From Sphingobacteriales bacterium (lineage in GTDB: Bacteria > Bacteroidota > Bacteroidia > Chitinophagales > CAIOSU01), in NCBI GenBank assembly GCA_027483645.1, contig JAIXUD010000021.1, positions 434,001-498,000 of the forward strand: 64,000 bases of DNA. The letters are read 5' to 3'. The notes under the pieces were generated by a model. The model saw nothing but the letters and a program-made list of their open reading frames with translations, made no database searches and was not told where the DNA came from. This document shows, piece after piece, positions 1-64,000 of the stretch. Positions within the stretch are counted from its first letter, which is position 1. Every line of letters starts with the position of its first letter. The position numbers and the translations under genes are program-made.

Positions 1-109
1 TGATGTTATTTCTTGGGTTAGGTCAAGTCCCAGAACATCAAATAGCGAAATTGTAAATATTGCCAACCAGATTTCACAATTGTTTATAGACAATTATGCT
101 ACTCTATAG
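1..109 (+). CDS. C-terminal end of an unidentified protein (partial)
   Basis: Reading from base 2, an open frame of 35 codons runs to a TAG at 107-109; the rest of the gene lies left of the window. The visible tail is rich in Ile, Asn and Ser and carries no motif I recognise. It converges on the cysteine desulfurase gene and the two coding ends overlap by 16 bases. That tight packing suggests it is a real neighbour, perhaps part of the same module, but its function cannot be told. Confidence 0.5.
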   Translation, partial: DVISWVRSSPRTSNSEIVNIANQISQLFIDNYATL

Positions 110-1230
110 GATACCATTTCTGTAATTTTAGAAATACCTACCGCGACTTCAGGAGAGCTGTTACTCTTCCCCACACTAAACCTTAAGCTCGAAAATGCAT
201 CTTCATTACTCAAGCCCATTGCTGTGAGCACATGTGAAGGTTCTATAATTGCAGAAGTACATGCTGAGCCATTAGATATCATAATGTCCTTTAGTCCCAA
301 AATAACCGCATCGGCATCAATACCTCTAAAACAAATGTTACTAGTGTTGTAAAGCCGGAGGTTTTTGTGCCCATTTAAAAAGGCATTATCCAAGGCTAAT
401 AGTTTACTCTCTAATTCATCCCTAAGTTTACCGATGCGCTCTGCATCAGTTATCATTTCTTGGAGTGCTATTTCCGCAGCTTTAGCAAGGCCAACAATAC
501 CCGGTACATTTAGTGTGCCACTCCGATAACCTTTTTCATGTCCGCCACCGTGCAACAAAGGATGTATTTTTACCTTATTTGCTGCTTGGCCTCTCACATA
601 CAAAGCCCCTATACCTTTGGGGCCGTAAAATTTATGGCCAGAAAACGCCATCAAATCTATCCCCAATTCTTCTACATCAACTGCCATTTTTCCGACCGCT
701 TGAGTGGCATCCGTCAAAAATAGCGCACCATTCTCATGAGCGTATTCCGCAATTTCCTTTATGTGTTGTATTACGCCCGTTTCATTGTTGACCAGCATAA
801 CAGAAACCAAGACAGTATCCTCGCGAATAGTGCTTTTAACAGTAGCCAAATCAAGCAGACCATCAGAATGCACCGGTAAATAGGTTACCTCGTATCCCCT
901 TTCTTCAAGGTATTTGCACGTATCTAATACAGCATGGTGTTCGGTTGAAACCGTTACAATGTGCTTTCCACCGCTTCTATATGCATCTGCAACACCTTTT
1001 ATAGCCATATTGATGGCTTCTGTGGCCCCAGAGGTGAAAACTATCTCGTGGCCGGTTGCGCCGATTAGCCTGGCAACTTGTTCCCTAGCCTGCTTAACTT
1101 TCTTGCTTATTTTCACGCCAAAGGCATGACTACTAGATGCATTACCGAACTGATCTGTCAGGAACGGCATCATAGCTTCTAATACACGAGGATCGAGGGG
1201 GGTTGTGGCGTTGTTGTCGAGGTAAATCAT
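94..1230 (-). CDS. Class I cysteine desulfurase (NifS/IscS-like, DndA/SspA candidate)
   Basis: This PLP enzyme of 378 residues removes sulfur from cysteine and carries it as a persulfide. The start MIYLDNNATTP is typical of the family. The PLP-binding lysine is about residue 200 in SGHKFYGPKG, and the sulfur-accepting cysteine is about residue 324 in the mobile loop SNGSACTSA. Length and motifs are complete, so it should be active. No scaffold (IscU) or chaperone gene is adjacent, so it is not the housekeeping isc cluster. It is divergent from a ferritin-like gene and a HerA-like ATPase gene. Cysteine desulfurases are known parts of DNA phosphorothioation systems (DndA, SspA), which makes a DNA-sulfur or tRNA-sulfur role possible; that link is inference, since no DndC/SspD-like gene is visible. 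Confidence 0.93.
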   Translation of the reverse strand: MIYLDNNATTPLDPRVLEAMMPFLTDQFGNASSSHAFGVKISKKVKQAREQVARLIGATGHEIVFTSGATEAINMAIKGVADAYRSGGKHIVTVSTEHHAVLDTCKYLEERGYEVTYLPVHSDGLLDLATVKSTIREDTVLVSVMLVNNETGVIQHIKEIAEYAHENGALFLTDATQAVGKMAVDVEELGIDLMAFSGHKFYGPKGIGALYVRGQAANKVKIHPLLHGGGHEKGYRSGTLNVPGIVGLAKAAEIALQEMITDAERIGKLRDELESKLLALDNAFLNGHKNLRLYNTSNICFRGIDADAVILGLKDIMISNGSACTSAIIEPSHVLTAMGLSNEDAFSSLRFSVGKSNSSPEVAVGISKITEMVSYRVA

Positions 1231-1417
1231 CCGTGTAAAGATATAAGTAAGGCTAACTAAAGCAACAATCCAAATTTGCTACGACCAAATTTTATGAGCT
1301 TTCGAAACTACTTGACATTCTCTTGAGCAGACAATTGATACTAAAAAAGGATTAGACTGAATACCATATTTTTTGTATTCGTCAGATAAATTTCATATTG
1401 TTGTATAAAAAACAACA
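1231..1417. promoter_or_regulatory. Divergent promoter region with a hairpin over the start codon
   Basis: This short AT-rich gap separates the divergent desulfurase and ferritin-like genes and must hold both promoters. At its right end, 1397-1419 form an inverted repeat ATTGTTG / CAACAAT with a nine-base AT loop. The right arm includes the first two bases of the ATG at 1418. No SD sequence precedes that ATG. The stem could be a repressor site or could mask the start in the RNA. Confidence 0.4.
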
Positions 1418-2143
1418 ATGTCGGTTAAGCTTAAATCAGTTAAGTGGGACAGTAATGAGTTAATTGGGAAATTAACAAAACAAGATATTATTCTTAATAA
1501 TTTAGAAGTAGAAGCATGTAGGGAGCTATTGTGGAATGATTTATGCTCAGAATACGACGCAGAGAATTTGTGTCTATACCTAAAAAAATGTGGCGTAATC
1601 TTTTCAAATGATTTTGAAAGGTTCGAGAAAATTTGGCGTCGAGATGAATTTAATCATTATGTTGGGTTTAGGCACATATACTCCATTCTATATGATGAAC
1701 CCATTAATGAGATAGATAAGAAAATCAGTGCTCGGGAGGTTTCATTCGAGCCCATATCTAGTCTGTTGGAAGATGAGTTTAAAATTTGCCTTTTGCTAGC
1801 ATACGATGAAATAGCTACTACTAAATCCTATTCTCAGGATTACTCTCTCTATGAATCTTTTGGCCCACAACAACTGCTTACATGGATCAAGTGGGTTGCC
1901 CGAGATGAAGCATACCATTTTCATAATTGCTTAAATATTATTCGAGAAGTTCATGCGCCTCGACTACCTGAGGTTTCAGCATTAATCGACCAGTTTATCT
2001 CATGGGACCTTAAGGGGGATGGATATAAAGGAACGTTTGTGTTGGACCATGAAGGTGAATATTTTACTGAAGATTTTTTGAAGAAATGCAAAACCCTCAT
2101 AGTCAATAATTTAAATGCAAATGGAAGGAAAATCATCCTATAA
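1418..2143 (+). CDS. Ferritin-like di-iron protein of unknown function
   Basis: The protein has 241 residues and is predicted mainly helical, with no signal peptide or membrane segment. It shows the metal ligands of a ferritin-like four-helix di-iron site: Glu in the first long helix (near residues 30-36), DEFNH at 76-80 (E77, H80), DE at 130-131, and DEAYHFH at 163-169 (E164, H167). Two ExxH motifs with single Glu between and before them is the layout of the ribonucleotide reductase R2 / acyl-ACP desaturase superfamily. That superfamily activates oxygen, but this protein is too divergent for a substrate to be named. The gene overlaps the HerA-like ATPase gene by 29 bases, so the two are surely co-transcribed. 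The pairing with a desulfurase across the divergent promoter is unusual. AT-rich with no SD. Confidence 0.6.
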   Translation: MSVKLKSVKWDSNELIGKLTKQDIILNNLEVEACRELLWNDLCSEYDAENLCLYLKKCGVIFSNDFERFEKIWRRDEFNHYVGFRHIYSILYDEPINEIDKKISAREVSFEPISSLLEDEFKICLLLAYDEIATTKSYSQDYSLYESFGPQQLLTWIKWVARDEAYHFHNCLNIIREVHAPRLPEVSALIDQFISWDLKGDGYKGTFVLDHEGEYFTEDFLKKCKTLIVNNLNANGRKIIL

Positions 2144-3851
2144 ACATGTTTGCCGGTTAAGGTGGACTAAGGAACAAATTAAGGCCGCAGGAAATGGAGA
2201 TAAGTATTTTACATTTTCATTGCACCCACAAGCCTTAAAGGCTCTAAGACCGTCGTATTCTAACTATATAATAATGATAGATGGATTAGACGGTGAAGCT
2301 TATTTGCAACTCAAGGATTACATTAAAGGTAAATCGACCATATTTACGGCAAGTATTATTGGTGGCGATTTTGACTTTCTATTGAATGTTTTTACTGACG
2401 AAACTACCTACTCGGAAATTATAAACAATGTCAATGCGATTCTAAGCAAATCGAATAGTAGGATTAATGAAAGGGTTGAAAGATTGCATATTTCCTATGT
2501 TGTTAGAGAGGAATACATTGCGAGAGGTTTTCAACGCATGGAGAAATTCAGTGTCTCTACAGATGGTATTGAAAAGGATTTCCAAAAAATTGAAGTTGCT
2601 CTTGAAGATTATATGTCTCCAAATGCCACCAGAATATTTGGAAGCCAAGAAAAGATTACAAGGTTTCTTGAATATTGGGAAGATCGAGGAGCAATTGACT
2701 TCTTCTATATTATAGAAGAAAAGAAAATTCCATTAACAGTATATTTATTTTGTTTATACTCAAATAGAGATGGGTTTGAAAAGGTTGTTTTACAATCTAG
2801 GGAAATAAGCAAAAATATTACTGACTTTGCCAAAGTTAGCTGTAAAGATGGTTTTGAACGGTTTTATGAAAACATCAACCATATGATACGGGCGGAGTTT
2901 GAATCAGTAGAAGAATACTATAAGTGGAAAGAAATGCTTTATCAGCATACAATCAATTATGGATTTCACATTAACGTTTTAAGTTTAATAAATGAGCAGA
3001 CCTTATCAGAAATCCCAAAAAAAATTGGAAATTACATAGAGTTCGAAAACAAGATTGTTGAGTATAACGATTTTGCTAATGAAAATGGCCGGAGTATTAT
3101 TATTGGTAACCCTTTGTATGGCAGGATTGAGTTATCCGAACCCAAACTTTTATTAAGTCTAAAATCGTTGCAGCACCACGGAGTGTTAATAGGAAGCCCT
3201 GGATCGGGGAAAACATATACTGCATGTACAATGGTTAAAAAACTACATGATGAAGGAATCTCAGTTCATATAATTGATGGAACAAATGGTATAATTCCAA
3301 CTTTTCAAGATATTTACGGGAGTAAAGTATCCGTGACAGAAATTGATGTCGATCTAGATTCGAGTATGGATAAAATTGATAATAATGGCATCTTCTTTTA
3401 CAATGGGAAACTTAATAGTTTAAAGCGATTACTTCGAAATATATTGCAATCAATTTTGTCGAGAGAACAAAGCGGTGTGGGGAGGGAAACAAGAAACGTT
3501 ATACTAATTGAAGAAGCATTTAGATTTTTAAGTGACAACGATTTAGCTAAAGATTTTTTTGATGCAATTGTCATCGCGGGAAGAAAGGGTTTTAGCATTT
3601 GGTTTTCAACTCAAAAACTCTCTGATTTCCCTTCTAGTAATGGTGTCGGGTTATATACTCTTGCCAAAAATCGCATATTTCAGAAATTAGAAAAGAGCGA
3701 CTATTCAGTTGCAAGTAAATTAATCTGCGGACCAAAATATAGGGAAGAGGATGCCATTTTGGATTTTGAAGACTGGGAGAGGGCTACAGCACTTGTTACT
3801 TTTAGCACAATGAAGTCTCTACCTCCATTAAGAGTAAAAGTGAACTCATAG
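2115..3851 (+). CDS. HerA/VirB4-like P-loop ATPase with AsnC/RAM-like N-terminal region
   Basis: The protein has 578 residues. The C-terminal half is a HerA-FtsK-VirB4 ATPase: Walker A GSPGSGKT at 360-367, Walker B NVILIEEAF around 461-469, and a sensor-like STQ at 498-500. The N-terminal half contains a stretch near 75-130 (GGDFDFLLNVF and the helix after it) that resembles the ligand-binding fold of Lrp/AsnC regulators, and a weaker second copy may lie near 205-295. Such ATPases form hexameric rings that pump or unwind DNA, and many serve as motors in defence systems (HerA-SIR2, HerA-NurA, DndH/DptH). The gene overlaps the ferritin-like gene, so the partner is probably that protein. It ends 9 bases before the convergent polymerase gene. 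The domain reading of the N-terminus is inference. Confidence 0.72.
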   Translation: MQMEGKSSYKHVCRLRWTKEQIKAAGNGDKYFTFSLHPQALKALRPSYSNYIIMIDGLDGEAYLQLKDYIKGKSTIFTASIIGGDFDFLLNVFTDETTYSEIINNVNAILSKSNSRINERVERLHISYVVREEYIARGFQRMEKFSVSTDGIEKDFQKIEVALEDYMSPNATRIFGSQEKITRFLEYWEDRGAIDFFYIIEEKKIPLTVYLFCLYSNRDGFEKVVLQSREISKNITDFAKVSCKDGFERFYENINHMIRAEFESVEEYYKWKEMLYQHTINYGFHINVLSLINEQTLSEIPKKIGNYIEFENKIVEYNDFANENGRSIIIGNPLYGRIELSEPKLLLSLKSLQHHGVLIGSPGSGKTYTACTMVKKLHDEGISVHIIDGTNGIIPTFQDIYGSKVSVTEIDVDLDSSMDKIDNNGIFFYNGKLNSLKRLLRNILQSILSREQSGVGRETRNVILIEEAFRFLSDNDLAKDFFDAIVIAGRKGFSIWFSTQKLSDFPSSNGVGLYTLAKNRIFQKLEKSDYSVASKLICGPKYREEDAILDFEDWERATALVTFSTMKSLPPLRVKVNS

Positions 3852-3859
3852 GTTTATTT

Positions 3860-6781
3860 TTAAAAAGCCCATTCAATTCGCTCCATCTTCACTACCTCAA
3901 CACTAGGCACATCAAAATCCTGCACCACCGTTCCTTTTATGAGGTACACACCACGCCCCAGACTTGGAGAATTTTTAACGGCATGTGGGAAATGCACCGT
4001 ATCAAACAGCTTGCCTTTACTGTCAGTAAAGCAGCCAAAGAACATATTGTCGCCGTTCACCGTGCGCACCAATTTGTCGGCCACAAAATAACCTACGATG
4101 TAAACCACATTGCCGAGATTGGCCATCAGTTCATCTGCATAGATAGTGCCCATATCCTTATGCTTTAGCAGTGAGAAAGGGTTGGTGTGTGGGAAACCCA
4201 AGATCTTCATTTCGTCCAATGCTCGCTCGTTAGCCTTGTATTCCAGTTCCGGCAATTCAGTTGGCTCCGCCTCGCCGGCAAACAGCTCAACCTTCGGCAC
4301 CGTCTTTTTGGTCTTGCCATAGAAGAAATGCGCATCCCAAAGCAGCTCTTTACTTGTGCGCCCTGTGAAACGGAATGCCTGTATCCTGATAAGAATACGC
4401 ACTTGCTCCAGTGAAATCGGTATCCTTTTCAGGAAGTTGTTGAGGCCCGTAAACTCTCCTGCCCTTTCGCGTTCCCTCAGTATTGCCTCGCGTGTGCCAT
4501 GTTCCAAATCCTTGATGAGGCAAAGACCCATATAAATGGTTTTGCCTTCCAGTACCGCGAGGTCATTGCTCATGTTCACGCAAGGCAGTTCCACGTTGGC
4601 TCCCAACATCCGCGCTTCGTGCAGATAAAATTCTGTCGAGTAAAAGCCGCCGAAGTTGTTCAGCACCGCCGTCATGAACTCAATGGGGTGGTGCGCTCTT
4701 AAATAGAGGCTCTGGTAGCTCTCGACTGCGAATGAAGCCGAATGGCCCTTGGCGAAGGAGTACCCCGCAAAGCTCTCTATTTGCCGCCATATCTCAGCCG
4801 CATCTTCCTCGGGGTAACCTTTTGCCTTACAGTTCTCGAAATACTTTTCCTTCACGCGTTGGAACTCCTCGCGTGAACGAAATTTGCCCGACATGCCGCG
4901 CCTCATTACGTCGCTTTCTTCCAGCGTAAGTCCCGCATAGAGGTGCGCCACCTTGATAACGTCCTCCTGGTACACCATTACGCCGAACGTATCAGGCATA
5001 AGCTCTAATAATACTGGATGGGATTCCTTGCGCTTTTCAGGAAAGCGATATCGCTCTATGAACTTGCGCATCATGCCCGAACTTGAAACGCCGGGCCGTA
5101 TGACTGAGCTGGCGGCCACCAGCCCTAAATAGTCCTCGACTTCTAATTTGCGCAAAAGCTGTCGCATGGCCGGGCTTTCCACGTAAAAGCAGCCTATCGT
5201 GTCGCCCGACTTTAGCAACTGCTTGATAACAGGGTCTTCCTTGAAACGTGGTATGTCGTGGATATCAATGTCCAATCCCCTGTTCTCTTTCACCAGCACA
5301 ACGGCATCCTTTATATGGCCAAGGCCGCGCTGGCTGAGAATGTCGAACTTATAAAGCCCTACATCTTCTGCTTCCAGCATGGAGAACTGTGTGGACGGGA
5401 AGCCCACCGGCAGCAGCTCAAGAGCCGTGTAATAGGTCATGGGCAGTTCAGAGATAAGAACTCCGCAGGCATGCACCGAAAGAAGATTGGGCAGACCATG
5501 AATAAGCGGCGCATACATCAAAACCAGCTTGCCGAACGTATCCGCGTCCTTAAGCTGTCGCCGTTCAGTCTGCAAGGTTTCTATATCCCCATCGGGCAGG
5601 CCAAATACTTTGCCCAGTTCTCGGATACACGAGCGTCGCTCAAAGGTGTTATAGCTTCCCACCAATGCCGTGCAGCCCGGATACTTGTCATGCATATACC
5701 GCCGTATATCGTCCCGATCCGTATGCGAGAAGTCAATGTCGAAATCTGGCGGGCTTTTGCGCGAAGGATTGATGAAACGCTCGAAATACAAATCAAGCTC
5801 GATAGGGTCTACATCGGTTATTCCGAGGCAATAGGCGACAATGCTGTTGGCCCCGCTGCCCCGCCCGATATGGAAGTACCCCTTGCTTCTCGCGTATTGA
5901 AGCAGGTCCCAGTTGATGAGGAAATACGCCGTAAAGCCAAGCTCACTTATCATCTCCATTTCCTTGGCAAGGCGGTTGCGTGTTTTATTATCAGGGGCAC
6001 CATAGCGATACAGCAATCCTTGATAAGAAAGCCTTTCCAAAAGGTCGTAATCTTCAGCATCGCTGGAGAGGAAGCGTTTCTTGTTCTTCGCCGTGCCGAA
6101 GGAAAAATCCACCTTGCTTTGTTCGAGAATGCGTTGTGCGTTCACGAGCGCCTGCGGAAACTCCCCATAGATTTCAAGCAGGCGCGTATGGGGATGTGCC
6201 ATATCGTCAAGCCTTCCTTGTGCCTCTGTACCGAGCTTGCTTAGCAATACGTTATCTCCGATAGCCCGCAGCAAGCGGTGGGTGTTAAAGTCTCGCTTGT
6301 CCCGAAATGTCAGTGTAGCCAAGGCAACCGCTTTGGCCGCATGTTCCTTTGCGCCATGCAGCCTGAAGGCGGCAATGTCGCTGGGCCTCAATCCCACATA
6401 CTCGTTGTCGGATAGTTTTCTCTTAATGCCCTTATGCCATGGATAGATAACATAGACGTTGGTAAAGCGGGGCGGTGTATGTGGGATGTCCGTCTTTTCC
6501 ATCTTGTGCTTTGACAGGAACTCGTTGAGTTCCCTAAAGCCCTCGATGTTTCGGGCAATGCCGATAAAGAGTTGCTTTACGCCCTGCCGGAAATCAATTC
6601 CGATAACGGGCGTAACATCGTATTTGAGCGCAAGACGCATAAAGTCGATACAGCCTGAAGTGTTGTTTATGTCCGTCAGTGCCGCCGCCGAAATGCCACA
6701 CGCTTTCAGGTGCGCCAACAAGTCCTCTGGCGACATGACCCCGTAATTGAGGCTGAAATGGCTATGGCAGTTGATGTACAT
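3860..6781 (-). CDS. DNA polymerase III alpha subunit, DnaE2/error-prone type
   Basis: A C-family polymerase of 973 residues, shorter than replicative DnaE (about 1160), as is usual for DnaE2. The N-terminal PHP domain begins MYINCHSHFSLNYG; its second motif reads ALTDINN, where replicative enzymes have a His, so metal binding is probably weakened. The polymerase palm carries PDFDIDF with the catalytic aspartates near residue 345. A helix-hairpin-helix region and an OB-fold follow near the C-terminus. The gene begins three bases after the dinB stop codon, so the two form one operon and probably one translesion machine. It is likely transcribed from the promoter upstream of dinB. In many bacteria DnaE2 works with ImuB; here a DinB-like enzyme takes that place and no imuA is present. 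Confidence 0.88.
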   Translation of the reverse strand: MYINCHSHFSLNYGVMSPEDLLAHLKACGISAAALTDINNTSGCIDFMRLALKYDVTPVIGIDFRQGVKQLFIGIARNIEGFRELNEFLSKHKMEKTDIPHTPPRFTNVYVIYPWHKGIKRKLSDNEYVGLRPSDIAAFRLHGAKEHAAKAVALATLTFRDKRDFNTHRLLRAIGDNVLLSKLGTEAQGRLDDMAHPHTRLLEIYGEFPQALVNAQRILEQSKVDFSFGTAKNKKRFLSSDAEDYDLLERLSYQGLLYRYGAPDNKTRNRLAKEMEMISELGFTAYFLINWDLLQYARSKGYFHIGRGSGANSIVAYCLGITDVDPIELDLYFERFINPSRKSPPDFDIDFSHTDRDDIRRYMHDKYPGCTALVGSYNTFERRSCIRELGKVFGLPDGDIETLQTERRQLKDADTFGKLVLMYAPLIHGLPNLLSVHACGVLISELPMTYYTALELLPVGFPSTQFSMLEAEDVGLYKFDILSQRGLGHIKDAVVLVKENRGLDIDIHDIPRFKEDPVIKQLLKSGDTIGCFYVESPAMRQLLRKLEVEDYLGLVAASSVIRPGVSSSGMMRKFIERYRFPEKRKESHPVLLELMPDTFGVMVYQEDVIKVAHLYAGLTLEESDVMRRGMSGKFRSREEFQRVKEKYFENCKAKGYPEEDAAEIWRQIESFAGYSFAKGHSASFAVESYQSLYLRAHHPIEFMTAVLNNFGGFYSTEFYLHEARMLGANVELPCVNMSNDLAVLEGKTIYMGLCLIKDLEHGTREAILRERERAGEFTGLNNFLKRIPISLEQVRILIRIQAFRFTGRTSKELLWDAHFFYGKTKKTVPKVELFAGEAEPTELPELEYKANERALDEMKILGFPHTNPFSLLKHKDMGTIYADELMANLGNVVYIVGYFVADKLVRTVNGDNMFFGCFTDSKGKLFDTVHFPHAVKNSPSLGRGVYLIKGTVVQDFDVPSVEVVKMERIEWAF

Positions 6782-6784
6782 ATC

Positions 6785-8014
6785 CTAGATGTGTCGATGT
6801 GCGGGCGGCGTAGGACGCTCGCCCGTCCAGGGGTTGCCTACACCAAATTCCAAATCCATGATCGAGGCACGGGTTACGATGGAACTGTCATGGTATTTCT
6901 TTCTGAGGTAATCGAGTTCCTGATAGAGCTGAATACGCTCAACCGCATCCCCCAGCAAATCAATCTGGTGCCCGCCACAGACAAGGTTGCTGATTTTAAC
7001 GCCTATCAGCCGCACGAGCTTACGCCGTGCGAACAGCTTGTCAAACAGCCGCAGCGCCACCGGTATCAGATGGTGGTCGCACGACGTATACGGGATGCGC
7101 TGCTGCATGGAGTTTACCTCCATGTCCGAATACTTCATCTTGACGCTGATACAGGCCGTAACCTTGTTGCCAAGTCGCAATTGATAGGCCAGGCCTTCGG
7201 TCATGGCCGTGATGAAATTACGAAGCTTCACCATATCAATCGTATCCAGGTCAAACGTGCGTTCGAGCGACAGGCTCTCTTGCTCGAAATACTCCTTCAC
7301 AGGACTGTTATCAATTCCCTTGGCCCTTAGCCAAAGCGTTTCGCCGTTCTTACCCAGCACTTTTTCCATCGCCTGCTTTGGCATTTGCTGGACGGTCCTG
7401 ATGGTATGTATTCCGAGTTCCGATAGTATCTGCGTTGTTTCCTTGCCGACCATAGGCAGTCTTTGTACCGGCAACGGGGCCAAGAAATCCTTTTCCCGAC
7501 CTTGCTCAATCAGCATCTTTCCATTGGGCTTGCTCTCGCCAGTGGCTACTTTGGAAACCGTCTTGTTCTCCGATATTCCCATGGATAGTGGCAAACCCGT
7601 TTCCCTACGGATCTTGTCACGCAATTCGGAAGAGAACTGTGCGACACCGAAGAGCTTGTCCATGCCGGTCATGTCGATATAAAATTCATCGACCGAAGCC
7701 TTTTCAAGCTTCGGAACGCTCTCCTTCAAAATTTCCGTAATGGTTTTGGAATACTTGAAGTATTTGCCACTATCCCCACGAATGACAATCCCTTGCGGAC
7801 ATAGCCGCCTCGCAATCTTCATGGCCATCCCCGAATGGATGCCAAATAACCGAGCTTCATAGCTGCATGCGGCTACAACGCCACGGTCGCTCGTGCCGCC
7901 GACCATGACGGGCTTGCCATTGAGCAAGCTATTCTCTAGCCGCTCTACCGATACGAAAAACGTATCAAGATCGAGATGTACAATGCTCCTATTGCTCGTT
8001 CCAAAAATTGCCAT
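6785..8014 (-). CDS. dinB: Y-family DNA polymerase IV (DinB-like)
   Basis: A translesion polymerase of 409 residues. The catalytic carboxylates are intact: LDLDTFF near residue 18 and SVDEFYID near residue 105, with the steric-gate and finger region GVVAACSYEAR between them. Thumb and little-finger domains follow. The C-terminus ends in PTPPAHRHI and I see no clear beta-clamp pentapeptide there. It is the first gene of a two-gene operon with the DnaE2-like polymerase, three bases apart. An inverted repeat GCTAAT/ATTAGC lies at 8031-8045, 17 to 31 bases before the start, and is a candidate SOS operator. Intact catalytic residues argue for a true polymerase rather than an ImuB-type inactive partner. 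Confidence 0.92.
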   Translation of the reverse strand: MAIFGTSNRSIVHLDLDTFFVSVERLENSLLNGKPVMVGGTSDRGVVAACSYEARLFGIHSGMAMKIARRLCPQGIVIRGDSGKYFKYSKTITEILKESVPKLEKASVDEFYIDMTGMDKLFGVAQFSSELRDKIRRETGLPLSMGISENKTVSKVATGESKPNGKMLIEQGREKDFLAPLPVQRLPMVGKETTQILSELGIHTIRTVQQMPKQAMEKVLGKNGETLWLRAKGIDNSPVKEYFEQESLSLERTFDLDTIDMVKLRNFITAMTEGLAYQLRLGNKVTACISVKMKYSDMEVNSMQQRIPYTSCDHHLIPVALRLFDKLFARRKLVRLIGVKISNLVCGGHQIDLLGDAVERIQLYQELDYLRKKYHDSSIVTRASIMDLEFGVGNPWTGERPTPPAHRHI

Positions 8015-8030
8015 AAACTAAAATTATTAG

Positions 8031-8045
8031 GCTAATATAATTAGC
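8031..8045. promoter_or_regulatory. Candidate damage-response operator upstream of dinB
   Basis: The sequence GCTAATATAATTAGC is a perfect 6-base inverted repeat around a 3-base centre, just before the dinB start and within the divergent gap shared with the SRAP gene. Position and symmetry fit a repressor site. No lexA gene is visible in the window, so the regulator would be the host's or unknown. Confidence 0.35.
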
Positions 8046-8180
8046 AAATGTGGTACCAAAAAAGGGGTAGCCTCAAATATATTGGCGACACATGCATACG
8101 GACAACCATAAGGTGAAAGCAAATCTATATGGTGAACCAATTGCGGGGCAAAATGGTATCTTCATAAAAACGATAAATAA

Positions 8181-8993
8181 ATGTGTTACGACGCGCGACA
8201 ACATGCATTGCGACTGGCAAAGATTGAAGCTCATTTTGGAGGGATTAGTTACGACCGGTCTGCATGGCGGCCTGAACATTCCATTTCCGCATTCAGCAAC
8301 GGAAAGGTAGCTGTACTTACTCCAGAAAAATCGCATGAGGTGCAGTGGCTCTATTGGGGTTTCGTGCCGTCCTGGGCAAAGAATGCCAAGGATGGCGAGC
8401 AGTTGCGGATAAAGACCCCCAACTGCCGTGCCGATACCTTGTTGGATAAAATCCGCAACAAGCAGCATTCCATGTTTAAACCGCTCGTAAATAATCCATG
8501 TGTAATTTTGCTGGATGGTTTCTTTGAATGGCACACGCTTTCCGACGGCAAGACCAAAATCCCTTACTACATTTCCATGAAGGACTGTATGGCATTTGCC
8601 GTTGCCGGTTTCACCAGCACATGGCATGACTTTGCCGAGCCGGAGCGCAGCTATACGGGTGTGACCCTATGCACGACCTCTGCCAATGATCTTTTAGGAT
8701 GGATACACAACAAGCCGCGCGGCTCGGAAGACTTCCGAATGCCGGCCATGCTTTTGCCGGAGGAAATTTCATCGTGGATGGATGTTTCGATACCTGCTAC
8801 AGATCGCTTGCAACTAGCCAAGCCGTATCCGGCATCAGAGATGGAGGCATACACCATTGTCAATTTCAAGAAGAAGGAGAACCGCTATATGGACGGCGAG
8901 GAAATGATGCAACCGTTCGATCACAACATCCCCGGCATTCCACTTCGCATTGACGGTGCGGAGCTTTCAGGGCTTCTCTCGGCCAACGCTTAG
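8181..8993 (+). CDS. SOS response-associated peptidase (SRAP, YedK/HMCES family)
   Basis: The protein has 270 residues and starts Met-Cys (MCYDARQ). In this family the second-position cysteine becomes N-terminal and forms a thiazolidine crosslink with abasic sites in single-stranded DNA. The conserved block DGFFEWH (near residue 113) with the catalytic Glu, and the C-terminal PAMLLPEE block with a preceding conserved region, are present. It protects abasic sites during replication of single-stranded DNA. It is divergent from the dinB-dnaE2 operon, which makes a coherent DNA-damage cluster that would also help a conjugating element survive as single strands. No SD precedes the ATG. Its last 27 bases overlap the 3' end of the convergent gene at 8967. 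Confidence 0.9.
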   Translation: MCYDARQHALRLAKIEAHFGGISYDRSAWRPEHSISAFSNGKVAVLTPEKSHEVQWLYWGFVPSWAKNAKDGEQLRIKTPNCRADTLLDKIRNKQHSMFKPLVNNPCVILLDGFFEWHTLSDGKTKIPYYISMKDCMAFAVAGFTSTWHDFAEPERSYTGVTLCTTSANDLLGWIHNKPRGSEDFRMPAMLLPEEISSWMDVSIPATDRLQLAKPYPASEMEAYTIVNFKKKENRYMDGEEMMQPFDHNIPGIPLRIDGAELSGLLSANA

Positions 8994-9401
8994 GAAGATT
9001 TTAATCAGGTCTTCCCGTGTCAGCTTAAGCAGCTCTTCATAGGCAGCTTTGTTTGCTGCGCCATCAGGGGCGAACAGGTCTTGCTTGAGCGTTGCGATAT
9101 GCGCCTTGATGATTTTGTGAAAATGCTCTATCGCAATGTTGTTAGCGGCATCAACGGCCTGATCTGTGTCTTTTGCCGTGAGCGGGTTTTTCTTCAGAAC
9201 GTCATAAGGCGCATAAAGAAACCATGAGCGTCCGTCTTTCTCAACTCGAAAAAAAATGTCTTCGGTCAAATGGCCATGATGAAGGCTATCTTCAATTTTT
9301 TTCCAAACCAAGGGCAGTTGTATCTCGAGGGGTTTAGCAGATTGTGACACGCATCTGAATTTAATCTCGCTCCGGAAAAATAAGTTTTTTACGCTTATCA
9401 T
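8967..9401 (-). CDS. Unknown protein, fourth gene of a membrane-protein operon
   Basis: A soluble-looking protein of 144 residues with no signal peptide. It contains a WKKIEDSLHHGHL block and a long Ala/Lys-rich helical C-terminus. I do not recognise a family. The start overlaps the previous gene by 41 bases; the only ATG in frame was used, but a later non-ATG start is possible. It is the last of four same-strand genes (10864 to 8967) whose junctions overlap or nearly touch, so it is presumably translated from the same message. The 3' end overlaps the convergent SRAP gene by 27 bases. Confidence 0.65.
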   Translation of the reverse strand: MISVKNLFFRSEIKFRCVSQSAKPLEIQLPLVWKKIEDSLHHGHLTEDIFFRVEKDGRSWFLYAPYDVLKKNPLTAKDTDQAVDAANNIAIEHFHKIIKAHIATLKQDLFAPDGAANKAAYEELLKLTREDLIKIFLSVGREKP

Positions 9402-9837
9402 CCCAATTCGACTGACTGGACAATGACCCTTGAATAATGCGCTTTAAGCTTCTTTTTACAGGTTCTCTCACGATTACAATTTCATTTTTTGAATTTTCGC
9501 CCCACTGTGCCAGCTCAGTCCATTCCAAAACTTCATAGCCTTCAGCATCTTCACGTACCGTCAGGTCTTTGACCAAACGACCGTGCAAGGCAGGATGGCC
9601 ACCACAATGAATATGACTGTTTTGATCCACATCGGCCTGTTGCGGTACTCGATATCTCGAAAGTTCTGCAAGCTCTTCTAACGTTGAATTTGAGAGATTG
9701 TATATGAGTTCAACCACATCTTTTACATACGCTGTTTTCCGCCGTCCATTGATTATTGCAGCTACGCGATCAACTTTCGCCTGAGAATTTCCGCCCCAGT
9801 CCCAAGTTATAAGCCAAGCAGTTTTGATCGTCTTCAT
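9361..9837 (-). CDS. Unknown cytoplasmic protein, third gene of a membrane-protein operon
   Basis: A protein of 158 residues beginning MKTIKTAWLITWDWGG. The N-terminal half looks like a small alpha/beta fold with a conserved WLITWDW start. The middle has HIHCGGHPALHG (about residues 93-105), rich in His and Cys, which could bind a metal or be a catalytic centre. No membrane segment. It begins one base before the stop of the upstream membrane gene, so translational coupling is likely. Function unknown; the soluble His-rich partner of two membrane proteins suggests a sensor or enzyme in a signalling or defence module. Confidence 0.68.
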   Translation of the reverse strand: MKTIKTAWLITWDWGGNSQAKVDRVAAIINGRRKTAYVKDVVELIYNLSNSTLEELAELSRYRVPQQADVDQNSHIHCGGHPALHGRLVKDLTVREDAEGYEVLEWTELAQWGENSKNEIVIVREPVKRSLKRIIQGSLSSQSNWDDKRKKLIFPERD

Positions 9838-10319
9838 TATACAAGGGTTTCATGAAGGTATTGGAAATACTGTTTGACAACGTGAAACCCGAAATAAATG
9901 ATAAATCCAACAAGTAAAAGAATAAGTTGTCCTTTTCGCAATGCTACATTTTTACGAGATATAGCAGACATCTCAACCCCCTTTTGTTGATACAAGGCGA
10001 ATTGCTGATCGGTCTTATTTTCCTTCCGACCTAAATTCAAATAATCATGATTAAGGATACCTCCAACTTCGATATTCTGGATCTGTTTATAACCAAAATA
10101 AAAGCTCATCGACCAACTAAATACAGCTAAGTACGGGAGCACAAAGCATAAAATATTAATCGCATCTCTTTGAGAAAGGATAATGCCTTTATCGAGTGAG
10201 GTCATAACATATGCGATTGCTGCCGCAGAAAGAGCCATCACGTAATAAACAAATTGAATTTGATGCGTTTTGGTCGAATAGAGCAACGTGTCCATCCGTT
10301 CCGTTTCTTCATTTTTCAT
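9837..10319 (-). CDS. Small membrane protein with about three TM helices, second gene of operon
   Basis: A protein of 160 residues. Three hydrophobic stretches are seen near residues 24-43, 51-75 and 129-148, with a polar segment rich in Lys, Gln and Asp between the second and third. There is no signal peptide. The layout recalls the small SLATT-type membrane effectors of nucleotide-signalling defence systems, but I cannot show homology. It is followed directly by the 158-residue gene (stop and start share base 9837) and preceded by a second three-TM protein, so the two may form one complex. Confidence 0.68.
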   Translation of the reverse strand: MKNEETERMDTLLYSTKTHQIQFVYYVMALSAAAIAYVMTSLDKGIILSQRDAINILCFVLPYLAVFSWSMSFYFGYKQIQNIEVGGILNHDYLNLGRKENKTDQQFALYQQKGVEMSAISRKNVALRKGQLILLLVGFIIYFGFHVVKQYFQYLHETLV

Positions 10320-10336
10320 TAATAGGAATTTACGAT

Positions 10337-10864
10337 TTAGGCGCTCTCTGCATTAAGTATGTAGATACTCAAGGCGAGTAGAAAAGTTATCGCTTGCAGA
10401 AAGAAAAATACCCAAGTGCCATTACCTAAGTACCGAGTGATATTATTTGTTTCCTCGATTTTTTTATCACTTTTTGGAATTACTACTTCTTTGTGTTCTT
10501 CGTCTTCGGGAATTTGTAATTTGTAATTTTCCTTGCGTCTTTTTGCGACTGAAAATGTTAATTGGAAATCAATAAATCGAGTAAACAATGCACAAAACCC
10601 AAAGAATAGAGACAAGTACAGACAGCAGCGGACGCTGAAAAGATTTTTAAAATTGTGAGCATCGTCATGCTGATCGAATACAAATCCCAGAAAAGCTAAT
10701 GCCAATGTAAACAAAAGACCTATCGTGAACGACATGAGATCCATTTTCTTGTCATGCCACCTGTTTATCCGCGCTTGATAAACATCCATCCAATAGCGTT
10801 CTTCGGAATTATATTTGAACTTTGATCTTGTCATTTGCAAACTATGTATGTGAATGTTTCCCAA
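10337..10864 (-). CDS. Small membrane protein with about three TM helices, first gene of operon
   Basis: A protein of 175 residues (165 if Met 11 at 10834 is the start). TM segments lie near residues 43-63, 72-95 and 153-172, with a charged loop containing EDEEHKEVVIPKSDKK between the second and third. The N-terminus is basic and aromatic, with RYWMDVYQARINRW before the first helix. The arrangement of helices matches the downstream 160-residue protein, so they may be distant paralogues. It starts a tight four-gene operon. The operon sits between the DNA-repair cluster and the ssb block of the mobile element and has no conjugation or repair signature. Confidence 0.66.
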   Translation of the reverse strand: MGNIHIHSLQMTRSKFKYNSEERYWMDVYQARINRWHDKKMDLMSFTIGLLFTLALAFLGFVFDQHDDAHNFKNLFSVRCCLYLSLFFGFCALFTRFIDFQLTFSVAKRRKENYKLQIPEDEEHKEVVIPKSDKKIEETNNITRYLGNGTWVFFFLQAITFLLALSIYILNAESA

Positions 10865-10952
10865 ACTTAAGGGTATATTCTCCAGAATGCTGTCGAATAA
10901 GTAAATTTATTTATTTTCTGGATGCTTCCTTCGAAACATTGATAAACTAATC

Positions 10953-10982
10953 TTGACAGGAAGCAATTCCTAGGATTATTAT
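10953..10982 (+). promoter_or_regulatory. Sigma70-like promoter of the first ssb gene
   Basis: TTGACA at 10953-10958 and TATTAT at 10977-10982 are 18 bases apart, a Proteobacteria-type promoter. The spacer contains GGAAGCAATTCCTAGG. The same combination, CTTGACAGG then AATTCCTA then GGTTATT, recurs at 14731-14760. Bacteroidota promoters normally have TTTG and TAnnTTTG boxes, so these look imported. Confidence 0.5.
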
Positions 10983-11031
10983 CCTTTCAAATCCCCACAA
11001 CTACGTCTATTTTTTGAAAGGAGAGAAGCCT

Positions 11032-11406
11032 ATGGCTTTGAACAATACCGTTACCCTTGTCGGTAATATTACCGGCGAGGCCCGTATCCATGACAAAAAC
11101 AACAAGCTCTTTGCAGCTTTTTCCATTGCCACCAAGGATAGCTACAAGGACAAAGACAACGACGAATGGAAGGACAAAAAGACCGAATTCCACTCCTGCC
11201 TTGTGTTTAAGCCTGAAACCGTACAGTTGATGAAGAGCTTCAAGAAAGGTGCCCGACTTGAGGTGCAAGGTACCCTGTCCTATCGCGAGTTCGAGATAAA
11301 GGTAAAAGGCCAGGTCAAGCCTATCAAGAAAAAGGAAGCCACTATCATCGCCCACAAGATAGAGCCTAAGCCCATTGCCAAAAAGGCGGAACCGGCATCG
11401 CCATAG
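11032..11406 (+). CDS. ssb: Single-stranded DNA-binding protein (first copy)
   Basis: A small SSB of 124 residues with one OB-fold, starting MALNNTVTLVGNI. The usual strands are visible (NNKLFAAFSIATKDSY, KGARLEVQGTLSYREF). It ends in a basic, Pro- and Ala-rich tail, without the acidic DDDIPF tip of replicative SSBs, so recruitment of host partners is probably reduced. The ATG at 11032 follows a good SD (AAGGAGAG). It is 217 bases upstream of a second, diverged ssb. Tandem ssb genes next to ArdC are typical of the leading region of conjugative elements, where the products coat the incoming strand. Confidence 0.88.
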   Translation: MALNNTVTLVGNITGEARIHDKNNKLFAAFSIATKDSYKDKDNDEWKDKKTEFHSCLVFKPETVQLMKSFKKGARLEVQGTLSYREFEIKVKGQVKPIKKKEATIIAHKIEPKPIAKKAEPASP

Positions 11407-11477
11407 AAGCCACTTTATATCTCGCCATTCATGGCCACGTAAAATTATTGACGATCCTTACAAACCCATTTCATCCC

Positions 11478-11569
11478 AGTCAATGACGCGGCCCTGACGG
11501 GTTGGCAGCATTGGATTTTTTTGCCAAGTCAAAAAAAGTCCTAATGCCCGCTATGACAGGGCTGTACTG
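11478..11569. other. Large nested hairpin between the two ssb genes
   Basis: The gap between the ssb genes folds into nested arms: CAGT (11478) with ACTG (11566), GCCCTG (11491-11496) with CAGGGC (11557-11562), and a central GGATTTTTTT / AAAAAAAGTCC stem (11513-11541). The A/T-rich stem is asymmetric and does not look like a simple terminator. It may be an ssDNA promoter or single-strand origin used on the incoming strand. Confidence 0.4.
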
Positions 11570-11622
11570 GCTTTGTCTTGTCGGACACGTCATTTCACTC
11601 TAACCATGAAAGGAATACAAAA

Positions 11623-11985
11623 ATGGCATTCAACAACACCGTAACGCTTATCGGCAACCTCGGACAAGAGGCTAAGATCATCGAACAAGAGGGCAGCAAA
11701 ACCTTCGCAACCTTCTCGATAGCTACAGCCGATAGCTACCAGCTCGAAAACGGCGAATGGGAAACGAAGGACACTATCTGGCACCGCCTGATTTCTTTCA
11801 GCCCCGTCACCATCGAAAAGTTGCGCAGGCTAAAAGCCGGAACACGAGTGGAAATTATCGGCTCCCTTTCGTACCGTCCCTTCGAAACGATACTGCTGGA
11901 TGGTCGTGCTATCACCAAGTTGGAAGCGACGGTTATAGCCTCGAAGCTGGAGCTTAAGCCGCTCGTCAAGAAGCAAGCCGTCTAA
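11623..11985 (+). CDS. ssb: Single-stranded DNA-binding protein (second copy)
   Basis: A second SSB of 120 residues, starting MAFNNTVTLIGNLGQEAK after the SD AAAGGAA. The OB-fold matches the first copy in order of strands (TFATFSIATADSY, GTRVEIIGSLSYRPF), so the two arose by duplication, but the sequences differ at many positions. The C-terminus is basic (KPLVKKQAV) and again lacks an acidic tip. It is followed by a strong terminator at 12003-12041. Two diverged copies may be specialised for different strands or partners. Confidence 0.88.
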   Translation: MAFNNTVTLIGNLGQEAKIIEQEGSKTFATFSIATADSYQLENGEWETKDTIWHRLISFSPVTIEKLRRLKAGTRVEIIGSLSYRPFETILLDGRAITKLEATVIASKLELKPLVKKQAV

Positions 11986-12002
11986 ACCTTCAACTTTACC
12001 GC

Positions 12003-12041
12003 AAGGGCGTTCGGGAAACCGAGCGCCCTTTTCTTTTTTTT
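12003..12041 (+). terminator. Rho-independent terminator after the second ssb
   Basis: A 12-base-pair stem with one mismatch in the middle (AAGGGCGTTCGG ... CCGAGCGCCCTT) and a GAAA loop is followed by a long T run ending at 12041. It lies 18 bases after the ssb stop codon. Confidence 0.85.
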
Positions 12042-12070
12042 GTTTAAGAAGGGGTTGCACCCCTCACGCC

Positions 12071-12222
12071 GTCAACCGTATCCGCCAAATTTTTTCGGCT
12101 TCTTCCTTTTTCAAAGGCCGAAAAATTTTGGGAGATACCCCTCGGTTGACTGCGCACACCCGCTTTAGGGTGTGCATCCATGGGTTTAAGGAAGCGCATG
12201 GTATGCGCTCCGCTTAAACCCA
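12071..12222. other. Highly structured intergenic region with three consecutive stem-loops
   Basis: Three structures follow one another. The first has outer arms GTCAACCG (12071-12078) and CGGTTGAC (12143-12150), inner GTATC/GATAC, and a 15-pair stem with one mismatch between 12085-12099 and 12117-12131. The second is GCACACCC / GGGTGTGC at 12154-12175. The third is TGGGTTTAAG / CTTAAACCCA at 12181-12222 with an inner AGCGCAT / ATGCGCT stem. They lie between the ssb terminator and the SD of the next gene. They could be a folded ssDNA promoter (like Frpo of F-type plasmids), a single-strand origin, or an RNA leader. Confidence 0.55.
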
Positions 12223-12245
12223 GTTCTAAAAGGAAAGAGAAGTAA

Positions 12246-12575
12246 ATGAAAAACATCCAGACCAAAAGACTGACCGTAGGCGAGTTCTTTGAGCGATTTA
12301 CGCCCATCAAACACCCCGAACCGAACGAGGATGAATGGGGGCAGTATTTTTTCTGCACCTATGATCCCGATATAGGGTTTATCGAAGGCCTCGACCCTGC
12401 CCATGTCTGGACGGCCATCCGTAATACGGACGACTACAGCTTAATAATCGCCAGTGGCAAGATACTGACGAACCGCGTTCATTACCTTGTCTGCCTAGAG
12501 CCTGTACCCGAAGGTGTTTATTTTGGCTTTAAGCCAGACCGCAAGCCGCCTTGTTATCCGACAAGGAAAGTCTAG
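12246..12575 (+). CDS. Unknown leading-region protein, 109 residues
   Basis: A small soluble protein, acidic in its N-terminal half, beginning MKNIQTKRLTVGEFFERF, after the SD AAAGGAAAG. It contains aromatic-rich strands (WGQYFFCTYD, HYLVCLEPVPEGVYFGF) suggestive of a beta-rich fold. I recognise no family. It lies directly after the structured region at 12071-12222 and 7 bases before the next gene, so the two genes form an operon with ardC and the methylase-like gene. Small uncharacterised proteins in this position of conjugative elements are often anti-restriction or anti-SOS factors, but nothing in the sequence proves that here. Confidence 0.72.
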   Translation: MKNIQTKRLTVGEFFERFTPIKHPEPNEDEWGQYFFCTYDPDIGFIEGLDPAHVWTAIRNTDDYSLIIASGKILTNRVHYLVCLEPVPEGVYFGFKPDRKPPCYPTRKV

Positions 12576-12582
12576 GTGCGCC

Positions 12583-13041
12583 ATGAAAGATTTTGAAACG
12601 ATCGATTTCGTAAGGGAGCGCGAGGCCATCAAACTAGAATTCGGGCCACGCTATTATGCCGACGATGCAGCCACACAAAAAGCGGCGGATTTTTGGGGCG
12701 CAAAGTGTAACCCGCACGGCGTGATCGAGGGCTACACCACCGAAACCATTGCACAGGCCGGTGGGTGCTCGGGCAAGCTGGATTTCGCCCAAACCTCAAA
12801 AGGTTATTGGCTGATAGGCGCACATACGCAAACACCCGTCAGCGGCATGGGCTATGCCCCCTCAGTTTGGGATACTTGCGCCTATTGTTCTTACCACGAT
12901 GCACGGTTGGCCGGGATAGCCATTATCTCGGACTTTTTCAAAAACACCGCCGGAAATGCCAGCCCGTCCCTTGCCGCCGATATCCGCAAGATACTTGAGC
13001 AGCTACGAGCCGAGGAAACCCCGCAACTCACACTTTTCTAG
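12583..13041 (+). CDS. Unknown leading-region protein ending in a clamp-binding-like motif
   Basis: A protein of 152 residues starting MKDFETIDFVRER at ATG 12583, immediately after the previous gene. Two cysteines lie in WDTCAYCSYHDAR (about residues 103-115), with GGCSG near residue 60, so it may bind a metal. The C-terminus is QLTLF, which fits the beta-sliding-clamp pentapeptide QL(S/D)LF. The methylase-like protein two genes downstream ends in the same QLTLF. This suggests docking on the host clamp. No known family recognised. The gene is 18 bases before ardC in the same operon. Confidence 0.72.
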   Translation: MKDFETIDFVREREAIKLEFGPRYYADDAATQKAADFWGAKCNPHGVIEGYTTETIAQAGGCSGKLDFAQTSKGYWLIGAHTQTPVSGMGYAPSVWDTCAYCSYHDARLAGIAIISDFFKNTAGNASPSLAADIRKILEQLRAEETPQLTLF

Positions 13042-13059
13042 CCACAGGAGCGAAAACCA

Positions 13060-13977
13060 ATGACCCATGACATTTTCCTAGAAGTGACCAATAAGATTAT
13101 TGAAGTACTTGACCAAGTAAACCCCGACGATTACCAGCCGCCCTTTGCGGGCATGGCGGCGCAGGGCTTGCCGCTCAATCCCACCACCGGCAAGCATTAT
13201 CAAGGCGTGAACATTCTCGCCCTTTGGTTCAACCAACAAGCCCTGAAATTCACCGCCAACGAATGGGCGACTTTCAAGCAATGGCAGGACAAGGGCGCGA
13301 ACGTGCGCAAGGGTGAGAAGGGAAGCAAGGTTGTATTCTACAAAACGTTGCACATCGAGGAAGAGAACGCACAAGGCGAACTTGAGAACAACAAAATTCC
13401 CATGCTCAAGGTCTATACGGTTTTTAATGCTTGCCAAGTCGAAGGCTACGAAACCCAGGAACCAGCACCAGCAGTTGACCTTGTAACCCGCTTGGAATTG
13501 GTTGACCGTTTTTGCACGGCCACAAAAGCAGACATACGCCACGGGGAGGCGCGGGCGTATTACCACCGCATACATGACTATATCAACATGCCGGAAACCG
13601 CCGCTTTTGTGGATACCAAGCATTCACAGGCCACGGAAAATTATTACTCGACACTATTGCACGAGCTGACGCACTGGAGTGGCGCACCGCACCGCCTTGA
13701 CCGCGACAAGGCCAAAACGAGCAAGGAGCGCGATAAATACGCCTTTGAGGAACTTGTGGCGGAACTGGGCAGTGCTTTTTTAAGCGCCCAGCTTGGCGTT
13801 ACGCAATCCCCAAGGGAAGACCACGCCTTATATATCAAAAGTTGGTTGCAAGCCCTGAAAGACGATAAAAAGTATGTTTTCAGTGCGGCGGCTCAGGCCG
13901 CACGGGCGGCTGAATACCTTAACTCGCTGCAACCCGAAACCATCGAAACAGGAGGCTCACTTGAGCAAGCAGTTTAA
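13060..13977 (+). CDS. ardC: ArdC-like antirestriction protein with zincin domain
   Basis: The protein has 305 residues. The N-terminal part is an ArdC-type ssDNA-binding domain, with NPTTGKHYQGVNILALW near residue 44 and the WATFKQWQ and VRKGEKGSKVVFYK blocks. The C-terminal part is a metallopeptidase-like domain with HELTHW near residue 200. The family (as in plasmids pSa and R388) binds single-stranded DNA and protects entering DNA from restriction. The ATG follows AGGAG at a good distance. The last 17 bases overlap the methylase-like gene. With two ssb genes upstream it marks a leading region, transferred first. Confidence 0.9.
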   Translation: MTHDIFLEVTNKIIEVLDQVNPDDYQPPFAGMAAQGLPLNPTTGKHYQGVNILALWFNQQALKFTANEWATFKQWQDKGANVRKGEKGSKVVFYKTLHIEEENAQGELENNKIPMLKVYTVFNACQVEGYETQEPAPAVDLVTRLELVDRFCTATKADIRHGEARAYYHRIHDYINMPETAAFVDTKHSQATENYYSTLLHELTHWSGAPHRLDRDKAKTSKERDKYAFEELVAELGSAFLSAQLGVTQSPREDHALYIKSWLQALKDDKKYVFSAAAQAARAAEYLNSLQPETIETGGSLEQAV

Positions 13978-14689
13978 CGATATGGCCAAGGATTTAGAAA
14001 CCCTTGGCCGCAGCCATGACTTGTCAAAGGTCTTTAACGACCTTTTGACATTGGGTATTTGCAGCTTTCACCGAACGAACATTTTAAGCGAGCTTAGAGA
14101 AAGCGACCCCGTTAACGAGGCTTTGTATATGCAGACCATCAACCCCTATAAAATAGCCGAGCTGGAAACCATGGCGCTCATACTGGGGCAACTTCAGCTT
14201 AATGTGCTGGACAACCCCTATTCCGACCTATTGGGCGAATACTTCATGCTGGAAATCAGCAAAGGGCATAACGGGCAGTATTTTACCCCCGAGCATGTTT
14301 GCGATATGATGGCCCTTTTGCAAATGGACGACACCCAACCCCAGCGGCAAAGGGTGCTGGACCCTGCCTGCGGTTCGGGGCGAATGCTCTTGGCCTTTGC
14401 AAAGCATTCCCCCGATAACTATTTCTTTGGCGCGGACAACAGCAACACTTGCGCAAAAATGGCCGTGCTTAACTTTTTCTTGAACGGCATTCGTGGCGAA
14501 GTGGCTTGGATGGACAGCCTGCGCATGGAATATTACGGAGGTTGGCGGATAAATACGGAAGGGCTGGGCATTGTGCCTATCGAAAAGGAACAATCCTTTA
14601 TCTGGAGCGCCCCGCTTCCCAAGCCGGCAACGGATACGGATAAAGGCTTGCATGTTTCGTTGCCTAAGCAGCAATTGACCCTGTTTTAA
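13961..14689 (+). CDS. N6-adenine methylase-like protein with a TTG start, motif IV not seen
   Basis: The protein has 242 residues when started at TTG 13961, which has a perfect SD (AGGAGG at 13950-13955); ATG 13982 is an alternative. The SAM-binding motif I DPACGSGRML is clear (about residues 130-139), preceded by GQYFTPEHVCDMM as in type I HsdM-like and plasmid methylases. The catalytic NPPY/F motif expected further on is not present; the region reads WMDSLRMEYYGGWR. It may be a SAM binder without base methylation, or use a diverged active site. It ends in QLTLF, a clamp-binding-like tail also found on the 152-residue protein. The overlap with ardC implies coupled translation. Confidence 0.8.
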   Translation: MSKQFNDMAKDLETLGRSHDLSKVFNDLLTLGICSFHRTNILSELRESDPVNEALYMQTINPYKIAELETMALILGQLQLNVLDNPYSDLLGEYFMLEISKGHNGQYFTPEHVCDMMALLQMDDTQPQRQRVLDPACGSGRMLLAFAKHSPDNYFFGADNSNTCAKMAVLNFFLNGIRGEVAWMDSLRMEYYGGWRINTEGLGIVPIEKEQSFIWSAPLPKPATDTDKGLHVSLPKQQLTLF

Positions 14690-14730
14690 TCGTCTTTGCG
14701 CATACGATAATCTGCAAATGGCAGCTTTTC

Positions 14731-14760
14731 TTGACAGGCATTAATTCCTACGGTTATTTT
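14731..14760 (+). promoter_or_regulatory. Sigma70-like promoter, second copy of the ssb-promoter motif
   Basis: TTGACA at 14731-14736 and TATTTT at 14755-14760 are 18 bases apart. With the promoter at 10953 it shares CTTGACAGG, AATTCCTA and the GGTTATT block in the same spacing. It lies 42 bases before the start of a small gene with a strong SD. The shared spacer suggests a common regulator, or recent duplication. Confidence 0.5.
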
Positions 14761-14801
14761 ACGGCCAACCATAAAAAGACCATAAAACAGGGAGGGTATT
14801 A

Positions 14802-15095
14802 ATGCCTAAGTACAAACAAACCACTATTGCCGGAAAACTTGCAGCAGGTGCCCGCGCCATTTGGGCCGTTGCCACCCCCTTCATTGGCGAACGGCCTTTA
14901 GCCAGGAGCTTGCGGCATAGTATTTTGTCCCCCACTGCGGCAATAGGAATAAAAACGAAATCGCTTAGGACGCAAACGGAGGTTATAGGTATCGGTGCAG
15001 CTAAGCCATTTGATACCTTTAAATTCAGGACCGTTTTCATGGCCGGGAAAGTTTACTTTTTGCCAGCAAACGACAATGAACGACCTTCGGTTTGA
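14802..15095 (+). CDS. Small unknown protein of the leading region
   Basis: A basic protein of 97 residues, beginning MPKYKQTTIAGKLAAGARAIW, with SD GGGAGG 8 bases before the ATG. A moderately hydrophobic stretch near residues 17-26 (AIWAVATPFI) is too short to be a clear membrane span. No family recognised. It has its own promoter at 14731-14760 and its own terminator at 15117-15144, so it is an independent unit. The good signals make it real despite its size. Confidence 0.68.
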   Translation: MPKYKQTTIAGKLAAGARAIWAVATPFIGERPLARSLRHSILSPTAAIGIKTKSLRTQTEVIGIGAAKPFDTFKFRTVFMAGKVYFLPANDNERPSV

Positions 15096-15116
15096 ACATT
15101 AAAACCTATCAACTTT

Positions 15117-15144
15117 AAGAGCGCTTTAGGCGCTCTTTTTTTTT
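15117..15144 (+). terminator. Rho-independent terminator
   Basis: AAGAGCGC (15117-15124) pairs with GCGCTCTT (15130-15137) around a 5-base loop and runs into a T tract to 15144, 22 bases after the stop codon of the small gene. Confidence 0.85.
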
Positions 15145-15388
15145 GTTTTGCCGGATGGTGTTCGGGCAGGCAATGACAGCTTAAATGTGCAATCAAGAGA
15201 CAGCAATCGGGCATCCATAAACGGCTTGTTCGACACCAAATGGCCCCCATCAGGGCATTAACATAAATCGCATAAAAATATACAGACATCACGTCTAGGA
15301 GGGCTACCCCCTAGATACAGAACTGTCCAAAGCAGTCCCATGAACTTGGGCGAACTACATCGAAACTATATGGAAGGAAGGAGTTAAA

Positions 15389-15622
15389 ATGGAGAAACAG
15401 GCATATACGGTAAAGGAATTTTGCGCCGCTTTTGGCATAGGTAAGACGGTACTTTATGAGCTGTGGCAAGAGGGCAATGGCCCTAAAAAATTCAAAGTGA
15501 AAAAGAGAATACTCATCAGTCGCTCGGCGGCCAAGCAATGGCTTCTAAAGCAAGAAGGAAAGCTTCCGGCAAATGCAAAAACTTACACAGAGGGGTTTAA
15601 TTCTTGTATAAATTCCATTTGA
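15389..15622 (+). CDS. AlpA-like helix-turn-helix regulator / excisionase
   Basis: A protein of 77 residues with a MerR-type winged helix-turn-helix: YTVKEFCAAFGIGKTVLYELW (5-25) followed by the wing KKRILISRSAAKQWL. AlpA and Xis-type proteins of this size regulate excision and sit beside tyrosine integrases. Strong SD (AAGGAG) before the ATG. It is 334 bases upstream of the integrase, with repeated GGGGGTAC boxes between them. Confidence 0.8.
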   Translation: MEKQAYTVKEFCAAFGIGKTVLYELWQEGNGPKKFKVKKRILISRSAAKQWLLKQEGKLPANAKTYTEGFNSCINSI

Positions 15623-15956
15623 AAAAAGTGGTTAGAACAGCTAAAATTCAACTTGACAGGTCAACAGTTTTCTGAAAACTGGGACGGGGGTACATTAGGG
15701 GGTACATTTCCCGAGGCTCTAAAAATTATCATTTATTGTCAGTGGCTTATGGAGTGAATACGGTGCTATACCGCCCACCAATTTCCCAAAAACCACTCTC
15801 CGAATCCTTCCGTATCCTTCCGCCAAAGTCATGGCTGATAATGGTTTTGCAGAGTCTATCTATCCGCATCATTCCGGATCGTTTCGTTTACATCCGCTCA
15901 TTTTGGGGGTATAATGTGGGGTACAAGCAACTTTTCGATATAGGAGGTACCCCCAG
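15623..15956. repeat. Gap before the integrase with repeated GGGGGTAC boxes
   Basis: No gene is seen in this 334-base gap. It holds GGGGGTACATT twice (15686-15696 and 15698-15708), GGGGGTATAAT (15905-15915), GGGGTACAA (15918-15926) and the reverse form GGTACCCCC (15946-15954) directly at the integrase SD. A CTTGACAGG like that of the ssb promoters is at 15652-15660 but without a good -10. The boxes could be arm-type integrase sites or regulator sites controlling integrase expression. Confidence 0.5.
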
Positions 15957-17162
15957 ATGAAGCTGACCAACATAAAATGTCTGAATGCCAAGCCTGAAGC
16001 CAAAAAATACAAACTATTCGACGGGCAAGGACTGTTTTTGGAGGTAAGACCTAACGGTAGCAAGTATTGGCGCATGAAATATCGCTACCTTGGTAACGAA
16101 AAGCTTTTGGCCTTAGGCGTATATCCCGACGTATCGCTTGCCGAAGCGCGGGAGAAATGTACCGAGGCCAAGAAAGGCTTGGCAAACAACATTGATCCCA
16201 TCCAGGCAAAACGACAAAAGGTCCGTGAAGCCAAACTCAACTCTGCCAATACCTTTAAATCCGTTGCCCTGGAGTGGCACGAACTGAACAAGGATAGGTG
16301 GAGTAGAAACTACGCCTACAAAGTAAAGAAAGGCCTTGAGCTTAATGTCTTCCCATATATAGGCAGCAGGCCCATCAAGGAAATAACACCGCCGGAATTG
16401 CTTACCGAGTGTCTCCGAAAAATCGAGAAAAGAGGTTCATTGGATATTGCGGGACGTACCCGCCAAATATGTTCTCAAGTATTTCGGTATGGCATCCAAA
16501 CAGGCAGGTGTAACTGGAATGCGGCGGATAATTTACAGGGCGCTATTAAAACCAAGAAAACGGAACATTTCCGTACATTGGAACTGGGAAAGGTACCTGA
16601 TTTCCTCAGAGCATTGGAGCGCAACGAGGCCAGGTTGTTCGAAAGGACACGCAGGGCTGTATGGTTATCCTTGTATACCTTTTGCCGACCCGGTGAAATT
16701 CGACAGGCGCGTTGGCAGGATATTGATTTGGATGCGCGCCTTTGGACTATACCCGCTATGTTAATGAAGATGGACCGCGATCACATCGTGCCCTTAAGCC
16801 GACAAGCCGTGGCAATTCTATTGGAACAGTATAAAGAAGTGGGAAATTTGGAAACGGAATGGGTTTTTCCGCTGCATGGCAAACTAAAGATGCCCATGAG
16901 CGACGGTACCGTGAACAAAGCCATTAAACGGCTTGGTTACGGTAAGGATATGGTTGCCCATGGCTTTCGCGCACTGGCAAGAACAACCATTAGGGAAAAG
17001 CTGAAATACGATAGTGAAATTATCGAAAAACAGCTTGCCCATAAGACCAAGAACCCTTTAGGCGAAGCTTATGACCGAACGCAGTTCTTGGATGAGCGGA
17101 CTATAATGATGCAGGAATGGGCGGATTATATTGATAAAGCTAAATGCAAAGCGGAATTTTAG
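15957..17162 (+). CDS. int: P4-type tyrosine integrase
   Basis: A site-specific recombinase of 401 residues. The N-terminal arm-binding domain of the P4 family (DUF4102-like) is seen in MKLTNIKCLNAKPEAKKYKL and the GQGLFLEV block. A SAM-like core-binding domain follows, then the catalytic domain. Catalytic residues are Arg in RPGEIRQARW (about 238), His and Arg in HGFRALART, His in LAHKTKN and Tyr in YDRTQFLDER. SD AGGAGG precedes the ATG. This family usually integrates into the 3' end of tRNA genes, and a tRNA-Asn lies at the right end of the region, but 10.5 kb away rather than adjacent. P4-type integrases are most common in Proteobacteria. Confidence 0.94.
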   Translation: MKLTNIKCLNAKPEAKKYKLFDGQGLFLEVRPNGSKYWRMKYRYLGNEKLLALGVYPDVSLAEAREKCTEAKKGLANNIDPIQAKRQKVREAKLNSANTFKSVALEWHELNKDRWSRNYAYKVKKGLELNVFPYIGSRPIKEITPPELLTECLRKIEKRGSLDIAGRTRQICSQVFRYGIQTGRCNWNAADNLQGAIKTKKTEHFRTLELGKVPDFLRALERNEARLFERTRRAVWLSLYTFCRPGEIRQARWQDIDLDARLWTIPAMLMKMDRDHIVPLSRQAVAILLEQYKEVGNLETEWVFPLHGKLKMPMSDGTVNKAIKRLGYGKDMVAHGFRALARTTIREKLKYDSEIIEKQLAHKTKNPLGEAYDRTQFLDERTIMMQEWADYIDKAKCKAEF

Positions 17163-17298
17163 GTTACAACCTGTTGGAACTCCTTTCTCAGCTTGTTGTT
17201 ACTGACAAAAAGTAGCTTAATATTCCAATGTTTTAAAAACCAATGATTTTATTTGGAATATTCATTTCAATTAAATAATTTTAGCGTAAACATAAATT

Positions 17299-17544
17299 AT
17301 GCAAAAACTTATTGTTCATCATTATCTATATCAAAATCCCAAGACGGGTGTTGGCAAAATTAAGTTTAAACTCCACGGAGATACAGCTTATCAAAGTACT
17401 GCAAATTTACCCCCAGAGGTTTATGCCGCAGTAGCGCTTGTATTCACACAAAGATTTGTTGTCTTTGAAACAACGACTGGTGAATTTATTGCCACCAATG
17501 AGATCCCAAGAAATTTGCAGGATGAAAATCTTCTCGCTCTATGA
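17299..17544 (+). CDS. Small unknown protein
   Basis: A protein of 81 residues, MQKLIVHHYLYQNPKTGVGKIKFKLHGD at its start (described by position, no motif recognised). No signal peptide or membrane segment. The stop codon overlaps the ATG of the lipoprotein gene by four bases (ATGA), so the two are co-translated. The pair is AT-rich and has no SD, unlike the integrase just upstream, and looks like Bacteroidota cargo. Confidence 0.55.
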   Translation: MQKLIVHHYLYQNPKTGVGKIKFKLHGDTAYQSTANLPPEVYAAVALVFTQRFVVFETTTGEFIATNEIPRNLQDENLLAL

Positions 17545-18356
17545 AACCTTTATACTTAATCTTAGTAATATTATCATCATGCCTTAGTTCATGTATTTCA
17601 AACAAATACGTTTACAGATGCAATACTTTATATGAGGCTAAGGACGTTACCCCGGCTGGTGAGGGTACTTCCTTTGAGATTACTCCGTACAAATTTAAAA
17701 AAGGTTTTAAAGCCACAATCACCGACAACGGTAACCATTTAGTCGTTACCCCAGACGGAAGTATCAAGCAAACATCAGGAACCCCGAAAACACATTCAGG
17801 ACCATTTGGAGACCATAGGGATTTATTGGCAGGTAATGATACATTGGCAGGTAAAAAATACTTTCCCGAAACAACTTACTTTCCTACACAAAAAAAATTT
17901 CGCTATTTCGATACCAAGCCTGTTCTCCAAACTTTAACGGTGCCAATCAAAATCAGACCCGCCTTGAATAAGGCGGAATATTTAGACTCCTTCCCATCAC
18001 AAGTAGAAGCTAATGTAAATGTGGGTGTGGCATTTGGTTGGAAGCTTCAGCACAATGTGTACGCTGTCAAAAAAGGTATTTTTGGTCAAACTACAAATCG
18101 CTTTTCCTTGGTTCCTGGAATTTATCTTGGAATCGGAGCTACAGATCTAAAGGCAGTCAATACACGACCCAAAATACAAATAGAAAGGAAAGCAGCGGTA
18201 GTGAATCTAGGAGCTTTTTTTATGATTGGCATTAACAGTATAAATATCGGTTACGCAGGTGGAATGGACGTAGCTACCGGTCCTGGTTCTAGCGACTGGG
18301 TGTATAACAAAAAGTGGTGGCATGGTTTTGCTTTTTCTATCGATTTAATCAAGTAA
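17541..18356 (+). CDS. Lipoprotein with predicted outer-membrane location
   Basis: A protein of 271 residues. The N-terminus is a lipoprotein signal peptide (LYLILVILSSCLSSC) with Cys 18 as probable lipidation site. The middle is rich in Thr, Lys and Gly, and the C-terminal half (from about 150) alternates polar and hydrophobic residues with GIGATDL, FFMIGINSINIGYAGGM, compatible with beta strands of an outer-membrane protein. No named family. It overlaps the upstream small gene by four bases. Its role in a mobile element could be surface exclusion or simply cargo. Confidence 0.65.
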   Translation: MKPLYLILVILSSCLSSCISNKYVYRCNTLYEAKDVTPAGEGTSFEITPYKFKKGFKATITDNGNHLVVTPDGSIKQTSGTPKTHSGPFGDHRDLLAGNDTLAGKKYFPETTYFPTQKKFRYFDTKPVLQTLTVPIKIRPALNKAEYLDSFPSQVEANVNVGVAFGWKLQHNVYAVKKGIFGQTTNRFSLVPGIYLGIGATDLKAVNTRPKIQIERKAAVVNLGAFFMIGINSINIGYAGGMDVATGPGSSDWVYNKKWWHGFAFSIDLIK

Positions 18357-18486
18357 TTACTAATCCCTTTCACTTCTTTTTGAAGTTCCTTTCGTCCTTT
18401 TACTGCTTGATTTTTTTGCCATAGGCATGACTATGATTAACTATAGAGTGAGCGTCTGATTGAGGCCTGACGAGACATGTTTTGTC

Positions 18487-21246
18487 CTATGATTTGTAGA
18501 CTTCTATTGTAGAATTCTTTTTCGGGTCAGTTTCCCTGTGCCTTGGCATTTCCAGTTGCTTTTGTTTTGACGATTTTTCATTTAGCATTCTATAATATTC
18601 TGCCTGCCTTTGCCTTTCAATTCTTGAATGATGCTTTTTTGCCACTTCGCCCGCACTCATTCTATCACCGCTCCTTACAATGGACTTGCGCAGTTCCTCT
18701 TTATTGTCGGTGTATATGGTCAACCGTTCCGTCCCCCTAGAGGCAGAAACGTAAAATTGCTTTTCGTTGGATGCCCCAAAGGAAAGAGCACTTTGCGATA
18801 TAATAACATCCTGTGCATCCTTTCCTTGCGAGGCGTGACTGGTACTTACGTAAGCATGCCTGAAATTCCGGTATTCTTTTGATAAGGTTTTGCCGTTCGA
18901 TAGCATCAGGTCGCCTGTTTTGGTAAGCCCCTCTACTTGATAGGTTTGCCCATTATGTACCTTTGTGCCTTCCTGTGTTTTTCCATTCGCGGTTACCCTT
19001 ATCAGGTCACCCATCGCTATCGGCGTTTGCTGGCGTTGGTAAACTTGAAAGTTTTCTGTCTTATCCAGTGGCAGTTTGGTTTTCTTACCATCTTCCAACG
19101 ACCTGATGTAAACAGCATTTGTTTTTTCGGAAGGTACTACCTCGTATTTGCCCCCCGCTTTAAATCCTTTTTGATTTTGATGGAACTGGACAATCATACC
19201 CTCTCGATAATTGGCCGTATCCGTCTTTTGGGCGGCGGTATATGAAACATCCCTTTGCGTATCAAAGGTAGTTTCAAGACCCTTGATGATACCGCTCTGT
19301 TTTAGCTTTTGCCTTACTACCTCAGAAAGTGCCTGCCCTTCCGCGTGAGTTGGCGAAACAATGAGTGCCGAGCGACCTTGCTTCACCGAAGCAAGGTAAG
19401 CATGGGCAATTTCCTCCTGCCTCTGTGCAGTATCTTCTATTTCCTTAACCGCCCCAAGTTTGTCGAGCCTCTTAAATCCTTCAAGCGTTTGGCCTTTGGC
19501 AAGTAGCTCAACCGCTTGACGGTATGGTTCAGGCTTTTGGCGCACCACCTTTCTCACCATTGCTGTCTTTACTTGTGCATTTTCTTGCAACAGGCGTAGC
19601 GCATCACCAGCTTCAACAGAGGTATGTTGCTTTGTATCGCCACTAAGAATGATACGGGCGTTTAGCTTTTGCGCTACACCAAAGAGTCGCAACATAGTAG
19701 GTACTCCAACCATGCCGGCCTCATCTACCAGCAGCACGTTATCTTTTAGCTGTTGCTGCATTTCAGGGTTTCTTAATAGCGAGGCTATGGTATCGCTCCC
19801 ATAAAACCCTTTGTCTTGCAATACGCCTCGACTTGCTTCCGCAGACGGCGCGACTGCCAATAGTTTTCTGCCCGTTTCCTCGATGCCGTTTTTCACTTCG
19901 GTCAATAGAGAGGTTTTGCCCACACCTGCACCGCCTGCCAATATGCTGATATAGTCTTGAGACGATAAGAGTTCTTTAATAGCCAATCTTTGCTCTTCGT
20001 TCAGAAACTTCTGTCTGGGTTCATAAATAGGGTTCAGCGCCGTAAACCTACCTTTGCCACTTACCGCAAATTCCACCATCCGCTCTTCGGCGCGCGCCAT
20101 TTCCTTGGTGGTGATATAGCTGATGGTCTGCTTCTCGGCGTAAAGGATATTGTCCCGGTTTGCTAGTGCGTTCTCAACGTCCTGTGGGCTTAGTGTGCCG
20201 TAACCCAATTTCATGGCCTGTGCCAGTACCCGTTTTTCTGGGATGGCGGACTGCCTTTCAAGAAAATGCGCAAGGGCTTTTTCAATTGCCTCTTTAGCCG
20301 TGATTTTGTTGCTGCTTGGCTTTGGCTCTCCCTTGGCTGTCCGGATGCTTTCCAGCTCTTTAGGCGTTAACCTGTTTTCCCAGACTTGATATAGCTTTGC
20401 CTCTTCGATGCTTTTGTTCTTTTTGAGACGTGTCTTTGCCCCCAGTTCCGCTTTTTCCTTGGCATCGGTTATGCCCTTTAGTTTGGCAAGCTCATCGACC
20501 TGTTTTGTTCGGTTGGAAAACTTATCCCGCACGACCTTGGGAACCTGTTTTACTTCCCACCGCTCCAAGATCCTTTGCACCTCGTAACCGCACTTTTGAA
20601 CCCCAAGGCTTAAGTTGCTGTGATAAACCTCCTCATAGAAAGGTGCAAGTCTCCTGATATTGCCTTCTTCCAATGCTTGAAATCGTTGCTCTTGCTCGTT
20701 CCATGTTACATTGGGCACGAAAGAATGCGTGTGCAGGTGGCAATCAGGTATATACATCTTAGTGCCGTCAAGCTCGCTTTCCACCGGCCTGGCGGTCATA
20801 TGCTCGAAGGCTGCATACACGATATTGCCAGTTGCTTGATAATGTTTATCACTGCCGCTTCCAGCCTGAGTCTGCATATCCGCTTCAATATAGGCCATAG
20901 CAGCCTTGACCGCGTTTCGGTGGGCTTTGAGGATTTCCGGGTCCTTGGTAAGCGCATAAAGGATGCTGATGCTCTTTGGCGCATTAAAGCAATATTCGTA
21001 CCCTGCACGGCGGTTGCTTACATGGCGCACCGTGAGGCGCTTCCCCGTAAGAGGGTTTATGTTTCTCACTACTTGGGAAAACTCTTCTTTGGTAACGTTG
21101 CCTTCAAGGCCGAGCATTGGCGCAGCCTTGCCTTGCCACTTGGCAGTGACGGCTTTTTCCGCGAAAAAATAATCTTCTTTCGACAAGGCTTGAGTGAAGT
21201 ATGCGATAGCGCCTTCGCTATCACTGCTGATAGTGATACGTAGCAT
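18487..21246 (-). CDS. MobF-family conjugative relaxase with helicase domain
   Basis: A protein of 919 residues from ATG 21246 (an upstream ATG at 21285 would add 13 residues unlike the family). The N-terminal TrwC/TraI relaxase domain has candidate catalytic tyrosines at residues 16 and 26 (AYFTQAL, EDYFF) and the metal-binding histidines in CHLHTHSF near residue 168. A RecD-like superfamily 1B helicase follows, with Walker A GGAGVGKTSLL, Walker B LLVDEAGM and motif GDTKQH, and the late motif HASQGK. It nicks oriT and unwinds the transferred strand. No TraD/VirD4 coupling protein or type IV secretion genes are seen in the window, so they lie outside or are borrowed. Confidence 0.93.
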   Translation of the reverse strand: MLRITISSDSEGAIAYFTQALSKEDYFFAEKAVTAKWQGKAAPMLGLEGNVTKEEFSQVVRNINPLTGKRLTVRHVSNRRAGYEYCFNAPKSISILYALTKDPEILKAHRNAVKAAMAYIEADMQTQAGSGSDKHYQATGNIVYAAFEHMTARPVESELDGTKMYIPDCHLHTHSFVPNVTWNEQEQRFQALEEGNIRRLAPFYEEVYHSNLSLGVQKCGYEVQRILERWEVKQVPKVVRDKFSNRTKQVDELAKLKGITDAKEKAELGAKTRLKKNKSIEEAKLYQVWENRLTPKELESIRTAKGEPKPSSNKITAKEAIEKALAHFLERQSAIPEKRVLAQAMKLGYGTLSPQDVENALANRDNILYAEKQTISYITTKEMARAEERMVEFAVSGKGRFTALNPIYEPRQKFLNEEQRLAIKELLSSQDYISILAGGAGVGKTSLLTEVKNGIEETGRKLLAVAPSAEASRGVLQDKGFYGSDTIASLLRNPEMQQQLKDNVLLVDEAGMVGVPTMLRLFGVAQKLNARIILSGDTKQHTSVEAGDALRLLQENAQVKTAMVRKVVRQKPEPYRQAVELLAKGQTLEGFKRLDKLGAVKEIEDTAQRQEEIAHAYLASVKQGRSALIVSPTHAEGQALSEVVRQKLKQSGIIKGLETTFDTQRDVSYTAAQKTDTANYREGMIVQFHQNQKGFKAGGKYEVVPSEKTNAVYIRSLEDGKKTKLPLDKTENFQVYQRQQTPIAMGDLIRVTANGKTQEGTKVHNGQTYQVEGLTKTGDLMLSNGKTLSKEYRNFRHAYVSTSHASQGKDAQDVIISQSALSFGASNEKQFYVSASRGTERLTIYTDNKEELRKSIVRSGDRMSAGEVAKKHHSRIERQRQAEYYRMLNEKSSKQKQLEMPRHRETDPKKNSTIEVYKS

Positions 21247-21344
21247 GGTCAGGTCATTTCGCTGGTGAGTTGGTGTGCCTTGCATTCCAAAGCACAGATA
21301 CTATTGGGGATGCTTGATCTTATCCTAAGTTTAAATGGGTGTAA

Positions 21345-21358
21345 AGGAATTTATTCCT
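21345..21358. promoter_or_regulatory. Palindrome upstream of the relaxase gene
   Basis: AGGAAT and ATTCCT flank a 2-base centre, about 100 bases upstream of the relaxase start and just past the end of the preceding mobilisation gene. The ATTCCTA half also occurs in the two sigma70-like promoters of the ssb block, so one regulator could bind all three. The surrounding gap is also the most likely place for oriT, but no nic consensus was recognised. Confidence 0.3.
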
Positions 21359-21365
21359 ACTGGGG

Positions 21366-21623
21366 TCAGTCTTTATCCATATCTAGGTCTTCTTTACCCT
21401 TGCTATCTTTCCCCAAGGCACCGTAATCACGAGCCGTCATGCTCTTATCCTTGCTTGGCTCCCTCATATCAATACGATATTGTTCAATGCCAGCCAGCAA
21501 AGCCTTGTCCATTTCGTTCACGGTTTCGCGCAACGAGTCTTCCAGTTGCTTGCTCAGTTTTGGATGGTACTGCTCCAAAACGTAACCTTGGTTGAACTTG
21601 CTTGCATATTCCTTTTCGTCCAT
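21366..21623 (-). CDS. Small putative mobilisation accessory protein
   Basis: A protein of 85 residues, mostly helical and charged, with an acidic Lys/Asp tail (KGKEDLDMDKD). It is encoded 119 bases upstream of the relaxase on the same strand. There is no membrane segment and no recognised DNA-binding motif. Its place fits a relaxosome accessory factor, like the small genes beside MobF relaxases in other elements, but this is by position only. An overlapping frame starting at 21687 was considered a shadow. Confidence 0.55.
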   Translation of the reverse strand: MDEKEYASKFNQGYVLEQYHPKLSKQLEDSLRETVNEMDKALLAGIEQYRIDMREPSKDKSMTARDYGALGKDSKGKEDLDMDKD

Positions 21624-21664
21624 TTGCTTGACGTTTGTTCCTTAAAGATAGCGATTTTGGCTTT

Positions 21665-21919
21665 TCAGTAGGTGCTTCCTTGGCCATTTTTTAACAGGCG
21701 ACTCCAGCTTTCCTTTTGGGCAGCCAGCCTTTGGTATTGTTCCCTTAACCATTGGTTAGCCTCCATGCCCCATTGCGCTTTGTCCACGAAGGTAGTCGCA
21801 ACCGCCCGCAGCCGCCCAACAATGCTTCTGCGAATTCCTATTGGGCTTGACTGCGGGATCGGTTGCGTACCGATGGGGTTGTTACCAAAGCGCAATGTCG
21901 CGCGGCGGCTAAAAACCAT
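21665..21919 (-). CDS. Possible small basic protein, divergent from the next gene
   Basis: From ATG 21919 an 84-residue frame ends at 21665. The C-terminal half (residues 45-80, with DKAQWGMEANQWLREQY and AAQKESWSRLL) reads like a real helical protein, while the N-terminal part is less convincing, so the true start may be later. It would be the first gene of a mobilisation run (this gene, the 85-residue gene, relaxase). Only four bases separate its start from the divergent gene at 21924. Confidence 0.38.
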   Translation of the reverse strand: MVFSRRATLRFGNNPIGTQPIPQSSPIGIRRSIVGRLRAVATTFVDKAQWGMEANQWLREQYQRLAAQKESWSRLLKNGQGSTY

Positions 21920-21923
21920 TGAA

Positions 21924-22331
21924 ATGGGAACACCAAATTCAAACGGCGCGGCCACACCAAAAGAAAAGGCCGGATTGAACAACCATGTAAACGGCACCAA
22001 CGGTACGGCGAAGCCAGCACCGGCACCTGAGCCAGCCAAATCGAACCCTGTACAGGAACCAACGGCTGAACAGCTCGCTAACCAGCGTTGGGAGAAACGC
22101 GAACGCCTTGCAAGCCTCTACGAAGCAGTGGACAAGCTGCGCAAGACCCGTAAGCAGTTCGATACCATCGACAAGCTTGGCGAGTTGACCATCTGCATCA
22201 AAGCCGATGAGGAATTTGTGTTTGTAACATCGCGTACCGACACGGTTCAGGACACGCTGAAGGCAATCGAGAGCAGCATCGACCGCAAGCTGGCAGAGGC
22301 CAACAAGCAACTGGCAGAGTTTGAGTTCTAA
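21924..22331 (+). CDS. Unknown protein with low-complexity N-terminus and coiled-coil C-terminus
   Basis: A protein of 135 residues from ATG 21924. Residues 1-48 are rich in Asn, Gly, Pro, Ala and Glu (PAPAPEPAKS) and probably disordered. The rest is a helical domain (LASLYEAVDKLRKTRKQFD, then LKAIESSIDRKLAEANKQLAEFEF). It recalls small conserved proteins of Bacteroidota mobile elements but I cannot name it. A strong terminator follows. It is divergent from the mobilisation genes. Confidence 0.68.
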   Translation: MGTPNSNGAATPKEKAGLNNHVNGTNGTAKPAPAPEPAKSNPVQEPTAEQLANQRWEKRERLASLYEAVDKLRKTRKQFDTIDKLGELTICIKADEEFVFVTSRTDTVQDTLKAIESSIDRKLAEANKQLAEFEF

Positions 22332-22356
22332 GGCTTTCAGATTAGAACAATCCGAT

Positions 22357-22387
22357 AGGGGGCAGCCGAAAGGTTGCCCTCTTTTTT
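22357..22387 (+). terminator. Rho-independent terminator
   Basis: AGGGGGCAGCC pairs with GGTTGCCCTC around a GAAA loop and leads into a T run, 25 bases after the stop codon at 22331. Confidence 0.8.
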
Positions 22388-22400
22388 ATGCCCATACGGT

Positions 22401-22679
22401 TTAGAATTTGCCTTCGGTTTCTTCGCGCTCATGAAGCATCTTAATTACCTTGATACCGTAATCCTCAACTTTGTAAAAGACCACATGCTGGCCATGTTCA
22501 TGGCGACGAAATTCATGAAACATCCTGCCAAGCTTCGGCTGCTCAGCCAGAAGCAATAAAACGTCGTGCAGGGAGTGATAATATATATCAGCCTGCGCCT
22601 CTCCAAAGGCCAGTAAAGAGTATTCGTATATCTTCTCGATTGTGCGGGCCGCATCCGGCGAAAGCCTATAAACGGCCAT
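22401..22679 (-). CDS. parE: ParE-family toxin (RelE/ParE superfamily)
   Basis: A protein of 92 residues with the ParE pattern: MAVYRLSPDAARTIEKIYEYS at the N-terminus, an amphipathic helical hairpin, then EQPKLGRMFHEFRRHEHGQHVVFYKV and a basic/hydrophobic end. ParE toxins poison DNA gyrase. It overlaps the antitoxin gene by 14 bases. The pair would stabilise the element against loss. Confidence 0.88.
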   Translation of the reverse strand: MAVYRLSPDAARTIEKIYEYSLLAFGEAQADIYYHSLHDVLLLLAEQPKLGRMFHEFRRHEHGQHVVFYKVEDYGIKVIKMLHEREETEGKF

Positions 22680-22917
22680 CGGCTTTTAGCCTGTCCTTAA
22701 CTGCTTGCATTATTTCCGGCATGTTGCGGTCGCTAGTTCCTTCTATATCCGCTTCCTGTAACATATCCCAAAGCACCTTTTCCTTGCTAAGACGCTTTTG
22801 GTCTTGACGTATCAGATCTCGGATATACTCACTTTCATTGTGATACTCACCGGCCTGGACACGACTTTTGATAAAGCCCCGCATCTTTTCAGGTAATGAA
22901 ACGCTCATTGATGTCAT
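22666..22917 (-). CDS. parD: ParD-family antitoxin
   Basis: A protein of 83 residues. The N-terminal ribbon-helix-helix, MTSMSVSLPEKMRGFIKSRV then NESEYIRDLIRQD, is the ParD DNA-binding domain that autoregulates the operon; the C-terminal half binds the toxin. A strong SD (AAGGAG) lies 7 bases before the ATG, and a TATAAT box at about 22945-22950 (minus strand) gives a sigma70-like promoter. Antitoxin precedes toxin with a 14-base overlap. Confidence 0.88.
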   Translation of the reverse strand: MTSMSVSLPEKMRGFIKSRVQAGEYHNESEYIRDLIRQDQKRLSKEKVLWDMLQEADIEGTSDRNMPEIMQAVKDRLKADGRL

Positions 22918-23035
22918 TGCATTGCTCCTTATCTATCTTTTCATTATAGCACCGTTACACGCAATTTGCTATCTAATATTATCTATTGTCATTTTAAGCC
23001 GACAAGGTTTTTGTCAGTATCGCGGGTTGCTCTCA

Positions 23036-23527
23036 TTACCGCTTCACTTTTGATTTCATATCCAGATATTCGTCGCACACCCGAAGCATATAATCATAAT
23101 GGGCTTTATTGACGTTGCGCATCGACGGGTTAGGGTTGATGGCTATGCGCATTGATTTTTCAGTAAAGCCTTCTGGAAGGTCGTTACGGCCCCTGAATAG
23201 GTTGCGGATAGATGACAGGCCGGTTGCTTTTAGCTTATTGCGCAAATGGGTTTTACTGGCTTCGGAGATTTGGAGCATTGATTCCGATTTGTCGGGCAGC
23301 TTACCCCATTCTACCAGCACAAAATTCAGGTGCTCAGGCCGAGCGCTCCTAATCGCGCCTTTGAGCCATTGATTGACCAGTGCGGAATTCAGGCCCTTAG
23401 GCAATGTGTCCTTTTTGCCCCTAAGCAGCCTCATTGTGCTAATGCCTGTCCGCTCTCTATGGGCAAGTAGTTTTGCGCGGGTTTCTTCGGTAATGCTAAT
23501 GTGTCGGTTTGGGCTAGACATTTTCAC
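23036..23527 (-). CDS. Unknown protein made of two tandem HTH-like repeats
   Basis: A protein of 163 residues built from two copies of a module of about 65 residues. Copy one runs ISITEETRAKLLAHRERTGIS then LLRGKKDTLPKGL and EHLNFVLVEW; copy two runs LQISEASKTHLRNKLKATGLS then LFRGRNDLPEGF and AHYDYMLRVC. The spacing of helices recalls XRE/lambda repressor-type domains, so a single chain could act as a pseudo-dimer on DNA. An SD-like GAGGTG precedes the ATG. It is adjacent to an XRE repressor and ParDE. Function unknown; DNA binding is inference. Confidence 0.65.
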   Translation of the reverse strand: MKMSSPNRHISITEETRAKLLAHRERTGISTMRLLRGKKDTLPKGLNSALVNQWLKGAIRSARPEHLNFVLVEWGKLPDKSESMLQISEASKTHLRNKLKATGLSSIRNLFRGRNDLPEGFTEKSMRIAINPNPSMRNVNKAHYDYMLRVCDEYLDMKSKVKR

Positions 23528-23581
23528 CTCATCCTTATTTTATCGCATAAGGCTTGGTTTTTCTAGCACGGGGATATGCGA

Positions 23582-23803
23582 CTATCTGAGACCTTTAAAA
23601 AACTCCTCCAGCGTTAGTCCATGGATATCCAAAATCTTAAAAAGTGTGGTGATGTTAAAATTATGGCCAGCTTCTAAGCGCCAATATTGTTTGGACTGAA
23701 TATTATGGCGGTGGGCAAATTGCTCATAGCTCGTATATCCAGCATCAATGCGAAGCTGCTTTATTCTCTCTGCAATTCCCGCTATACGCTTTTCTTCCTC
23801 CAT
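23582..23803 (-). CDS. XRE-family repressor
   Basis: A protein of 73 residues consisting of one helix-turn-helix domain (IAERIKQLRIDAGYTSYEQFAHR ... YWRLEAGHNFNITTLFKIL, given in parts), with no effector domain. It is divergent from the gene at 23920, and the 100-base gap between them carries palindromes built from ACGTCA half-sites. It most likely represses itself and the divergent gene. Confidence 0.82.
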   Translation of the reverse strand: MEEEKRIAGIAERIKQLRIDAGYTSYEQFAHRHNIQSKQYWRLEAGHNFNITTLFKILDIHGLTLEEFFKGLR

Positions 23804-23833
23804 AATACTACAGAGCCGAAAATGCGTAAATCA

Positions 23834-23903
23834 TTGACGTTAAATTACGTCATTAATGACGTATAAAGCGATAATCTTTTTATATTTACGTCAATAATGA
23901 CGT
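23834..23903. promoter_or_regulatory. Operator array of ACGTCA/TGACGT half-sites
   Basis: TACGTCATTAATGACGTA (23846-23863) is a perfect 18-base palindrome. ACGTCAATAATGACGT (23888-23903) is a second copy with the same spacing of half-sites. A further TGACGT half-site is at 23835-23840. The two full sites are about 42 bases, or four helical turns, apart, which suits cooperative binding by a small XRE dimer. The second ends 16 bases before the ATG at 23920. Confidence 0.7.
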
Positions 23904-23919
23904 GCCTAATTCTTTAGCC

Positions 23920-24594
23920 ATGAGCGAACTTGATTTCACCTACAAGGAATCCATTTATCCCATTAGTATGAAGGACTTACGCTACTGCGTGTATGCAAAC
24001 CTTGCCCTACCTGCCCAAAAGTGGTATAAAGCCAATGGACAAACAGAAAGGCATGGCATGTCAAACGTGCTTCGCAACGCCAGAAATACCGCAATGGCCA
24101 GCATAATCGTGCTGACCACGGCTTTTGGCGCACAGGCACAAAATGACAACACCCTTGCCAGCAATGTGAAGTCTAAAACGGAAACGACCGTCTCCAGCAA
24201 GCCTACCATTATCCATTCAGGCAGTTGGGAAGCGCAAAATTACTCCATCGACAATAAGGCATTGGTCATTCATATCGCAACCGGTAACAAGGAAACGATG
24301 TATACAGCCGAGGAGTATGCAACCATGCTCTCTGCCATGTTCCTTGATCCTGAGCGTACGCAAAATCCAATCAAGGTCATCTTTTTCATTGAGAAAAGAG
24401 ATGCGGATTTTACTGCAAAATGTCGCACCTACATTAATGGCCATCGCTTTGATAAAAATGGCGGGCAATTAAATGAAGGGGATGACTTTATCCATCCATA
24501 CGATTTGCCGGGGCATATTCCCACAATCACGCAAAAATACGCTGCTACGAAAAGCAAACCAAATACCGCATCGGTAGGCTATACGCACGATTAA
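23920..24594 (+). CDS. Unknown protein with internal signal-peptide-like segment
   Basis: From ATG 23920 the product has 224 residues. Residues 1-46 are a polar segment. From Met 47 (ATG 24058) a basic stretch then AMASIIVLTTAFGAQAQ looks like a signal peptide with cleavage after AQA. Either translation starts at 24058 and the protein is secreted, or the long form is anchored. The mature part (YTAEEYATMLSAMFLDP, then IKVIFFIEKRDADF) looks like an alpha/beta domain. No family recognised. The gene is controlled by the XRE operators at 23834-23903. Confidence 0.58.
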   Translation: MSELDFTYKESIYPISMKDLRYCVYANLALPAQKWYKANGQTERHGMSNVLRNARNTAMASIIVLTTAFGAQAQNDNTLASNVKSKTETTVSSKPTIIHSGSWEAQNYSIDNKALVIHIATGNKETMYTAEEYATMLSAMFLDPERTQNPIKVIFFIEKRDADFTAKCRTYINGHRFDKNGGQLNEGDDFIHPYDLPGHIPTITQKYAATKSKPNTASVGYTHD

Positions 24595-24603
24595 TCTAAA
24601 TGC

Positions 24604-25422
24604 TTATAGTTTAATGCCAGGTATTGATGATGCAAATGGATTTGCCGAGTTAGGGAGCATATCTTCTGCATCGCTTGCCACTTCATAGGTACGGTCCACC
24701 TCTTCCAGCAATTTTACATCCCCTACTTTTATCTTTATTTGGTCACGGGCGGATTCAAAATCCAAATGATTTTGCTCCGCCTGTTTTTTGAGCTTTTCGA
24801 ATTCTTCCATAAAGTCCGACAGGTATTCGTCTTCGAGTTCAGGATTGTCATTCGTGATTTTCTTGTATCGCTTGGCAATGTCTTCCATTTCGCGGATTAG
24901 GTCGTCCTGATTTTCAATGGTGTCACCAACCTTGTCTTTCACCGCCGCAAGGATTTCCTCATCGGTCATTCGTTCGGCATCAATTCCGTATTCATCCAAA
25001 AGATATACCCTCGCCGCATCAACATCCTTATTGCGCAGAATTTCCAGTCCCTCTTTAATCTTGCGCTGATTGTCCTTAAAGGTTTCCATCATATCGCCTA
25101 GAGTGTCCCGCATATCTGCAAGCTCTTCGCGCAGTTTTTGCAGGTCGAGGATGGTTTTAAAATCCCGCTGTCTTTTCTTCTCGGCGTTGCTCTGGAATTC
25201 CGCCCCGTTATGGGCAAGGTGATTGATAGTTGCAATACGGCCTGGGGCTTCTTTGCCGGCTATGCCGTAGTTGTAATCCTTTTCCTTCAAGTCGCGCTGC
25301 TTCTCGCGCGCATGCTCGTCGAAATACTCGTTTTCACCGGCTAACAACTTAAGCCCTGAGGCCTCCTCCTGGAATGCCTTGGTCAAACTGCCTTGCTCTC
25401 TTAGATTACCATGCCCGGCCAT
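24604..25422 (-). CDS. Unknown long coiled-coil protein
   Basis: A protein of 272 residues, extremely rich in Glu, Asp and Lys. Residues 80-250 are almost continuous helix with heptad-like repeats (LQKLREELADMRDTLGDMME, MEEFEKLKKQAEQNH). No membrane segment or enzyme motif. Such proteins occur near mobilisation modules and may be structural or relaxosome-associated, but position is the only hint. It converges on the gene at 23920, with 9 bases between the stops. Confidence 0.65.
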   Translation of the reverse strand: MAGHGNLREQGSLTKAFQEEASGLKLLAGENEYFDEHAREKQRDLKEKDYNYGIAGKEAPGRIATINHLAHNGAEFQSNAEKKRQRDFKTILDLQKLREELADMRDTLGDMMETFKDNQRKIKEGLEILRNKDVDAARVYLLDEYGIDAERMTDEEILAAVKDKVGDTIENQDDLIREMEDIAKRYKKITNDNPELEDEYLSDFMEEFEKLKKQAEQNHLDFESARDQIKIKVGDVKLLEEVDRTYEVASDAEDMLPNSANPFASSIPGIKL

Positions 25423-25732
25423 AAATCCCTCAACAACCCATAATTTCTAATTCCCGCTTTATTTGCGGCTTTAGAAAATGATACCGTGAAAAGGTTAAAA
25501 TTTGATTATGGAAATAGGTTGGATTTTAAGCAAATTTTAGGCAAATGTTTGGCTTTGGGCTTCGGCGGCTAGAAGACATCTTGATTGGTAATAGGCCATA
25601 AGCCTTTAAACAGGTATTGGATGCCATCTATCCGCATGGGCAAGCGAGCAAGGCTTGCTGTCGCTATCGCTTTCGCAAACCCTGCTTTTGGGCGTGGAGG
25701 ATGTTTGGTATATTTGAATTTAAATTAGTGAT
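25423..25732. other. Gap upstream of the caspase gene
   Basis: No gene is seen in these 310 bases. A GC-richer stretch at about 25640-25690 has small overlapping inverted repeats around AGCAAGCCTTGCT and GCGATAGCG, and could be the remains of an origin or transfer site. The last 40 bases are AT-rich and presumably hold the caspase promoter; there is no SD. Confidence 0.3.
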
Positions 25733-27256
25733 ATGACGGGCTTAGCCTTAGTAGTCGGGAACGCACAATATAATAATCCACAGCACCAATTAGACAATGC
25801 CGTCAATGATGCGAAAGATTTTGGTGATAAGTTATTCAGTTTGGGATATGTCGTTCATACTTGGACTGATTGCACTAGAGAAGTATTTGAAAATAAATTG
25901 GCAGAGTTTGCAGAGGAGCTAAAGCAATATGAAGTAGGATTATTCTACTTTTCGGGGCATGGCTTGCAGATTGATGGTGTAAATTACCTCACTTCTATAG
26001 ATACCGCCTTTCAAGACGGCAGTTCAGCAAAATACACCTCCACTCAACTAGACCTTGTTGTCGATTATATGAAGAATGCAGATCCCAAAATGAAGATTCT
26101 CATTTTGGACGCATGTCGCAACAATCCATTACCCTCAAGCTTTCGTGGAGTGCAGTTGAATGGTTTGGCACCCATTCACGCTCCAAAAGGAACTCTGATA
26201 GCTTTTTCTACTTCTCCAGGCGAAACAGCTATGGATTCAGGTGCAGGCAGAAACAGCATTTATACTGGAGCACTGCTAAACCACATTAATGATGCTGATA
26301 TCCCAATTGAAGATTTTTTCAAAAGAGTAAGAACGTCTGTTTACACCTTATCGAATGGCCGCCAAACTAGCTGGGAGCATACTTCTTTAATTGGAAAATA
26401 TTATTTTAACTCTGGTCAAATGGTTCATGCAACAGGCATGTCATATATCCAAGATGTAATTGCAGATGAAACCTTTATTTCCAGTGGCACACCGATTGAC
26501 AAAATAATAGAAGATCTTAAATCTCATAATTACTATAGCCAGCATCCAGCTTTGCAACGATTAAACAACATAGATGCTTTGACGATTGATGTTAATTCAC
26601 AGTTTCTGATCGGTAGAAATCTTTTACAAGTAGCTGCTGGTGGTGAAAATAGCGCAATGGCGATAATGCGACGTTTAGGGTCATGGCTGTCTCGTTTTAA
26701 CCAATCAGGTGCGAACCATGTTTTAAATGGCATTCTTTTCGAGATTTATTTCAATTCCAAAGGTTTGTTTCGGCGGGAGGGTTTTAAAACTGCCTTTATT
26801 TCTGAGATTTTTGCGCTTTCATTAAATCCTGACTATTCACCTTCTTTTGAATTCATTCAGCAACAATTGACACCATTTCAGAGATTTCTTTTTTTCATAC
26901 CGGGCAGGGATAAAACTTCTATCGCATTCGAAATCTTTCTTGAAAAGGAAATCAGGAAAACATGGGCCGATAATACTTTTACACATTATTGGCTCCGATC
27001 ATTGAAACATGAAAATGTGGAGCTGTTAGAGATAAAAGCAGATCCGAGAAATCAACGATCTTTAAGCTATGAAGAGTTGCTTGATAAAATGGAAAATCAA
27101 TTGGCTACTCCAAAATCTTTTATCAGAATTAGTTCAAACTTACCGCTACTTGGGAGCGACACTATAACAGTACCATTTAATTTTACCCTTCAACGGCCCG
27201 AATTAAACCAGCAAGATGAAAAAAATCTTCAAAAGTCTAACATTAACTACTACTAG
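25733..27256 (+). CDS. Caspase-like (peptidase C14, metacaspase-type) protein with unknown C-terminal domain
   Basis: The protein has 507 residues. Residues 1-230 form a caspase fold: ALVVGNAQYNN at the start, catalytic His in FYFSGHGLQ (about 80) and catalytic Cys in LILDACRNNPLP (about 127). Residues 250-500 have no family I recognise; they are mainly helical with aromatic patches (FQRFLFFIPGRDKTS). Prokaryotic caspase-like proteases cut partner proteins or act as suicide effectors in several defence systems. No gasdermin, repeat-sensor or NLR gene is adjacent, so sensing may lie in the C-terminal half. AT-rich, no SD; typical cargo beside an attachment site. Confidence 0.87.
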   Translation: MTGLALVVGNAQYNNPQHQLDNAVNDAKDFGDKLFSLGYVVHTWTDCTREVFENKLAEFAEELKQYEVGLFYFSGHGLQIDGVNYLTSIDTAFQDGSSAKYTSTQLDLVVDYMKNADPKMKILILDACRNNPLPSSFRGVQLNGLAPIHAPKGTLIAFSTSPGETAMDSGAGRNSIYTGALLNHINDADIPIEDFFKRVRTSVYTLSNGRQTSWEHTSLIGKYYFNSGQMVHATGMSYIQDVIADETFISSGTPIDKIIEDLKSHNYYSQHPALQRLNNIDALTIDVNSQFLIGRNLLQVAAGGENSAMAIMRRLGSWLSRFNQSGANHVLNGILFEIYFNSKGLFRREGFKTAFISEIFALSLNPDYSPSFEFIQQQLTPFQRFLFFIPGRDKTSIAFEIFLEKEIRKTWADNTFTHYWLRSLKHENVELLEIKADPRNQRSLSYEELLDKMENQLATPKSFIRISSNLPLLGSDTITVPFNFTLQRPELNQQDEKNLQKSNINYY

Positions 27257-27283
27257 TTATTTCTCAACCAAATTTCTGTTAGC

Positions 27284-27565
27284 ATGAAATCCGGATTTGA
27301 AGTTGTGTGTCTCGAAACTGAAGCCTTTTATGCTTTAGTTAAAGAAGTAGTGGATAAATTAAAGACAGAATTTAAGGCTGGTGAAGATATTTGGATCGAT
27401 ACGGAAGAAGCTATGCGGCTTTTAGGCATCGCTTCAAAGACAACTTTACAGGGTCTACGTGACGAAGGAAAAATCCGTTTCACCGCGCCGACGCCCAAAA
27501 TTTTCCTCTACGACCGTGTATCCATCAGGAAATACCTAGATAAAAAAGCGCGCAATACTTTTTAA
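27284..27565 (+). CDS. Helix-turn-helix DNA-binding protein (excisionase-like)
   Basis: A protein of 93 residues. A helical N-terminus (AFYALVKEVVDKLKTEF) is followed by a MerR/Xis-type domain: WIDTEEAMRLLGIASKTTL, LRDEGKIRF and the wing with YDRVSIRKYLDKK. This form is common in Bacteroidota mobile elements. It is 27 bases after the caspase gene and the last gene before the tRNA-Asn. It could be a recombination directionality factor for the att site. Confidence 0.82.
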   Translation: MKSGFEVVCLETEAFYALVKEVVDKLKTEFKAGEDIWIDTEEAMRLLGIASKTTLQGLRDEGKIRFTAPTPKIFLYDRVSIRKYLDKKARNTF

Positions 27566-27568
27566 TCC

Positions 27569-27590
27569 GTGTGCAAATAGTGTGCAAATA
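27569..27590. repeat. Tandem direct repeat near the attachment site
   Basis: GTGTGCAAATA occurs twice head to tail (27569-27579 and 27580-27590), just after the HTH gene and about 48 bases from the tRNA 3' end. Short direct repeats at this distance are typical of integrase arm sites. Confidence 0.5.
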
Positions 27591-27593
27591 AAA

Positions 27594-27626
27594 AAGGGTC
27601 CTAAATCTTGTCGACTTAGAACCCTT
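27594..27626. terminator. Bidirectional terminator between the HTH gene and tRNA-Asn
   Basis: AAGGGTCCTAA (27594-27604) pairs with TTAGAACCCTT (27616-27626) with one mismatch and an 11-base loop. It lies between two convergent units and would end transcription of both. Confidence 0.55.
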
Positions 27627-27637
27627 GCTATCTCTAG

Positions 27638-27711
27638 CTCCCCCTTCAGGACTTGAACCTGAGACCCTCTGATTAACAGTCAGATGCTCTAACCAGCTGA
27701 GCTAAGGAGGA
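27638..27711 (-). tRNA. tRNA-Asn (anticodon GTT)
   Basis: A complete 74-base tRNA. The acceptor stem TCCTCCT pairs with AGGGGGA (one G-U), the D arm is GCTC/GAGC, the anticodon stem TCTGA/TCAGA encloses CTGTTAA with anticodon GTT, and the T arm is TCAGG TTCAAGT CCTGA. No CCA is encoded. Its 3' end points left into the mobile region, which makes it the likely integration site. Confidence 0.97.
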
Positions 27712-28031
27712 TTGTTTCCCGTGTTGGGACTGCAAATGTATGGCTTACTTGCATAAAAACAAAAAACAGTCAAAATAATTTCTAAAACTATCCCAACATT
27801 CTTCTGCTAGATTGATTCAAAGGCATCTTATCCAATTCGCCTAGACATGCTAATCTGTTAATTATCAATAATTACTGCAGTTAAATCAAGAATGCAGCAA
27901 CTAATCATCAACAATGCCCAATAACCAGCATGTAGCGGCCAATCAATCAAAAACCAATCAACTAATTAACTAAATCGCTATCTTGCAGCCGATTTAAAAA
28001 GAACGCTAACAAGCAAAAACAACACTTTTTT
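27712..28031. other. Gap between tRNA-Asn and the sugar-kinase gene
   Basis: These 320 AT-rich bases hold no gene I can support. They contain the tRNA promoter (read leftwards) and that of the kinase. TAATTAT / ATAATTA around 27856-27871 is a 7-base inverted repeat. Confidence 0.3.
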
Positions 28032-28958
28032 ATGAGTCTTTTGGTAGTAGGCACCGTTGCCTTTGATGCATTGGAAACCCCGTTTGGCAAGGTTGATAGG
28101 ATAGTAGGCGGCAGCGCCCTGCACTTTAGCTGGTCGGCAAGCAATTTTGTGGAGCCAATCAATTTGGTATCGGTAGTAGGCAGTGATTACGATTTCAACG
28201 AGATTAAAGCCCTTAATGCCCGTGGGGTAAATACCGATGGCCTGCAAGTGAAAGAAGGTGAAAAATCATTCTTCTGGAGCGGCCGCTACCACATGGATAT
28301 GAACACGCGCGATAGCTTGGTGACTGACTTAAACGTACTGGCAGACTTTGACCCGATTGTACCAGAAAGCTACAAAAACAGCGATTTCCTGATGCTGGGC
28401 AACTTGAGCCCAGTGGTGCAAGCCAAAGTGCTCGACCAAATGACCAAGCGCCCGCGCCTGATTGCAATGGACACCATGAACTTTTGGATGGACATACAAA
28501 TGGCCGAACTGAAGCTGGTATTAAAGCGTGTGGATGTGCTATTTGTAAACGACGAGGAGGCCCGCCAACTGACCGGTCAACACTCTATAGTAAAGGCTGC
28601 CAAATTGATTTTGGACATGGGTCCAAAATACCTGGTAATCAAAAAAGGCGAGCACGGCGCATTGCTTTTCCACGGCAATGATGTGTTTTATGCCCCTGCC
28701 CTACCGTTGGAAGATGTATTTGACCCAACTGGTGCTGGTGATACCTTTGCTGGTGGCTTTATGGGCCATTTGGCTGCTACTAAAGATATTTCTTTCGATA
28801 ACATGAAGCGTGCCGTAATATTTGGCACTGCTATGGCTTCGTTCTGTGTGGAGCAGTTTGGCCCGAACCGTACCAAAACCCTGGTTCAGCAAGAAATTGA
28901 CGAGCGCATACAAGACTTGATTGACTTGGTGCAGTTTGATATTTCTCTGGTGGAATAA
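28032..28958 (+). CDS. PfkB-family carbohydrate kinase
   Basis: A cytoplasmic sugar or nucleoside kinase of 308 residues. The N-terminus SLLVVGTVAFDAL, the GGSALHFSW block that binds the sugar, and the C-terminal signature DPTGAGDTFAGGF with the catalytic Asp (about residue 237) are intact. Family members use ribose, adenosine, fructose or ADP-heptose precursors. Its convergent neighbour is gmhA, so a role as heptose kinase is possible but not shown. No SD, as expected for this phylum. Confidence 0.9.
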   Translation: MSLLVVGTVAFDALETPFGKVDRIVGGSALHFSWSASNFVEPINLVSVVGSDYDFNEIKALNARGVNTDGLQVKEGEKSFFWSGRYHMDMNTRDSLVTDLNVLADFDPIVPESYKNSDFLMLGNLSPVVQAKVLDQMTKRPRLIAMDTMNFWMDIQMAELKLVLKRVDVLFVNDEEARQLTGQHSIVKAAKLILDMGPKYLVIKKGEHGALLFHGNDVFYAPALPLEDVFDPTGAGDTFAGGFMGHLAATKDISFDNMKRAVIFGTAMASFCVEQFGPNRTKTLVQQEIDERIQDLIDLVQFDISLVE

Positions 28959-28964
28959 TTAGAC

Positions 28965-29037
28965 GATGGACCATGGACGATAACCATGGTTTGCTTCAAG
29001 TCCAAGGACGACAGACCACAGACCACGGTCTGCTTCA
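28965..29037. repeat. Intergenic repeat, GGACCATGGAC/CCACGGTC family
   Basis: Short near-palindromic words such as GATGGACCATGGACGAT, GACCACAGACCACGGTC and GCTTCAA recur here. Related words occur at 29130-29160, 61815-61890, 62500-62536 and 63597-63638. All are between genes. Confidence 0.6.
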
Positions 29038-29046
29038 AATATGTAA

Positions 29047-29079
29047 AACAAAAAGCCCAGAAGTTCTGGGCTTTTTGTT
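29047..29079. terminator. Bidirectional terminator between kinase and gmhA genes
   Basis: AACAAAAAGCCCAGAA pairs perfectly over 16 bases with TTCTGGGCTTTTTGTT around a single G. The flanking A and T tracts make it work on both strands for the convergent genes. Confidence 0.85.
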
Positions 29080-29129
29080 ATTTATAGATTGTTCTAGCTC
29101 CTTCTCCCATAACTCATCTTTTTGCAGCA

Positions 29130-29160
29130 TCCATGGACCGTCGACCATGGCCTGTCGACT
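29130..29160. repeat. Intergenic repeat, CCATGGACCGTCGACC family
   Basis: ATCCATGGACCGTCGACCATGG followed by CCTGTCGAC is a copy of the repeat family seen at 28965 and in the 61.8-63.6 kb gaps. It ends at the gmhA stop codon. Confidence 0.55.
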
Positions 29161-29740
29161 AGCCAAACATCTCCTGCTCTGCAATCTCGCATATGATGTG
29201 GCCTAGTAAGATGTGTATTTCCTGTATACGCGGGGTATCGGTACTGGGTACTTTGATGAGTACGTGGCAGTGTTCGTCTATTTGTGAAGGGTTTTTGCCC
29301 GTAAGACCTATTACTACCATATTTTGCGCCACGGCCTGCTTTACGGCATTTACCACGTTGGCTGAGTTGCCTGAAGTGGAGAGTGCTACTAGCACATCAC
29401 CTTCCCCACCCTTCGCTTCCAACAACCGGCTATAAACTTGATCGAAACCGAAGTCGTTGGCCGTAGCGGTGAGGTACGAAGTGTTTACATGTAGTGCTTC
29501 GGCATTCAATGGCTTCCGATTGAGGTAGTAGCGGCCGCTCAGTTCGGCGGCCAAGTGCTGCGCATCGGCAGCACTGCCGCCGTTGCCGCAAAAGTGCACC
29601 GCACGGTTGTTGCGCAAAGCCAAGTATAGCAACCCAGCAGCCTTGTCCACTGCTTGCTTAAGCTCCAAATTATCCAAAACCAACTGTCGTAACTGGAATG
29701 CCTCATTCAAACGCTGCTCTATAATGGGTTGATGGCTCAT
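29159..29740 (-). CDS. gmhA: D-sedoheptulose 7-phosphate isomerase (SIS domain)
   Basis: A protein of 193 residues from ATG 29740; an open frame further upstream has no homologous content. The SIS fold has the phosphosugar motif GNGGSAADAQHLAAELSGRY near residue 48 and ALSTSGNSANVV near 115. GmhA makes the first intermediate of heptose for lipopolysaccharide. The C-terminal EIHILLGHIICEIAEQ helix is typical. The upstream region contains GTACAA repeats at 29765-29793. Confidence 0.92.
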   Translation of the reverse strand: MSHQPIIEQRLNEAFQLRQLVLDNLELKQAVDKAAGLLYLALRNNRAVHFCGNGGSAADAQHLAAELSGRYYLNRKPLNAEALHVNTSYLTATANDFGFDQVYSRLLEAKGGEGDVLVALSTSGNSANVVNAVKQAVAQNMVVIGLTGKNPSQIDEHCHVLIKVPSTDTPRIQEIHILLGHIICEIAEQEMFG

Positions 29741-29764
29741 GGTTATCTTAGATATGCTCTTTGA

Positions 29765-29793
29765 TGTACGAAGTACAATGTACAAAGTACAAT
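29765..29793. repeat. Short GTACAA-type intergenic repeat
   Basis: TACGAAGTACAATGTACAAAGTACAATG is built from repeated GTACAA words, upstream of gmhA. It resembles the low-complexity insertions found between other genes in the chromosomal part. Confidence 0.4.
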
Positions 29794-30022
29794 GGATTTG
29801 ATGTGGGTAAAGATAAAGGGATTTTTGAACGTAGACATACGGGGTTTTGCCAACAGGCATTTCTACTATATACAGCCTTTTCGTGGTTAAATATTTTTTC
29901 AACTGATATCGTCTGCCAGAGGTAATTAGCTTCTAATAATATCAAGTAGCATCCTTTAGTGATGCTTAATATCGCTATACTTGGGCCTCACATCCTTATT
30001 ACTAAAACATCGACCCATCCAT

Positions 30023-31099
30023 TCAAAATAGCTTCAGTTGGCCCTGCGGGGGTATGGCGAAGGCATCATAGTTGTATTCCACCCGTGGCGAGGCATCTTT
30101 GAAGTACTTGTTTTTGGCAACCGCAAATTGCTGTTTAAATACTTGATACCAAGGCGTATCGCCCCCCGTCATCCTCCGCCCGAAGCGGGAGTCGCTTAGC
30201 TTACCATCGTGCATATCGCGTATGGCATTGAGTATTTTTTCAGCTTTTAGTGGATAGTTTTTTTGCACCCAATCAGTAAAAATGCCGCCTATACTGCCAT
30301 TGAGCCTTACTATACTATGGTGAACAGTGTATGCCCCGGCTTCAGCGCAGGCCTTAATGAGCTTCGGGGTTTCTACATCGGTAAGCCAGGGTATTACGGG
30401 CGCTTGCATTACCATTACCGGTATGCCCGCTTCTGCCAACCTTCGCACCGCATCGAGCCGCTTGCTTGGCAGCGATGTACGCGGCTCCATGCGGTGTTGT
30501 AGGTCGTTATCTAATGTGGTTATGGAAAGGGCTACATGCACCAGCCGCTCCTTGGCCAGTTCTTTCAGTAAATCCAAATCGCGCAGCACCAAGGCATTTT
30601 TGGTGATGATGCCAACGGGATGTTTGAACTCCAAAAATACCTTGAGTATGTTGCGGGTTATCTCCATCTTCCGTTCTACTGGCTGGTAGCAATCGGTATT
30701 GCCCGAAAGCATAATCACCTCGGGCAGGTAATTTTTGCGCATAAAGTGCATCCTCAGCAGCTCTGGCGCCGTAGGCTTTACCATTATCTTGCTCTCAAAA
30801 TCGATACCGGCACTAAAACCCCAGTACTCATGGGTGTTGCGAGCGTAGCAATATATGCAGCCGTGCTCGCAGCCGCGGTAAGGATTCATGCTCCAGCCTG
30901 CCCCTACATCGGGGCTGGTTACTTTGTTAACGATGGCTTTGGTGGTGTCAATATAGTATTTGGTACTGCCGGGATTATAATCGAAATACTCATCAAGCCC
31001 CTCAATATGGTCGAATACCAGCTCGTTGGTATCGAACTGGTTATGTGGATTGGTCTGCGCTCCCCTACCTTTTATATAATCTTCCATCAGCTCCATCAC
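30023..31099 (-). CDS. Radical SAM protein of the PA0069 family
   Basis: A protein of 358 residues. The 4Fe-4S cluster motif is CEHGCIYCYA near residue 77, preceded by NPYRGC. The family is related to spore photoproduct lyase by sequence; its reaction is unknown. The full-length core is present (TDCYQPVE, ITKNALVLRDLDLL, TTLDNDLQHRMEPR). It ends GQLKLF, which looks like a clamp-binding tail. It is alone in its transcript, between gmhA and a NUDIX gene. Confidence 0.9.
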   Translation of the reverse strand: MMELMEDYIKGRGAQTNPHNQFDTNELVFDHIEGLDEYFDYNPGSTKYYIDTTKAIVNKVTSPDVGAGWSMNPYRGCEHGCIYCYARNTHEYWGFSAGIDFESKIMVKPTAPELLRMHFMRKNYLPEVIMLSGNTDCYQPVERKMEITRNILKVFLEFKHPVGIITKNALVLRDLDLLKELAKERLVHVALSITTLDNDLQHRMEPRTSLPSKRLDAVRRLAEAGIPVMVMQAPVIPWLTDVETPKLIKACAEAGAYTVHHSIVRLNGSIGGIFTDWVQKNYPLKAEKILNAIRDMHDGKLSDSRFGRRMTGGDTPWYQVFKQQFAVAKNKYFKDASPRVEYNYDAFAIPPQGQLKLF

Positions 31100-31169
31100 A
31101 CGAAGCTACAAAACTGAAATGAAATACTAAAATAATTAGGCTATTACTTTTAGTTTTTTATCGCATGTT

Positions 31170-31345
31170 GTCATCCCGAGTTTTGAGAGCCTGTCCTGAC
31201 AAATGGAAGGGAGGGACCTTCGGGCACTAATTTATTGCTGTCGAATTATGCCAGACTCCAATCCTCACAATATAAAGGATTCCGTGCGTAACTCAAAGGT
31301 CATACTTAACCACCCGAAGGTCCCTCGTGAAAAACTCGGGATGAC
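31170..31345. repeat. Nested inverted-repeat element (MITE-like)
   Basis: Outer arms GTCATCCCGAGTTTT (31170-31184) and AAAACTCGGGATGAC (31331-31345) are perfect over 15 bases. Inner arms GGGACCTTCGGG (31213-31224) and CCCGAAGGTCCC (31313-31324) are perfect over 12. The whole fills the gap between the radical SAM and NUDIX genes and carries no gene. Confidence 0.6.
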
Positions 31346-31370
31346 AGTACGGGGTAAAGGAAAAAACTTA

Positions 31371-31796
31371 TTATACAAGTATGCTTTTGTAATCGCAAGC
31401 TGGATACAGCGGCACCGGACCCGAAATTGCCTCTTGTATTAGTACCCACATACCTTCAACTTCTGTATAGCCTTCGGTTATAACAAAAGTGGATTTATGA
31501 AACAACTCTGTTCGGGATATCTCGCCAGTGTATAGAAAGATTACTTCATGCCCGGGTTTTCCTTCAAACGTAAACATGTTTTCTACCATTTGCAGAAAGC
31601 GTAGGTTGAGGAGGTCGCTATTGATTTCTTCTTTTATCTCCCGGCGTATAGTTTCCTCAGCCGTCTCGCCAAACTCCATACTGCCGCCAAGCAACCTATA
31701 GAAATACTCTTGCTTAACCTCATCCCAGTAGCGGGAAACGAGCAATTTGCCATCGTGCTCAATAATGCACATGGCTTTTACACGGATTTGAGACAT
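31371..31796 (-). CDS. NUDIX hydrolase
   Basis: A protein of 141 residues with a full Nudix box, GGSMEFGETAEETIRREIKEE (described: Gly at 36, then REIKEE), preceded by CIIEHDGKLLVSRYWDE. NUDIX enzymes hydrolyse nucleoside diphosphates linked to another group. The substrate cannot be told. No partner gene is adjacent; inverted-repeat elements flank it on both sides. Confidence 0.9.
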   Translation of the reverse strand: MSQIRVKAMCIIEHDGKLLVSRYWDEVKQEYFYRLLGGSMEFGETAEETIRREIKEEINSDLLNLRFLQMVENMFTFEGKPGHEVIFLYTGEISRTELFHKSTFVITEGYTEVEGMWVLIQEAISGPVPLYPACDYKSILV

Positions 31797-32280
31797 AGGG
31801 TGGCGGTAGTTTGGTGCGGATGCGAAGATAGATTGAATGCGCTCATTACCGAAAACGCATTTCGTACGTAGGGCGGTGCCCCACGCTAGAAATCTTATGC
31901 CCTGTTGGGCAATGCCTTTAAGTTAAGGTAAAAATGATTTTCTGGTAATGAGTGGTCTGACGGCTTTGCAGAGTAGGGTAATGATTTTGCAATTATAGGC
32001 TTGGATTTTGCCACAACTGCCGTCCGAACACTTTTTTCTGCGCATCGGGAGTGCAGCACCGAAGCGTTCGGACGACTCTTTGGGGCATAATAATTAGGAT
32101 ATACTGAAGTTTTTTACCCATCGTACCGAAGTCGTCAGACCGCTGCCAACTTCCTCACACCCTTAACTTAACGGCATTGCCCGTTGGGGCGTACCGTATT
32201 TCGGGGTATTAGGTAGAAAATTACTTCTCATTTCCTATTTCTCATTTCCTATTTCTTATTTCTCATTTCCTATTTCTCAC
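31797..32280. repeat. Long nested inverted repeat plus TTTCTCATTTCC repeats
   Basis: This gap has no gene. Three nested pairs of arms are present: 31907-31928 with 32161-32182 (22 bases, one mismatch, containing GGGCAATGCC and TTAAGTTAAGG), GGTCTGACGGCTT at 31954-31966 with 32129-32141, and CGTCCGAAC at 32021-32029 with 32066-32074. They look like the ends of a small transposon-like element or a long RNA hairpin. From 32224 to 32279 the word TTTCTCATTTCCTA is repeated several times up to the exonuclease stop codon. Confidence 0.6.
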
Positions 32281-33309
32281 CTAAAACGATTCCACACCCA
32301 CGCCCAAGGTTTCCTCTATTTCTTTTATCTCCCCAGTGAACTTGGTGGCTACCTCTGTTACGTCGTAGCCGTTTTCGGCGAGCCAACGGCTGAATGCGGA
32401 AGAGTAGCCGCTGTTGGTAAGGAAGATTCTTTTGGCACCGGTTTCTTTTACCGATAGCATTAGTTGGTTCCAATCGGCATGATCGGATAGAACGAAGCCC
32501 CTATCAATGTTAGGCGTTTTGCGGGCGCCACGCAGGGTCATCCAGCCTGATGCGGCTGCTATGGAATACGGTTGAATCTCTTTAATTACGGGCGAGTAAA
32601 TGATGGATGGCATGGCGAGGATAAGCGCGTTGCGGTCTACCTTTTGTTTGAGGTCAATCTTTTGTACTTCCGGCAGATTGATACCTTGGTTGCGAAGTAC
32701 TTGGTTGATGGTTTCGATGGAGCCATGGGCGTAAACCGGCCCTATGGAGCGCTCCAAGTGGTTGAGTAACCGCTGGGTTTTACCGAGGGTGTAGCCAATA
32801 ACTATCGATACTTTTTTGTCTTCTGAGTTTTGAAGCCACCAACTATTGATCTCATCAAATACCAGTTGCTGGGGTTGCCACTGGAAGATAGGTAGGCCAA
32901 AAGTAGAATCGGTAACTAGCACATCGCACTTTAGCGGCTCAAACGGGCGGCTGATGCCATCGTCAATCAACTTAAAGTCTCCCGTTACCACCCATACTTC
33001 GCCCTTATACTCCAACCGCACCTGCGCCGAGCCTACTATATGGCCAGCCGGGTGCAACGAAATCTTCACCCCATTTTCATAAAATGGCTCGTTGTACTCC
33101 ACCCCTTGTATAGAAATGTACTCGCCCAGCATATATTTAAGCAAGGGTACACTATCTTTATGGGCCAAGTAACTACGGTTGCCAATTCGGGCATGATCGG
33201 CGTGGGCATGAGTGATAATTGCGCGATCAACCGGCTTCCAGGGGTCAATGTAAATGTCGGCTACAGGGCAATAAATGCCGCTGGAGGTAAAGTCGAGAAG
33301 TTGGATCAT
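32281..33309 (-). CDS. Ligase-associated DNA exonuclease (metallo-beta-lactamase fold)
   Basis: A protein of 342 residues. The HxHxDH motif is ITHAHADHARIG near residue 33, with further ligands in HPAGHIVGSAQV and LSDHADW, giving the beta-lactamase/beta-CASP nuclease fold. In many bacteria this gene lies next to an ATP-dependent DNA ligase; here no ligase gene is adjacent. It ends beside the TTTCTCATTTCC repeat block. Confidence 0.87.
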   Translation of the reverse strand: MIQLLDFTSSGIYCPVADIYIDPWKPVDRAIITHAHADHARIGNRSYLAHKDSVPLLKYMLGEYISIQGVEYNEPFYENGVKISLHPAGHIVGSAQVRLEYKGEVWVVTGDFKLIDDGISRPFEPLKCDVLVTDSTFGLPIFQWQPQQLVFDEINSWWLQNSEDKKVSIVIGYTLGKTQRLLNHLERSIGPVYAHGSIETINQVLRNQGINLPEVQKIDLKQKVDRNALILAMPSIIYSPVIKEIQPYSIAAASGWMTLRGARKTPNIDRGFVLSDHADWNQLMLSVKETGAKRIFLTNSGYSSAFSRWLAENGYDVTEVATKFTGEIKEIEETLGVGVESF

Positions 33310-33596
33310 CGTCGGAGTAAATTTATGTCATCGGCAGTAAGCTATTTTTGATCTTTTCGGGTGATATAGAAGAGAAATTAAGTAAAACAATTCGCTTTGT
33401 CAACAGGTTATAATAATTATTATATATCGACAGCCAATTAAGCGAAAAAACACACAAAACCTACTGTTTTAGCCATATAACTGTATGTTATAAGCTTCAA
33501 AAAAAGCATACTGTCCTATTTTTAAAACGGATTAAAATACCCTTAAGTAGGTAGAAATTTCGTAATTTAGAAGCCTGTAACAAAGCAGCTTTTACC

Positions 33597-34097
33597 ATGA
33601 AATATATACTCCCCATTTTAGCCGTTTTAATGGCAATATTTGGCATATCATTATGGACATCTTGCGACAAAGAAACCTGCGACCCGGCAAGTTGTGTGGG
33701 CAATAATAAAGGTTGCAATTTGGGGCGTTGCGATTGCCTTCAAGGTTTTGAGGGGCCAAACTGCGATACATACAGCTATGAAAAGTTTATCGGCAATTAC
33801 AATGCATCAGAAACCTGCACTACTGGTACAGGCTCTATCAACACTTATCAAACTAATATGTACATATCTTTGGGCTACGATGTTGATGTAATCCTCATCA
33901 ACAACATATACCAAGGCGGCACTGTGGATGCCAATATCAATTTCAACAACCTGGCTATCAGGTCGCAATCTATTGGTGCTACCACTATTGAAGGGGAAGG
34001 GGAGTTTTTCGTAACCCAGCGCCAGTTGCGCCTTAGCTATCAGTACTTTCAGGGCAACCAGAGCGGCCAGTGCACCACCATCATGACCAAGCTCTAG
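33597..34097 (+). CDS. Small lipoprotein with EGF-like domain
   Basis: A protein of 166 residues with signal peptide and lipobox (LWTSC, Cys 23). A cysteine-rich EGF-like module follows (CDPASCVGNNKGCNLGRC, then CLQGFEGPNCDTY), and then a beta-rich domain ending at residue 166. Small EGF lipoproteins of this form are common on the surface of Bacteroidota. Its stop codon overlaps the convergent neighbour by four bases. Confidence 0.78.
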   Translation: MKYILPILAVLMAIFGISLWTSCDKETCDPASCVGNNKGCNLGRCDCLQGFEGPNCDTYSYEKFIGNYNASETCTTGTGSINTYQTNMYISLGYDVDVILINNIYQGGTVDANINFNNLAIRSQSIGATTIEGEGEFFVTQRQLRLSYQYFQGNQSGQCTTIMTKL

Positions 34098-35467
34098 CGC
34101 ATGGCTGTAAGCCCGCCCATTAATGGCACCAATTGCTCTTGCGGCACTATGCTCATATTGAATCGATAAGGCTTGCCCTTATGGTTTTGCAATGGCAGGC
34201 GGGCAAAGTCATCACCATATAATATAGCCACTTGGTTGTTGGGCAATACGGCTATTACGGTAGTGTTACTTTGGGGCTGAACAAATACAAAGTCCCACTC
34301 AGTTACGCCATAGTCTTGCACGGTGTTAAGGTCATGGTTTAGCAAGTACACCCTTATTTTGGTAAAGTATGGGTTCACCTCATCGGTAAAGTTGAACGAT
34401 GCCTCTACCGATACCATCAAATCATCGCGGATTATTTGGTCAATGTTGTGCACACCAAAGCTTTCAATATTGAAGCTGTTGAGCACATCTGCTTGGGCCT
34501 CCAATCGGTCGCGCTCTTGTATTATATATACCGCCACACTATCGTACTGCTCCATGGCCTTGTTAAAGGCTGCCAACGAGGCTTCCAAATCATTGCCTTC
34601 AAGCACAGGTGCTACTATTAGCGAATATTCGCGCTGTACCACCTTGTCGCTATAGGTTTGCTGCCTTTGTTTCATTTCCAGCTTATATAGGTTGCGCGCA
34701 GGATCGTGCTTTACAATCTTCATGCGGCTCCAAATAACCCTGAAGGCCCAAAGGTTGTCCTGAAAGCCGGGGTTCTCTTGCGGCACCATGCGCCAGCGTG
34801 TATTTCCGAAGAATTTTAAATCAGGGTATTCAGTATAGTTGGCTTCCAAGTCAATTATTATATCACTCTCTCCTGCCCTAGGGTCAATAGGTTTAGGGGG
34901 CAAAGGCTTTAAGCCAGCCAACCCGTCAATTTTAGCTTGGTTAGTATCCAGCTTCGGCAAGCCATTTTGCTGCCATGCACCTTCACCATCTAGGGCAAAT
35001 ACGTTGTAGCCCTCCGTTGGCCTATAGGCGGCAAGTGCCAAATTGGCCTGCTTACCGCTGGCTAGGGCAAGCTCCTCATCGCCTTGGGTTACGTTCAACT
35101 CAAACATGCCGCCCGACATCAATGCTTGCCCAGTAGCCACATCACCCATCGGCACCCCGGCACGGAAGATATCCATTGCCGAATGAAACTCTCGGTACTG
35201 AGCAGTAACACTGCCGCTTATCGGGTTACCATCGGCATCCACCAGCGAGTTCGGTGGTATATTAATGGTGGAACCCGTTTTGTAAACCAGCTCAAGCCCA
35301 TCCTCAGCATTAAAAGCCACGGTTTCGAAAGGCACATCCAATGCCTCTATGGGTGCCTGTATGCCCTTGGGGTGGTGCAGCACCATCATGTACCAAGCTA
35401 CGGTAATAGCAGCCATGCCTATGGCACCTGCCGCAAGGGTGTATATTTTAGTTTTGGTGGCTATCAT
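34094..35467 (-). CDS. Membrane-anchored protein of unknown function
   Basis: A protein of 457 residues. A hydrophobic segment at 10-29 (LAAGAIGMAAITVAWYMMVL) is an uncleaved anchor or signal. From about 65, GSTINIPPNSLVDADGNPIS then VTAQYREFHSAMDIFRAG resembles the domain found in many Bacteroidota surface proteins that begin like ZU5. The remainder (EYPDLKFFG, MEQYDSVAVYIIQ) is mixed alpha and beta. It is 71 bases after a beta-propeller gene, so the two may form a transcript. Function unknown. Confidence 0.7.
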   Translation of the reverse strand: MIATKTKIYTLAAGAIGMAAITVAWYMMVLHHPKGIQAPIEALDVPFETVAFNAEDGLELVYKTGSTINIPPNSLVDADGNPISGSVTAQYREFHSAMDIFRAGVPMGDVATGQALMSGGMFELNVTQGDEELALASGKQANLALAAYRPTEGYNVFALDGEGAWQQNGLPKLDTNQAKIDGLAGLKPLPPKPIDPRAGESDIIIDLEANYTEYPDLKFFGNTRWRMVPQENPGFQDNLWAFRVIWSRMKIVKHDPARNLYKLEMKQRQQTYSDKVVQREYSLIVAPVLEGNDLEASLAAFNKAMEQYDSVAVYIIQERDRLEAQADVLNSFNIESFGVHNIDQIIRDDLMVSVEASFNFTDEVNPYFTKIRVYLLNHDLNTVQDYGVTEWDFVFVQPQSNTTVIAVLPNNQVAILYGDDFARLPLQNHKGKPYRFNMSIVPQEQLVPLMGGLTAMR

Positions 35468-35538
35468 GGTGGAGGATTTTGTTTGTTGATTACTGATTCT
35501 ACGATATTTCGACCCATTTCCTGTCTAATTCCTAATAC

Positions 35539-36855
35539 CTAATTCCTATTGTAAGCCCAGGCCCTCTCGCTAATGCCTGTCGCGAAACAGTACAAGTAGC
35601 CATCATAAGCACTCACTAGCATCTCTAGCCTACCATCGCAATCCACATCTGCCAATACCGGCGATGCCTCTGAGCCAGATGGCAGGGTGAATTCGCGCAA
35701 GCGGGCTAGCGTCTTACAGTCCAATAGCACCAGGCGGCCCCCTTGATCAATAAATGTCAGCTGCGGCGAGCCAAGGCCTAGCAAATCAAGTAACATGGGT
35801 TGGCTGCTATACTCATAATAGTGCCGCGGGCCGTTGGCATGCGTCATGCGGCCGCTGCGCATGGCACCATTGATAAGGTTGAAAACATGCACACTATCAT
35901 AACTGCAATACACTACTTCATTACCTGCCACTAGCGGGGCTATTACATCAGAAAAGCCCTGCATCGGTTTGCTGGCAAACACCACCTGGCCTTGGGCATT
36001 TAGGCATACTAGCTTTTGCACCCAAGTATCGTTCTCCTGTAAGCTGACTTGCATATATATGCGGGGGGCACCTTTTATATAGTGCAATACTGGTGGCTGG
36101 CTAGCATAAGTATCGTGCTTATAGCGCCATAGCAGTTTACCGCTGCTGCCATCCAAGGCATAGGCGTAACCATCTCGAGCAGTGGCCACTACATCGAGTA
36201 CGCCATCACCATTAATATGCAACATAATGGGTGCTGCCATAAACCCTAGCCCGTTCTTAAACCAATCGCCTACTTTAAATACATATCGGTTCTGGGATTT
36301 CTTCCACCCACTAAAATCTTTAATCCTAAAGCTCCACAGGTGCTTACCATCTAAACCGTTAAGCACCGCTACTTCGCCGCTTTCGGTGGCAAACAGTGCA
36401 TCCTTCATGCCATCTTGGTTTACATCTATCAGCAGTGGCTTCACCTCCACATCGCCCGATACGGGCACGCCCCATATCTTTTCGCCCGACAAGCTGTAAC
36501 AGTTCATTTCATCATTATCGCTACCAAAGTAAATGCGGTTGCCGTCCACCGCTACCCCGTTCACATCCATGTCGCCCAGGTTTTCATGCTCCAGGTGATT
36601 TGCTAGCTTCCCCGTAGCAGCGTTCAGCAGGTATAGGCCGTTATCCGTATCCAGCGCATAATCCTTATAGTTTTTACCGTTGGAGCCTACCAAAATCTTA
36701 TCGCCATATAGCATAATGTTGGTTCGGTAACTGGTAAGCCCAATGTAGGTTTTCCATTTTACCTTCAGCAAATCGGTAACAGGCGGTGCAGTAACACCTT
36801 GTGCGGATAGGCCAATAGCTACGGCCATGGCCAACATGAAACATACAGTTTTCAT
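35539..36855 (-). CDS. Secreted beta-propeller protein (PQQ/FG-GAP-like repeats)
   Basis: A protein of 438 residues with signal peptide (FMLAMAVAIGLSAQG). Repeats of about 40-50 residues give a propeller: GLYLLNAATGKL, NCYSLSGEKIW, AVLNGLDGKHLWSF, YALDGSSGKLLWRY and LYCFATG are PQQ-like blades, with VNQDGMKDALF and INGDGVLDVVA as FG-GAP-like calcium loops. Predicted periplasmic or surface. No enzyme residues can be assigned. Confidence 0.8.
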   Translation of the reverse strand: MKTVCFMLAMAVAIGLSAQGVTAPPVTDLLKVKWKTYIGLTSYRTNIMLYGDKILVGSNGKNYKDYALDTDNGLYLLNAATGKLANHLEHENLGDMDVNGVAVDGNRIYFGSDNDEMNCYSLSGEKIWGVPVSGDVEVKPLLIDVNQDGMKDALFATESGEVAVLNGLDGKHLWSFRIKDFSGWKKSQNRYVFKVGDWFKNGLGFMAAPIMLHINGDGVLDVVATARDGYAYALDGSSGKLLWRYKHDTYASQPPVLHYIKGAPRIYMQVSLQENDTWVQKLVCLNAQGQVVFASKPMQGFSDVIAPLVAGNEVVYCSYDSVHVFNLINGAMRSGRMTHANGPRHYYEYSSQPMLLDLLGLGSPQLTFIDQGGRLVLLDCKTLARLREFTLPSGSEASPVLADVDCDGRLEMLVSAYDGYLYCFATGISERAWAYNRN

Positions 36856-37167
36856 AAATACCTTCCTTTATAGTTAAGCGCTAAGGTTACCAATAAGCTA
36901 ACGGCAAGTAGTAAATAAGATACAGCAGTATCGCAACTTAAGCGGCCGTGGGCTGTTGTGCATTAATAACTGTGCGAGTGAAAATGTTATTGCTTTACAT
37001 CGTAAAAATACCTATCTGTAGGTATGTGGGTTATTTTGTTGACAATCAAGGCATAAGAATTCGCCATGCAAGCGGGCAATTTGATTGTTTTTGTTTAAAT
37101 TGTTAATACTTTTATGGAAACGCATTCATCAACCCACTATCACATCTTCCCTTGGAGGGGATATTAT
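36856..37167. other. Divergent gap between propeller and TPR genes
   Basis: No gene is seen in these 311 bases. The right part is AT-rich, with TTTG at about 37090 and a TACTTTTA box near 37108, which could be a Bacteroidota-type promoter. AGGGG lies 10 bases before the TPR start. Confidence 0.3.
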
Positions 37168-38502
37168 ATGAAACACCGCATCAAACTATTGATTCTCACA
37201 ATTATGTGTGGCCTTCTGGTTTCACCAAGTTTAATGGCCCAAAACAAAGACGTGGCCAAAGCTGAGGAGTACTTAAAGAAAGGCGTAGAGGCTACCAACC
37301 CTACCGACAAGCGCGAAAATTTGGATAAAGCGGTAGAGTACTATACCAAATCGGGTATGGGCAAAGAGCTGTTTGAACTAGTGGGCGATGCACTGGTTGA
37401 AGGTAAAGATTACGTATCGGCAGCGCGCTACTACACCCGCGGCACTATTGAGGTGAAAAAAGCGGGCTATGGCCGAATTGGTGATGCGCTGGTAACGGAT
37501 GCCGAATCATCATCAGACCCTAAGGAGGTAGCCAAGTTGATAAAAAGTGCCATTTCGCACTACAACAAAAGCGATGACCCAAAGGCTGGATACAAAGCCA
37601 TAGGCGACATATACTACAAGCAAGGCATGGAAAAATATGGCGATGCTTTGACGTATTATGTACAGGGCGGTGTAACCGAGATGGTAACCAAAATTGCCCA
37701 AGAGTACAAAGCTAAAGGTAATGATACGCTTGCCGCCAAAACTTATGAGCGCCTGGATACCCCAGAGGGCTACAATGCTGCTGCAAAAATCTATGAAGAA
37801 ACCGGCGACCACAGCAATGCATATGTTGCCTACGAGAAAGCCGGCAATATGGATGGCCTAATACGCTATGCGAACCGCGAATTTGAAATTGGCAACTTTG
37901 AGGCTGGCATACCACAATACAACAAAATAGCCGCCATTTATGAGACCAAAGGCGATAAAGTGGGCATGGCTAAATTGGCAGAATCGGCATCAAAATATGG
38001 CCAGTACCAGCTAGCTAGCGAATTGTACATGAAGATAAACGACTTCAAAAAAGCTGAAATGGCGCTGGTATATCTTGATTTGATCAATTTTAACCTTGAT
38101 GGCGCCATCGACCACGCCACTAAGGCTGAGGAAGAAGCGTTGGCAACTTCCATCAAATCGAGCCGCGCCGCGATGGAAGCTATTGCAAAAATTGCTGGTG
38201 ATTTCGACCTAATCCGAGATAATGAGCCTTCTGTTACCAAGAACTATGATAACAACAAGGTGCTGCAACTAAGCGCTGAAGACATGCAGAGCCTTAAAGG
38301 TTACTACTCGGCCTACAAAACGAAAATTGCCGACCAAACTTACCTATTGGCATCTAACTACGCCAAGCTTAACCACGAAGTGCTTAAGCAAGTAGTGCGC
38401 ACCAAGTTTGCAAGCTACGGTGCCGTACGCAATATTTTAGATGGTAACTTTGTGAAAAAGAAAGAGAAGGCATCGGTAAAAACCGAAGATACCTTCTTGT
38501 AA
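37168..38502 (+). CDS. Secreted TPR-like repeat protein
   Basis: A protein of 444 residues from ATG 37168. Signal peptide: LLILTIMCGLLVSPSLMAQ. The rest is a chain of helical repeats with TPR-like and soluble-NSF-attachment-like spacing (AVEYYTKSG, AARYYTRG, AYVAYEKAG, ASELYMKIN). Such proteins assemble others in the periplasm or at the outer membrane. No partner gene is adjacent. A strong terminator follows. Confidence 0.75.
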   Translation: MKHRIKLLILTIMCGLLVSPSLMAQNKDVAKAEEYLKKGVEATNPTDKRENLDKAVEYYTKSGMGKELFELVGDALVEGKDYVSAARYYTRGTIEVKKAGYGRIGDALVTDAESSSDPKEVAKLIKSAISHYNKSDDPKAGYKAIGDIYYKQGMEKYGDALTYYVQGGVTEMVTKIAQEYKAKGNDTLAAKTYERLDTPEGYNAAAKIYEETGDHSNAYVAYEKAGNMDGLIRYANREFEIGNFEAGIPQYNKIAAIYETKGDKVGMAKLAESASKYGQYQLASELYMKINDFKKAEMALVYLDLINFNLDGAIDHATKAEEEALATSIKSSRAAMEAIAKIAGDFDLIRDNEPSVTKNYDNNKVLQLSAEDMQSLKGYYSAYKTKIADQTYLLASNYAKLNHEVLKQVVRTKFASYGAVRNILDGNFVKKKEKASVKTEDTFL

Positions 38503-38522
38503 TCGATACATTTCTATAAACT

Positions 38523-38555
38523 ACAAGCGGCTGCCTCAAAGGGGCAGCCGCTTGT
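38523..38555 (+). terminator. Terminator hairpin after the TPR gene
   Basis: ACAAGCGGCTGCC (38523-38535) pairs perfectly with GGCAGCCGCTTGT (38543-38555) around a 7-base loop, 20 bases after the stop codon. The T run after it is short. Confidence 0.75.
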
Positions 38556-38798
38556 GGTTTATGTATAGTCTAGCATCCAATATCTTGTTTTCAGCGTTTA
38601 AATTTGATTTTACGCTTCGCCGTATTAACAGAAGTATAGTTGGTAATTAACAATAATTTAGCGACCTTTATTTCGCAGCTGAAAGATTGTATTGAAGCAA
38701 TAAAAGACTTTCAAACAAACCGCAATAGAATGTGTTAAGCTTAGGTTGATAAAGCCCTAAGCATAGGCTAATGGTATTGTAGGGTAAAATTGCATGTT

Positions 38799-39962
38799 AT
38801 GGAGTTTATGCCGCACGGGCATTGCTATTATTGGGAGCCTACGGTACTATGGTCACATGTTATTGGCGATGGCCTTACGGTTTTAGCCTACTATGCTATC
38901 CCATTTTTATTGGTGAGGTTCGTAAAGAAACGCACCGACTTGCAGTACAAGGGCATTTTTCTTGCTTTTGCGGCGTTCATTATTTTTTGTGGCACGGTGC
39001 ACCTGTTTGCACTCATCTCTACTTGGTACCCGTTCTATCGGGTTGAAGGAGCTTTAAAGCTCGGTACTGCGGCCATATCGCTATACACGGTATACTTGCT
39101 GTATAGCAACTTCGCCAAGATACTAGCCATACCCAACCCCAACGATATGGTGCTGCTTAACCAACAACTATTGGCAGAAATAGAAGAGCATAAAGAAACT
39201 CAGAAGCTCCTCTCCATGAAATCGGAGTTGGAAGTACTGGTAAAGCAAAAAACCGAACAGCTAGAAGACATTAATAGAGAATTAGAGGCTTTTAGCTACT
39301 CCGTATCACACGATTTGCGGGCGCCACTAAGGGCCATATCTGGCTACACCAGTATAGTGAAAACTACCCAAGCCGATCAATTGGATGCATCGTCCCAAAA
39401 AATGCTGAACCATGTGGTAAAAAGCACTAATAGCATGGGTGCGCTTATTGATGGCCTACTTGATTTCTCTAGGCTAGGAAAAAAAGGAATTACCTTATCC
39501 ATTGTAAATACCAATGCCCTGGTAGCCGATTTGTGGAACGAGCATTGGCTAGCAGCCAGCAAGCCAGTTATTGAACTTACCATAACCAACCTACCAGATA
39601 CCCTAGCCGATGCAGAAATGCTTAGGCAGGTATGGCACAACCTAATATCGAATGCCATAAAGTTTTCAGCAAAAAGTCCAAATCAAACAATAAAAATTGA
39701 TGGTAAAATTGTGGATGACTTTACGCAGTTTTCCATTACCGACAATGGGGTGGGCTTTAATATGGACTATAAGCATAAAATATTTGGTGTATTTCAGCGG
39801 CTGCACCACGAAGATGACTTTGAAGGTACCGGCGTGGGATTGTCATTTGTACAGCGCATAGTTATTAAACACCATGGTAAGGTGTGGGCTGAATCTGAAA
39901 TTGGGAAGGGTTCCACCTTTTACTTTAGCATTCCTATAAACCCTATAATCGAAACGGCATGA
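38799..39962 (+). CDS. Histidine kinase with ethylene-receptor-like N-terminal domain
   Basis: A protein of 387 residues from ATG 38799. Residues 1-105 hold three membrane helices that match the ethylene-binding domain of plant ETR1 and cyanobacterial SynEtr1: PHGHCYYWEP, then D and Y spaced as in D25/Y32 (GDGLTVLAYYAIPF), then FCGTVHLF with the Cu(I) ligand pair Cys and His. A coiled coil leads to the HisKA domain (SYSVSHDLRAPLRAI, phospho-His) and an ATPase domain (NLISNAIKF, DNGVGF, GTGVGLSF). The gene overlaps the response regulator by four bases. Ethylene or another small ligand bound through copper is the expected signal. Confidence 0.87.
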   Translation: MEFMPHGHCYYWEPTVLWSHVIGDGLTVLAYYAIPFLLVRFVKKRTDLQYKGIFLAFAAFIIFCGTVHLFALISTWYPFYRVEGALKLGTAAISLYTVYLLYSNFAKILAIPNPNDMVLLNQQLLAEIEEHKETQKLLSMKSELEVLVKQKTEQLEDINRELEAFSYSVSHDLRAPLRAISGYTSIVKTTQADQLDASSQKMLNHVVKSTNSMGALIDGLLDFSRLGKKGITLSIVNTNALVADLWNEHWLAASKPVIELTITNLPDTLADAEMLRQVWHNLISNAIKFSAKSPNQTIKIDGKIVDDFTQFSITDNGVGFNMDYKHKIFGVFQRLHHEDDFEGTGVGLSFVQRIVIKHHGKVWAESEIGKGSTFYFSIPINPIIETA

Positions 39963-40393
39963 AGGTAGATTTACTATTAGTGGAAGATAGCCCATCGGAC
40001 GGAGAGTTGTGCATACTGGCATTGAAAAATGAGAAATTGCCCTACAGTATCCATTGGGTAATGGATGGCGAAGAAGCGTTGCAGTTTCTTTTTGCTAGCG
40101 GCCCTTATGCTGATAGAAACCCTAAAGAAATGCCCAAAGTGATATTACTGGACATAAAGATGCCTAAAGTGAGTGGCTTGGAAGTGCTGGCTGCCATAAG
40201 GGCCGACGAACGCACCCGCACTATACCCGTAGTAATGCTTACCTCAAGCAGCCAAGAAAGGGACATACTGGCTAGCTATAACCTAGGCGCCAATAGCTTT
40301 ATTACCAAACCGGTTGACTTTGAAAAATTCAACAATACAATAGCTGCCGTAGGCCACTACTGGATGATGCTGAACAATAGGCCTAGGTTTTAA
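39959..40393 (+). CDS. Single-domain response regulator (Rcp1-like)
   Basis: A receiver-only protein of 144 residues. The acidic pocket is LLVEDSPSDG, the phosphorylated Asp is in ILLDIKMPKVSG (about residue 64), and the conserved Thr/Ser and Lys are in VMLTSSS and FITKPVD. The long beta4-alpha4 region resembles Rcp1, the partner of cyanobacterial phytochromes. It has no output domain, so it must act by phosphotransfer or protein contact. Start and kinase stop overlap (ATGA), so it is the cognate regulator. Confidence 0.93.
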   Translation: MKVDLLLVEDSPSDGELCILALKNEKLPYSIHWVMDGEEALQFLFASGPYADRNPKEMPKVILLDIKMPKVSGLEVLAAIRADERTRTIPVVMLTSSSQERDILASYNLGANSFITKPVDFEKFNNTIAAVGHYWMMLNNRPRF

Positions 40394-40703
40394 GCAATTG
40401 GCAGTATGCCTTTATCACTCCTCCTCGCAGATTTGTTTGGGCGGAAACATATCGTATACTAATGAAGTCGATAGATTCTCCCTCAACTAATACCATTTAC
40501 TTTTCATTCCGTCTGTAATAAAGCTACTCGCAAAAGTGTGTAATGTTGTTAGGATGTCATCGTGAGCGCAGTCGAACTAACAGCCATCCATAATGTAGGT
40601 GGCAAGATAAATACACATTACCCAAATAGTGACGGTGTTTCTTGACCGTGTTGTGGATGGTTCCTCCGCTCACCATGAATACGTAGCGAAGACTGTTCTA
40701 CAG
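40394..40703. repeat. Gap with a short inverted-repeat element
   Basis: TCATCGTGAGCG (40557-40568) and CGCTCACCATGA (40667-40678) form imperfect ends, with AGCCATCCA and TGGATGGTT inside. The left end resembles the GTCATCnTGAGCGnAGTCGAA repeats common in Bacteroidota genomes. It stops 26 bases from the toxin remnant. No gene is seen. Confidence 0.45.
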
Positions 40704-40796
40704 CTAAAATTCCTTAACGTTTGCCGAGTCAGAGAATTCTGCTTTTAACTGAGCAGCCCGTTTGAAGAAAAGGTTTTGATTTATGTGTAGCTTCAA
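40704..40796 (-). pseudogene. DUF5615 (VapC45/PIN-like) toxin remnant
   Basis: After TTG 40796 (where the family has ATG overlapping the antitoxin stop), a 30-residue frame reads KLHINQNLFFKRAAQLKAEF, then SDSANVKEF and a TAG. This matches the first 30 residues of DUF5615 toxins (KLLFDQNLS..., PDSxHV). The catalytic Asp is replaced by Asn and the rest of the gene (about 80 residues) is gone. An inverted-repeat element lies immediately downstream and may have caused the loss. Confidence 0.65.
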
Positions 40797-41020
40797 GACG
40801 CTAGATGGTAAATATTGTTCTCTCTATCGGCAGCAAACAAAAGCGCAGCCCTTATATCTATCTAGGTGAGATCAGGAAAGTCTTCGATAATTTCAACAAC
40901 AGTCATCCCGGCGCCAAGCCATCCCAAAATATCATAAACAGTAATACGCATATTCCGTATGCATGGCTTACTGCCGCGCTTGCCAGGCTTAAAGGCAATT
41001 ATGTTGCGATAATTACTTTT
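40793..41020 (-). pseudogene. DUF433 (VapB45-like) antitoxin pseudogene
   Basis: On the minus strand the frame reads NYRNIIAFKPGKRGSKPCIR, then MRITVYDILGWL, GAGMTVVEIIEDFPDLT, a TAG at 40862-40864, and IDIRAALLFAADREN to a TGA at 40793. That is the complete DUF433 pattern with an in-frame stop where the family has a Glu or similar. No ATG is left at the 5' end; a TAA lies four codons upstream of NYR. The stop overlaps the start of the DUF5615 remnant, as in intact pairs. Confidence 0.75.
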
Positions 41021-41246
41021 TTAGGCCATGATATAGATAAGATAAATTTTTTTTGTAAATGTAATTTAAGGGGTGATTCGCTGATTCAATGATGCTTTAA
41101 GCGTCCTAGCTTAAAGCAAAATAAGATAGTGGCATCTTCGATAGATAAATATATCATTAACGGTTTTATATTCCACCAATAATCAGTCAACCAATAACCA
41201 AAGACCAAATTGCACATTGGTACATTAACCATTATCTTCGCAAGCT

Positions 41247-42875
41247 ATGGATTTGGAGTTTAACAGGAACGAGGATGCCATGAAGCTCATGGTATCGAAC
41301 ATGCGCAAGAAGCTGGATAAGATTTACCTTGGCGGCGGCAAAAAGAACATTGACAAGCAGCACGAAAAGGGCAAAATGACCGCCCGCGAGCGCGTGGATG
41401 CTTTGCTGGATACGGGCAAGCCGTACCTGGAAATCGGGGAGTTTGTTGCCTACGAAATGTACGAAGAGCAGGGCGGCTGCCCTGCCGGTGGTGTAATTGC
41501 CGTGCTTGGGTATGTGAGCAACCGCTTGTGCATCATCTTGGCCAACGATGCCACGGTGAAGGCCGGTGCGTGGTTTCCGCTAACCGCCAAAAAGAACATC
41601 CGCGCACAGGAAATTGCGATGGAGAACCGCTTGCCAGTAATCTATTTGGTAGATAGTGCTGGCGTGTACCTGCCGATGCAAGACGAGATTTTCCCGGATA
41701 AGGAGCACTTTGGGCGGATGTTCCGCAACAATGCGAAGATGTCGGCCATGGGCATACCGCAACTGAGTGCCGTAATGGGCAGCTGCGTGGCTGGCGGTGC
41801 TTACCTGCCTATTATGAGCGATGAGGCCTTGATAGTAGAAGGCACGGGTTCTATATTCTTAGCAGGACCGTTTTTGGTGAAGGCTGCTATTGGCGAAGAC
41901 GTTGACCAAGAAACCCTTGGCGGCGCAAGCACGCACAGCGAGATAAGCGGTGTAACTGATTACAAAATGCCAGACGATGCCACGTGCATCAAAACCATCC
42001 GCCAGTTGATTGATAAGCTGGGGCATAACGAAAAAGCTGGTTTCGACAGAGTAACCCCTGTACCGCCCAAGCGCGACCCGAAAGAACTATACGGCATATA
42101 TAGTGAAGGTGGTGCCAAGCCATATGACATGGGCCACCTTATTGAATGCATGGTGGACGATTCAGAATTCTTGGAGTATAAAGAAGGATACGGCAAATCC
42201 ATCCTTTGCGGTTATGCGCGTATAGATGGTTGGTCGGTAGGGATTGTGGCCAACCAGCGCAAAATAGTAAAATCGAAGAAAGGCGAGATGCAGTTGGGCG
42301 GGGTTATCTACTCCGACTCGGCAGACAAAGCCGCTCGCTTTATCATGATTTGCAACCAGAAGAAGATACCACTTATATTCCTGCAAGATGTTACCGGCTT
42401 TATGGTAGGCAGCCGCAGCGAGCATGGCGGCATCATTAAAGATGGTGCCAAGATGGTAAACGCCATGGCGAATAGCGTGGTACCTAAGTTTACTGTGGTA
42501 GTGGGCAATAGCTACGGCGCAGGCAACTATGCCATGTGCGGCAAAAGCTACGACCCGCGCCTAATGCTGGCCTGGCCAACAGCCAAGATTGCCGTAATGG
42601 GCGGCGAGCAAGCGGCGAAAGTGTTGCTACAGATTGAAGTGGCAGCGCTAAAAGCCAAAGGAGAAATCATTGACCCCGAGAAAGAGAAGCACTTACTGGA
42701 GACCATCAAGGCGCATTACGACAAAACCACTACACCATACTATAATGCAGCCCGCCTGGTAGTCGATAAAATCATCGACCCGCTAGAGACGCGCAGCATC
42801 TTATCCATTGGCATAGAGGCCGCCAACAATGCGCCTATTACTGAGCCGTACAGGGTTGGGGTGCTGCAGACTTGA
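41247..42875 (+). CDS. Acyl-CoA carboxylase beta subunit (methylcrotonyl/propionyl-CoA type)
   Basis: A carboxyltransferase of 542 residues. Two crotonase-type halves are clear: the N-terminal half with GGGKKNIDKQHEKGKMTARER and SAGVYLPMQDE, the C-terminal half with GFMVGSRSEHGGIIKDGAK and GNSYGAGNYAMCGK. The block GGAYLPIMSDEALIVEGTGS is closest to 3-methylcrotonyl-CoA carboxylase (leucine breakdown), but propionyl-CoA cannot be excluded. It transfers CO2 from carboxybiotin to the acyl-CoA. The biotin-carrying alpha subunit is not adjacent. Confidence 0.92.
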   Translation: MDLEFNRNEDAMKLMVSNMRKKLDKIYLGGGKKNIDKQHEKGKMTARERVDALLDTGKPYLEIGEFVAYEMYEEQGGCPAGGVIAVLGYVSNRLCIILANDATVKAGAWFPLTAKKNIRAQEIAMENRLPVIYLVDSAGVYLPMQDEIFPDKEHFGRMFRNNAKMSAMGIPQLSAVMGSCVAGGAYLPIMSDEALIVEGTGSIFLAGPFLVKAAIGEDVDQETLGGASTHSEISGVTDYKMPDDATCIKTIRQLIDKLGHNEKAGFDRVTPVPPKRDPKELYGIYSEGGAKPYDMGHLIECMVDDSEFLEYKEGYGKSILCGYARIDGWSVGIVANQRKIVKSKKGEMQLGGVIYSDSADKAARFIMICNQKKIPLIFLQDVTGFMVGSRSEHGGIIKDGAKMVNAMANSVVPKFTVVVGNSYGAGNYAMCGKSYDPRLMLAWPTAKIAVMGGEQAAKVLLQIEVAALKAKGEIIDPEKEKHLLETIKAHYDKTTTPYYNAARLVVDKIIDPLETRSILSIGIEAANNAPITEPYRVGVLQT

Positions 42876-42935
42876 GCCTATGCAATTGAAGCTAAATAGG
42901 AATTGGTTAGGGAGCAAATTATTACCTTTCCATAC

Positions 42936-43568
42936 ATGATTACCCCACCAGTACTCCATTACAACTCCTTTACCCTTGCCATGCACGATGGCACGTTGGT
43001 GCGTTTCGTGCCCATGAGCCCAGCTTATGCAGTACACATTAAGGAAGGATTTCAGCGCCTGTCGCCGGAGTCAAGATATATGCGCTTTGGGCACCCTGTA
43101 AATGAGCTTACCGAGAAAGAATTGAAGTACCTTACCCATGTTGACCAGCAATATCATGTGGCTTGGGGTGCTATGGTTATGGAAGAAAATGTGGAGCATG
43201 GCATTGGCGTAGGAAGATACATACACATTGGGGGAAATTTGGGGAAAGCGGAGTTTGCACTTACGATAATCGATAACTACCAAAACAAAGGTATAGGTAG
43301 GTATCTGCTGGCTTTGCTGTATGTTTTGGCTTTACGGCAGGGTATCCATACTTTGAGTGGCTCCATACTCCCCTCAAACGGGCACGCGGCCGAGATAATG
43401 ACTGCCATAGGTGCGCGCACAGCCTTGGAAAACGGACTTTATTACACCAACTTACCTGTATTGACAGATTGGGGAAAATTAACTACCCCATATGGACAAA
43501 GATTTACGGAAACGCTGCATAATATAAGCACCCATTTACAACCAGTATCGGGTTCTAATATCCATTAA
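42936..43568 (+). CDS. GNAT-family acetyltransferase
   Basis: A protein of 210 residues from ATG 42936 (a TTG at 42903 would add 11). It opens with LAMHDGTLVRFVPMSPAYA, as in Pat-type protein acetyltransferases, and has the acetyl-CoA loop in DNYQNKGIGRYLLALL (Q/N-x-G-I-G). The IGARTALENGLYY end fits the fold. The substrate is unknown. It lies 60 bases after the carboxylase gene, which might mean co-transcription and regulation of acyl-CoA enzymes, but that is inference. Confidence 0.82.
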   Translation: MITPPVLHYNSFTLAMHDGTLVRFVPMSPAYAVHIKEGFQRLSPESRYMRFGHPVNELTEKELKYLTHVDQQYHVAWGAMVMEENVEHGIGVGRYIHIGGNLGKAEFALTIIDNYQNKGIGRYLLALLYVLALRQGIHTLSGSILPSNGHAAEIMTAIGARTALENGLYYTNLPVLTDWGKLTTPYGQRFTETLHNISTHLQPVSGSNIH

Positions 43569-43670
43569 GCGAAAATATTGGCACCCCAACCTAGATTTAA
43601 TAGTCTTGAAAATCAACTATTTGCAATTTTTTTGAAAAATATTTTCTTTCTTGGCAACCCAAATAGCACT

Positions 43671-43686
43671 TTGGCACGTTACTTGT
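43671..43686 (+). promoter_or_regulatory. Candidate sigma54 promoter
   Basis: TTGGCACGTTACTTGT fits the -24/-12 consensus TGGCACG-N4-TTGC with one difference at the last base, and the GG to GT spacing of ten bases is right. It is about 50 bases before a 59-codon gene. Confidence 0.5.
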
Positions 43687-43735
43687 TTAATGGTATGACA
43701 GAATTAAAAGTAACTAACCTCAAAAACATAAAGCC

Positions 43736-43915
43736 ATGTTAGAAATACTGAAAATCAACCGGATGCGCAAACTGATGAAACAGTACAGCGAATTGAAAAA
43801 CAAAGCAATGAACTTCATGCAAAACGGCGACCTACAGAGCTATGTAGAAACCCTTGCTAAAGCCAGCCAAGTAAAAAACATGTATTTGCAAACCGCACGC
43901 GTTCACTTGTCATAA
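43736..43915 (+). CDS. Small helical protein (DUF6435-like)
   Basis: A 59-residue frame with ATG 43736 and TAA 43913. MRKLMKQYSELKNKAMNFM then QNGDLQSYVETLAKASQV has the length, helix pattern and nGDlxxYaexxxkA core of the small DUF6435 proteins of Bacteria. Two or three helices, no membrane segment. It has its own candidate sigma54 promoter. Function unknown. Confidence 0.65.
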   Translation: MLEILKINRMRKLMKQYSELKNKAMNFMQNGDLQSYVETLAKASQVKNMYLQTARVHLS

Positions 43916-44077
43916 TGATAGGTAGCAACCGCAAAACATTTACTGGAATATTATTGTACTGAGAGGTGTGCTTGACGAAGGTAGCGCCTCTCTTTATTTT
44001 AAGGGATGTTTGTACACCCAAGAATCAAGGCATAAAAAAAGCCCCCATGCTTAGGCACGAGGGCTTCGAAATAAGAG
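43916..44077. other. Short gap before tRNA-Leu
   Basis: AAAAAAAGCCCCCATGC and the GAGGGCTTCG that follows (44034-44068) form a weak hairpin that could terminate the small gene or the tRNA transcript. Confidence 0.3.
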
Positions 44078-44159
44078 TGCGGATGAAGGGACTCGAACCC
44101 CCACGCCGTGAGGCACTAGATCCTAAGTCTAGCGCGGCTACCAATTACGCCACATCCGC
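44078..44159 (-). tRNA. tRNA-Leu (anticodon TAG)
   Basis: An 82-base class II tRNA. The acceptor stem GCGGATG pairs with CATCCGC, the anticodon stem CTAGA/TCTAG holds CTTAGGA with anticodon TAG, and a long variable arm (TGCCTCACGGCGTG) is present. The T arm GGGGGTTCGAGTCCC is standard. No CCA is encoded. Confidence 0.96.
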
Positions 44160-44347
44160 AAACTGGACTGCAAAGCTATAACAAAATTACAATTCCAACA
44201 ACACAACCGCGCTAATAATAATTTTTGGTAGTTCTAAACAGTTATAGTGTGGAATTTAGCGAGCTCCATTGCTGTTATTATAGTTGCTAATGGTTAAATT
44301 TAAACCACGGTAGCATTAAGCCCGTATCACGAGGAGTAGAACGCACT

Positions 44348-46585
44348 ATGTCTCACACCCAACAAGTAATTGACCTACAAGAGGAGCGCAAGGTTATCCT
44401 CAAAGAATATCGCCATCTGCTGAAGGCCATAAAGCCCCAGTTACAGCGCGGCGATAAGCAGATGATTCGGCATGCTTTTGAGTTGGCGCTGGATAGCCAT
44501 AAGGATATGCGCAGAAAAAGCGGCGAGCCCTATATATTGCACCCGCTTGCCGTGGCACAGATTGTAGCAGGCGAAATGGGCCTGGGGCCAACGTCGGTAG
44601 CTTGTGCCTTACTACATGATGTGGTTGAGGATACCGAGATAACTTTGGACGACATTAAACGCGAGTTTGGCAGCAACGTGGCCAAAATCGTGGACGGTCT
44701 TACCAAAATTTCTGGTGTGTTCGATTTAAGTAGCAGCGAGCAAGCAGAGAACTTCAGGAAGCTTTTGCTCACCCTTACCGATGATGTACGGGTTATCCTA
44801 ATCAAAATTGCCGACCGGTTGCACAATATGCGCACGCTGGATAGCATGCCGCGCAACAAGCAGTTGAAAATCTCAAGCGAAACCAGCTACCTGTACGCTC
44901 CCCTAGCCCACCGCTTGGGCCTATATGCCATTAAGAGCGAGCTGGAAGACCTCTCCATGAAATACACCGAGACGGAAGCGTACCGCCTCATTGCCCAAAA
45001 ACTGAACGAAACCAAGCGCGAACGCGCCCGCTACATAAACGAATTCATTCGCCCGATAAAAGAAAGACTGGATAAGGAGTTTACCAACTTCCAGATATAC
45101 GGCCGCCCTAAATCTATCCACTCCATTTGGAACAAGATGAAAACCAAGGCGGTGGATTTCGAACAGGTGTATGATTTGTTTGCAATACGGGTACTATTAA
45201 ACCCAGAGGCAGATGCCGAAAAATCGGATTGTTGGCGAGTGTACTCTGTAGTTACCGACATATACCGCCCTAACCCTAGCCGCTTACGAGATTGGGTAAG
45301 CACCCCGAAGAGCAACGGCTACGAAGCCCTACACACCACCGTGATGGGCCCAAAAGGCAAATGGGTAGAAGTGCAGATACGCACCGAGCGTATGGACGAG
45401 ATAGCCGAAAAAGGCTATGCCGCCCACTGGAAGTACAAGGAAGGCGAAGACGGGCCTGCAGAGAAAACCAAAGATGCCGATGGTGCGCTAGATGAATGGC
45501 TGAACCGTATACGCGAAATACTTCAAAACCAGGACAGTAACGCGCTCGACTTTATCAATGATTTTAAGCTCAACCTGTTTCAGGATGAGATATACGTATT
45601 CACCCCGAAAGGCCAGCTGAAAATGCTGCCCAACGGCAGCACCACGCTCGATTTTGCATTCGATATCCACTCTGATATAGGTGTTACCTGCATCGGTGCG
45701 AAGGTAAACCATAAGCTGGTGCCTTTAAGCCACAAGCTGGCCAATGGCGACCAGGTGGAAATCATCACCAGTAAAAAGCAAAAGCCCAATGAAGACTGGC
45801 TGAACTTTGTACTTACAGGCAAGGCTAAGTCAAAAATAAAATCGGCACTGAAAGAAGAGAAGCGCACCGTGGCCGCCGATGGCAAGGATATGGTGATGCG
45901 GAAATTCCGCCACTTGAAGCTGGAGCATAACCCTAAATTACTGGAAGACATTGTACATTTCTTCAAACTCCCCACGGTACAGGATTTCTATTACAATGTA
46001 GCTACCAAAAAAATTACTGCTAAGGACTTGGGCGAGATGCACTTCATTGGCAATAAACTCATTCTGCCCGAAAAGGAAAAACAAGAGCACAAGCAGCCGA
46101 CGGTTGAAGATACCATACGTACCACACTTAAAAAGAACGCCGAACTGCTCATATTTGGCGATAACCTAGAGAAAATAGACTACAAATTTGCCAACTGCTG
46201 CAACCCAATACCGGGCGATGATGTATTTGGCTTTGTAACCATAGGGGAAGGCATTAAAATACACAAAACCAATTGCCCCAACGCCGTGCAGTTGATGAGC
46301 AATTACGGCTACCGCATTATCAAAACCAAGTGGAACAAAGACCATGCAATTGCCTTCCTAACCGAACTGAAATTGAGTGGTATTGATGATGTAGGTGTAA
46401 TGAACAAAATAACCAACATCATATCGCAAGAACTAAAAATAAACATGCGCTCTATTTCCCTCGAAAGCAAGGACGGTATTTTCGAAGGCTTGATAACGCT
46501 TTTCGTTCAGGATACTGACCAATTGGACAATTTGATAAAACGCCTAAAAGGATTGGACGGAATATTATCAATTAGCCGCCAATAA
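44348..46585 (+). CDS. spoT: Bifunctional (p)ppGpp synthetase/hydrolase (Rel/SpoT)
   Basis: A protein of 745 residues. The HD hydrolase domain is present (YILHPLAVA, LLHDVVEDT, DRLHNMRTLD), then the synthetase domain (VYDLFAIRVLL, STPKSNGYEALHTTV), TGS (IYVFTPKGQLKMLP) and the C-terminal ACT domain. As Bacteroidota usually have one long Rel, this is probably the main stringent-response enzyme. GAGGAG is 12 bases before the ATG. It heads a same-strand run with fur, a STAS gene, purA and pabB. Confidence 0.96.
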   Translation: MSHTQQVIDLQEERKVILKEYRHLLKAIKPQLQRGDKQMIRHAFELALDSHKDMRRKSGEPYILHPLAVAQIVAGEMGLGPTSVACALLHDVVEDTEITLDDIKREFGSNVAKIVDGLTKISGVFDLSSSEQAENFRKLLLTLTDDVRVILIKIADRLHNMRTLDSMPRNKQLKISSETSYLYAPLAHRLGLYAIKSELEDLSMKYTETEAYRLIAQKLNETKRERARYINEFIRPIKERLDKEFTNFQIYGRPKSIHSIWNKMKTKAVDFEQVYDLFAIRVLLNPEADAEKSDCWRVYSVVTDIYRPNPSRLRDWVSTPKSNGYEALHTTVMGPKGKWVEVQIRTERMDEIAEKGYAAHWKYKEGEDGPAEKTKDADGALDEWLNRIREILQNQDSNALDFINDFKLNLFQDEIYVFTPKGQLKMLPNGSTTLDFAFDIHSDIGVTCIGAKVNHKLVPLSHKLANGDQVEIITSKKQKPNEDWLNFVLTGKAKSKIKSALKEEKRTVAADGKDMVMRKFRHLKLEHNPKLLEDIVHFFKLPTVQDFYYNVATKKITAKDLGEMHFIGNKLILPEKEKQEHKQPTVEDTIRTTLKKNAELLIFGDNLEKIDYKFANCCNPIPGDDVFGFVTIGEGIKIHKTNCPNAVQLMSNYGYRIIKTKWNKDHAIAFLTELKLSGIDDVGVMNKITNIISQELKINMRSISLESKDGIFEGLITLFVQDTDQLDNLIKRLKGLDGILSISRQ

Positions 46586-46696
46586 AGCGTATTTTTGCAA
46601 CTAAGTTTCTTATTACTCATTTCATATTTCGTATCGACTTTGCTGACTTTTGGAAAACCAACTATAGCCCCCGGCGGCAAAGACATCATAGGCGAG

Positions 46697-47140
46697 GTGA
46701 AGAACATCTTCTCCATGCACTTGGAGCAGCACAACCAGCGCAAAACGCCGGAGCGCTACGCTATATTGGAGGAAATATACAGCCGAAACGACCACTTTGA
46801 TGCAGAAACCCTCTACATCGAAATGAAGAATAAAAACTTCAACATCAGCAGGGCTACAGTTTATAATACTTTAGATTTGCTGGTATCGTGCGATTTGGTA
46901 ACCCGACACCAGTTTGGCAAAAGTTATGCCCAGTATGAAAAATCTTACGGCTACAAGAACCACGACCATATAATTTGCGTAGATTGCAAAAAAGTGGTGG
47001 AGTTTTGCGACCCTCGCATACAGCAAATACAAAGTATGATGGGCGACTTGCTGAACTTTAAAATTACCCACCATTCACTAAATTTGTATGGCATTTGCGG
47101 TAGCTGCCAAAAGCTACGCGAAATGAAACAAGCTAAATAA
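46697..47140 (+). CDS. fur: Fur-family metal-responsive repressor
   Basis: A winged-helix regulator. The domain begins [21 protein letters not shown] and contains [13 protein letters not shown] (recognition helix) and the metal sites [17 protein letters not shown] and GICGSCQKL with two CxxC pairs. The start is uncertain: GTG 46697 gives 147 residues, TTG 46640 or ATG 46715 are other choices. The upstream codons back to spoT are open but read like a TTTCTTATTACTCATTTC repeat, so I chose the shorter form. Fur binds DNA with Fe(II) and controls iron uptake. Confidence 0.88.
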
Positions 47141-47156
47141 ACCACAAACCACCGCT

Positions 47157-47498
47157 ATGGATTATACTATAACTACCAACGGAAACGCTACCATACTGAG
47201 CCTTAAAGGAAGTTTGCTAGCCGATGTGCAAACCAAAGATATCCTTCAACAGGTTACCGACATGATACAAGAAGGGAAAGTGCGCTTTGTGGTTGACTTG
47301 AGCGACCTAAAATTCATTAACAGTAGCGGCCTTGGCATGCTACTTACCTGCCTTACTAAAGCGCGTAAAGCTGGTGGCGATGTTATCTTGGCCAATGTGC
47401 CTGAGCAGGTACAGAACCTGTTGGTAATAACTAAGCTGAGCAACATCTTCCAGACCAAGGAGACCTTAAAAGACGCTTTGGCATTTTACCAAAGCTAA
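47157..47498 (+). CDS. STAS-domain anti-sigma factor antagonist
   Basis: A SpoIIAA-like protein of 113 residues. The core is FVVDLSDLKFINSSGLGMLL; the Ser of NSSGLG (about residue 58) is the usual phosphorylation site. Such proteins release an anti-sigma or other switch protein when unphosphorylated. The partner kinase is not in the window. It is 16 bases after fur and 41 before purA, in the same direction. Confidence 0.92.
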   Translation: MDYTITTNGNATILSLKGSLLADVQTKDILQQVTDMIQEGKVRFVVDLSDLKFINSSGLGMLLTCLTKARKAGGDVILANVPEQVQNLLVITKLSNIFQTKETLKDALAFYQS

Positions 47499-47539
47499 TT
47501 AATTGTAACTGTTTATACTACTGTTTTCATAATACTGAT

Positions 47540-48826
47540 ATGTACGTTGACGTTTTACTTGGGCTGCAATGGGGCGATGAAGGGAAAGGCAAAATCGTGG
47601 ATTACCTTGCAGACAAATACAATATTGTAGCGCGTTTTCAAGGCGGGCCTAATGCCGGTCACACCCTAAAAATCAATGGCGAACGCTTTGTGCTGCACAC
47701 CATCCCTTCCGGTATCTTCCATGAAGGGGTTTGTAATGTGGTAGGCAACGGCGTAGTAATTGACCCTGTTACCTTCCAGAAAGAAACCAGCAAGCTAGAG
47801 GCGTTGAACATTGATGTGCGCGAGCGCATGGTTATCTCCCTTCGTGCCCACTTGATATTGCCAACCCACAAGTTGCTTGATGCAGCCAGCGAAAGCCGTA
47901 AAGGCCAAGCTAAAATCGGCTCTACACTGCGTGGTATCGGCCCAACTTACATGGACCACACCGGCCGAAATGGCTTGCGCGTGGGCGATATACTGGAGCC
48001 AGACTTCAAACAACGTTACCAAGCATTAAAAGAAAAGCACGAGGAACTGCTCGGCTTTTACAACTATAAAGATTACGACCTTGCCGAATTGGAAGGCCCG
48101 TGGTTTGAGGGCATTGAAAACCTTCGCCGCCTAAAGTTGATCAATACCGAGTACTTCCTGAACGATGCCTTGGCTAAAGGCCAAACTATATTGGCGGAAG
48201 GTGCGCAGGGCTCGATGTTGGATATCAATTTCGGCACTTACCCGTTTGTTACTTCTAGCAATACACTTACCGCTTCTGCCAGCATAGGATTGGGCATATC
48301 GCCTACCCGCATCCGTAAGGTTTACGGCATCAGCAAAGCCTATTGTACCCGCGTGGGTAGTGGCCCTTTCCCGACTGAGTTGGATAACGATATGGGTGAA
48401 CTACTTCGCCAAAAAGGCAGTGAATTTGGCGCTACTACTGGCCGTCCACGCCGTTGCGGTTGGATTGACTTGCCAGCGCTAAAATATGCTGCTATGTTGA
48501 GCGGCCTTACCGACCTCATCATTACCAAGATTGACGTAATGAATGATTTCGAGGAGATACAGGCTTGTACCGACTACGAAATTGACGGACAGAAAACCCA
48601 AGATTTGCCTTACGATTTGGGCAGAAAAGACTTGAAGCCCGTTTTTCGTACCTTCCCAGGTTGGCAGAAAGACATTGGCGACATCCATAACTTTGATGAG
48701 TTGCCAGCGCCTATCACTAACTACGTGGCCTTTTTGGAAGATTACCTGAAGGTGCCCATCACCATCGTATCCACCGGCCCTGGCCGCGAGGAGTTTATCT
48801 TGAAAGAACAAGTAAGCACGCTATGA
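47540..48826 (+). CDS. purA: Adenylosuccinate synthetase
   Basis: A protein of 428 residues, full length. It joins IMP and aspartate with GTP in AMP synthesis. The start LLGLQWGDEGKGKIVDYLA holds the P-loop-like GDEGKGK and the catalytic Asp; NAGHT (about 36-40), TTGRPRRCGW and the other family blocks are intact. The stop overlaps the ATG of pabB by four bases. No SD before the ATG, as is normal in this phylum. Confidence 0.97.
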   Translation: MYVDVLLGLQWGDEGKGKIVDYLADKYNIVARFQGGPNAGHTLKINGERFVLHTIPSGIFHEGVCNVVGNGVVIDPVTFQKETSKLEALNIDVRERMVISLRAHLILPTHKLLDAASESRKGQAKIGSTLRGIGPTYMDHTGRNGLRVGDILEPDFKQRYQALKEKHEELLGFYNYKDYDLAELEGPWFEGIENLRRLKLINTEYFLNDALAKGQTILAEGAQGSMLDINFGTYPFVTSSNTLTASASIGLGISPTRIRKVYGISKAYCTRVGSGPFPTELDNDMGELLRQKGSEFGATTGRPRRCGWIDLPALKYAAMLSGLTDLIITKIDVMNDFEEIQACTDYEIDGQKTQDLPYDLGRKDLKPVFRTFPGWQKDIGDIHNFDELPAPITNYVAFLEDYLKVPITIVSTGPGREEFILKEQVSTL

Positions 48827-50109
48827 AACGACAGTCGGGTAGCTATACTGTAGCCAACCCGCAGCTTTTCAAGCAGCAAGCATTGCGCTGGGCCAATAGC
48901 CAAAGCTGTGCGGCTTATTTGGACAACAATGGCTATCCGCATTACCCTAATTCAAGTTTTGAGTGCCTAATTGGAGCTGGAGCATTATCGCAATTGCGAT
49001 GCAATGCAGGTGATGCCTTCGCACAACTTCGGGCTTTTCAGCAGCAAACAAAAGATTGGCTGTTTGGATACTTGGGCTATGACTTAAAGAACGAAGTAGA
49101 GCATTTGGAAAGCAAGCTGCCTGATGGCACGGGCTTTCCAGATATGTACTTCTTTCAACCAGAACATTTGGTTACCCTGCATAAGGATGGAAGCGTTACG
49201 ATAGAAAGTGCTAACGCTTCACCCAACGATATCCTCGCCCAAATACAAGCCACTACCCTACCCGACCATGTACAGCAACCCGTGGCGATGAAACCCAGGG
49301 TAAGCAAAGAGCAATACTTACAAACCATCCAACAACTGCGTGAACATATTGCCGCAGGGGATGTATATGAGATGAACTACTGCCAAGAGTTTTATTCGGA
49401 AGGTGTGGGCATTAATCCATTGGCGGTGTTTGCCAGGCTAAACCAATTATCGCAAGCGCCGTTTTCGTGCTACTTAAAGTTGGAGGAAAAATACCTACTT
49501 TGCGCAAGTCCCGAAAGGTTTATGCGGAAGCAGGGCGATTTGGTTTCTTCTATGCCGATTAAGGGAACCATACGCAGGGGCAATGATGATGCCGAAGATG
49601 AAACCCTAAAAAGCGATCTGCGCCACAACATCAAAGAGCAAGCAGAGAATGTAATGATAGTGGACCTAGTGCGCAACGACCTTACCCGTAGCTGTATACC
49701 TGGCACTATACAAGTGGATGAGCTATTCGGTATTTATACCTTCCCGAAAGTACACCACATGGTATCAACCGTAATTGGGCAGCTTAGGCCCGAAGTAGAT
49801 GGCATTGAAGCCATTCGCAATGCCTTCCCGATGGGCTCGATGACGGGTGCGCCGAAAGTGAGGGTTATGCAGTTGACCGAACAATACGAACACAGCAAGC
49901 GCGGCATATACTCAGGCGCTGCTGGCTACTTTACCCCCAATGGCGATTTTGATTTGAATGTGGTTATCCGCAGTTTGGTATATAATGAATCCACCCAATA
50001 CTTATCTTATCACGTAGGCGGCGCCATCACTTGGGACTCGGTGCCCGAACTTGAGTATGAGGAGTGCTTGTTGAAGGCCGCTACTATTGAAAGGGTGCTT
50101 AAGGGATAG
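48823..50109 (+). CDS. pabB: Aminodeoxychorismate synthase component I (chorismate-binding enzyme)
   Basis: A protein of 428 residues. The chorismate-binding domain has GDVYEMNYCQEFY, SPERF, PIKGTIRRG, VDLVRNDLTRSC and MGSMTGAPKVR. The short N-terminal domain and lone context, away from trp genes, favour PabB (folate) over TrpE. It aminates chorismate with ammonia from a glutaminase partner not seen here. Start and purA stop overlap (ATGA). Confidence 0.88.
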   Translation: MKRQSGSYTVANPQLFKQQALRWANSQSCAAYLDNNGYPHYPNSSFECLIGAGALSQLRCNAGDAFAQLRAFQQQTKDWLFGYLGYDLKNEVEHLESKLPDGTGFPDMYFFQPEHLVTLHKDGSVTIESANASPNDILAQIQATTLPDHVQQPVAMKPRVSKEQYLQTIQQLREHIAAGDVYEMNYCQEFYSEGVGINPLAVFARLNQLSQAPFSCYLKLEEKYLLCASPERFMRKQGDLVSSMPIKGTIRRGNDDAEDETLKSDLRHNIKEQAENVMIVDLVRNDLTRSCIPGTIQVDELFGIYTFPKVHHMVSTVIGQLRPEVDGIEAIRNAFPMGSMTGAPKVRVMQLTEQYEHSKRGIYSGAAGYFTPNGDFDLNVVIRSLVYNESTQYLSYHVGGAITWDSVPELEYEECLLKAATIERVLKG

Positions 50110-50226
50110 TTGCGAGTTGCGAGTTTAATGATTCATACTACACCTTTATGGCGATTTTTGTGCAATCACCCATTTTACCTTAACTTACAATGCTAACTCG
50201 TAACCCGCAACTCGAAACTCTTAACT
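50106..50226. repeat. Intergenic repeat with GTTGCGAGTT words in inverted copies
   Basis: GTTGCGAGTTGCGAGTTTAA (50110-50129) is mirrored by TAACTCGTAACCCGCAACTC and CGAAACTCTTAAC near 50194-50226. The arms flank about 65 bases. It is similar in style to other low-complexity inverted repeats between chromosomal genes here. Confidence 0.5.
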
Positions 50227-50229
50227 AAC

Positions 50230-51288
50230 ATGAACGACTTAATTATATACGGCGCCTACGGATATACTGGCGAACTGATAGCAAAGCTAGCAATAGCAAA
50301 AGGCTGGAAGCCCTTACTGGCTGGCCGCGACCCGCACAAACTGCAAAAGGTAGCAGGAGAACTAGGTCTGGAATATAAAGCCTTCGATTTGCACGATACC
50401 ACGGCATTGGAAAGCTGCATACGCGGGGCGAAGATAGTATTGCACTGCGCTGGGCCGTTTGTGCATACGTATAAACCAATGATGTTTGCCTGCTTGAAGG
50501 AAAAAGTGCACTATTTGGATATTACCGGTGAGGTAAAGGTGTTTGAAGCTATGGCCCGTAAAAGTGACGAGGCGAAAGCAGCGGGTATTATGCTCATGCC
50601 CGGTTGTGGTTTTGATGTAGTACCCAGCGACTGTTTGGCTAATATGCTTAAAGACCGCATGCCCGATGCACAATACTTGGAGTTGGCCTTTGCCACCCGT
50701 GGTAAATCATCGCGCGGTACACAAAAAACAGTGATTGAAGGCTTGCATGAAGGAAGCGCTATTAGGGAGAACGGCTATCTTAAACCTATCGCTTCAGGCT
50801 CCGATATTAAGCAGATTAACTTTGGTGATAGCAAGGGAATCTGGGCGGTGGCCATACCATGGGGCGACATCAGTACTGCTTGGTTCAGCACCAAAATACC
50901 GAACATTAAGGTATATATGGCGTTGCCAGAAAAGCTAATAAAGAGCATGCGCGTAATGGGTTACTTCTCCTTTATTACCAAATTGGGTTTTGTGAAAAGT
51001 ATCCTCACCAGCCAGGTAAACAAAGGTCCCGCTGGACCAAGTGATGCCGAGCGCGAGAGTGGTAAGGTAAACCTATGGGGCGAAGTGCGCAATGCCCGTG
51101 GCGAGAGTAAACAGCTTTGGCTTACGGTTCCAGAAGGTTATAAGCTCACTTCCCTTACAGCCATTGCCATAGCCGAAAAGGTTTTAAACGGCGAGTATAA
51201 GCCGGGTTTCCAAACGCCGGCCAGCATGTATGGTAGCGAATTCATCCTAAGTTTTGAAGGTACTAAACTAAAAGAGCCAGGCGTTTAA
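50230..51288 (+). CDS. Saccharopine dehydrogenase-like NAD(P)-binding oxidoreductase
   Basis: A protein of 352 residues. The Rossmann start is LIIYGAYGYTGELIAKLA and further blocks (HCAGPFVHTYKPM, DITGEVKVFEAM, MLMPGCGFDVVPSDCLA) match the trans-acting enoyl reductase / saccharopine dehydrogenase-like family. In mycobacteria relatives act on lipid intermediates; the substrate here is unknown. A bidirectional terminator overlaps its stop codon. Confidence 0.88.
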   Translation: MNDLIIYGAYGYTGELIAKLAIAKGWKPLLAGRDPHKLQKVAGELGLEYKAFDLHDTTALESCIRGAKIVLHCAGPFVHTYKPMMFACLKEKVHYLDITGEVKVFEAMARKSDEAKAAGIMLMPGCGFDVVPSDCLANMLKDRMPDAQYLELAFATRGKSSRGTQKTVIEGLHEGSAIRENGYLKPIASGSDIKQINFGDSKGIWAVAIPWGDISTAWFSTKIPNIKVYMALPEKLIKSMRVMGYFSFITKLGFVKSILTSQVNKGPAGPSDAERESGKVNLWGEVRNARGESKQLWLTVPEGYKLTSLTAIAIAEKVLNGEYKPGFQTPASMYGSEFILSFEGTKLKEPGV

Positions 51289-51307
51289 GCCCGGCTCTTT
51301 TATTCTT
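51271..51307. terminator. Bidirectional terminator overlapping the stop codon
   Basis: AAAGAGCCAGGC and GCCCGGCTCTTT pair with one mismatch around GTTTAA, so the TAA stop lies in the loop. It is followed by TTTATTCTTTT and preceded by A-rich sequence, so it serves both convergent genes. Confidence 0.8.
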
Positions 51308-51328
51308 TTATCAGTAAACAATTACCTT

Positions 51329-53938
51329 TTATAATTTAGGCTGGTTTGCTGCTTCTTTGTTCTTCTTCTCATATTTGTTGTTACCAAACACTTTTGATGC
51401 TTTTACACCAAAGAATGCAAACCAATCGCGGTTAGGGTCACCTTTACGCGCTGTTGGGAAAGTATTGGCGTCATTATTACCCGCTTCATAAATTACTGCG
51501 CCAGTGTTAGGGTCGGTACCCACGGCATTTGCCAATGAAGGGTTGGCCAACAAGGCCGCAGTATTAACTGCTATAATCTCACCCGATGTTGAGTTCACTT
51601 GTGAAGTGGTAGGCAGTATAATCGCATCCCTAGATATACCATTACCCAAACGGCCAGTAATTTCAGAGTTCTGGTTAATTATAGACTGGTGTGGCTGGCC
51701 AGTAATAGGGTCAATCTTCCTATCCCAATAGAAGCCACTCAAATCATCAACATAATCAGTTAGGGTAAAACGGAAGCTTCCTTCAATACCAACGGTCCAT
51801 GATTTGTTGATAATAAAATCGAAAGTAAGACCAAAAGGAATAGACAACTGCCACAGCGAGTAGGCCTTAGGAGGGTCACGACGAGCATACTTATTGTCAG
51901 GATCAACATCAGGTGTGGTAGCGGTCTGACCTTCAGTTCCAATTGGCGACAAAGGCACCCAAACAAACTGTTCGCGGTCAGCTTCATCTTCCGAAGCGGA
52001 GATGTAGTTAGTACCATCGTAAGCCAAGAAAGTAGGGGCACCGAACCTGTTCAAGCCGGTATAAACCCTAGCTTCAGGATTGTGCTTGAAGAAACCGATA
52101 CCAGCAAAAATAGCGGGAGAAAACTTCTCACCTTTGCTTATTCCATATTGCAACAAGTGGAAATGGAAAGTCAAAGAACCCTCGTAGATGTTGTTCCTAA
52201 AGTTAGCTACCCGGCGGGTACGGCCTTCTTGAGATTCATCCAAATCGGAGCCGCTCAACTGGCCATGCATAAATGCCAAACGGGCAGAGAACCATTTAGA
52301 AATATTGTACTGGGCATAAATACCCACACCCCACTTAAACTCATTCTTGTCAAATAGTTTCGCAGCAAGATCACCACTGTAATTCATGGTACCTGCCATC
52401 AAGCCCACTTCCCAAGTTTTTGCCAAAGAAGTGTAAGCGCCGAGGTAAGATAGGTCTCCAATTTCTTCCAAAGCGTTAAGCGTATTTATCTCCTCTTCGG
52501 TCAAGTTCATAGCACCTGGGTTGCTAATAACCTCAGATGGGGGAAAGTAAGTGCTGGCCAAACCTGCAGCATAAAGTTTGCTGTAATTGTTAATAGCCCT
52601 GCGCTGTCCAATAGTAAAGTCTGGCGTTTCGAATCCGTCGTTATCCTTAAAGTTTTTAATGATTACATAGCCCAGCTCGTTTTTCATAAACGATGCATCT
52701 GCAACTGTGAAGGTATACACCATGTTGCTGCTGCTCCACTGGCCATCCAACAATGTTATCGGCTCAATGCGGATACCATTGTTTATGGTATCATAAAAAA
52801 CCGATTCGAGTTGGGTCTCGCCAAACTCAGTTACTGGGCGGTTGAAGTAAACTTCAAACTTTACACTAGTAGCAGGCAGGTCGCTCGGTATTTCGGCATA
52901 GTTCATTACCTCATTGTCAGCCAGCTTAACTTTGTAAATGTGTGCATGGGTTTGAGCAGAAGGTTGTTGCAAAACAGGCTCCGCTTTCAACAAGGGCAAT
53001 GAGTTGTTCTGGTAGAAGTGGTCGAAAGTAGAAGAAATGTAGTCGCCGTTGGTAGAGCGGAAGAAGTTGCCCGGCATGCTAAACGATTCGCCTGCACCTT
53101 GTATACCCATGCTTATCTCGCGAATGATGGTATCGGTTGCTGCATTTATCTGGTAGTTACCATAGATAGAGTTGTCTTTCAGCTCACTTTGGAAACGCTT
53201 ATCGCCCGCATCAAACAAACCAAAAACGGGAGTGTTACTCGGTATACCTTTGTCGATACCATAAACTACGTTGTTGGTTACTAGGTTATTGTTAAAGCGG
53301 AGGTCCAACACGTTATCCTGGAAGTTCTCAATAAAAATAGAGCCCCAGTTATTGATGAAGTTGTTGTTACTAAAAGTAAACACGGTCTTTTTGTCGCCAA
53401 TGGCATATAAGCTACCCAGTGGGCTAGTAATCAAAATATTTGATTCGCCAGTAGTCATTTCTCTAAACTCGTTGTGCTCTATGGTCACATTATTGCGGTA
53501 CCAGTCACTATCAAAAGCAAACGGAGTGGTCAATTGTACAAACTTGGTATAGCGCACGGTAATATCGGCTCCTTCAGCACCACGTACTACTATACCCGTG
53601 CCTTGCACCCCTTTATCTTGGCTTTTAAAAGTCACAAAGTTGTTTGGCCCGCCAACTACATTCAAGCCACCTTCGAGCACCAAGGATGTATTGGGGCCGA
53701 AAAGCAATGTAACACCAGCAGGTATAGTAAGAGTAGCACCGCTACTTACCTTCACGTTGTGCTGAATAAGATAGGTTTTTCCACCTTCTAGGGTTTTGTT
53801 AGCGCTAATAAAGCCTTCCAGTACAATTTGGCCTGCACTTACATCTATCCCATCTTGGGCAAAGCTCACCGTAGGGCAAATAATGCAAAACAGTAATGCC
53901 AGCAAAAATAACCCCAGCGATGACCTCCCTTTATTCAT
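51329..53938 (-). CDS. Outer-membrane protein: beta-helix fused to a PorG-like beta-barrel
   Basis: A protein of 869 residues from ATG 53938, with signal peptide LGLFLLALLFCIICPTVSFAQ. Residues 30-230 repeat hydrophobic strands every 20-25 residues (TLTIPAGVTLLFGPNTSLV, NVTIEHNEF, FTFSNNNFINN), the pattern of a right-handed parallel beta-helix. From about residue 500, WEVGLMAGTMNYSGDLA, WGVGIYAQYNISKWFSARLAF and later strands look like the PorG/DUF6089 beta-barrel of the type IX secretion system. It is third in an operon with GldL- and GldM-like genes, 60 bases downstream of gldM. A surface domain grafted onto a T9SS-type barrel is unusual. Confidence 0.78.
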   Translation of the reverse strand: MNKGRSSLGLFLLALLFCIICPTVSFAQDGIDVSAGQIVLEGFISANKTLEGGKTYLIQHNVKVSSGATLTIPAGVTLLFGPNTSLVLEGGLNVVGGPNNFVTFKSQDKGVQGTGIVVRGAEGADITVRYTKFVQLTTPFAFDSDWYRNNVTIEHNEFREMTTGESNILITSPLGSLYAIGDKKTVFTFSNNNFINNWGSIFIENFQDNVLDLRFNNNLVTNNVVYGIDKGIPSNTPVFGLFDAGDKRFQSELKDNSIYGNYQINAATDTIIREISMGIQGAGESFSMPGNFFRSTNGDYISSTFDHFYQNNSLPLLKAEPVLQQPSAQTHAHIYKVKLADNEVMNYAEIPSDLPATSVKFEVYFNRPVTEFGETQLESVFYDTINNGIRIEPITLLDGQWSSSNMVYTFTVADASFMKNELGYVIIKNFKDNDGFETPDFTIGQRRAINNYSKLYAAGLASTYFPPSEVISNPGAMNLTEEEINTLNALEEIGDLSYLGAYTSLAKTWEVGLMAGTMNYSGDLAAKLFDKNEFKWGVGIYAQYNISKWFSARLAFMHGQLSGSDLDESQEGRTRRVANFRNNIYEGSLTFHFHLLQYGISKGEKFSPAIFAGIGFFKHNPEARVYTGLNRFGAPTFLAYDGTNYISASEDEADREQFVWVPLSPIGTEGQTATTPDVDPDNKYARRDPPKAYSLWQLSIPFGLTFDFIINKSWTVGIEGSFRFTLTDYVDDLSGFYWDRKIDPITGQPHQSIINQNSEITGRLGNGISRDAIILPTTSQVNSTSGEIIAVNTAALLANPSLANAVGTDPNTGAVIYEAGNNDANTFPTARKGDPNRDWFAFFGVKASKVFGNNKYEKKNKEAANQPKL

Positions 53939-53998
53939 AGTCAGCATCAGCATTGTATTCAATTTAGTCGGTTCGAAATGTGTTGTTTGTTCTTTTTG

Positions 53999-55648
53999 TT
54001 ATAAGATGTTGAATACCAAGGCATCAACTTCTTTATTTACCCCATCGGGGCCTTTTACCCTAATCTCATTGAAAATAAAGATATCGCCTGGTTGCGCCAA
54101 ATCGATAAGTTCCCTTGATTTACCTGTAAAATATGAGCCCTTAACCTTCTCCGTAAAAATACCCAAGCCATTAGCATTTACATAAGTAACGCTATACTCC
54201 ACCACCCTAAAATCGGCAGGTACTTCCATATCCTTGGTAATCGCCTCCAAACCCTTCTGCATCTTAAATAGCTTGGCAGCTATCTCGCCACCTTCCTTAT
54301 TATAAAGTACTACTTGCGGCTTAGGCAACTCTTTTACTTTAAATATCTCTTCTGCCACCACTTTGTATCCCCCTTTACCATCAGGAACCTGCAAGGTTAC
54401 ATTGGCATAACCTTTACGGTAAACATTGGCATAAAAATTACTATCTACCTTCGTTACTTTACCTTGACTTATAGTTACTTTATATTTTTCAGCAGCATAC
54501 TCAGGATGGTAGATATTAACCGGATTATTAACCCCTAGATAAAGAATCTTGTAATCCTTCTGGCTGATGTAAGGCTTACTTTGTACTACAGAATAATTGA
54601 TTTGGAAAGGAATTTCCTCATCCTTCTTCTTCTTCTCCTCAAGTTGCTTGTTGTCTTTCGCAACTGGCGTATCGTCATCAGGATGCCTGAATTTAACTAC
54701 ACCCTTCATGCTAAAATCTCCCAATTGACTGGTATTCAATGGTATCTCTGCGGTACCGCCCGAAACTAGGAAACTGTCTACTATTTCGCCAACATCATTC
54801 TTCATATAGATAACCGCTTGGCCATCGCCACCGGTACCCATTTTATTTGAAGGCAGGGTTACCGTAGTTACACCATCTTCTCCCACAGTGAACACATCGT
54901 ATTTCTTAACCCCTTGCGCCAATTTAATGGTATCTACACGGGTACTATCGCTAGCTACAAACTCAAAGTTGTAATTGCCTGTACCACCTTCGCCCTGTAC
55001 TTGGTCGTGGAAGTTTTTCATTACCAACGATTCGGCAACCCTTACGTCATTCTGGAATTTAGTGATGGTGGCTATTACAGCACCCAATGGCACGTTGTCG
55101 AAGTAATATTTGTCCCACTCGTAGTATACCTGCTTGGCTTTCGGCAAGCGGTCATCAACGCGCAATACAGTATCAAGCATGGCACTATTGGCTGTATCAA
55201 GTATAGCCAGTAAGTCTTGCTTGGTATTATACAACACATTCTTTATTTCCAAGCCTTTATCGCTACGGTATATCTCGTTGGTGGAATAGGTAGCATCGGT
55301 GGTTTTTTTTAAGTGATGCCATTCCGCATCATATCCTCCAGATTTATTGATTAAGTCTTGCTTGATTACTTCCAAGTAGTTGACCGCGCTGTCAGCAATC
55401 TGTTTGGTACGTATAACTTTATCATACATTTCGCCATAACGCTCAGGGTCCATGGTATTGAACGTTTCGAGGGTAGCTACAGTAAGCTGGTTTCTCTGAT
55501 CAAGGCGTAAATTGGCATACTCCAATGACCGGTTAAGGTCGGTGAATATGTCAATATACTCCAACGCCGGGTTCAGCACGATCATCGCGATGAGTATCAA
55601 GTACATCATGTTGATGAGTTTCTGCCTTAAGGGATTAGAGGTTTTCAT
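53999..55648 (-). CDS. gldM: GldM-like gliding motility / type IX secretion protein
   Basis: A protein of 549 residues. The N-terminus NPLRQKLINMMYLILIAMIVLNP is the GldM signature with one membrane helix; the rest is a long periplasmic chain of beta domains ending near VDALVFNIL. GldM with GldL forms the proton-driven motor of T9SS and gliding. The sequence differs from the classic (LNVSKEVLDAF is replaced by LNPALEYIDIF), which suggests a second or diverged copy. It is 36 bases after gldL in the same operon; gldK and gldN are absent. Confidence 0.9.
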   Translation of the reverse strand: MKTSNPLRQKLINMMYLILIAMIVLNPALEYIDIFTDLNRSLEYANLRLDQRNQLTVATLETFNTMDPERYGEMYDKVIRTKQIADSAVNYLEVIKQDLINKSGGYDAEWHHLKKTTDATYSTNEIYRSDKGLEIKNVLYNTKQDLLAILDTANSAMLDTVLRVDDRLPKAKQVYYEWDKYYFDNVPLGAVIATITKFQNDVRVAESLVMKNFHDQVQGEGGTGNYNFEFVASDSTRVDTIKLAQGVKKYDVFTVGEDGVTTVTLPSNKMGTGGDGQAVIYMKNDVGEIVDSFLVSGGTAEIPLNTSQLGDFSMKGVVKFRHPDDDTPVAKDNKQLEEKKKKDEEIPFQINYSVVQSKPYISQKDYKILYLGVNNPVNIYHPEYAAEKYKVTISQGKVTKVDSNFYANVYRKGYANVTLQVPDGKGGYKVVAEEIFKVKELPKPQVVLYNKEGGEIAAKLFKMQKGLEAITKDMEVPADFRVVEYSVTYVNANGLGIFTEKVKGSYFTGKSRELIDLAQPGDIFIFNEIRVKGPDGVNKEVDALVFNIL

Positions 55649-55684
55649 ATTTCCTGCTCCGGTTTATTTAAACCAAAATGGGCT

Positions 55685-56206
55685 TTAAGCCTGTGTTTTA
55701 TTTCCCATTACTTCAAGCATGCGCATGTAGTAACTATTCATTTGTGAGATGCTGGTATTGAGCTTGCTTATCTCTTTCTCAAACATTTCTGAAGACTGGC
55801 GCATTTTCTCCACTTGGTCGTTCAGTTGTGCTACGTCGCTCATATCAGCCATGCGATTCACGTTTTGCTCCAGTCGCTCAATGCTCCTAGATAAACGCTG
55901 GATCACCATAGGGTCCAAATCGGCCTTTTCAATCCACTCTTCAATCTGCTCAATCTTGTTCTCGCCGTCTTTGGTTAGTTGCGGAAAAATGCGGTCCCAT
56001 TGATAGTCGATGTCTTCTTTCTTTAATTCGAAGGCCGAGACAAAAAATACCAAGGCTTCTACCGCCAGCCCTACAAACAGCATTTCGTTTGCAAGAGGAA
56101 AGTTCAAGAATTTAAACATTGCCCCGATGATAACCACTGCTGCGCCTACACCATATGCGACATTCAAGGGATCAAGTTTGGCTTTTTTTCTCACTGCCAT
56201 AGCCAT
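55685..56206 (-). CDS. gldL: GldL-like gliding motility / type IX secretion protein
   Basis: A protein of 173 residues from ATG 56206 (56200 possible). Two membrane helices near the N-terminus, NVAYGVGAAVVIIGAMFKFL and EMLFVGLAVEALVFFVSAFEL, with the Glu inside the second helix that is proposed to carry protons in GldL. A cytoplasmic coiled coil follows (RLSRSIERLEQNVNRM). It is first in the gldL-gldM-barrel operon. Same topology as T9SS GldL; shorter than some. Confidence 0.9.
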   Translation of the reverse strand: MAMAVRKKAKLDPLNVAYGVGAAVVIIGAMFKFLNFPLANEMLFVGLAVEALVFFVSAFELKKEDIDYQWDRIFPQLTKDGENKIEQIEEWIEKADLDPMVIQRLSRSIERLEQNVNRMADMSDVAQLNDQVEKMRQSSEMFEKEISKLNTSISQMNSYYMRMLEVMGNKTQA

Positions 56207-56509
56207 CTGTTTTTTGTTACTCTGCGTTAGTTTGCTGGTATAATCTGCTAATATATGAAATCCCCCGAACAATGTACTATCTGCACACAATATTCTTGTG
56301 TGGGTACACGTTTTCAAGTCCTAAAGCTCACAATTTACGTCAATTACCTGTTTATAAAAACAAGCTACGGTTAATTTATGGTTATTGCTTGCCATTACTA
56401 AGCATTAGTACCTACTTTCCTTTACCTACTTAGTTGGTTTTCAGGTTTATTTTTACCAAACCATTTTTTGTAAATTCCTCATTCCCTGCGTTCATTTTTG
56501 AGCTTATTA
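56207..56509. other. Gap upstream of the gldL operon
   Basis: No gene is seen. The sequence is AT-rich and should contain the operon promoter (read leftwards). Candidate boxes cannot be told from background. Confidence 0.25.
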
Positions 56510-56770
56510 TTACCAAAGCCAGAAATACCATACTAACTCGTATCCTATATTTGAGTTTACTACCAAATTTTGGTTAATTTGTAGCTTGCAGATAGCGTTA
56601 GCATCTAGCTTTTGATAAATTTTATGATAGGCACTAGCAGCTGCAAAAACTATTGAACCCCAAGCAAAAGTATTTTGTTTTACGGCAAATGGCGCTTTTA
56701 CTGTGTAACCTATAAAAATGCTGTCGGCGAATTGATTTAAGATGCCGCTAATGCTTGAAGCTACATGCCA
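56510..56770 (-). pseudogene. Open frame without a start codon, possible gene remnant
   Basis: An 86-codon frame on the minus strand lies between a TAG (56771-56773) and a TAA (56510-56512) but has no ATG, GTG or TTG near its 5' end. The translation (FADSIFIGYTVKAPFAVKQN then AYHKIYQKLDANAICKLQIN) looks protein-like, with balanced composition, but I recognise no family. It may be a decayed gene or chance. Confidence 0.28.
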
Positions 56771-56892
56771 CTAAAAGGGTAGCTGGGTAATAGGTGTATA
56801 TTTATTGCGAATGCGGCGAGAAGCTTAGCACAAAGCTCGAAGACAAATTGAGGCTTTTATTTTGAACCAATAACTGATGTAACAACAGCATT

Positions 56893-58509
56893 ATGACGCA
56901 ACCGCGCTCAAAAAGCCCCAAAGGCAAAGATGGAAAGGAAGTAAAGAAAGATGCCAAAGTAGTACCGGCCAGAAAAGATAATGAGTACCTGATAACCCTA
57001 CGTAGCCTAACCCTAGAAGACTATGAGGACATGAAAGAGGCCATGGCACTAGCATACCCAGGTATGGACGAGCCAGCTTGGGAGTACAAACACTTGAAAA
57101 GGCTGATGCAGATTTTCCCTGATGGGCAAATTTGTATTGAGATAAACGGTAAAGTGGTGGGCTGCGCCCTGTCGCTTATTGTAGATTACAACAAGTATGG
57201 TGACAACCACACCTACGAACGGATTACCGGCAACTATACCTTCAACACCCATGATGCTGAGGGCGATGTGCTTTATGGCATTGATGTGTTTGTACACCCT
57301 GAGTTCCGCGGAATGCGTCTAGGCCGACGCCTGTATGACGCCCGAAAGGAGCTGTGTGAAAACCTAAACTTGCGGGCCATAATTGCCGGTGGAAGGATAC
57401 CACGCTACACCTTGTATGCAGATGACCTTACCCCGAAAGCCTATATTGAAAAGGTGGAAATGAAAGACCTTTTCGACCCGATACTTTCTTTCCAGATCTC
57501 CAATGGTTTTCACGTGCGCAAGGTGCTGAAAGGATACCTACCAAGTGATAGGGAAAGCAAAGCCTATGGTACGCTCATAGAATGGATAAACATATACTAC
57601 GAAGAGCGCGAGAAGCTAATAGGCTCAAAGAAAACGGTAGTGCGCGTAGGGCTGGTGCAATGGCAAATGAGGCCCGTGAGCAATATAAACAACTTGCTAG
57701 AGCAAGTAGAGTTTTTTGTAGATGCGGTGAGCGGCTATCAAGCCGACTTTATCTTGTTTCCAGAGTTTTTTAATGCTCCGCTGATGGCCAAGTTTAATCA
57801 GCAGGCCGAATCGGAAGCTATACGCTCATTGGCAACATTCACCGAGCCGCTGAAGAAGAAGTTTTTGGAATTTGCAGTATCGTACAACATCAACATCATT
57901 ACGGGTAGCATGCCCATCATTGAGAAAGGCAAGCTATACAACGTAGGTTACCTGTGCCGCAGGGATGGTACTTGGGAGAGCTACTATAAAATACACATTA
58001 CCCCTGCCGAATCTCAATACTGGGGCATGACTGGCGGCGACACGATACAGGTATTTGATACCGATAGCGGGAAAATAGGCATCATGATATGCTATGATGT
58101 GGAGTTCCCCGAGCTGAGCCGCCTTTGCGCCGAACAAGGTATGGAAATACTGTTTGTACCGTTCCTTACCGATACCCAAACGGGCTACAACCGCGTGCGG
58201 ATTTGTGCTCAGGCCCGTGCCGTGGAAAACGAATGCTATGTGGCCATAGCTGGCTGCGTAGGGAACCTACCGAAGGTGAACAACATGGATATACAATATG
58301 CCCAGAGCGGTGTATACTCACCGTCGGATTTCCAGTTCCCCAACAACTCCATAGTTGCTGAGGCTACCCCAAATACTGAGATGACCGTAATTGCCGACTT
58401 AAACATTGAGCTGCTAAAAGAGCTGCACACCGGTGGTAGCGTGCGAAACTTGCTAGATAGGAGAACCGACCTATACAGCGTAAGGTTGAAGCGCCGAGGG
58501 GAACACTAA
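56893..58509 (+). CDS. GNAT acetyltransferase fused to a carbon-nitrogen hydrolase
   Basis: A protein of 538 residues. Residues 30-215 are a GNAT domain (VFVHPEFRGMRLGRRLYDAR holds the acetyl-CoA loop). Residues 250-520 are a nitrilase-type amidohydrolase with the Glu-Lys-Cys triad: Glu in FPEFFNA, Lys in YYKIHITP, Cys in GIMICYDVEFPE. This fusion is a recognised family in Bacteroidota and others; its substrate is not known. The first 25 residues are Lys-rich and probably disordered. It is divergent from the gldL operon. Confidence 0.92.
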   Translation: MTQPRSKSPKGKDGKEVKKDAKVVPARKDNEYLITLRSLTLEDYEDMKEAMALAYPGMDEPAWEYKHLKRLMQIFPDGQICIEINGKVVGCALSLIVDYNKYGDNHTYERITGNYTFNTHDAEGDVLYGIDVFVHPEFRGMRLGRRLYDARKELCENLNLRAIIAGGRIPRYTLYADDLTPKAYIEKVEMKDLFDPILSFQISNGFHVRKVLKGYLPSDRESKAYGTLIEWINIYYEEREKLIGSKKTVVRVGLVQWQMRPVSNINNLLEQVEFFVDAVSGYQADFILFPEFFNAPLMAKFNQQAESEAIRSLATFTEPLKKKFLEFAVSYNINIITGSMPIIEKGKLYNVGYLCRRDGTWESYYKIHITPAESQYWGMTGGDTIQVFDTDSGKIGIMICYDVEFPELSRLCAEQGMEILFVPFLTDTQTGYNRVRICAQARAVENECYVAIAGCVGNLPKVNNMDIQYAQSGVYSPSDFQFPNNSIVAEATPNTEMTVIADLNIELLKELHTGGSVRNLLDRRTDLYSVRLKRRGEH

Positions 58510-58538
58510 GAAGAACGCTTTATATAAGACAGAACAAG

Positions 58539-58573
58539 AAGCCGGTTGGATGAAAATTCAATCGGCTTTTTTG
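58539..58573. terminator. Terminator between convergent genes
   Basis: AAGCCGGTTG pairs with CAATCGGCTT (one mismatch) around a 14-base A-rich loop and is followed by TTTTTTG, 28 bases after the fusion gene. Confidence 0.75.
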
Positions 58574-58585
58574 TGGAAAGGTTTA

Positions 58586-59791
58586 TCAATATTCCATACC
58601 ACTCAAAGGCCCACCCACTTCACCGCCAATGCCCAGGCCAAAGGTGTACTTACTGGTAAGGCCAAAAGTAGCATAACCATCCCTACCGAAAATGGCCCAA
58701 AGTCCTGGCGAAAACTTGCCCAAGCGCAACACCCCAGGGTACATTTGGGCATGCATAAAGTTATCGGTACTGTGAGACCAAACCAGTGAGGCTATTACAG
58801 TATTGTTTCTATCCAAAAATACGCCGGCGGTAGGTGTGGTGGTTACGGTAACTTGGCGTGCCAAGGTATCCAAAAACTCCAGCTCATAAGACCTGATACC
58901 AGCACCTACCGAGATGCTATACTCCTTGTTAAACTTGTATGATAGCCCCAAATGGGTGCTCATGCCCAAGCGGGCGAATAACCGCAAAGGCTTGTGGAAA
59001 GGCAATGCATATTTTAAGGAAAAGTATTGCCCTTGGTTTTGCAAAGTACCATTGGGCAAAGTAAATGTGGGCATGTGAGACCAATCGGCCATTTGCAGCG
59101 TGCTGCTGAAAAATTGGTTAACCTTTGGAGAAGTAAACAGGATAAAACCCGCCAGATTAAACAGGTACATATCGGCAATGGGGTCGGCGTTGGTGCCGGT
59201 CCAGCCTTGGTTTTCTATTATCTCGTTCATCAATTGGCCGGTCACTACTGTTATCATACCCATTAGCCTTGGGCGGCGCACACCGTGAGCATCGTACCAC
59301 TCACTGATGTTGGTATAGGTCATCCCACCTCCGAATAAATGCAACGTATAGTTGGGCAACCACTGCGCACCCTTGCGATAGAAACTAATGGGCAATACCT
59401 CCGATTTTAGCCAATTCCATGCACCCATATCGCGAATGGGCCTGTAGGGGCGGAGTAGATTTTTAAAGGTGTACTTTGCCGAACGGGGAAAGGGGAAATC
59501 GAACACCCCATTCTGACTGTTCTTCAGTTGGTTGATATCATACCCCATATTGAGGACCAACGTTACGGGATTATATAGTGCCTCGCTGCCATAATCGCGG
59601 CTATGGTAAAAGTAGCGCGGTATATCATCCAAGTTTTTACGCAATACCCGTCGCGGATTTTCAGGTAAGTATTCCACAACTCTGGCGGTATCGATAGGTG
59701 GCAAAGTATTACTGTCGAGCGATTGTGCATACACACTTGCACCTGCCACAATACACACCACCATCAACCAAATTCTGTTCAAAAAGAGCAT
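58586..59791 (-). CDS. Outer-membrane protein of unknown function
   Basis: A protein of 401 residues from ATG 59791, with signal peptide FLNRIWLMVVCIVAGASVYAQ. After a polar segment, the C-terminal two thirds alternate hydrophobic and polar residues with aromatic girdles (YTLHLFGGGMTYTN, LFARLGMSTHLGLSYKFN, YATFGLTSKYTFGLGIG), as in a beta-barrel of 12 or more strands. It ends GPLSGMEY without the terminal Phe seen in many barrels. No family recognised. Upstream frames to 59851 are unlikely to be coding. Confidence 0.75.
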   Translation of the reverse strand: MLFLNRIWLMVVCIVAGASVYAQSLDSNTLPPIDTARVVEYLPENPRRVLRKNLDDIPRYFYHSRDYGSEALYNPVTLVLNMGYDINQLKNSQNGVFDFPFPRSAKYTFKNLLRPYRPIRDMGAWNWLKSEVLPISFYRKGAQWLPNYTLHLFGGGMTYTNISEWYDAHGVRRPRLMGMITVVTGQLMNEIIENQGWTGTNADPIADMYLFNLAGFILFTSPKVNQFFSSTLQMADWSHMPTFTLPNGTLQNQGQYFSLKYALPFHKPLRLFARLGMSTHLGLSYKFNKEYSISVGAGIRSYELEFLDTLARQVTVTTTPTAGVFLDRNNTVIASLVWSHSTDNFMHAQMYPGVLRLGKFSPGLWAIFGRDGYATFGLTSKYTFGLGIGGEVGGPLSGMEY

Positions 59792-60025
59792 ACCCATCCC
59801 AAAATACAAATTGTGCCCACTAATAGACAAAGTATGTACCAACAATACCAAACGTAAGTATTGAGCGATTCACCAGTCCTTTCAATGCTTTGGGCTTGCA
59901 AAAGAAGCCCTCACTGTAGAAATATGTAGAATAGACAACCACAGTACTGCGCAACATGCTTCCACACTATTGGTAATTATCAAGGTTTAACTTTTGCCCT
60001 CGTGTATTTCGCATATTTTTGCGCA

Positions 60026-61816
60026 ATGGATTTGACAAGTAGCTACCAACAGCGCCAACAACAATTTGCACACAAAGCCGCCGATTGCAAAAAGCAGAGC
60101 AATACTTGGGCTATGGCTAGGCTGGGCTTGTTTGTAGCGGCCGTGATAGGCATCTGGTATTTTTGGAGTATTGGGGCGGGAGCCATTTTCCTTATCGTGT
60201 TGGTAGTAATTGTACCATTCTTCTGGCTAATGAAACTGCAAGCTAAAGCCGATGAACAATACCAATATTACCAGCAGCTAAGCGACATTAATGCTACCGA
60301 AGTAAAGGCGATGGAAGGCGATTATTCCACCTTCCCTACTGGTAAGGAGTACTTGGACCATGCCCATCCTTATGCGCTCGATTTGGATTTGTTTGGCGAT
60401 GGCACGCTTTACCAATGGCTCAACCGCACGGTATGCCCACAAGGCAGCGATACCCTGGCTGCATGGCTCTCCTACCCTGCTTTGGACCATAACACCATCT
60501 TACAACGGCAAGAAGCCTTGCGAGAACTGGCACCGCTACTGGATGTAAGGCAAGATTTTCAAGCATACGGCTTAATGAGCCCCGAGAAAGCCAATGCCCG
60601 CCAACAATTAAACCAGTGGCTGCAAGAGCCGGAGTGGTTTTTGAAGATGATTGATATACGCATATTAACTATCCTTGGCCCTTTGGTGATGGTGGGAAGC
60701 ATAGTGGCCGCCAGCTTAGATTACCTAGCACCTGAGCTAGCTGGCGGGGTATTTATTGCGATGCTGACTTATGCAGGTATCTACTTCAAAAAAGTAAACT
60801 TACTGATGGAGCAGGTAAGCGGCCGCCATGATTTGCTGAAGAAATACGCCCGCCTGCTGGATATAATCGAAAAGCAAAGCTTTCAATCGCCTTTACTGAA
60901 AGAACTACAAAATAAAATCGTACAGGGCAAAGAGCCTGCGAGCGCTTACTTTCGCTCGCTATCGCGCATTACCGATAGCCTAGAAAGCCGCCGCAACCTG
61001 CCTGGGTATTTAGTTACTAACGGCCTATTGCAATGGGATTTGCAGAATGCCCTGCGCTTAGAGCGCTGGAAGAAACAGCACCGCTCGGCACTGTCGCAAT
61101 GGTTTGAAGTAGCGGGTACGTTCGATGCTTTGTTGAGCCTGGCCAACCTGCATTACAACAAGCCGAACTTCGCCTTCCCAACGCCGGAAACTACCGATTT
61201 CCAACTACACACTAGCGACCTCGGCCACCCATTATTAAATGATAACGAACGGGTAACCAATAACTTGAGCGTGCCAAGCTCGGGCTACATTATATTGGTA
61301 ACTGGGGCAAACATGGCGGGCAAAAGTACCTTCCTGCGCGCGGTAGGCATCAACTTGGTATTGGCCTGTGCGGGTGCGCCTGTTTGCGCCACAGAGTTTA
61401 GGTTTGTACCCGTTGAGATGCACACCAGCATGCGTACTACTGACTCGCTGCAAAAGCACGAATCATACTTCTTCGCCGAATTGAAGCGCCTGCAAGGCAT
61501 TGTGCGCGATTTGGAAGCGGGCCAAAAACGTTTTATCCTACTCGATGAAATATTGAAAGGCACCAACAGCACCGACCAACACCTCGGCAGCGAAGCGCTG
61601 ATTGAGCGCCTATTGGTGCTCGGTGCATCGGGCATGGTGGCCACACACGACTTGGAATTAGGTGTATTGCAAGAGCGCCACCCCGGAAAGGTGCGCAACC
61701 AGTGTTTCGAGATAGAGATTAACGGAGGCGAAATGAAATTCGACTATAAGCTACGTGATGGATTGACCCAAAACTTCAATGCCAGCTTGCTGATGAAGAA
61801 TATGGGAATCGTGTAG
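60026..61816 (+). CDS. MutS-family ATPase with N-terminal membrane hairpin
   Basis: A protein of 596 residues from ATG 60026. Two membrane helices lie at about 33-50 and 52-72 (LGLFVAAVIGIWYFW, IFLIVLVVIVPFFWLM). The core and ATPase of MutS follow: Walker A GANMAGKSTFLRAVG, then MRTTDSLQKHESYFFAELKR, Walker B RFILLDEILKGTNS and the signature HLGSEALIERL. Mismatch-binding domain I is absent. Such truncated, membrane-bound MutS relatives are common in Bacteroidota and are not the mismatch-repair MutS; their task is unknown. Confidence 0.88.
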   Translation: MDLTSSYQQRQQQFAHKAADCKKQSNTWAMARLGLFVAAVIGIWYFWSIGAGAIFLIVLVVIVPFFWLMKLQAKADEQYQYYQQLSDINATEVKAMEGDYSTFPTGKEYLDHAHPYALDLDLFGDGTLYQWLNRTVCPQGSDTLAAWLSYPALDHNTILQRQEALRELAPLLDVRQDFQAYGLMSPEKANARQQLNQWLQEPEWFLKMIDIRILTILGPLVMVGSIVAASLDYLAPELAGGVFIAMLTYAGIYFKKVNLLMEQVSGRHDLLKKYARLLDIIEKQSFQSPLLKELQNKIVQGKEPASAYFRSLSRITDSLESRRNLPGYLVTNGLLQWDLQNALRLERWKKQHRSALSQWFEVAGTFDALLSLANLHYNKPNFAFPTPETTDFQLHTSDLGHPLLNDNERVTNNLSVPSSGYIILVTGANMAGKSTFLRAVGINLVLACAGAPVCATEFRFVPVEMHTSMRTTDSLQKHESYFFAELKRLQGIVRDLEAGQKRFILLDEILKGTNSTDQHLGSEALIERLLVLGASGMVATHDLELGVLQERHPGKVRNQCFEIEINGGEMKFDYKLRDGLTQNFNASLLMKNMGIV

Positions 61817-62011
61817 ATGGTCCACGGTCGACAGTCGATGGTCCACGGTTTGCTGCAAAAAGACGACGGACAGCGGACGACAGACCACTGTGCTGCTTCT
61901 GTGGTTTGGATAAACGCTAAGGACACAAAGGAAAACACTAAGAACACAAAGCTATTTAGTATATTCCTTAGTGTACTTTGTGGTTCTTTTCTTTGTGTCT
62001 TTTGTGGTTAA
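61817..62011. repeat. Intergenic repeats of two families
   Basis: From 61820 to 61890 words such as GGTCCACGGTCGACAGTCGA and GATGGTCCACGGTTTGCTGC recur. From 61917 to 62010 AGGACACAAAGGAAAACAC and AAGAACACAAAG are mirrored by CTTTGTGGTTCTTTTC and CTTTGTGTCTTTTGTGGTT, a long AC/GT-rich inverted repeat of about 90 bases. No gene seen. Confidence 0.6.
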
Positions 62012-62015
62012 TATT

Positions 62016-62492
62016 TTACGGTAGATAGCGCTGCCACTCCTCCCCTTCTGCAATAGCTTTAATGCATTCATTACGCCGCTGCAGCAGGTTGGTCATATAT
62101 TTTTCAAGGAATACCTTATCCGCCAAGGTTCCTAGTATGCCCAATGGCGAGCGGTACTCAAACACATCTTCCATCACTGTAGTATTGGCATCAATGGCTG
62201 TAAAGCGGTGCTCGTGCCTAAAGCTATGGAAGGCTCCTTTTACCATTTCATCCACAAAGTAGCTGTATGGCTGCATTTCGGTAATGCCACTGGTAAGCTC
62301 CTGCCAAATGCCGAAGTGCTTCGCCCGCCAGGTAACGGTATCGCCCAATTCAAATAGACTCGTCATGCGGCCAGCCACCACCCGTTCGCCAGTGTGCTGG
62401 GTACTAGCCGTGTGCATCTCCACGCTTCTGGAGAGGTTGAATACGCGCTGCTGCGGGGCGGCAATAGTGAGGCTTAGGTGGATGCGGGGCAT
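62016..62492 (-). CDS. SRPBCC (START/Bet v1-like) family protein
   Basis: A protein of 158 residues. The start HLSLTIAAPQQRVFNLSRSVE, the motif WRAKHFGIWQELTSGITEM and the end KYMTNLLQRRNECIKAIAEG fit the SRPBCC fold with its ligand pocket and long C-terminal helix. Many relatives are polyketide-cyclase-like or cell-division-inhibitor-associated; the ligand is not known. It has no partner in view. Confidence 0.85.
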   Translation of the reverse strand: MPRIHLSLTIAAPQQRVFNLSRSVEMHTASTQHTGERVVAGRMTSLFELGDTVTWRAKHFGIWQELTSGITEMQPYSYFVDEMVKGAFHSFRHEHRFTAIDANTTVMEDVFEYRSPLGILGTLADKVFLEKYMTNLLQRRNECIKAIAEGEEWQRYLP

Positions 62493-62499
62493 AGGGTAA

Positions 62500-62622
62500 A
62501 GGTAGACAGTCCACGGTCGACAATCAAAGGTCCACGGAAAAATTAATACAAGATGGCGGTGCGCCGTTCAACCACAACGAACGCAAGGAAAACATCCGCA
62601 AAGAACGCAAAGAACGCAAAGT
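62500..62622. repeat. Intergenic repeats
   Basis: AGACAGTCCACGGTCGAC then AATCAAAGGTCCACGG (62507-62536) belongs to the TCCACGGTCGAC family. GAACGCAAGGAAAACATCC and AAAGAACGCAAAGAACGC (62578-62622) is a second, tandem family. No gene. Confidence 0.55.
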
Positions 62623-62626
62623 AGGT

Positions 62627-62998
62627 TTAAGCAGGGAAAAAATATGGAAGCAATAATTTAGTTACAATTGCCCCGCCGATAAGTGTTAAAAATAGCAGCA
62701 AAATCCACCACCAATAATACTTAACCCATTTGTTATGTTTTGCAATTGCATTAGTTATCTCTTCCTCGGCAAACTTAACGACAATGGGTACAGGCATGTT
62801 CATCCTATAATAACTCCCGTCCCAATTACCAGCTGTTTTATCAATAGGCAGATTATCCAAATCGTAATAGCGTTTAACCGCTTCAACAAATCTAGTATAA
62901 AGGGTGTGAACAATAGCCAACAAGGCAAAAACGCCGGCAATCCAAGCCATTATAAATACTGTTATCAAAGGTTCCAAATTGTCCTTTTCCATTACCAT
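62627..62998 (-). CDS. Small membrane protein, two TM helices
   Basis: A protein of 123 residues. TM helices lie near 10-32 and 92-118. The loop between is polar, with a conserved-looking NMPVPIVVKFAEEEITNAIAK and HNKWVKYYWWW before the second helix. The next gene on the strand encodes a similar protein. Function unknown. Confidence 0.6.
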   Translation of the reverse strand: MVMEKDNLEPLITVFIMAWIAGVFALLAIVHTLYTRFVEAVKRYYDLDNLPIDKTAGNWDGSYYRMNMPVPIVVKFAEEEITNAIAKHNKWVKYYWWWILLLFLTLIGGAIVTKLLLPYFFPA

Positions 62999-63175
62999 TC
63001 CCTTTAATCAAACAAAGGAAGCAAAAGTATTAAGATCTGGTAGGTAAAAACCCGCATTGAACACTAAGAAAATTCACTATCCAGTTTGGGCGAGAGAAAA
63101 ACACGGAAAGAATTGCAATTAATTTCTGAGGCCAAATGGCTAGCTATTTTATAGGCTAACTTTAATGCTCTCCAT

Positions 63176-63538
63176 TTATTTCATTAATGCAGAAAGCAAA
63201 ACGCGGAACGCTATTACAAATATTACCCAAATCCAAAATACTTTCACAGCAGTATTATGACTGGTAATAGCATCTTTAACAGCAGGTATAGCATATTGAT
63301 AATTCAAAGGGAGCGGGAACCTTAACCTTATGCCAAAACGAAATGGTGAAGGTACATTCTCACTTAATCTCAAAATATCGGAATCATTGTCATGTTCGCG
63401 GATGACATCTAAAAACAAACTATGGTATATCTCTACTACGAAACATAACACAATAGCACCTATTATGCCAATATAGTTCAATGAGATGGATAAAATTTCA
63501 AGATAAGGCACACACAATAATAGGCAACTATGCACCAT
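63176..63538 (-). CDS. Small membrane protein, paralogue of its neighbour
   Basis: A protein of 120 residues with TM helices near 18-36 and 97-117. The block FPLPLNYQYAIPAVKDAITS and HNTAVKVFWIWV matches the neighbouring 123-residue protein in the same place, so the two are tandem paralogues. Function unknown. The start is less certain; Met 1 is preceded by no SD. Confidence 0.55.
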   Translation of the reverse strand: MVHSCLLLCVPYLEILSISLNYIGIIGAIVLCFVVEIYHSLFLDVIREHDNDSDILRLSENVPSPFRFGIRLRFPLPLNYQYAIPAVKDAITSHNTAVKVFWIWVIFVIAFRVLLSALMK

Positions 63539-63596
63539 TTTTCAAGTAAACTATAGCAAAAGCTATACCTAGGACACATTACTGCCAAGGATCTGA

Positions 63597-63638
63597 GGTC
63601 GTCAATGGTCTATCGTCCATCGTCATTGGTCTATCTAA
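63597..63638. repeat. Intergenic repeat, GGTCTATCGTCCATCG family
   Basis: GTCGTCAATGGTCTATCGTC then CATCGTCATTGGTCTATC is a copy of the family seen at 28965 and 61820, adjoining the oxidase gene's stop codon. Confidence 0.5.
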
Positions 63639-64000
63639 ACCAAAGCATTCACCACAAAGAAAACATACAAATACAACCACAGCGCATCTACGAAATGCCA
63701 GTAAGTAGCCAACAGGCCTAGGCGGCGGGCGCGGGTGGGGTCAACGCTAAAAAGGAGCTCTGCCACGGGGTCGTTAAGGCGGCGGTACGATTTGAAAAGG
63801 CTATAGGCCATTACACCTAAGCCACCCAGCACGTGCAAGCCGTGCAGTCCAGAAAGAAGGTACAGAAAAGAATGCCCTTGGTTGCCACTAAGGGTCATGC
63901 CTTGGCCGGTCATTTCCCTCCAGCCTACCACCTGAAGTATCAAGAACATGATTCCTAAAGAAAAACTCACCGCAAGGGCTTGAAAATACTGCCGCTCCTG
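63635..64000 (-). CDS. Haem-copper oxidase subunit III (partial, 5' end outside)
   Basis: The frame is open from the window edge: RQYFQALAVSFSLGIMFLIL at the left (internal), then LSGLHGLHVLGGLGVMAYSL and a C-terminal YWHFVDALWLYLYVFF, the ending typical of cytochrome c oxidase subunit III. Three TM helices are visible and at least two more must lie beyond 64000. It belongs to an aerobic terminal oxidase in the inner membrane; subunits I and II should be upstream, outside the window. Confidence 0.9.
   Translation of the reverse strand, partial: QERQYFQALAVSFSLGIMFLILQVVGWREMTGQGMTLSGNQGHSFLYLLSGLHGLHVLGGLGVMAYSLFKSYRRLNDPVAELLFSVDPTRARRLGLLATYWHFVDALWLYLYVFFVVNALV

What the first reader, a model, noticed from the sequence alone, without database searches (positions are those of the whole stretch)
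94..3851. Cysteine desulfurase + ferritin-like di-iron protein + RAM-HerA ATPase: possible new defence or DNA-modification module
Seen: a complete cysteine desulfurase faces away from an overlapping gene pair, a ferritin-like protein with two ExxH motifs and a HerA/VirB4-like ATPase. Known: desulfurases are parts of DNA phosphorothioation (DndA, SspA), and HerA-like motors drive several defence systems. Inference: sulfur delivery, oxygen or iron chemistry and a DNA motor together would make a nucleic-acid modification or sensing system. I know of no described system with these three. The partial gene at 1-109 may be a fourth part.
Basis: partly seen in the sequence, partly recalled or inferred. 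Interest (0 to 1): 0.78.

Follow-up and report, generated by a model that had tools for sequence, protein, structure and literature searches.

The report
Sulfur-marking phage defence on mobile DNA
The desulfurase gene belongs to a known kind of bacterial defence that marks DNA with sulfur, sitting on a mobile element with unusual extra genes; the neighbouring iron-protein and DNA-motor genes look like a separate rare pair, not a new three-gene system.

Summary
Left of the window (L004) lie SspB, SspC and SspD; the desulfurase (94-1230) is their SspA: an Ssp DNA-phosphorothioation locus. Between SspD and SspA sit a deoxyribosyltransferase-like/membrane-protein module and a GHKL-ATPase/GIY-YIG module (its end is the partial gene at 1-109). 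They recur beside SspBCD in 2 and 1 of 20 other Ssp loci; the first also on a gammaproteobacterial plasmid. Ferritin-like and HerA genes: 0 of those 20. The ferritin-like protein has a confident di-iron fold (pLDDT 92.8, six invariant ligands), but in 13 of 13 loci compared its homologues sit beside a saccharopine-dehydrogenase-like gene, not a HerA. The only full-length HerA relative found is beside a HEAT-like gene. Everything lies in a 45.4-kb element bounded by a 48-bp tRNA-Asn repeat. Verdict: known Ssp system, a new variant by its accessory modules; the ferritin-HerA pair is unexplained cargo, its link to Ssp neither shown nor excluded.

The parts
1..109 (+). 3' end of a 150-aa GIY-YIG-like protein; the whole gene is L004:14657-15109, the last of a run of plus-strand genes SspB-SspC-SspD-NDT-p198-GHKL-GIY
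   Evidence: (GIY-YIG 0.0038, 17.9 bits, below Pfam's cut-off 22.6); 48% identical homologue behind a GHKL homologue and SspBCD in L077
94..1230 (-). cysteine desulfurase, the SspA of this Ssp locus
   Evidence: SspA 1.4e-165, DndA 2e-165; 65% and 63% to desulfurases of two other Ssp loci, 55% to another desulfurase of the same genome
1418..2143 (+). ferritin-like di-iron protein (241 aa), first gene of a divergent overlapping pair
2115..3851 (+). HerA-type ATPase (578 aa) with an N-terminal part (about 1-310) of unknown fold
15957..17162 (+). second tyrosine integrase of the carrier element
   Evidence: Phage_integrase 1.2e-19
18487..21285 (-). TrwC-type relaxase of the carrier element
   Evidence: TrwC 1.3e-60
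27637..27684 (-). right end of the element: 48-bp exact repeat, the 3' part of tRNA-Asn, matched at L120:17260-17307 beside the left integrase

Best explanation
The desulfurase is SspA of an Ssp phosphorothioation defence locus carried as cargo of a 45.4-kb integrative element. Shown by sequence: SspA, SspB, SspC and SspD are present; between SspD and SspA lie a deoxyribosyltransferase-like/membrane-protein module (NDT+p198) and a GHKL-ATPase/GIY-YIG module, each of which recurs beside SspBCD elsewhere. Inferred from the published system: SspA takes sulfur from cysteine, SspD (ATP-pyrophosphatase type) with SspB and SspC puts phosphorothioate into one DNA strand, and the marks tell own DNA from phage DNA. 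Inferred here: with no SspFGH hit and no sign of SspE, the GHKL/GIY-YIG module is the best candidate for the restriction part, the GHKL ATPase acting as a clamp that licenses the nuclease on DNA; NDT+p198 is more likely an additional or backup effector at the membrane that breaks N-glycosidic bonds of nucleotides or NAD, since elsewhere it coexists with SspFGH or with a PbeA-like gene. The divergent ferritin-like/HerA pair is most likely a separate two-gene cargo unit: a di-iron oxidase of a family otherwise seen in small-molecule gene clusters, its gene overlapping that of a rare HerA-type motor. Its function is not established.
For: SspB/C/D at 4.6e-93, 0 and 2.4e-94 and SspA/DndA at 1.4e-165/2e-165. 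Own SspA is nearer to desulfurases of two other Ssp loci (65%, 63%) than to another desulfurase of the genome (55%). NDT and p198 directly follow SspD in L082 and L087; the only NDT hit among 72,556 plasmid records is a fusion of a hydrophobic N-terminal part with the NDT domain directly after SspBCD. In 395 genomes the only other near-full-length GHKL homologue (54%) lies behind SspBCD and is followed by a 48% GIY homologue; the next best (35% over residues 6-407, G355) lies directly behind a DndC-DndD/PbeC-DndE set. Ferritin-like and HerA genes: 0 of 20 other SspBCD loci. Ferritin homologues beside a saccharopine-dehydrogenase-like gene in 13 of 13 loci compared. HerA relative beside a HEAT-like gene, no Ssp in the 14.3 kb held. 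Element ends: 48-bp tRNA repeat.
Against: No wet evidence of phosphorothioate in this organism. The desulfurase reaches no NCBIfam equivalog cut-off, so SspA rests on context. NDT and GHKL/GIY modules are seen in few other loci (2 and 1 of 20), so they could be neighbours rather than partners. NDT is not a stand-in for SspFGH everywhere: the Tenderia locus also has SspF, SspG and SspH, and L082 has a PbeA. The GIY-YIG match is below Pfam's cut-off. The ferritin-HerA pair is immediately beside SspA across a 187-base divergent spacer, which would also fit co-regulation.
Confidence: 0.7

Rival explanations
1. The ferritin-like/HerA pair is a further restriction or sensing module of this Ssp system: HerA moves along DNA and the di-iron protein attacks or senses phosphorothioate or nucleotides by oxygen chemistry.
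For: It is adjacent to SspA and divergent from it, and its two genes overlap by 29 bases; FtsK- or HerA-type motors are reported in SspH and DndH (PMC8092258, passages; PMC10853773, passages); partners of SspBCD are diverse, 2,211 of 2,678 sspBCD occurrences had neither sspE nor sspFGH (PMC8092258, passage).
Against: 0 of 20 other SspBCD loci have either gene; ferritin homologues stand in small-molecule-like clusters; the HerA relative in G468 has no Ssp in the 14.3 kb held.
Confidence: 0.12
2. The ferritin-like/HerA pair is an independent defence or anti-plasmid unit of its own, with HerA as the constant part and a variable second protein (ferritin-like here, HEAT-like in G468).
For: HerA relative (30% over residues 30-576) next to an unrelated 161-aa HEAT-like protein; the element is a cargo carrier whose relative in G468 carries other genes.
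Against: Only two members known; no plasmid or viral-contig hits; HEAT assignment below Pfam's cut-off.
Confidence: 0.35
3. The desulfurase is an ordinary Fe-S or tRNA-thiolation enzyme, by chance next to the pair.
For: The protein scores high against IscS, NifS and DndA models alike, and the genome has at least one more desulfurase.
Against: SspD starts 3.2 kb to the left of the desulfurase gene and SspB and SspC lie behind it; closer to desulfurases of Ssp loci than to the genome's other one; no Fe-S or tRNA-thiolation family among the 10 L004 proteins scanned with Pfam.
Confidence: 0.05

Closest known systems
SspABCD with SspE or SspFGH, phosphorothioation defence (PMC8092258, passages read)
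   Same: SspA, SspB (DUF4007), SspC (BrxC-like ATPase), SspD (PAPS-reductase type) in one locus
   Different: no SspF, SspG or SspH hit among the 14 proteins of L004 scanned with PADLOC, a library shown to hold those models, and no SspE hit either (whether it holds an SspE model I did not see); instead NDT/membrane and GHKL/GIY-YIG modules
Dnd systems (PMC10853773, passages read)
   Same: DndA-like desulfurase; GIY-YIG (URI) nucleases are reported beside Dnd modification genes; a GHKL relative follows DndC-DndD/PbeC-DndE in L119
   Different: here no DndD or DndE hit; SspD matches DndC only weakly (5.4e-05)
Type-4 BREX (PMC12839542, passages read)
   Same: BrxC-type ATPase, PAPS reductase and DUF4007 are homologous; a desulfurase is reported in 255 taxa (56%) there
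   Different: no PglZ or BrxL hit in the 21 proteins scanned
Acyl-ACP desaturases, R2-like ligand-binding oxidases and azoxy synthase VlmB (for the 241-aa protein)
   Same: predicted fold, Z 16.6, 14.9 and 14.2 with rmsd 3.5-3.7 over 214-222 residues
   Different: 10-12% identity in these rows; no sequence match to any solved structure; Foldseek alone gives nothing at E<=0.001
CMP N-glycosidase 4jen and nucleoside deoxyribosyltransferases (for the 143-aa protein)
   Same: phmmer 4.1e-05 over residues 50-133; Nuc_deoxyri_tr2 3.6e-11
   Different: here with a membrane protein behind SspBCD; substrate unknown. Such folds as effectors in retrons are recalled; only lists two retron papers that hold the term

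Membership tests
Ssp phosphorothioation system | SspB, SspC and SspD together, in order | tested here: met
   (adjacent, overlapping genes)
Ssp phosphorothioation system | cysteine desulfurase SspA in the locus | tested here: met
   a desulfurase was found in 11 of 22 Ssp loci compared
Ssp phosphorothioation system | SspFGH as restriction partner | tested here: not met
   no hit at E<=1, 0.1 or 0.01; the library holds SspF, SspG and SspH models. 2,211 of 2,678 published sspBCD occurrences had neither SspE nor SspFGH (PMC8092258), so this limits the subtype, not membership
Ssp phosphorothioation system | SspE as restriction partner | tested here: inconclusive
   no SspE hit, but I did not see whether the library holds an SspE model
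Ssp phosphorothioation system | phosphorothioate in DNA | not testable with these tools
   needs mass spectrometry
Dnd system | DndD and DndE beside DndC | tested here: not met
   no DndD or DndE hit; one search shows the library holds both
Type-4 BREX | PglZ and BrxL | tested here: not met
   no hit in the 21 window and flank proteins scanned; that the library holds these two models was not seen
ferritin-like di-iron superfamily | four-helix bundle with E..ExxH..E..ExxH ligands | tested here: met
   metal content not testable here
HerA/FtsK ATPases | HerA central domain with Walker A | tested here: met
   (DUF87 above cut-off); GSPGSGKT in the sequence. PADLOC's best model is mad8 (5.9e-10), which also hits the TraG-like protein and SspH, so I read it as shared ATPase core
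Lrp/AsnC RAM domain (N-terminal part of the ATPase) | RAM fold | tested here: inconclusive
   searches give no significant match; the single-sequence model is unusable (pLDDT 34.5)
GIY-YIG nucleases | GIY-YIG motif and catalytic R and E | tested here: inconclusive
   E 0.0038, below cut-off; YIY..YVG and an R and E kept in the L077 homologue; meaning of the motif recalled
nucleoside 2-deoxyribosyltransferase-like | family domain with LE(I/V)G(Y/F)A motif | tested here: met
   (two models above cut-off); motif in 4 of 4 aligned sequences; role of the Glu recalled

The most novel reading that the evidence does not exclude
The di-iron oxidase and the HerA motor are a further, recently recruited partner of this Ssp system, in which a DNA-translocating ring delivers an oxygen-activating enzyme that reads or destroys phosphorothioate-marked or unmarked DNA. 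I saw no paper describing a di-iron oxidase in phage defence, but the searches were narrow and their lists capped (10 of 12 papers listed, none with 'ferritin-like'; 12 of 262 listed, none joining the two subjects).
Probability: 0.1. Interest if true: 0.82.

Novelty: new variant of a known kind. Interest (0 to 1): 0.45.

Why it matters
Most published sspBCD occurrences have no known antiviral partner (2,211 of 2,678 in PMC8092258, given there as 83.9%; passage read). This locus offers two concrete recurring candidates, a GHKL/GIY-YIG module and a membrane-linked deoxyribosyltransferase-like module, that can be tested directly; the GHKL family also follows a Dnd modification set in one genome. 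It also shows how a window edge can make part of a known system look like a new three-gene one.

Tried and rejected
Recurrence of the pair. Ferritin-like protein: 1 of 395 genomes of the own phylum, its own; no match in phages or viral contigs; single-sequence scan of genome contigs confirmed none; 17 plasmid records, 16 Pseudomonas and 1 Bradyrhizobium; 11 loci with alignment A1, all Pseudomonas or Paraburkholderia. HerA: 51 of 395, 27 of 99 and 47 of 159 genomes match, but over the full length only the own genome and G468; the other rows cover at most about 140 residues around the ATPase core; the samples overlap and must not be added. No match in plasmids or viral contigs; the phage records were not searched with HerA.

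Rows dropped. In one search, 85 of 395 genomes match SspD (and 7 of 14 control genomes, so weak matches are not specific); I took the 21 at E<1e-40 (20 plus own) and left out the weaker ones. The Tenderia locus was found through NDT, so it does not count for NDT frequency. Of 17 plasmid records with the ferritin homologue I opened 3 and compared neighbours in 2 of these plus the 11 loci; the Bradyrhizobium one (29% over half the protein) was left out. L007 and L030 carry the same gene cluster, so the 13 are not all independent. One search looked at genes within 5000-17500 of each locus. Pfam names of those neighbours were checked in L007 and L008 only; elsewhere they rest on BLAST clusters.

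I first took both accessory modules as replacements for SspE/SspFGH. One search showed SspF, SspG and SspH in the Tenderia locus beside its NDT fusion, and L082, which has NDT, also has PbeA. So NDT is now described as an additional effector.

Led nowhere: HerA structure from a single sequence; GHKL (E<=1e-20) and GIY in plasmids (no match); a PF01507 scan of the own genome that listed another gene but missed SspD itself, so I draw nothing from it; paper searches joining deoxyribosyltransferase with phosphorothioate (none), GHKL with GIY-YIG and anti-phage (none), deoxyribosyltransferase with transmembrane and phage defense (two retron papers, listing only). The Z values are for a helical protein, for which values up to about 13 can be mere arrangement; families not listed there are not excluded.

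Considered and rejected: ordinary Fe-S locus; Dnd; type-4 BREX (see membership test).
Full report
Observation. The three genes are exactly where described: a 378-aa desulfurase on the minus strand (94-1230), a 187-base spacer, then the overlapping plus-strand pair 1418-2143 and 2115-3851 (29-base overlap). The desulfurase keeps the lysine and cysteine motifs of its family (GHKFYG, NGSACTS; read from the sequence, roles recalled).

What lies left of the window. The window is G000:C13:434001-498000. The left flank (L004) holds, all on the plus strand and mostly overlapping: SspB (6642-7526), SspC (7507-10770), SspD (10760-11863), a 143-aa nucleoside-deoxyribosyltransferase-like protein here called NDT (11889-12320), a 198-aa protein with a hydrophobic N-terminal stretch, p198 (12301-12897; read by eye), a 587-aa GHKL (HATPase_c_3) protein (12897-14660), and a 150-aa GIY-YIG-like protein (14657-15109), which is the gene cut at window 1-109 and overlaps the end of the desulfurase gene by 16 bases. 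PADLOC names SspB (4.6e-93), SspC (0), SspD (2.4e-94) and SspA/DndA (1.4e-165 / 2e-165). Pfam gives DUF4007, PAPS_reduct, Nuc_deoxyri_tr2, HATPase_c_3 and a weak GIY-YIG. SspC and SspD show GTGKS and SGGKDS motifs (read by eye). No NCBIfam equivalog cut-off is reached by the desulfurase, so its name rests on context and on its nearer kinship to desulfurases of two other Ssp loci (65% and 63%) than to another desulfurase of the same genome (55%).

So the desulfurase's job is most likely the known one: sulfur for DNA phosphorothioation. The Ssp papers that I could search name SspE and SspFGH as antiviral partners (search listings; PMC8092258 passages). That paper reports 2,678 sspBCD occurrences, 2,211 of them (given there as 83.9%) with neither partner, and proposes that more partners exist.

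Comparison with other Ssp loci. SspD was searched in 395 genomes of the same phylum; 85 match, 21 of them (own included) at E<1e-40. I fetched 20 kb, or what the contig held, around the 20 others and compared open frames of at least 90 aa, after removing strongly overlapping ones, with 13 proteins of the own island. Ferritin-like: 0 of 20. HerA: 0 of 20. NDT and p198: 2 of 20, both times directly behind SspD (L082, L087). GHKL: 7 of 20, at 24-30% over about 200 residues in six and at 53% over the whole length in one (L077), which alone also has the GIY protein (48%). In a separate search of the same 395 genomes with the GHKL protein, 26 match; only the own genome and G030 (the source of L077) match over nearly the full length. 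The next best, G355 (35% over residues 6-407), lies directly behind genes that PADLOC names DndC, DndD/PbeC and DndE, with a PbeA-like gene further on. With NDT as query, one of 72,556 plasmid records matches. There, in Candidatus Tenderia electrophaga, a gammaproteobacterium, a 362-aa protein (hydrophobic N-terminal part fused to NDT) directly follows SspB-SspC-SspD, with a desulfurase upstream on the other strand, and SspH, SspG and SspF follow. So NDT can coexist with SspFGH. Clustering of all 22 loci gives further recurring neighbours: a helicase-like family in 12 of 22 (the L082 member is PbeA, the L071 member weakly so) and an 807-817-aa protein in 4 of 22.

The ferritin-like protein. 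Six presumed di-iron ligands are invariant in 15 of 15 sequences; the model has mean pLDDT 92.8 and pTM 0.90. Foldseek gives no match at E<=0.001, best an acyl-ACP desaturase at 1.3e-03; VIA-align gives Z 16.6 (rmsd 3.5, 222 residues) for an acyl-ACP desaturase, up to 14.9 for R2-like oxidases and 14.2 for the azoxy synthase VlmB. This is the fold of oxygen-activating di-iron enzymes; activity is not shown. In 13 of 13 compared loci its homologues (26-38% identical) stand next to a saccharopine-dehydrogenase-like gene, in 9 with an EamA-type transporter, in 4 as a tandem pair. That looks like small-molecule biosynthesis, so its place beside a HerA here is exceptional.

The HerA. Full-length relatives found: one, in G468 of the same order (30% over residues 30-576), next to a 161-aa HEAT-like protein (7e-05, below cut-off) and with no Ssp or ferritin-like gene in the 14.3 kb held. 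In samples of 395, 99 and 159 genomes all other hits cover only a short stretch around the ATPase core. PADLOC's best model for it is mad8 (5.9e-10), which also hits other motors here.

The carrier. A 48-bp exact repeat of the 3' part of tRNA-Asn lies at window 27637-27684 and at L120:17260-17307 (G000:C13:416260-416307), next to a tyrosine integrase (L120:17449-18666). Between them are 45.4 kb with a second integrase, a TrwC relaxase, ArdC, a TraG-like ATPase and a caspase-like gene. A related carrier in G468 (integrase 53%, TrwC 39%) shows no match to the Ssp genes or the pair in the 40 kb read.

Mechanism. Shown: gene content, order, recurrence counts, predicted fold of the 241-aa protein, element ends. 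Inferred: phosphorothioation by SspABCD as in the published system; GHKL/GIY-YIG as the restriction candidate; NDT/p198 as an additional effector. Nuclease loading by a GHKL clamp and N-glycosidic cleavage are proposals from family knowledge (NDT matches CMP N-glycosidase 4jen at 4.1e-05). The ferritin-HerA pair I take as separate cargo; adjacency and the divergent spacer leave a small chance of a functional tie.

Novelty. Known system (Ssp), new variant through its accessory modules. My paper searches joined deoxyribosyltransferase with phosphorothioate (none) and GHKL with GIY-YIG and anti-phage (none); 'ferritin' does not occur in the two surveys of phosphorothioation and BREX systems, nor do 'GHKL', 'HATPase' and 'deoxyribosyl'. 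In one search the ten papers listed of twelve have no 'ferritin-like'; one search lists 12 of 262, none joining the two subjects. GIY-YIG (URI) nucleases beside Dnd genes are in print (PMC10853773, passage). The library holds open-licence papers only.

Noticed in passing
L004:11889-12897 (left of the window), L082:10876-11902, L087:10941-11958, L131:11281-12369: Deoxyribosyltransferase-like protein with a membrane-type protein (two genes, or a fusion in Tenderia) directly behind SspD: a candidate additional Ssp effector; in Tenderia SspFGH is present as well.
   Followed up: partly
L004:12897-15109, L077:11955-14238, L119:8791-10461: GHKL ATPase followed by a GIY-YIG-like protein behind SspBCD in two members of the phylum; a GHKL relative without the GIY gene behind a DndC-DndD/PbeC-DndE set in L119.
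   Followed up: partly
window 27637-27684 and L120:17260-17307: 48-bp tRNA-Asn repeat bounding a 45.4-kb integrative element that carries the Ssp locus, integrases, a TrwC relaxase and ArdC.
   Followed up: yes
window 25733-27256: Caspase-domain protein (PF00656, 1.1e-34; PADLOC caspase 3e-09) just inside the right end of the element.
   Followed up: no
window 3860-8014: DnaE-type polymerase and Y-family (ImuB-like) polymerase genes in one run, a mutasome-like pair on a mobile element; names are my reading of the sequence, not searched.
   Followed up: no
L077:9521-11974, L081:7453-9876, L084:5222-7675, L087:6691-9144: An 807-817-aa protein in 4 of 22 Ssp loci; the L077 one has a weak HATPase match (1.6e-4) and no PADLOC hit, the others were not scanned.
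   Followed up: partly
L008, L038, L039, L040: Tandem ferritin-like genes with a saccharopine-dehydrogenase-like gene and a 118-aa protein in Pseudomonas: possibly a biosynthetic cluster; I did not look for it in the literature.
   Followed up: partly
L118:7591-9862: Only full-length HerA relative found, beside a HEAT-like 161-aa protein.
   Followed up: partly
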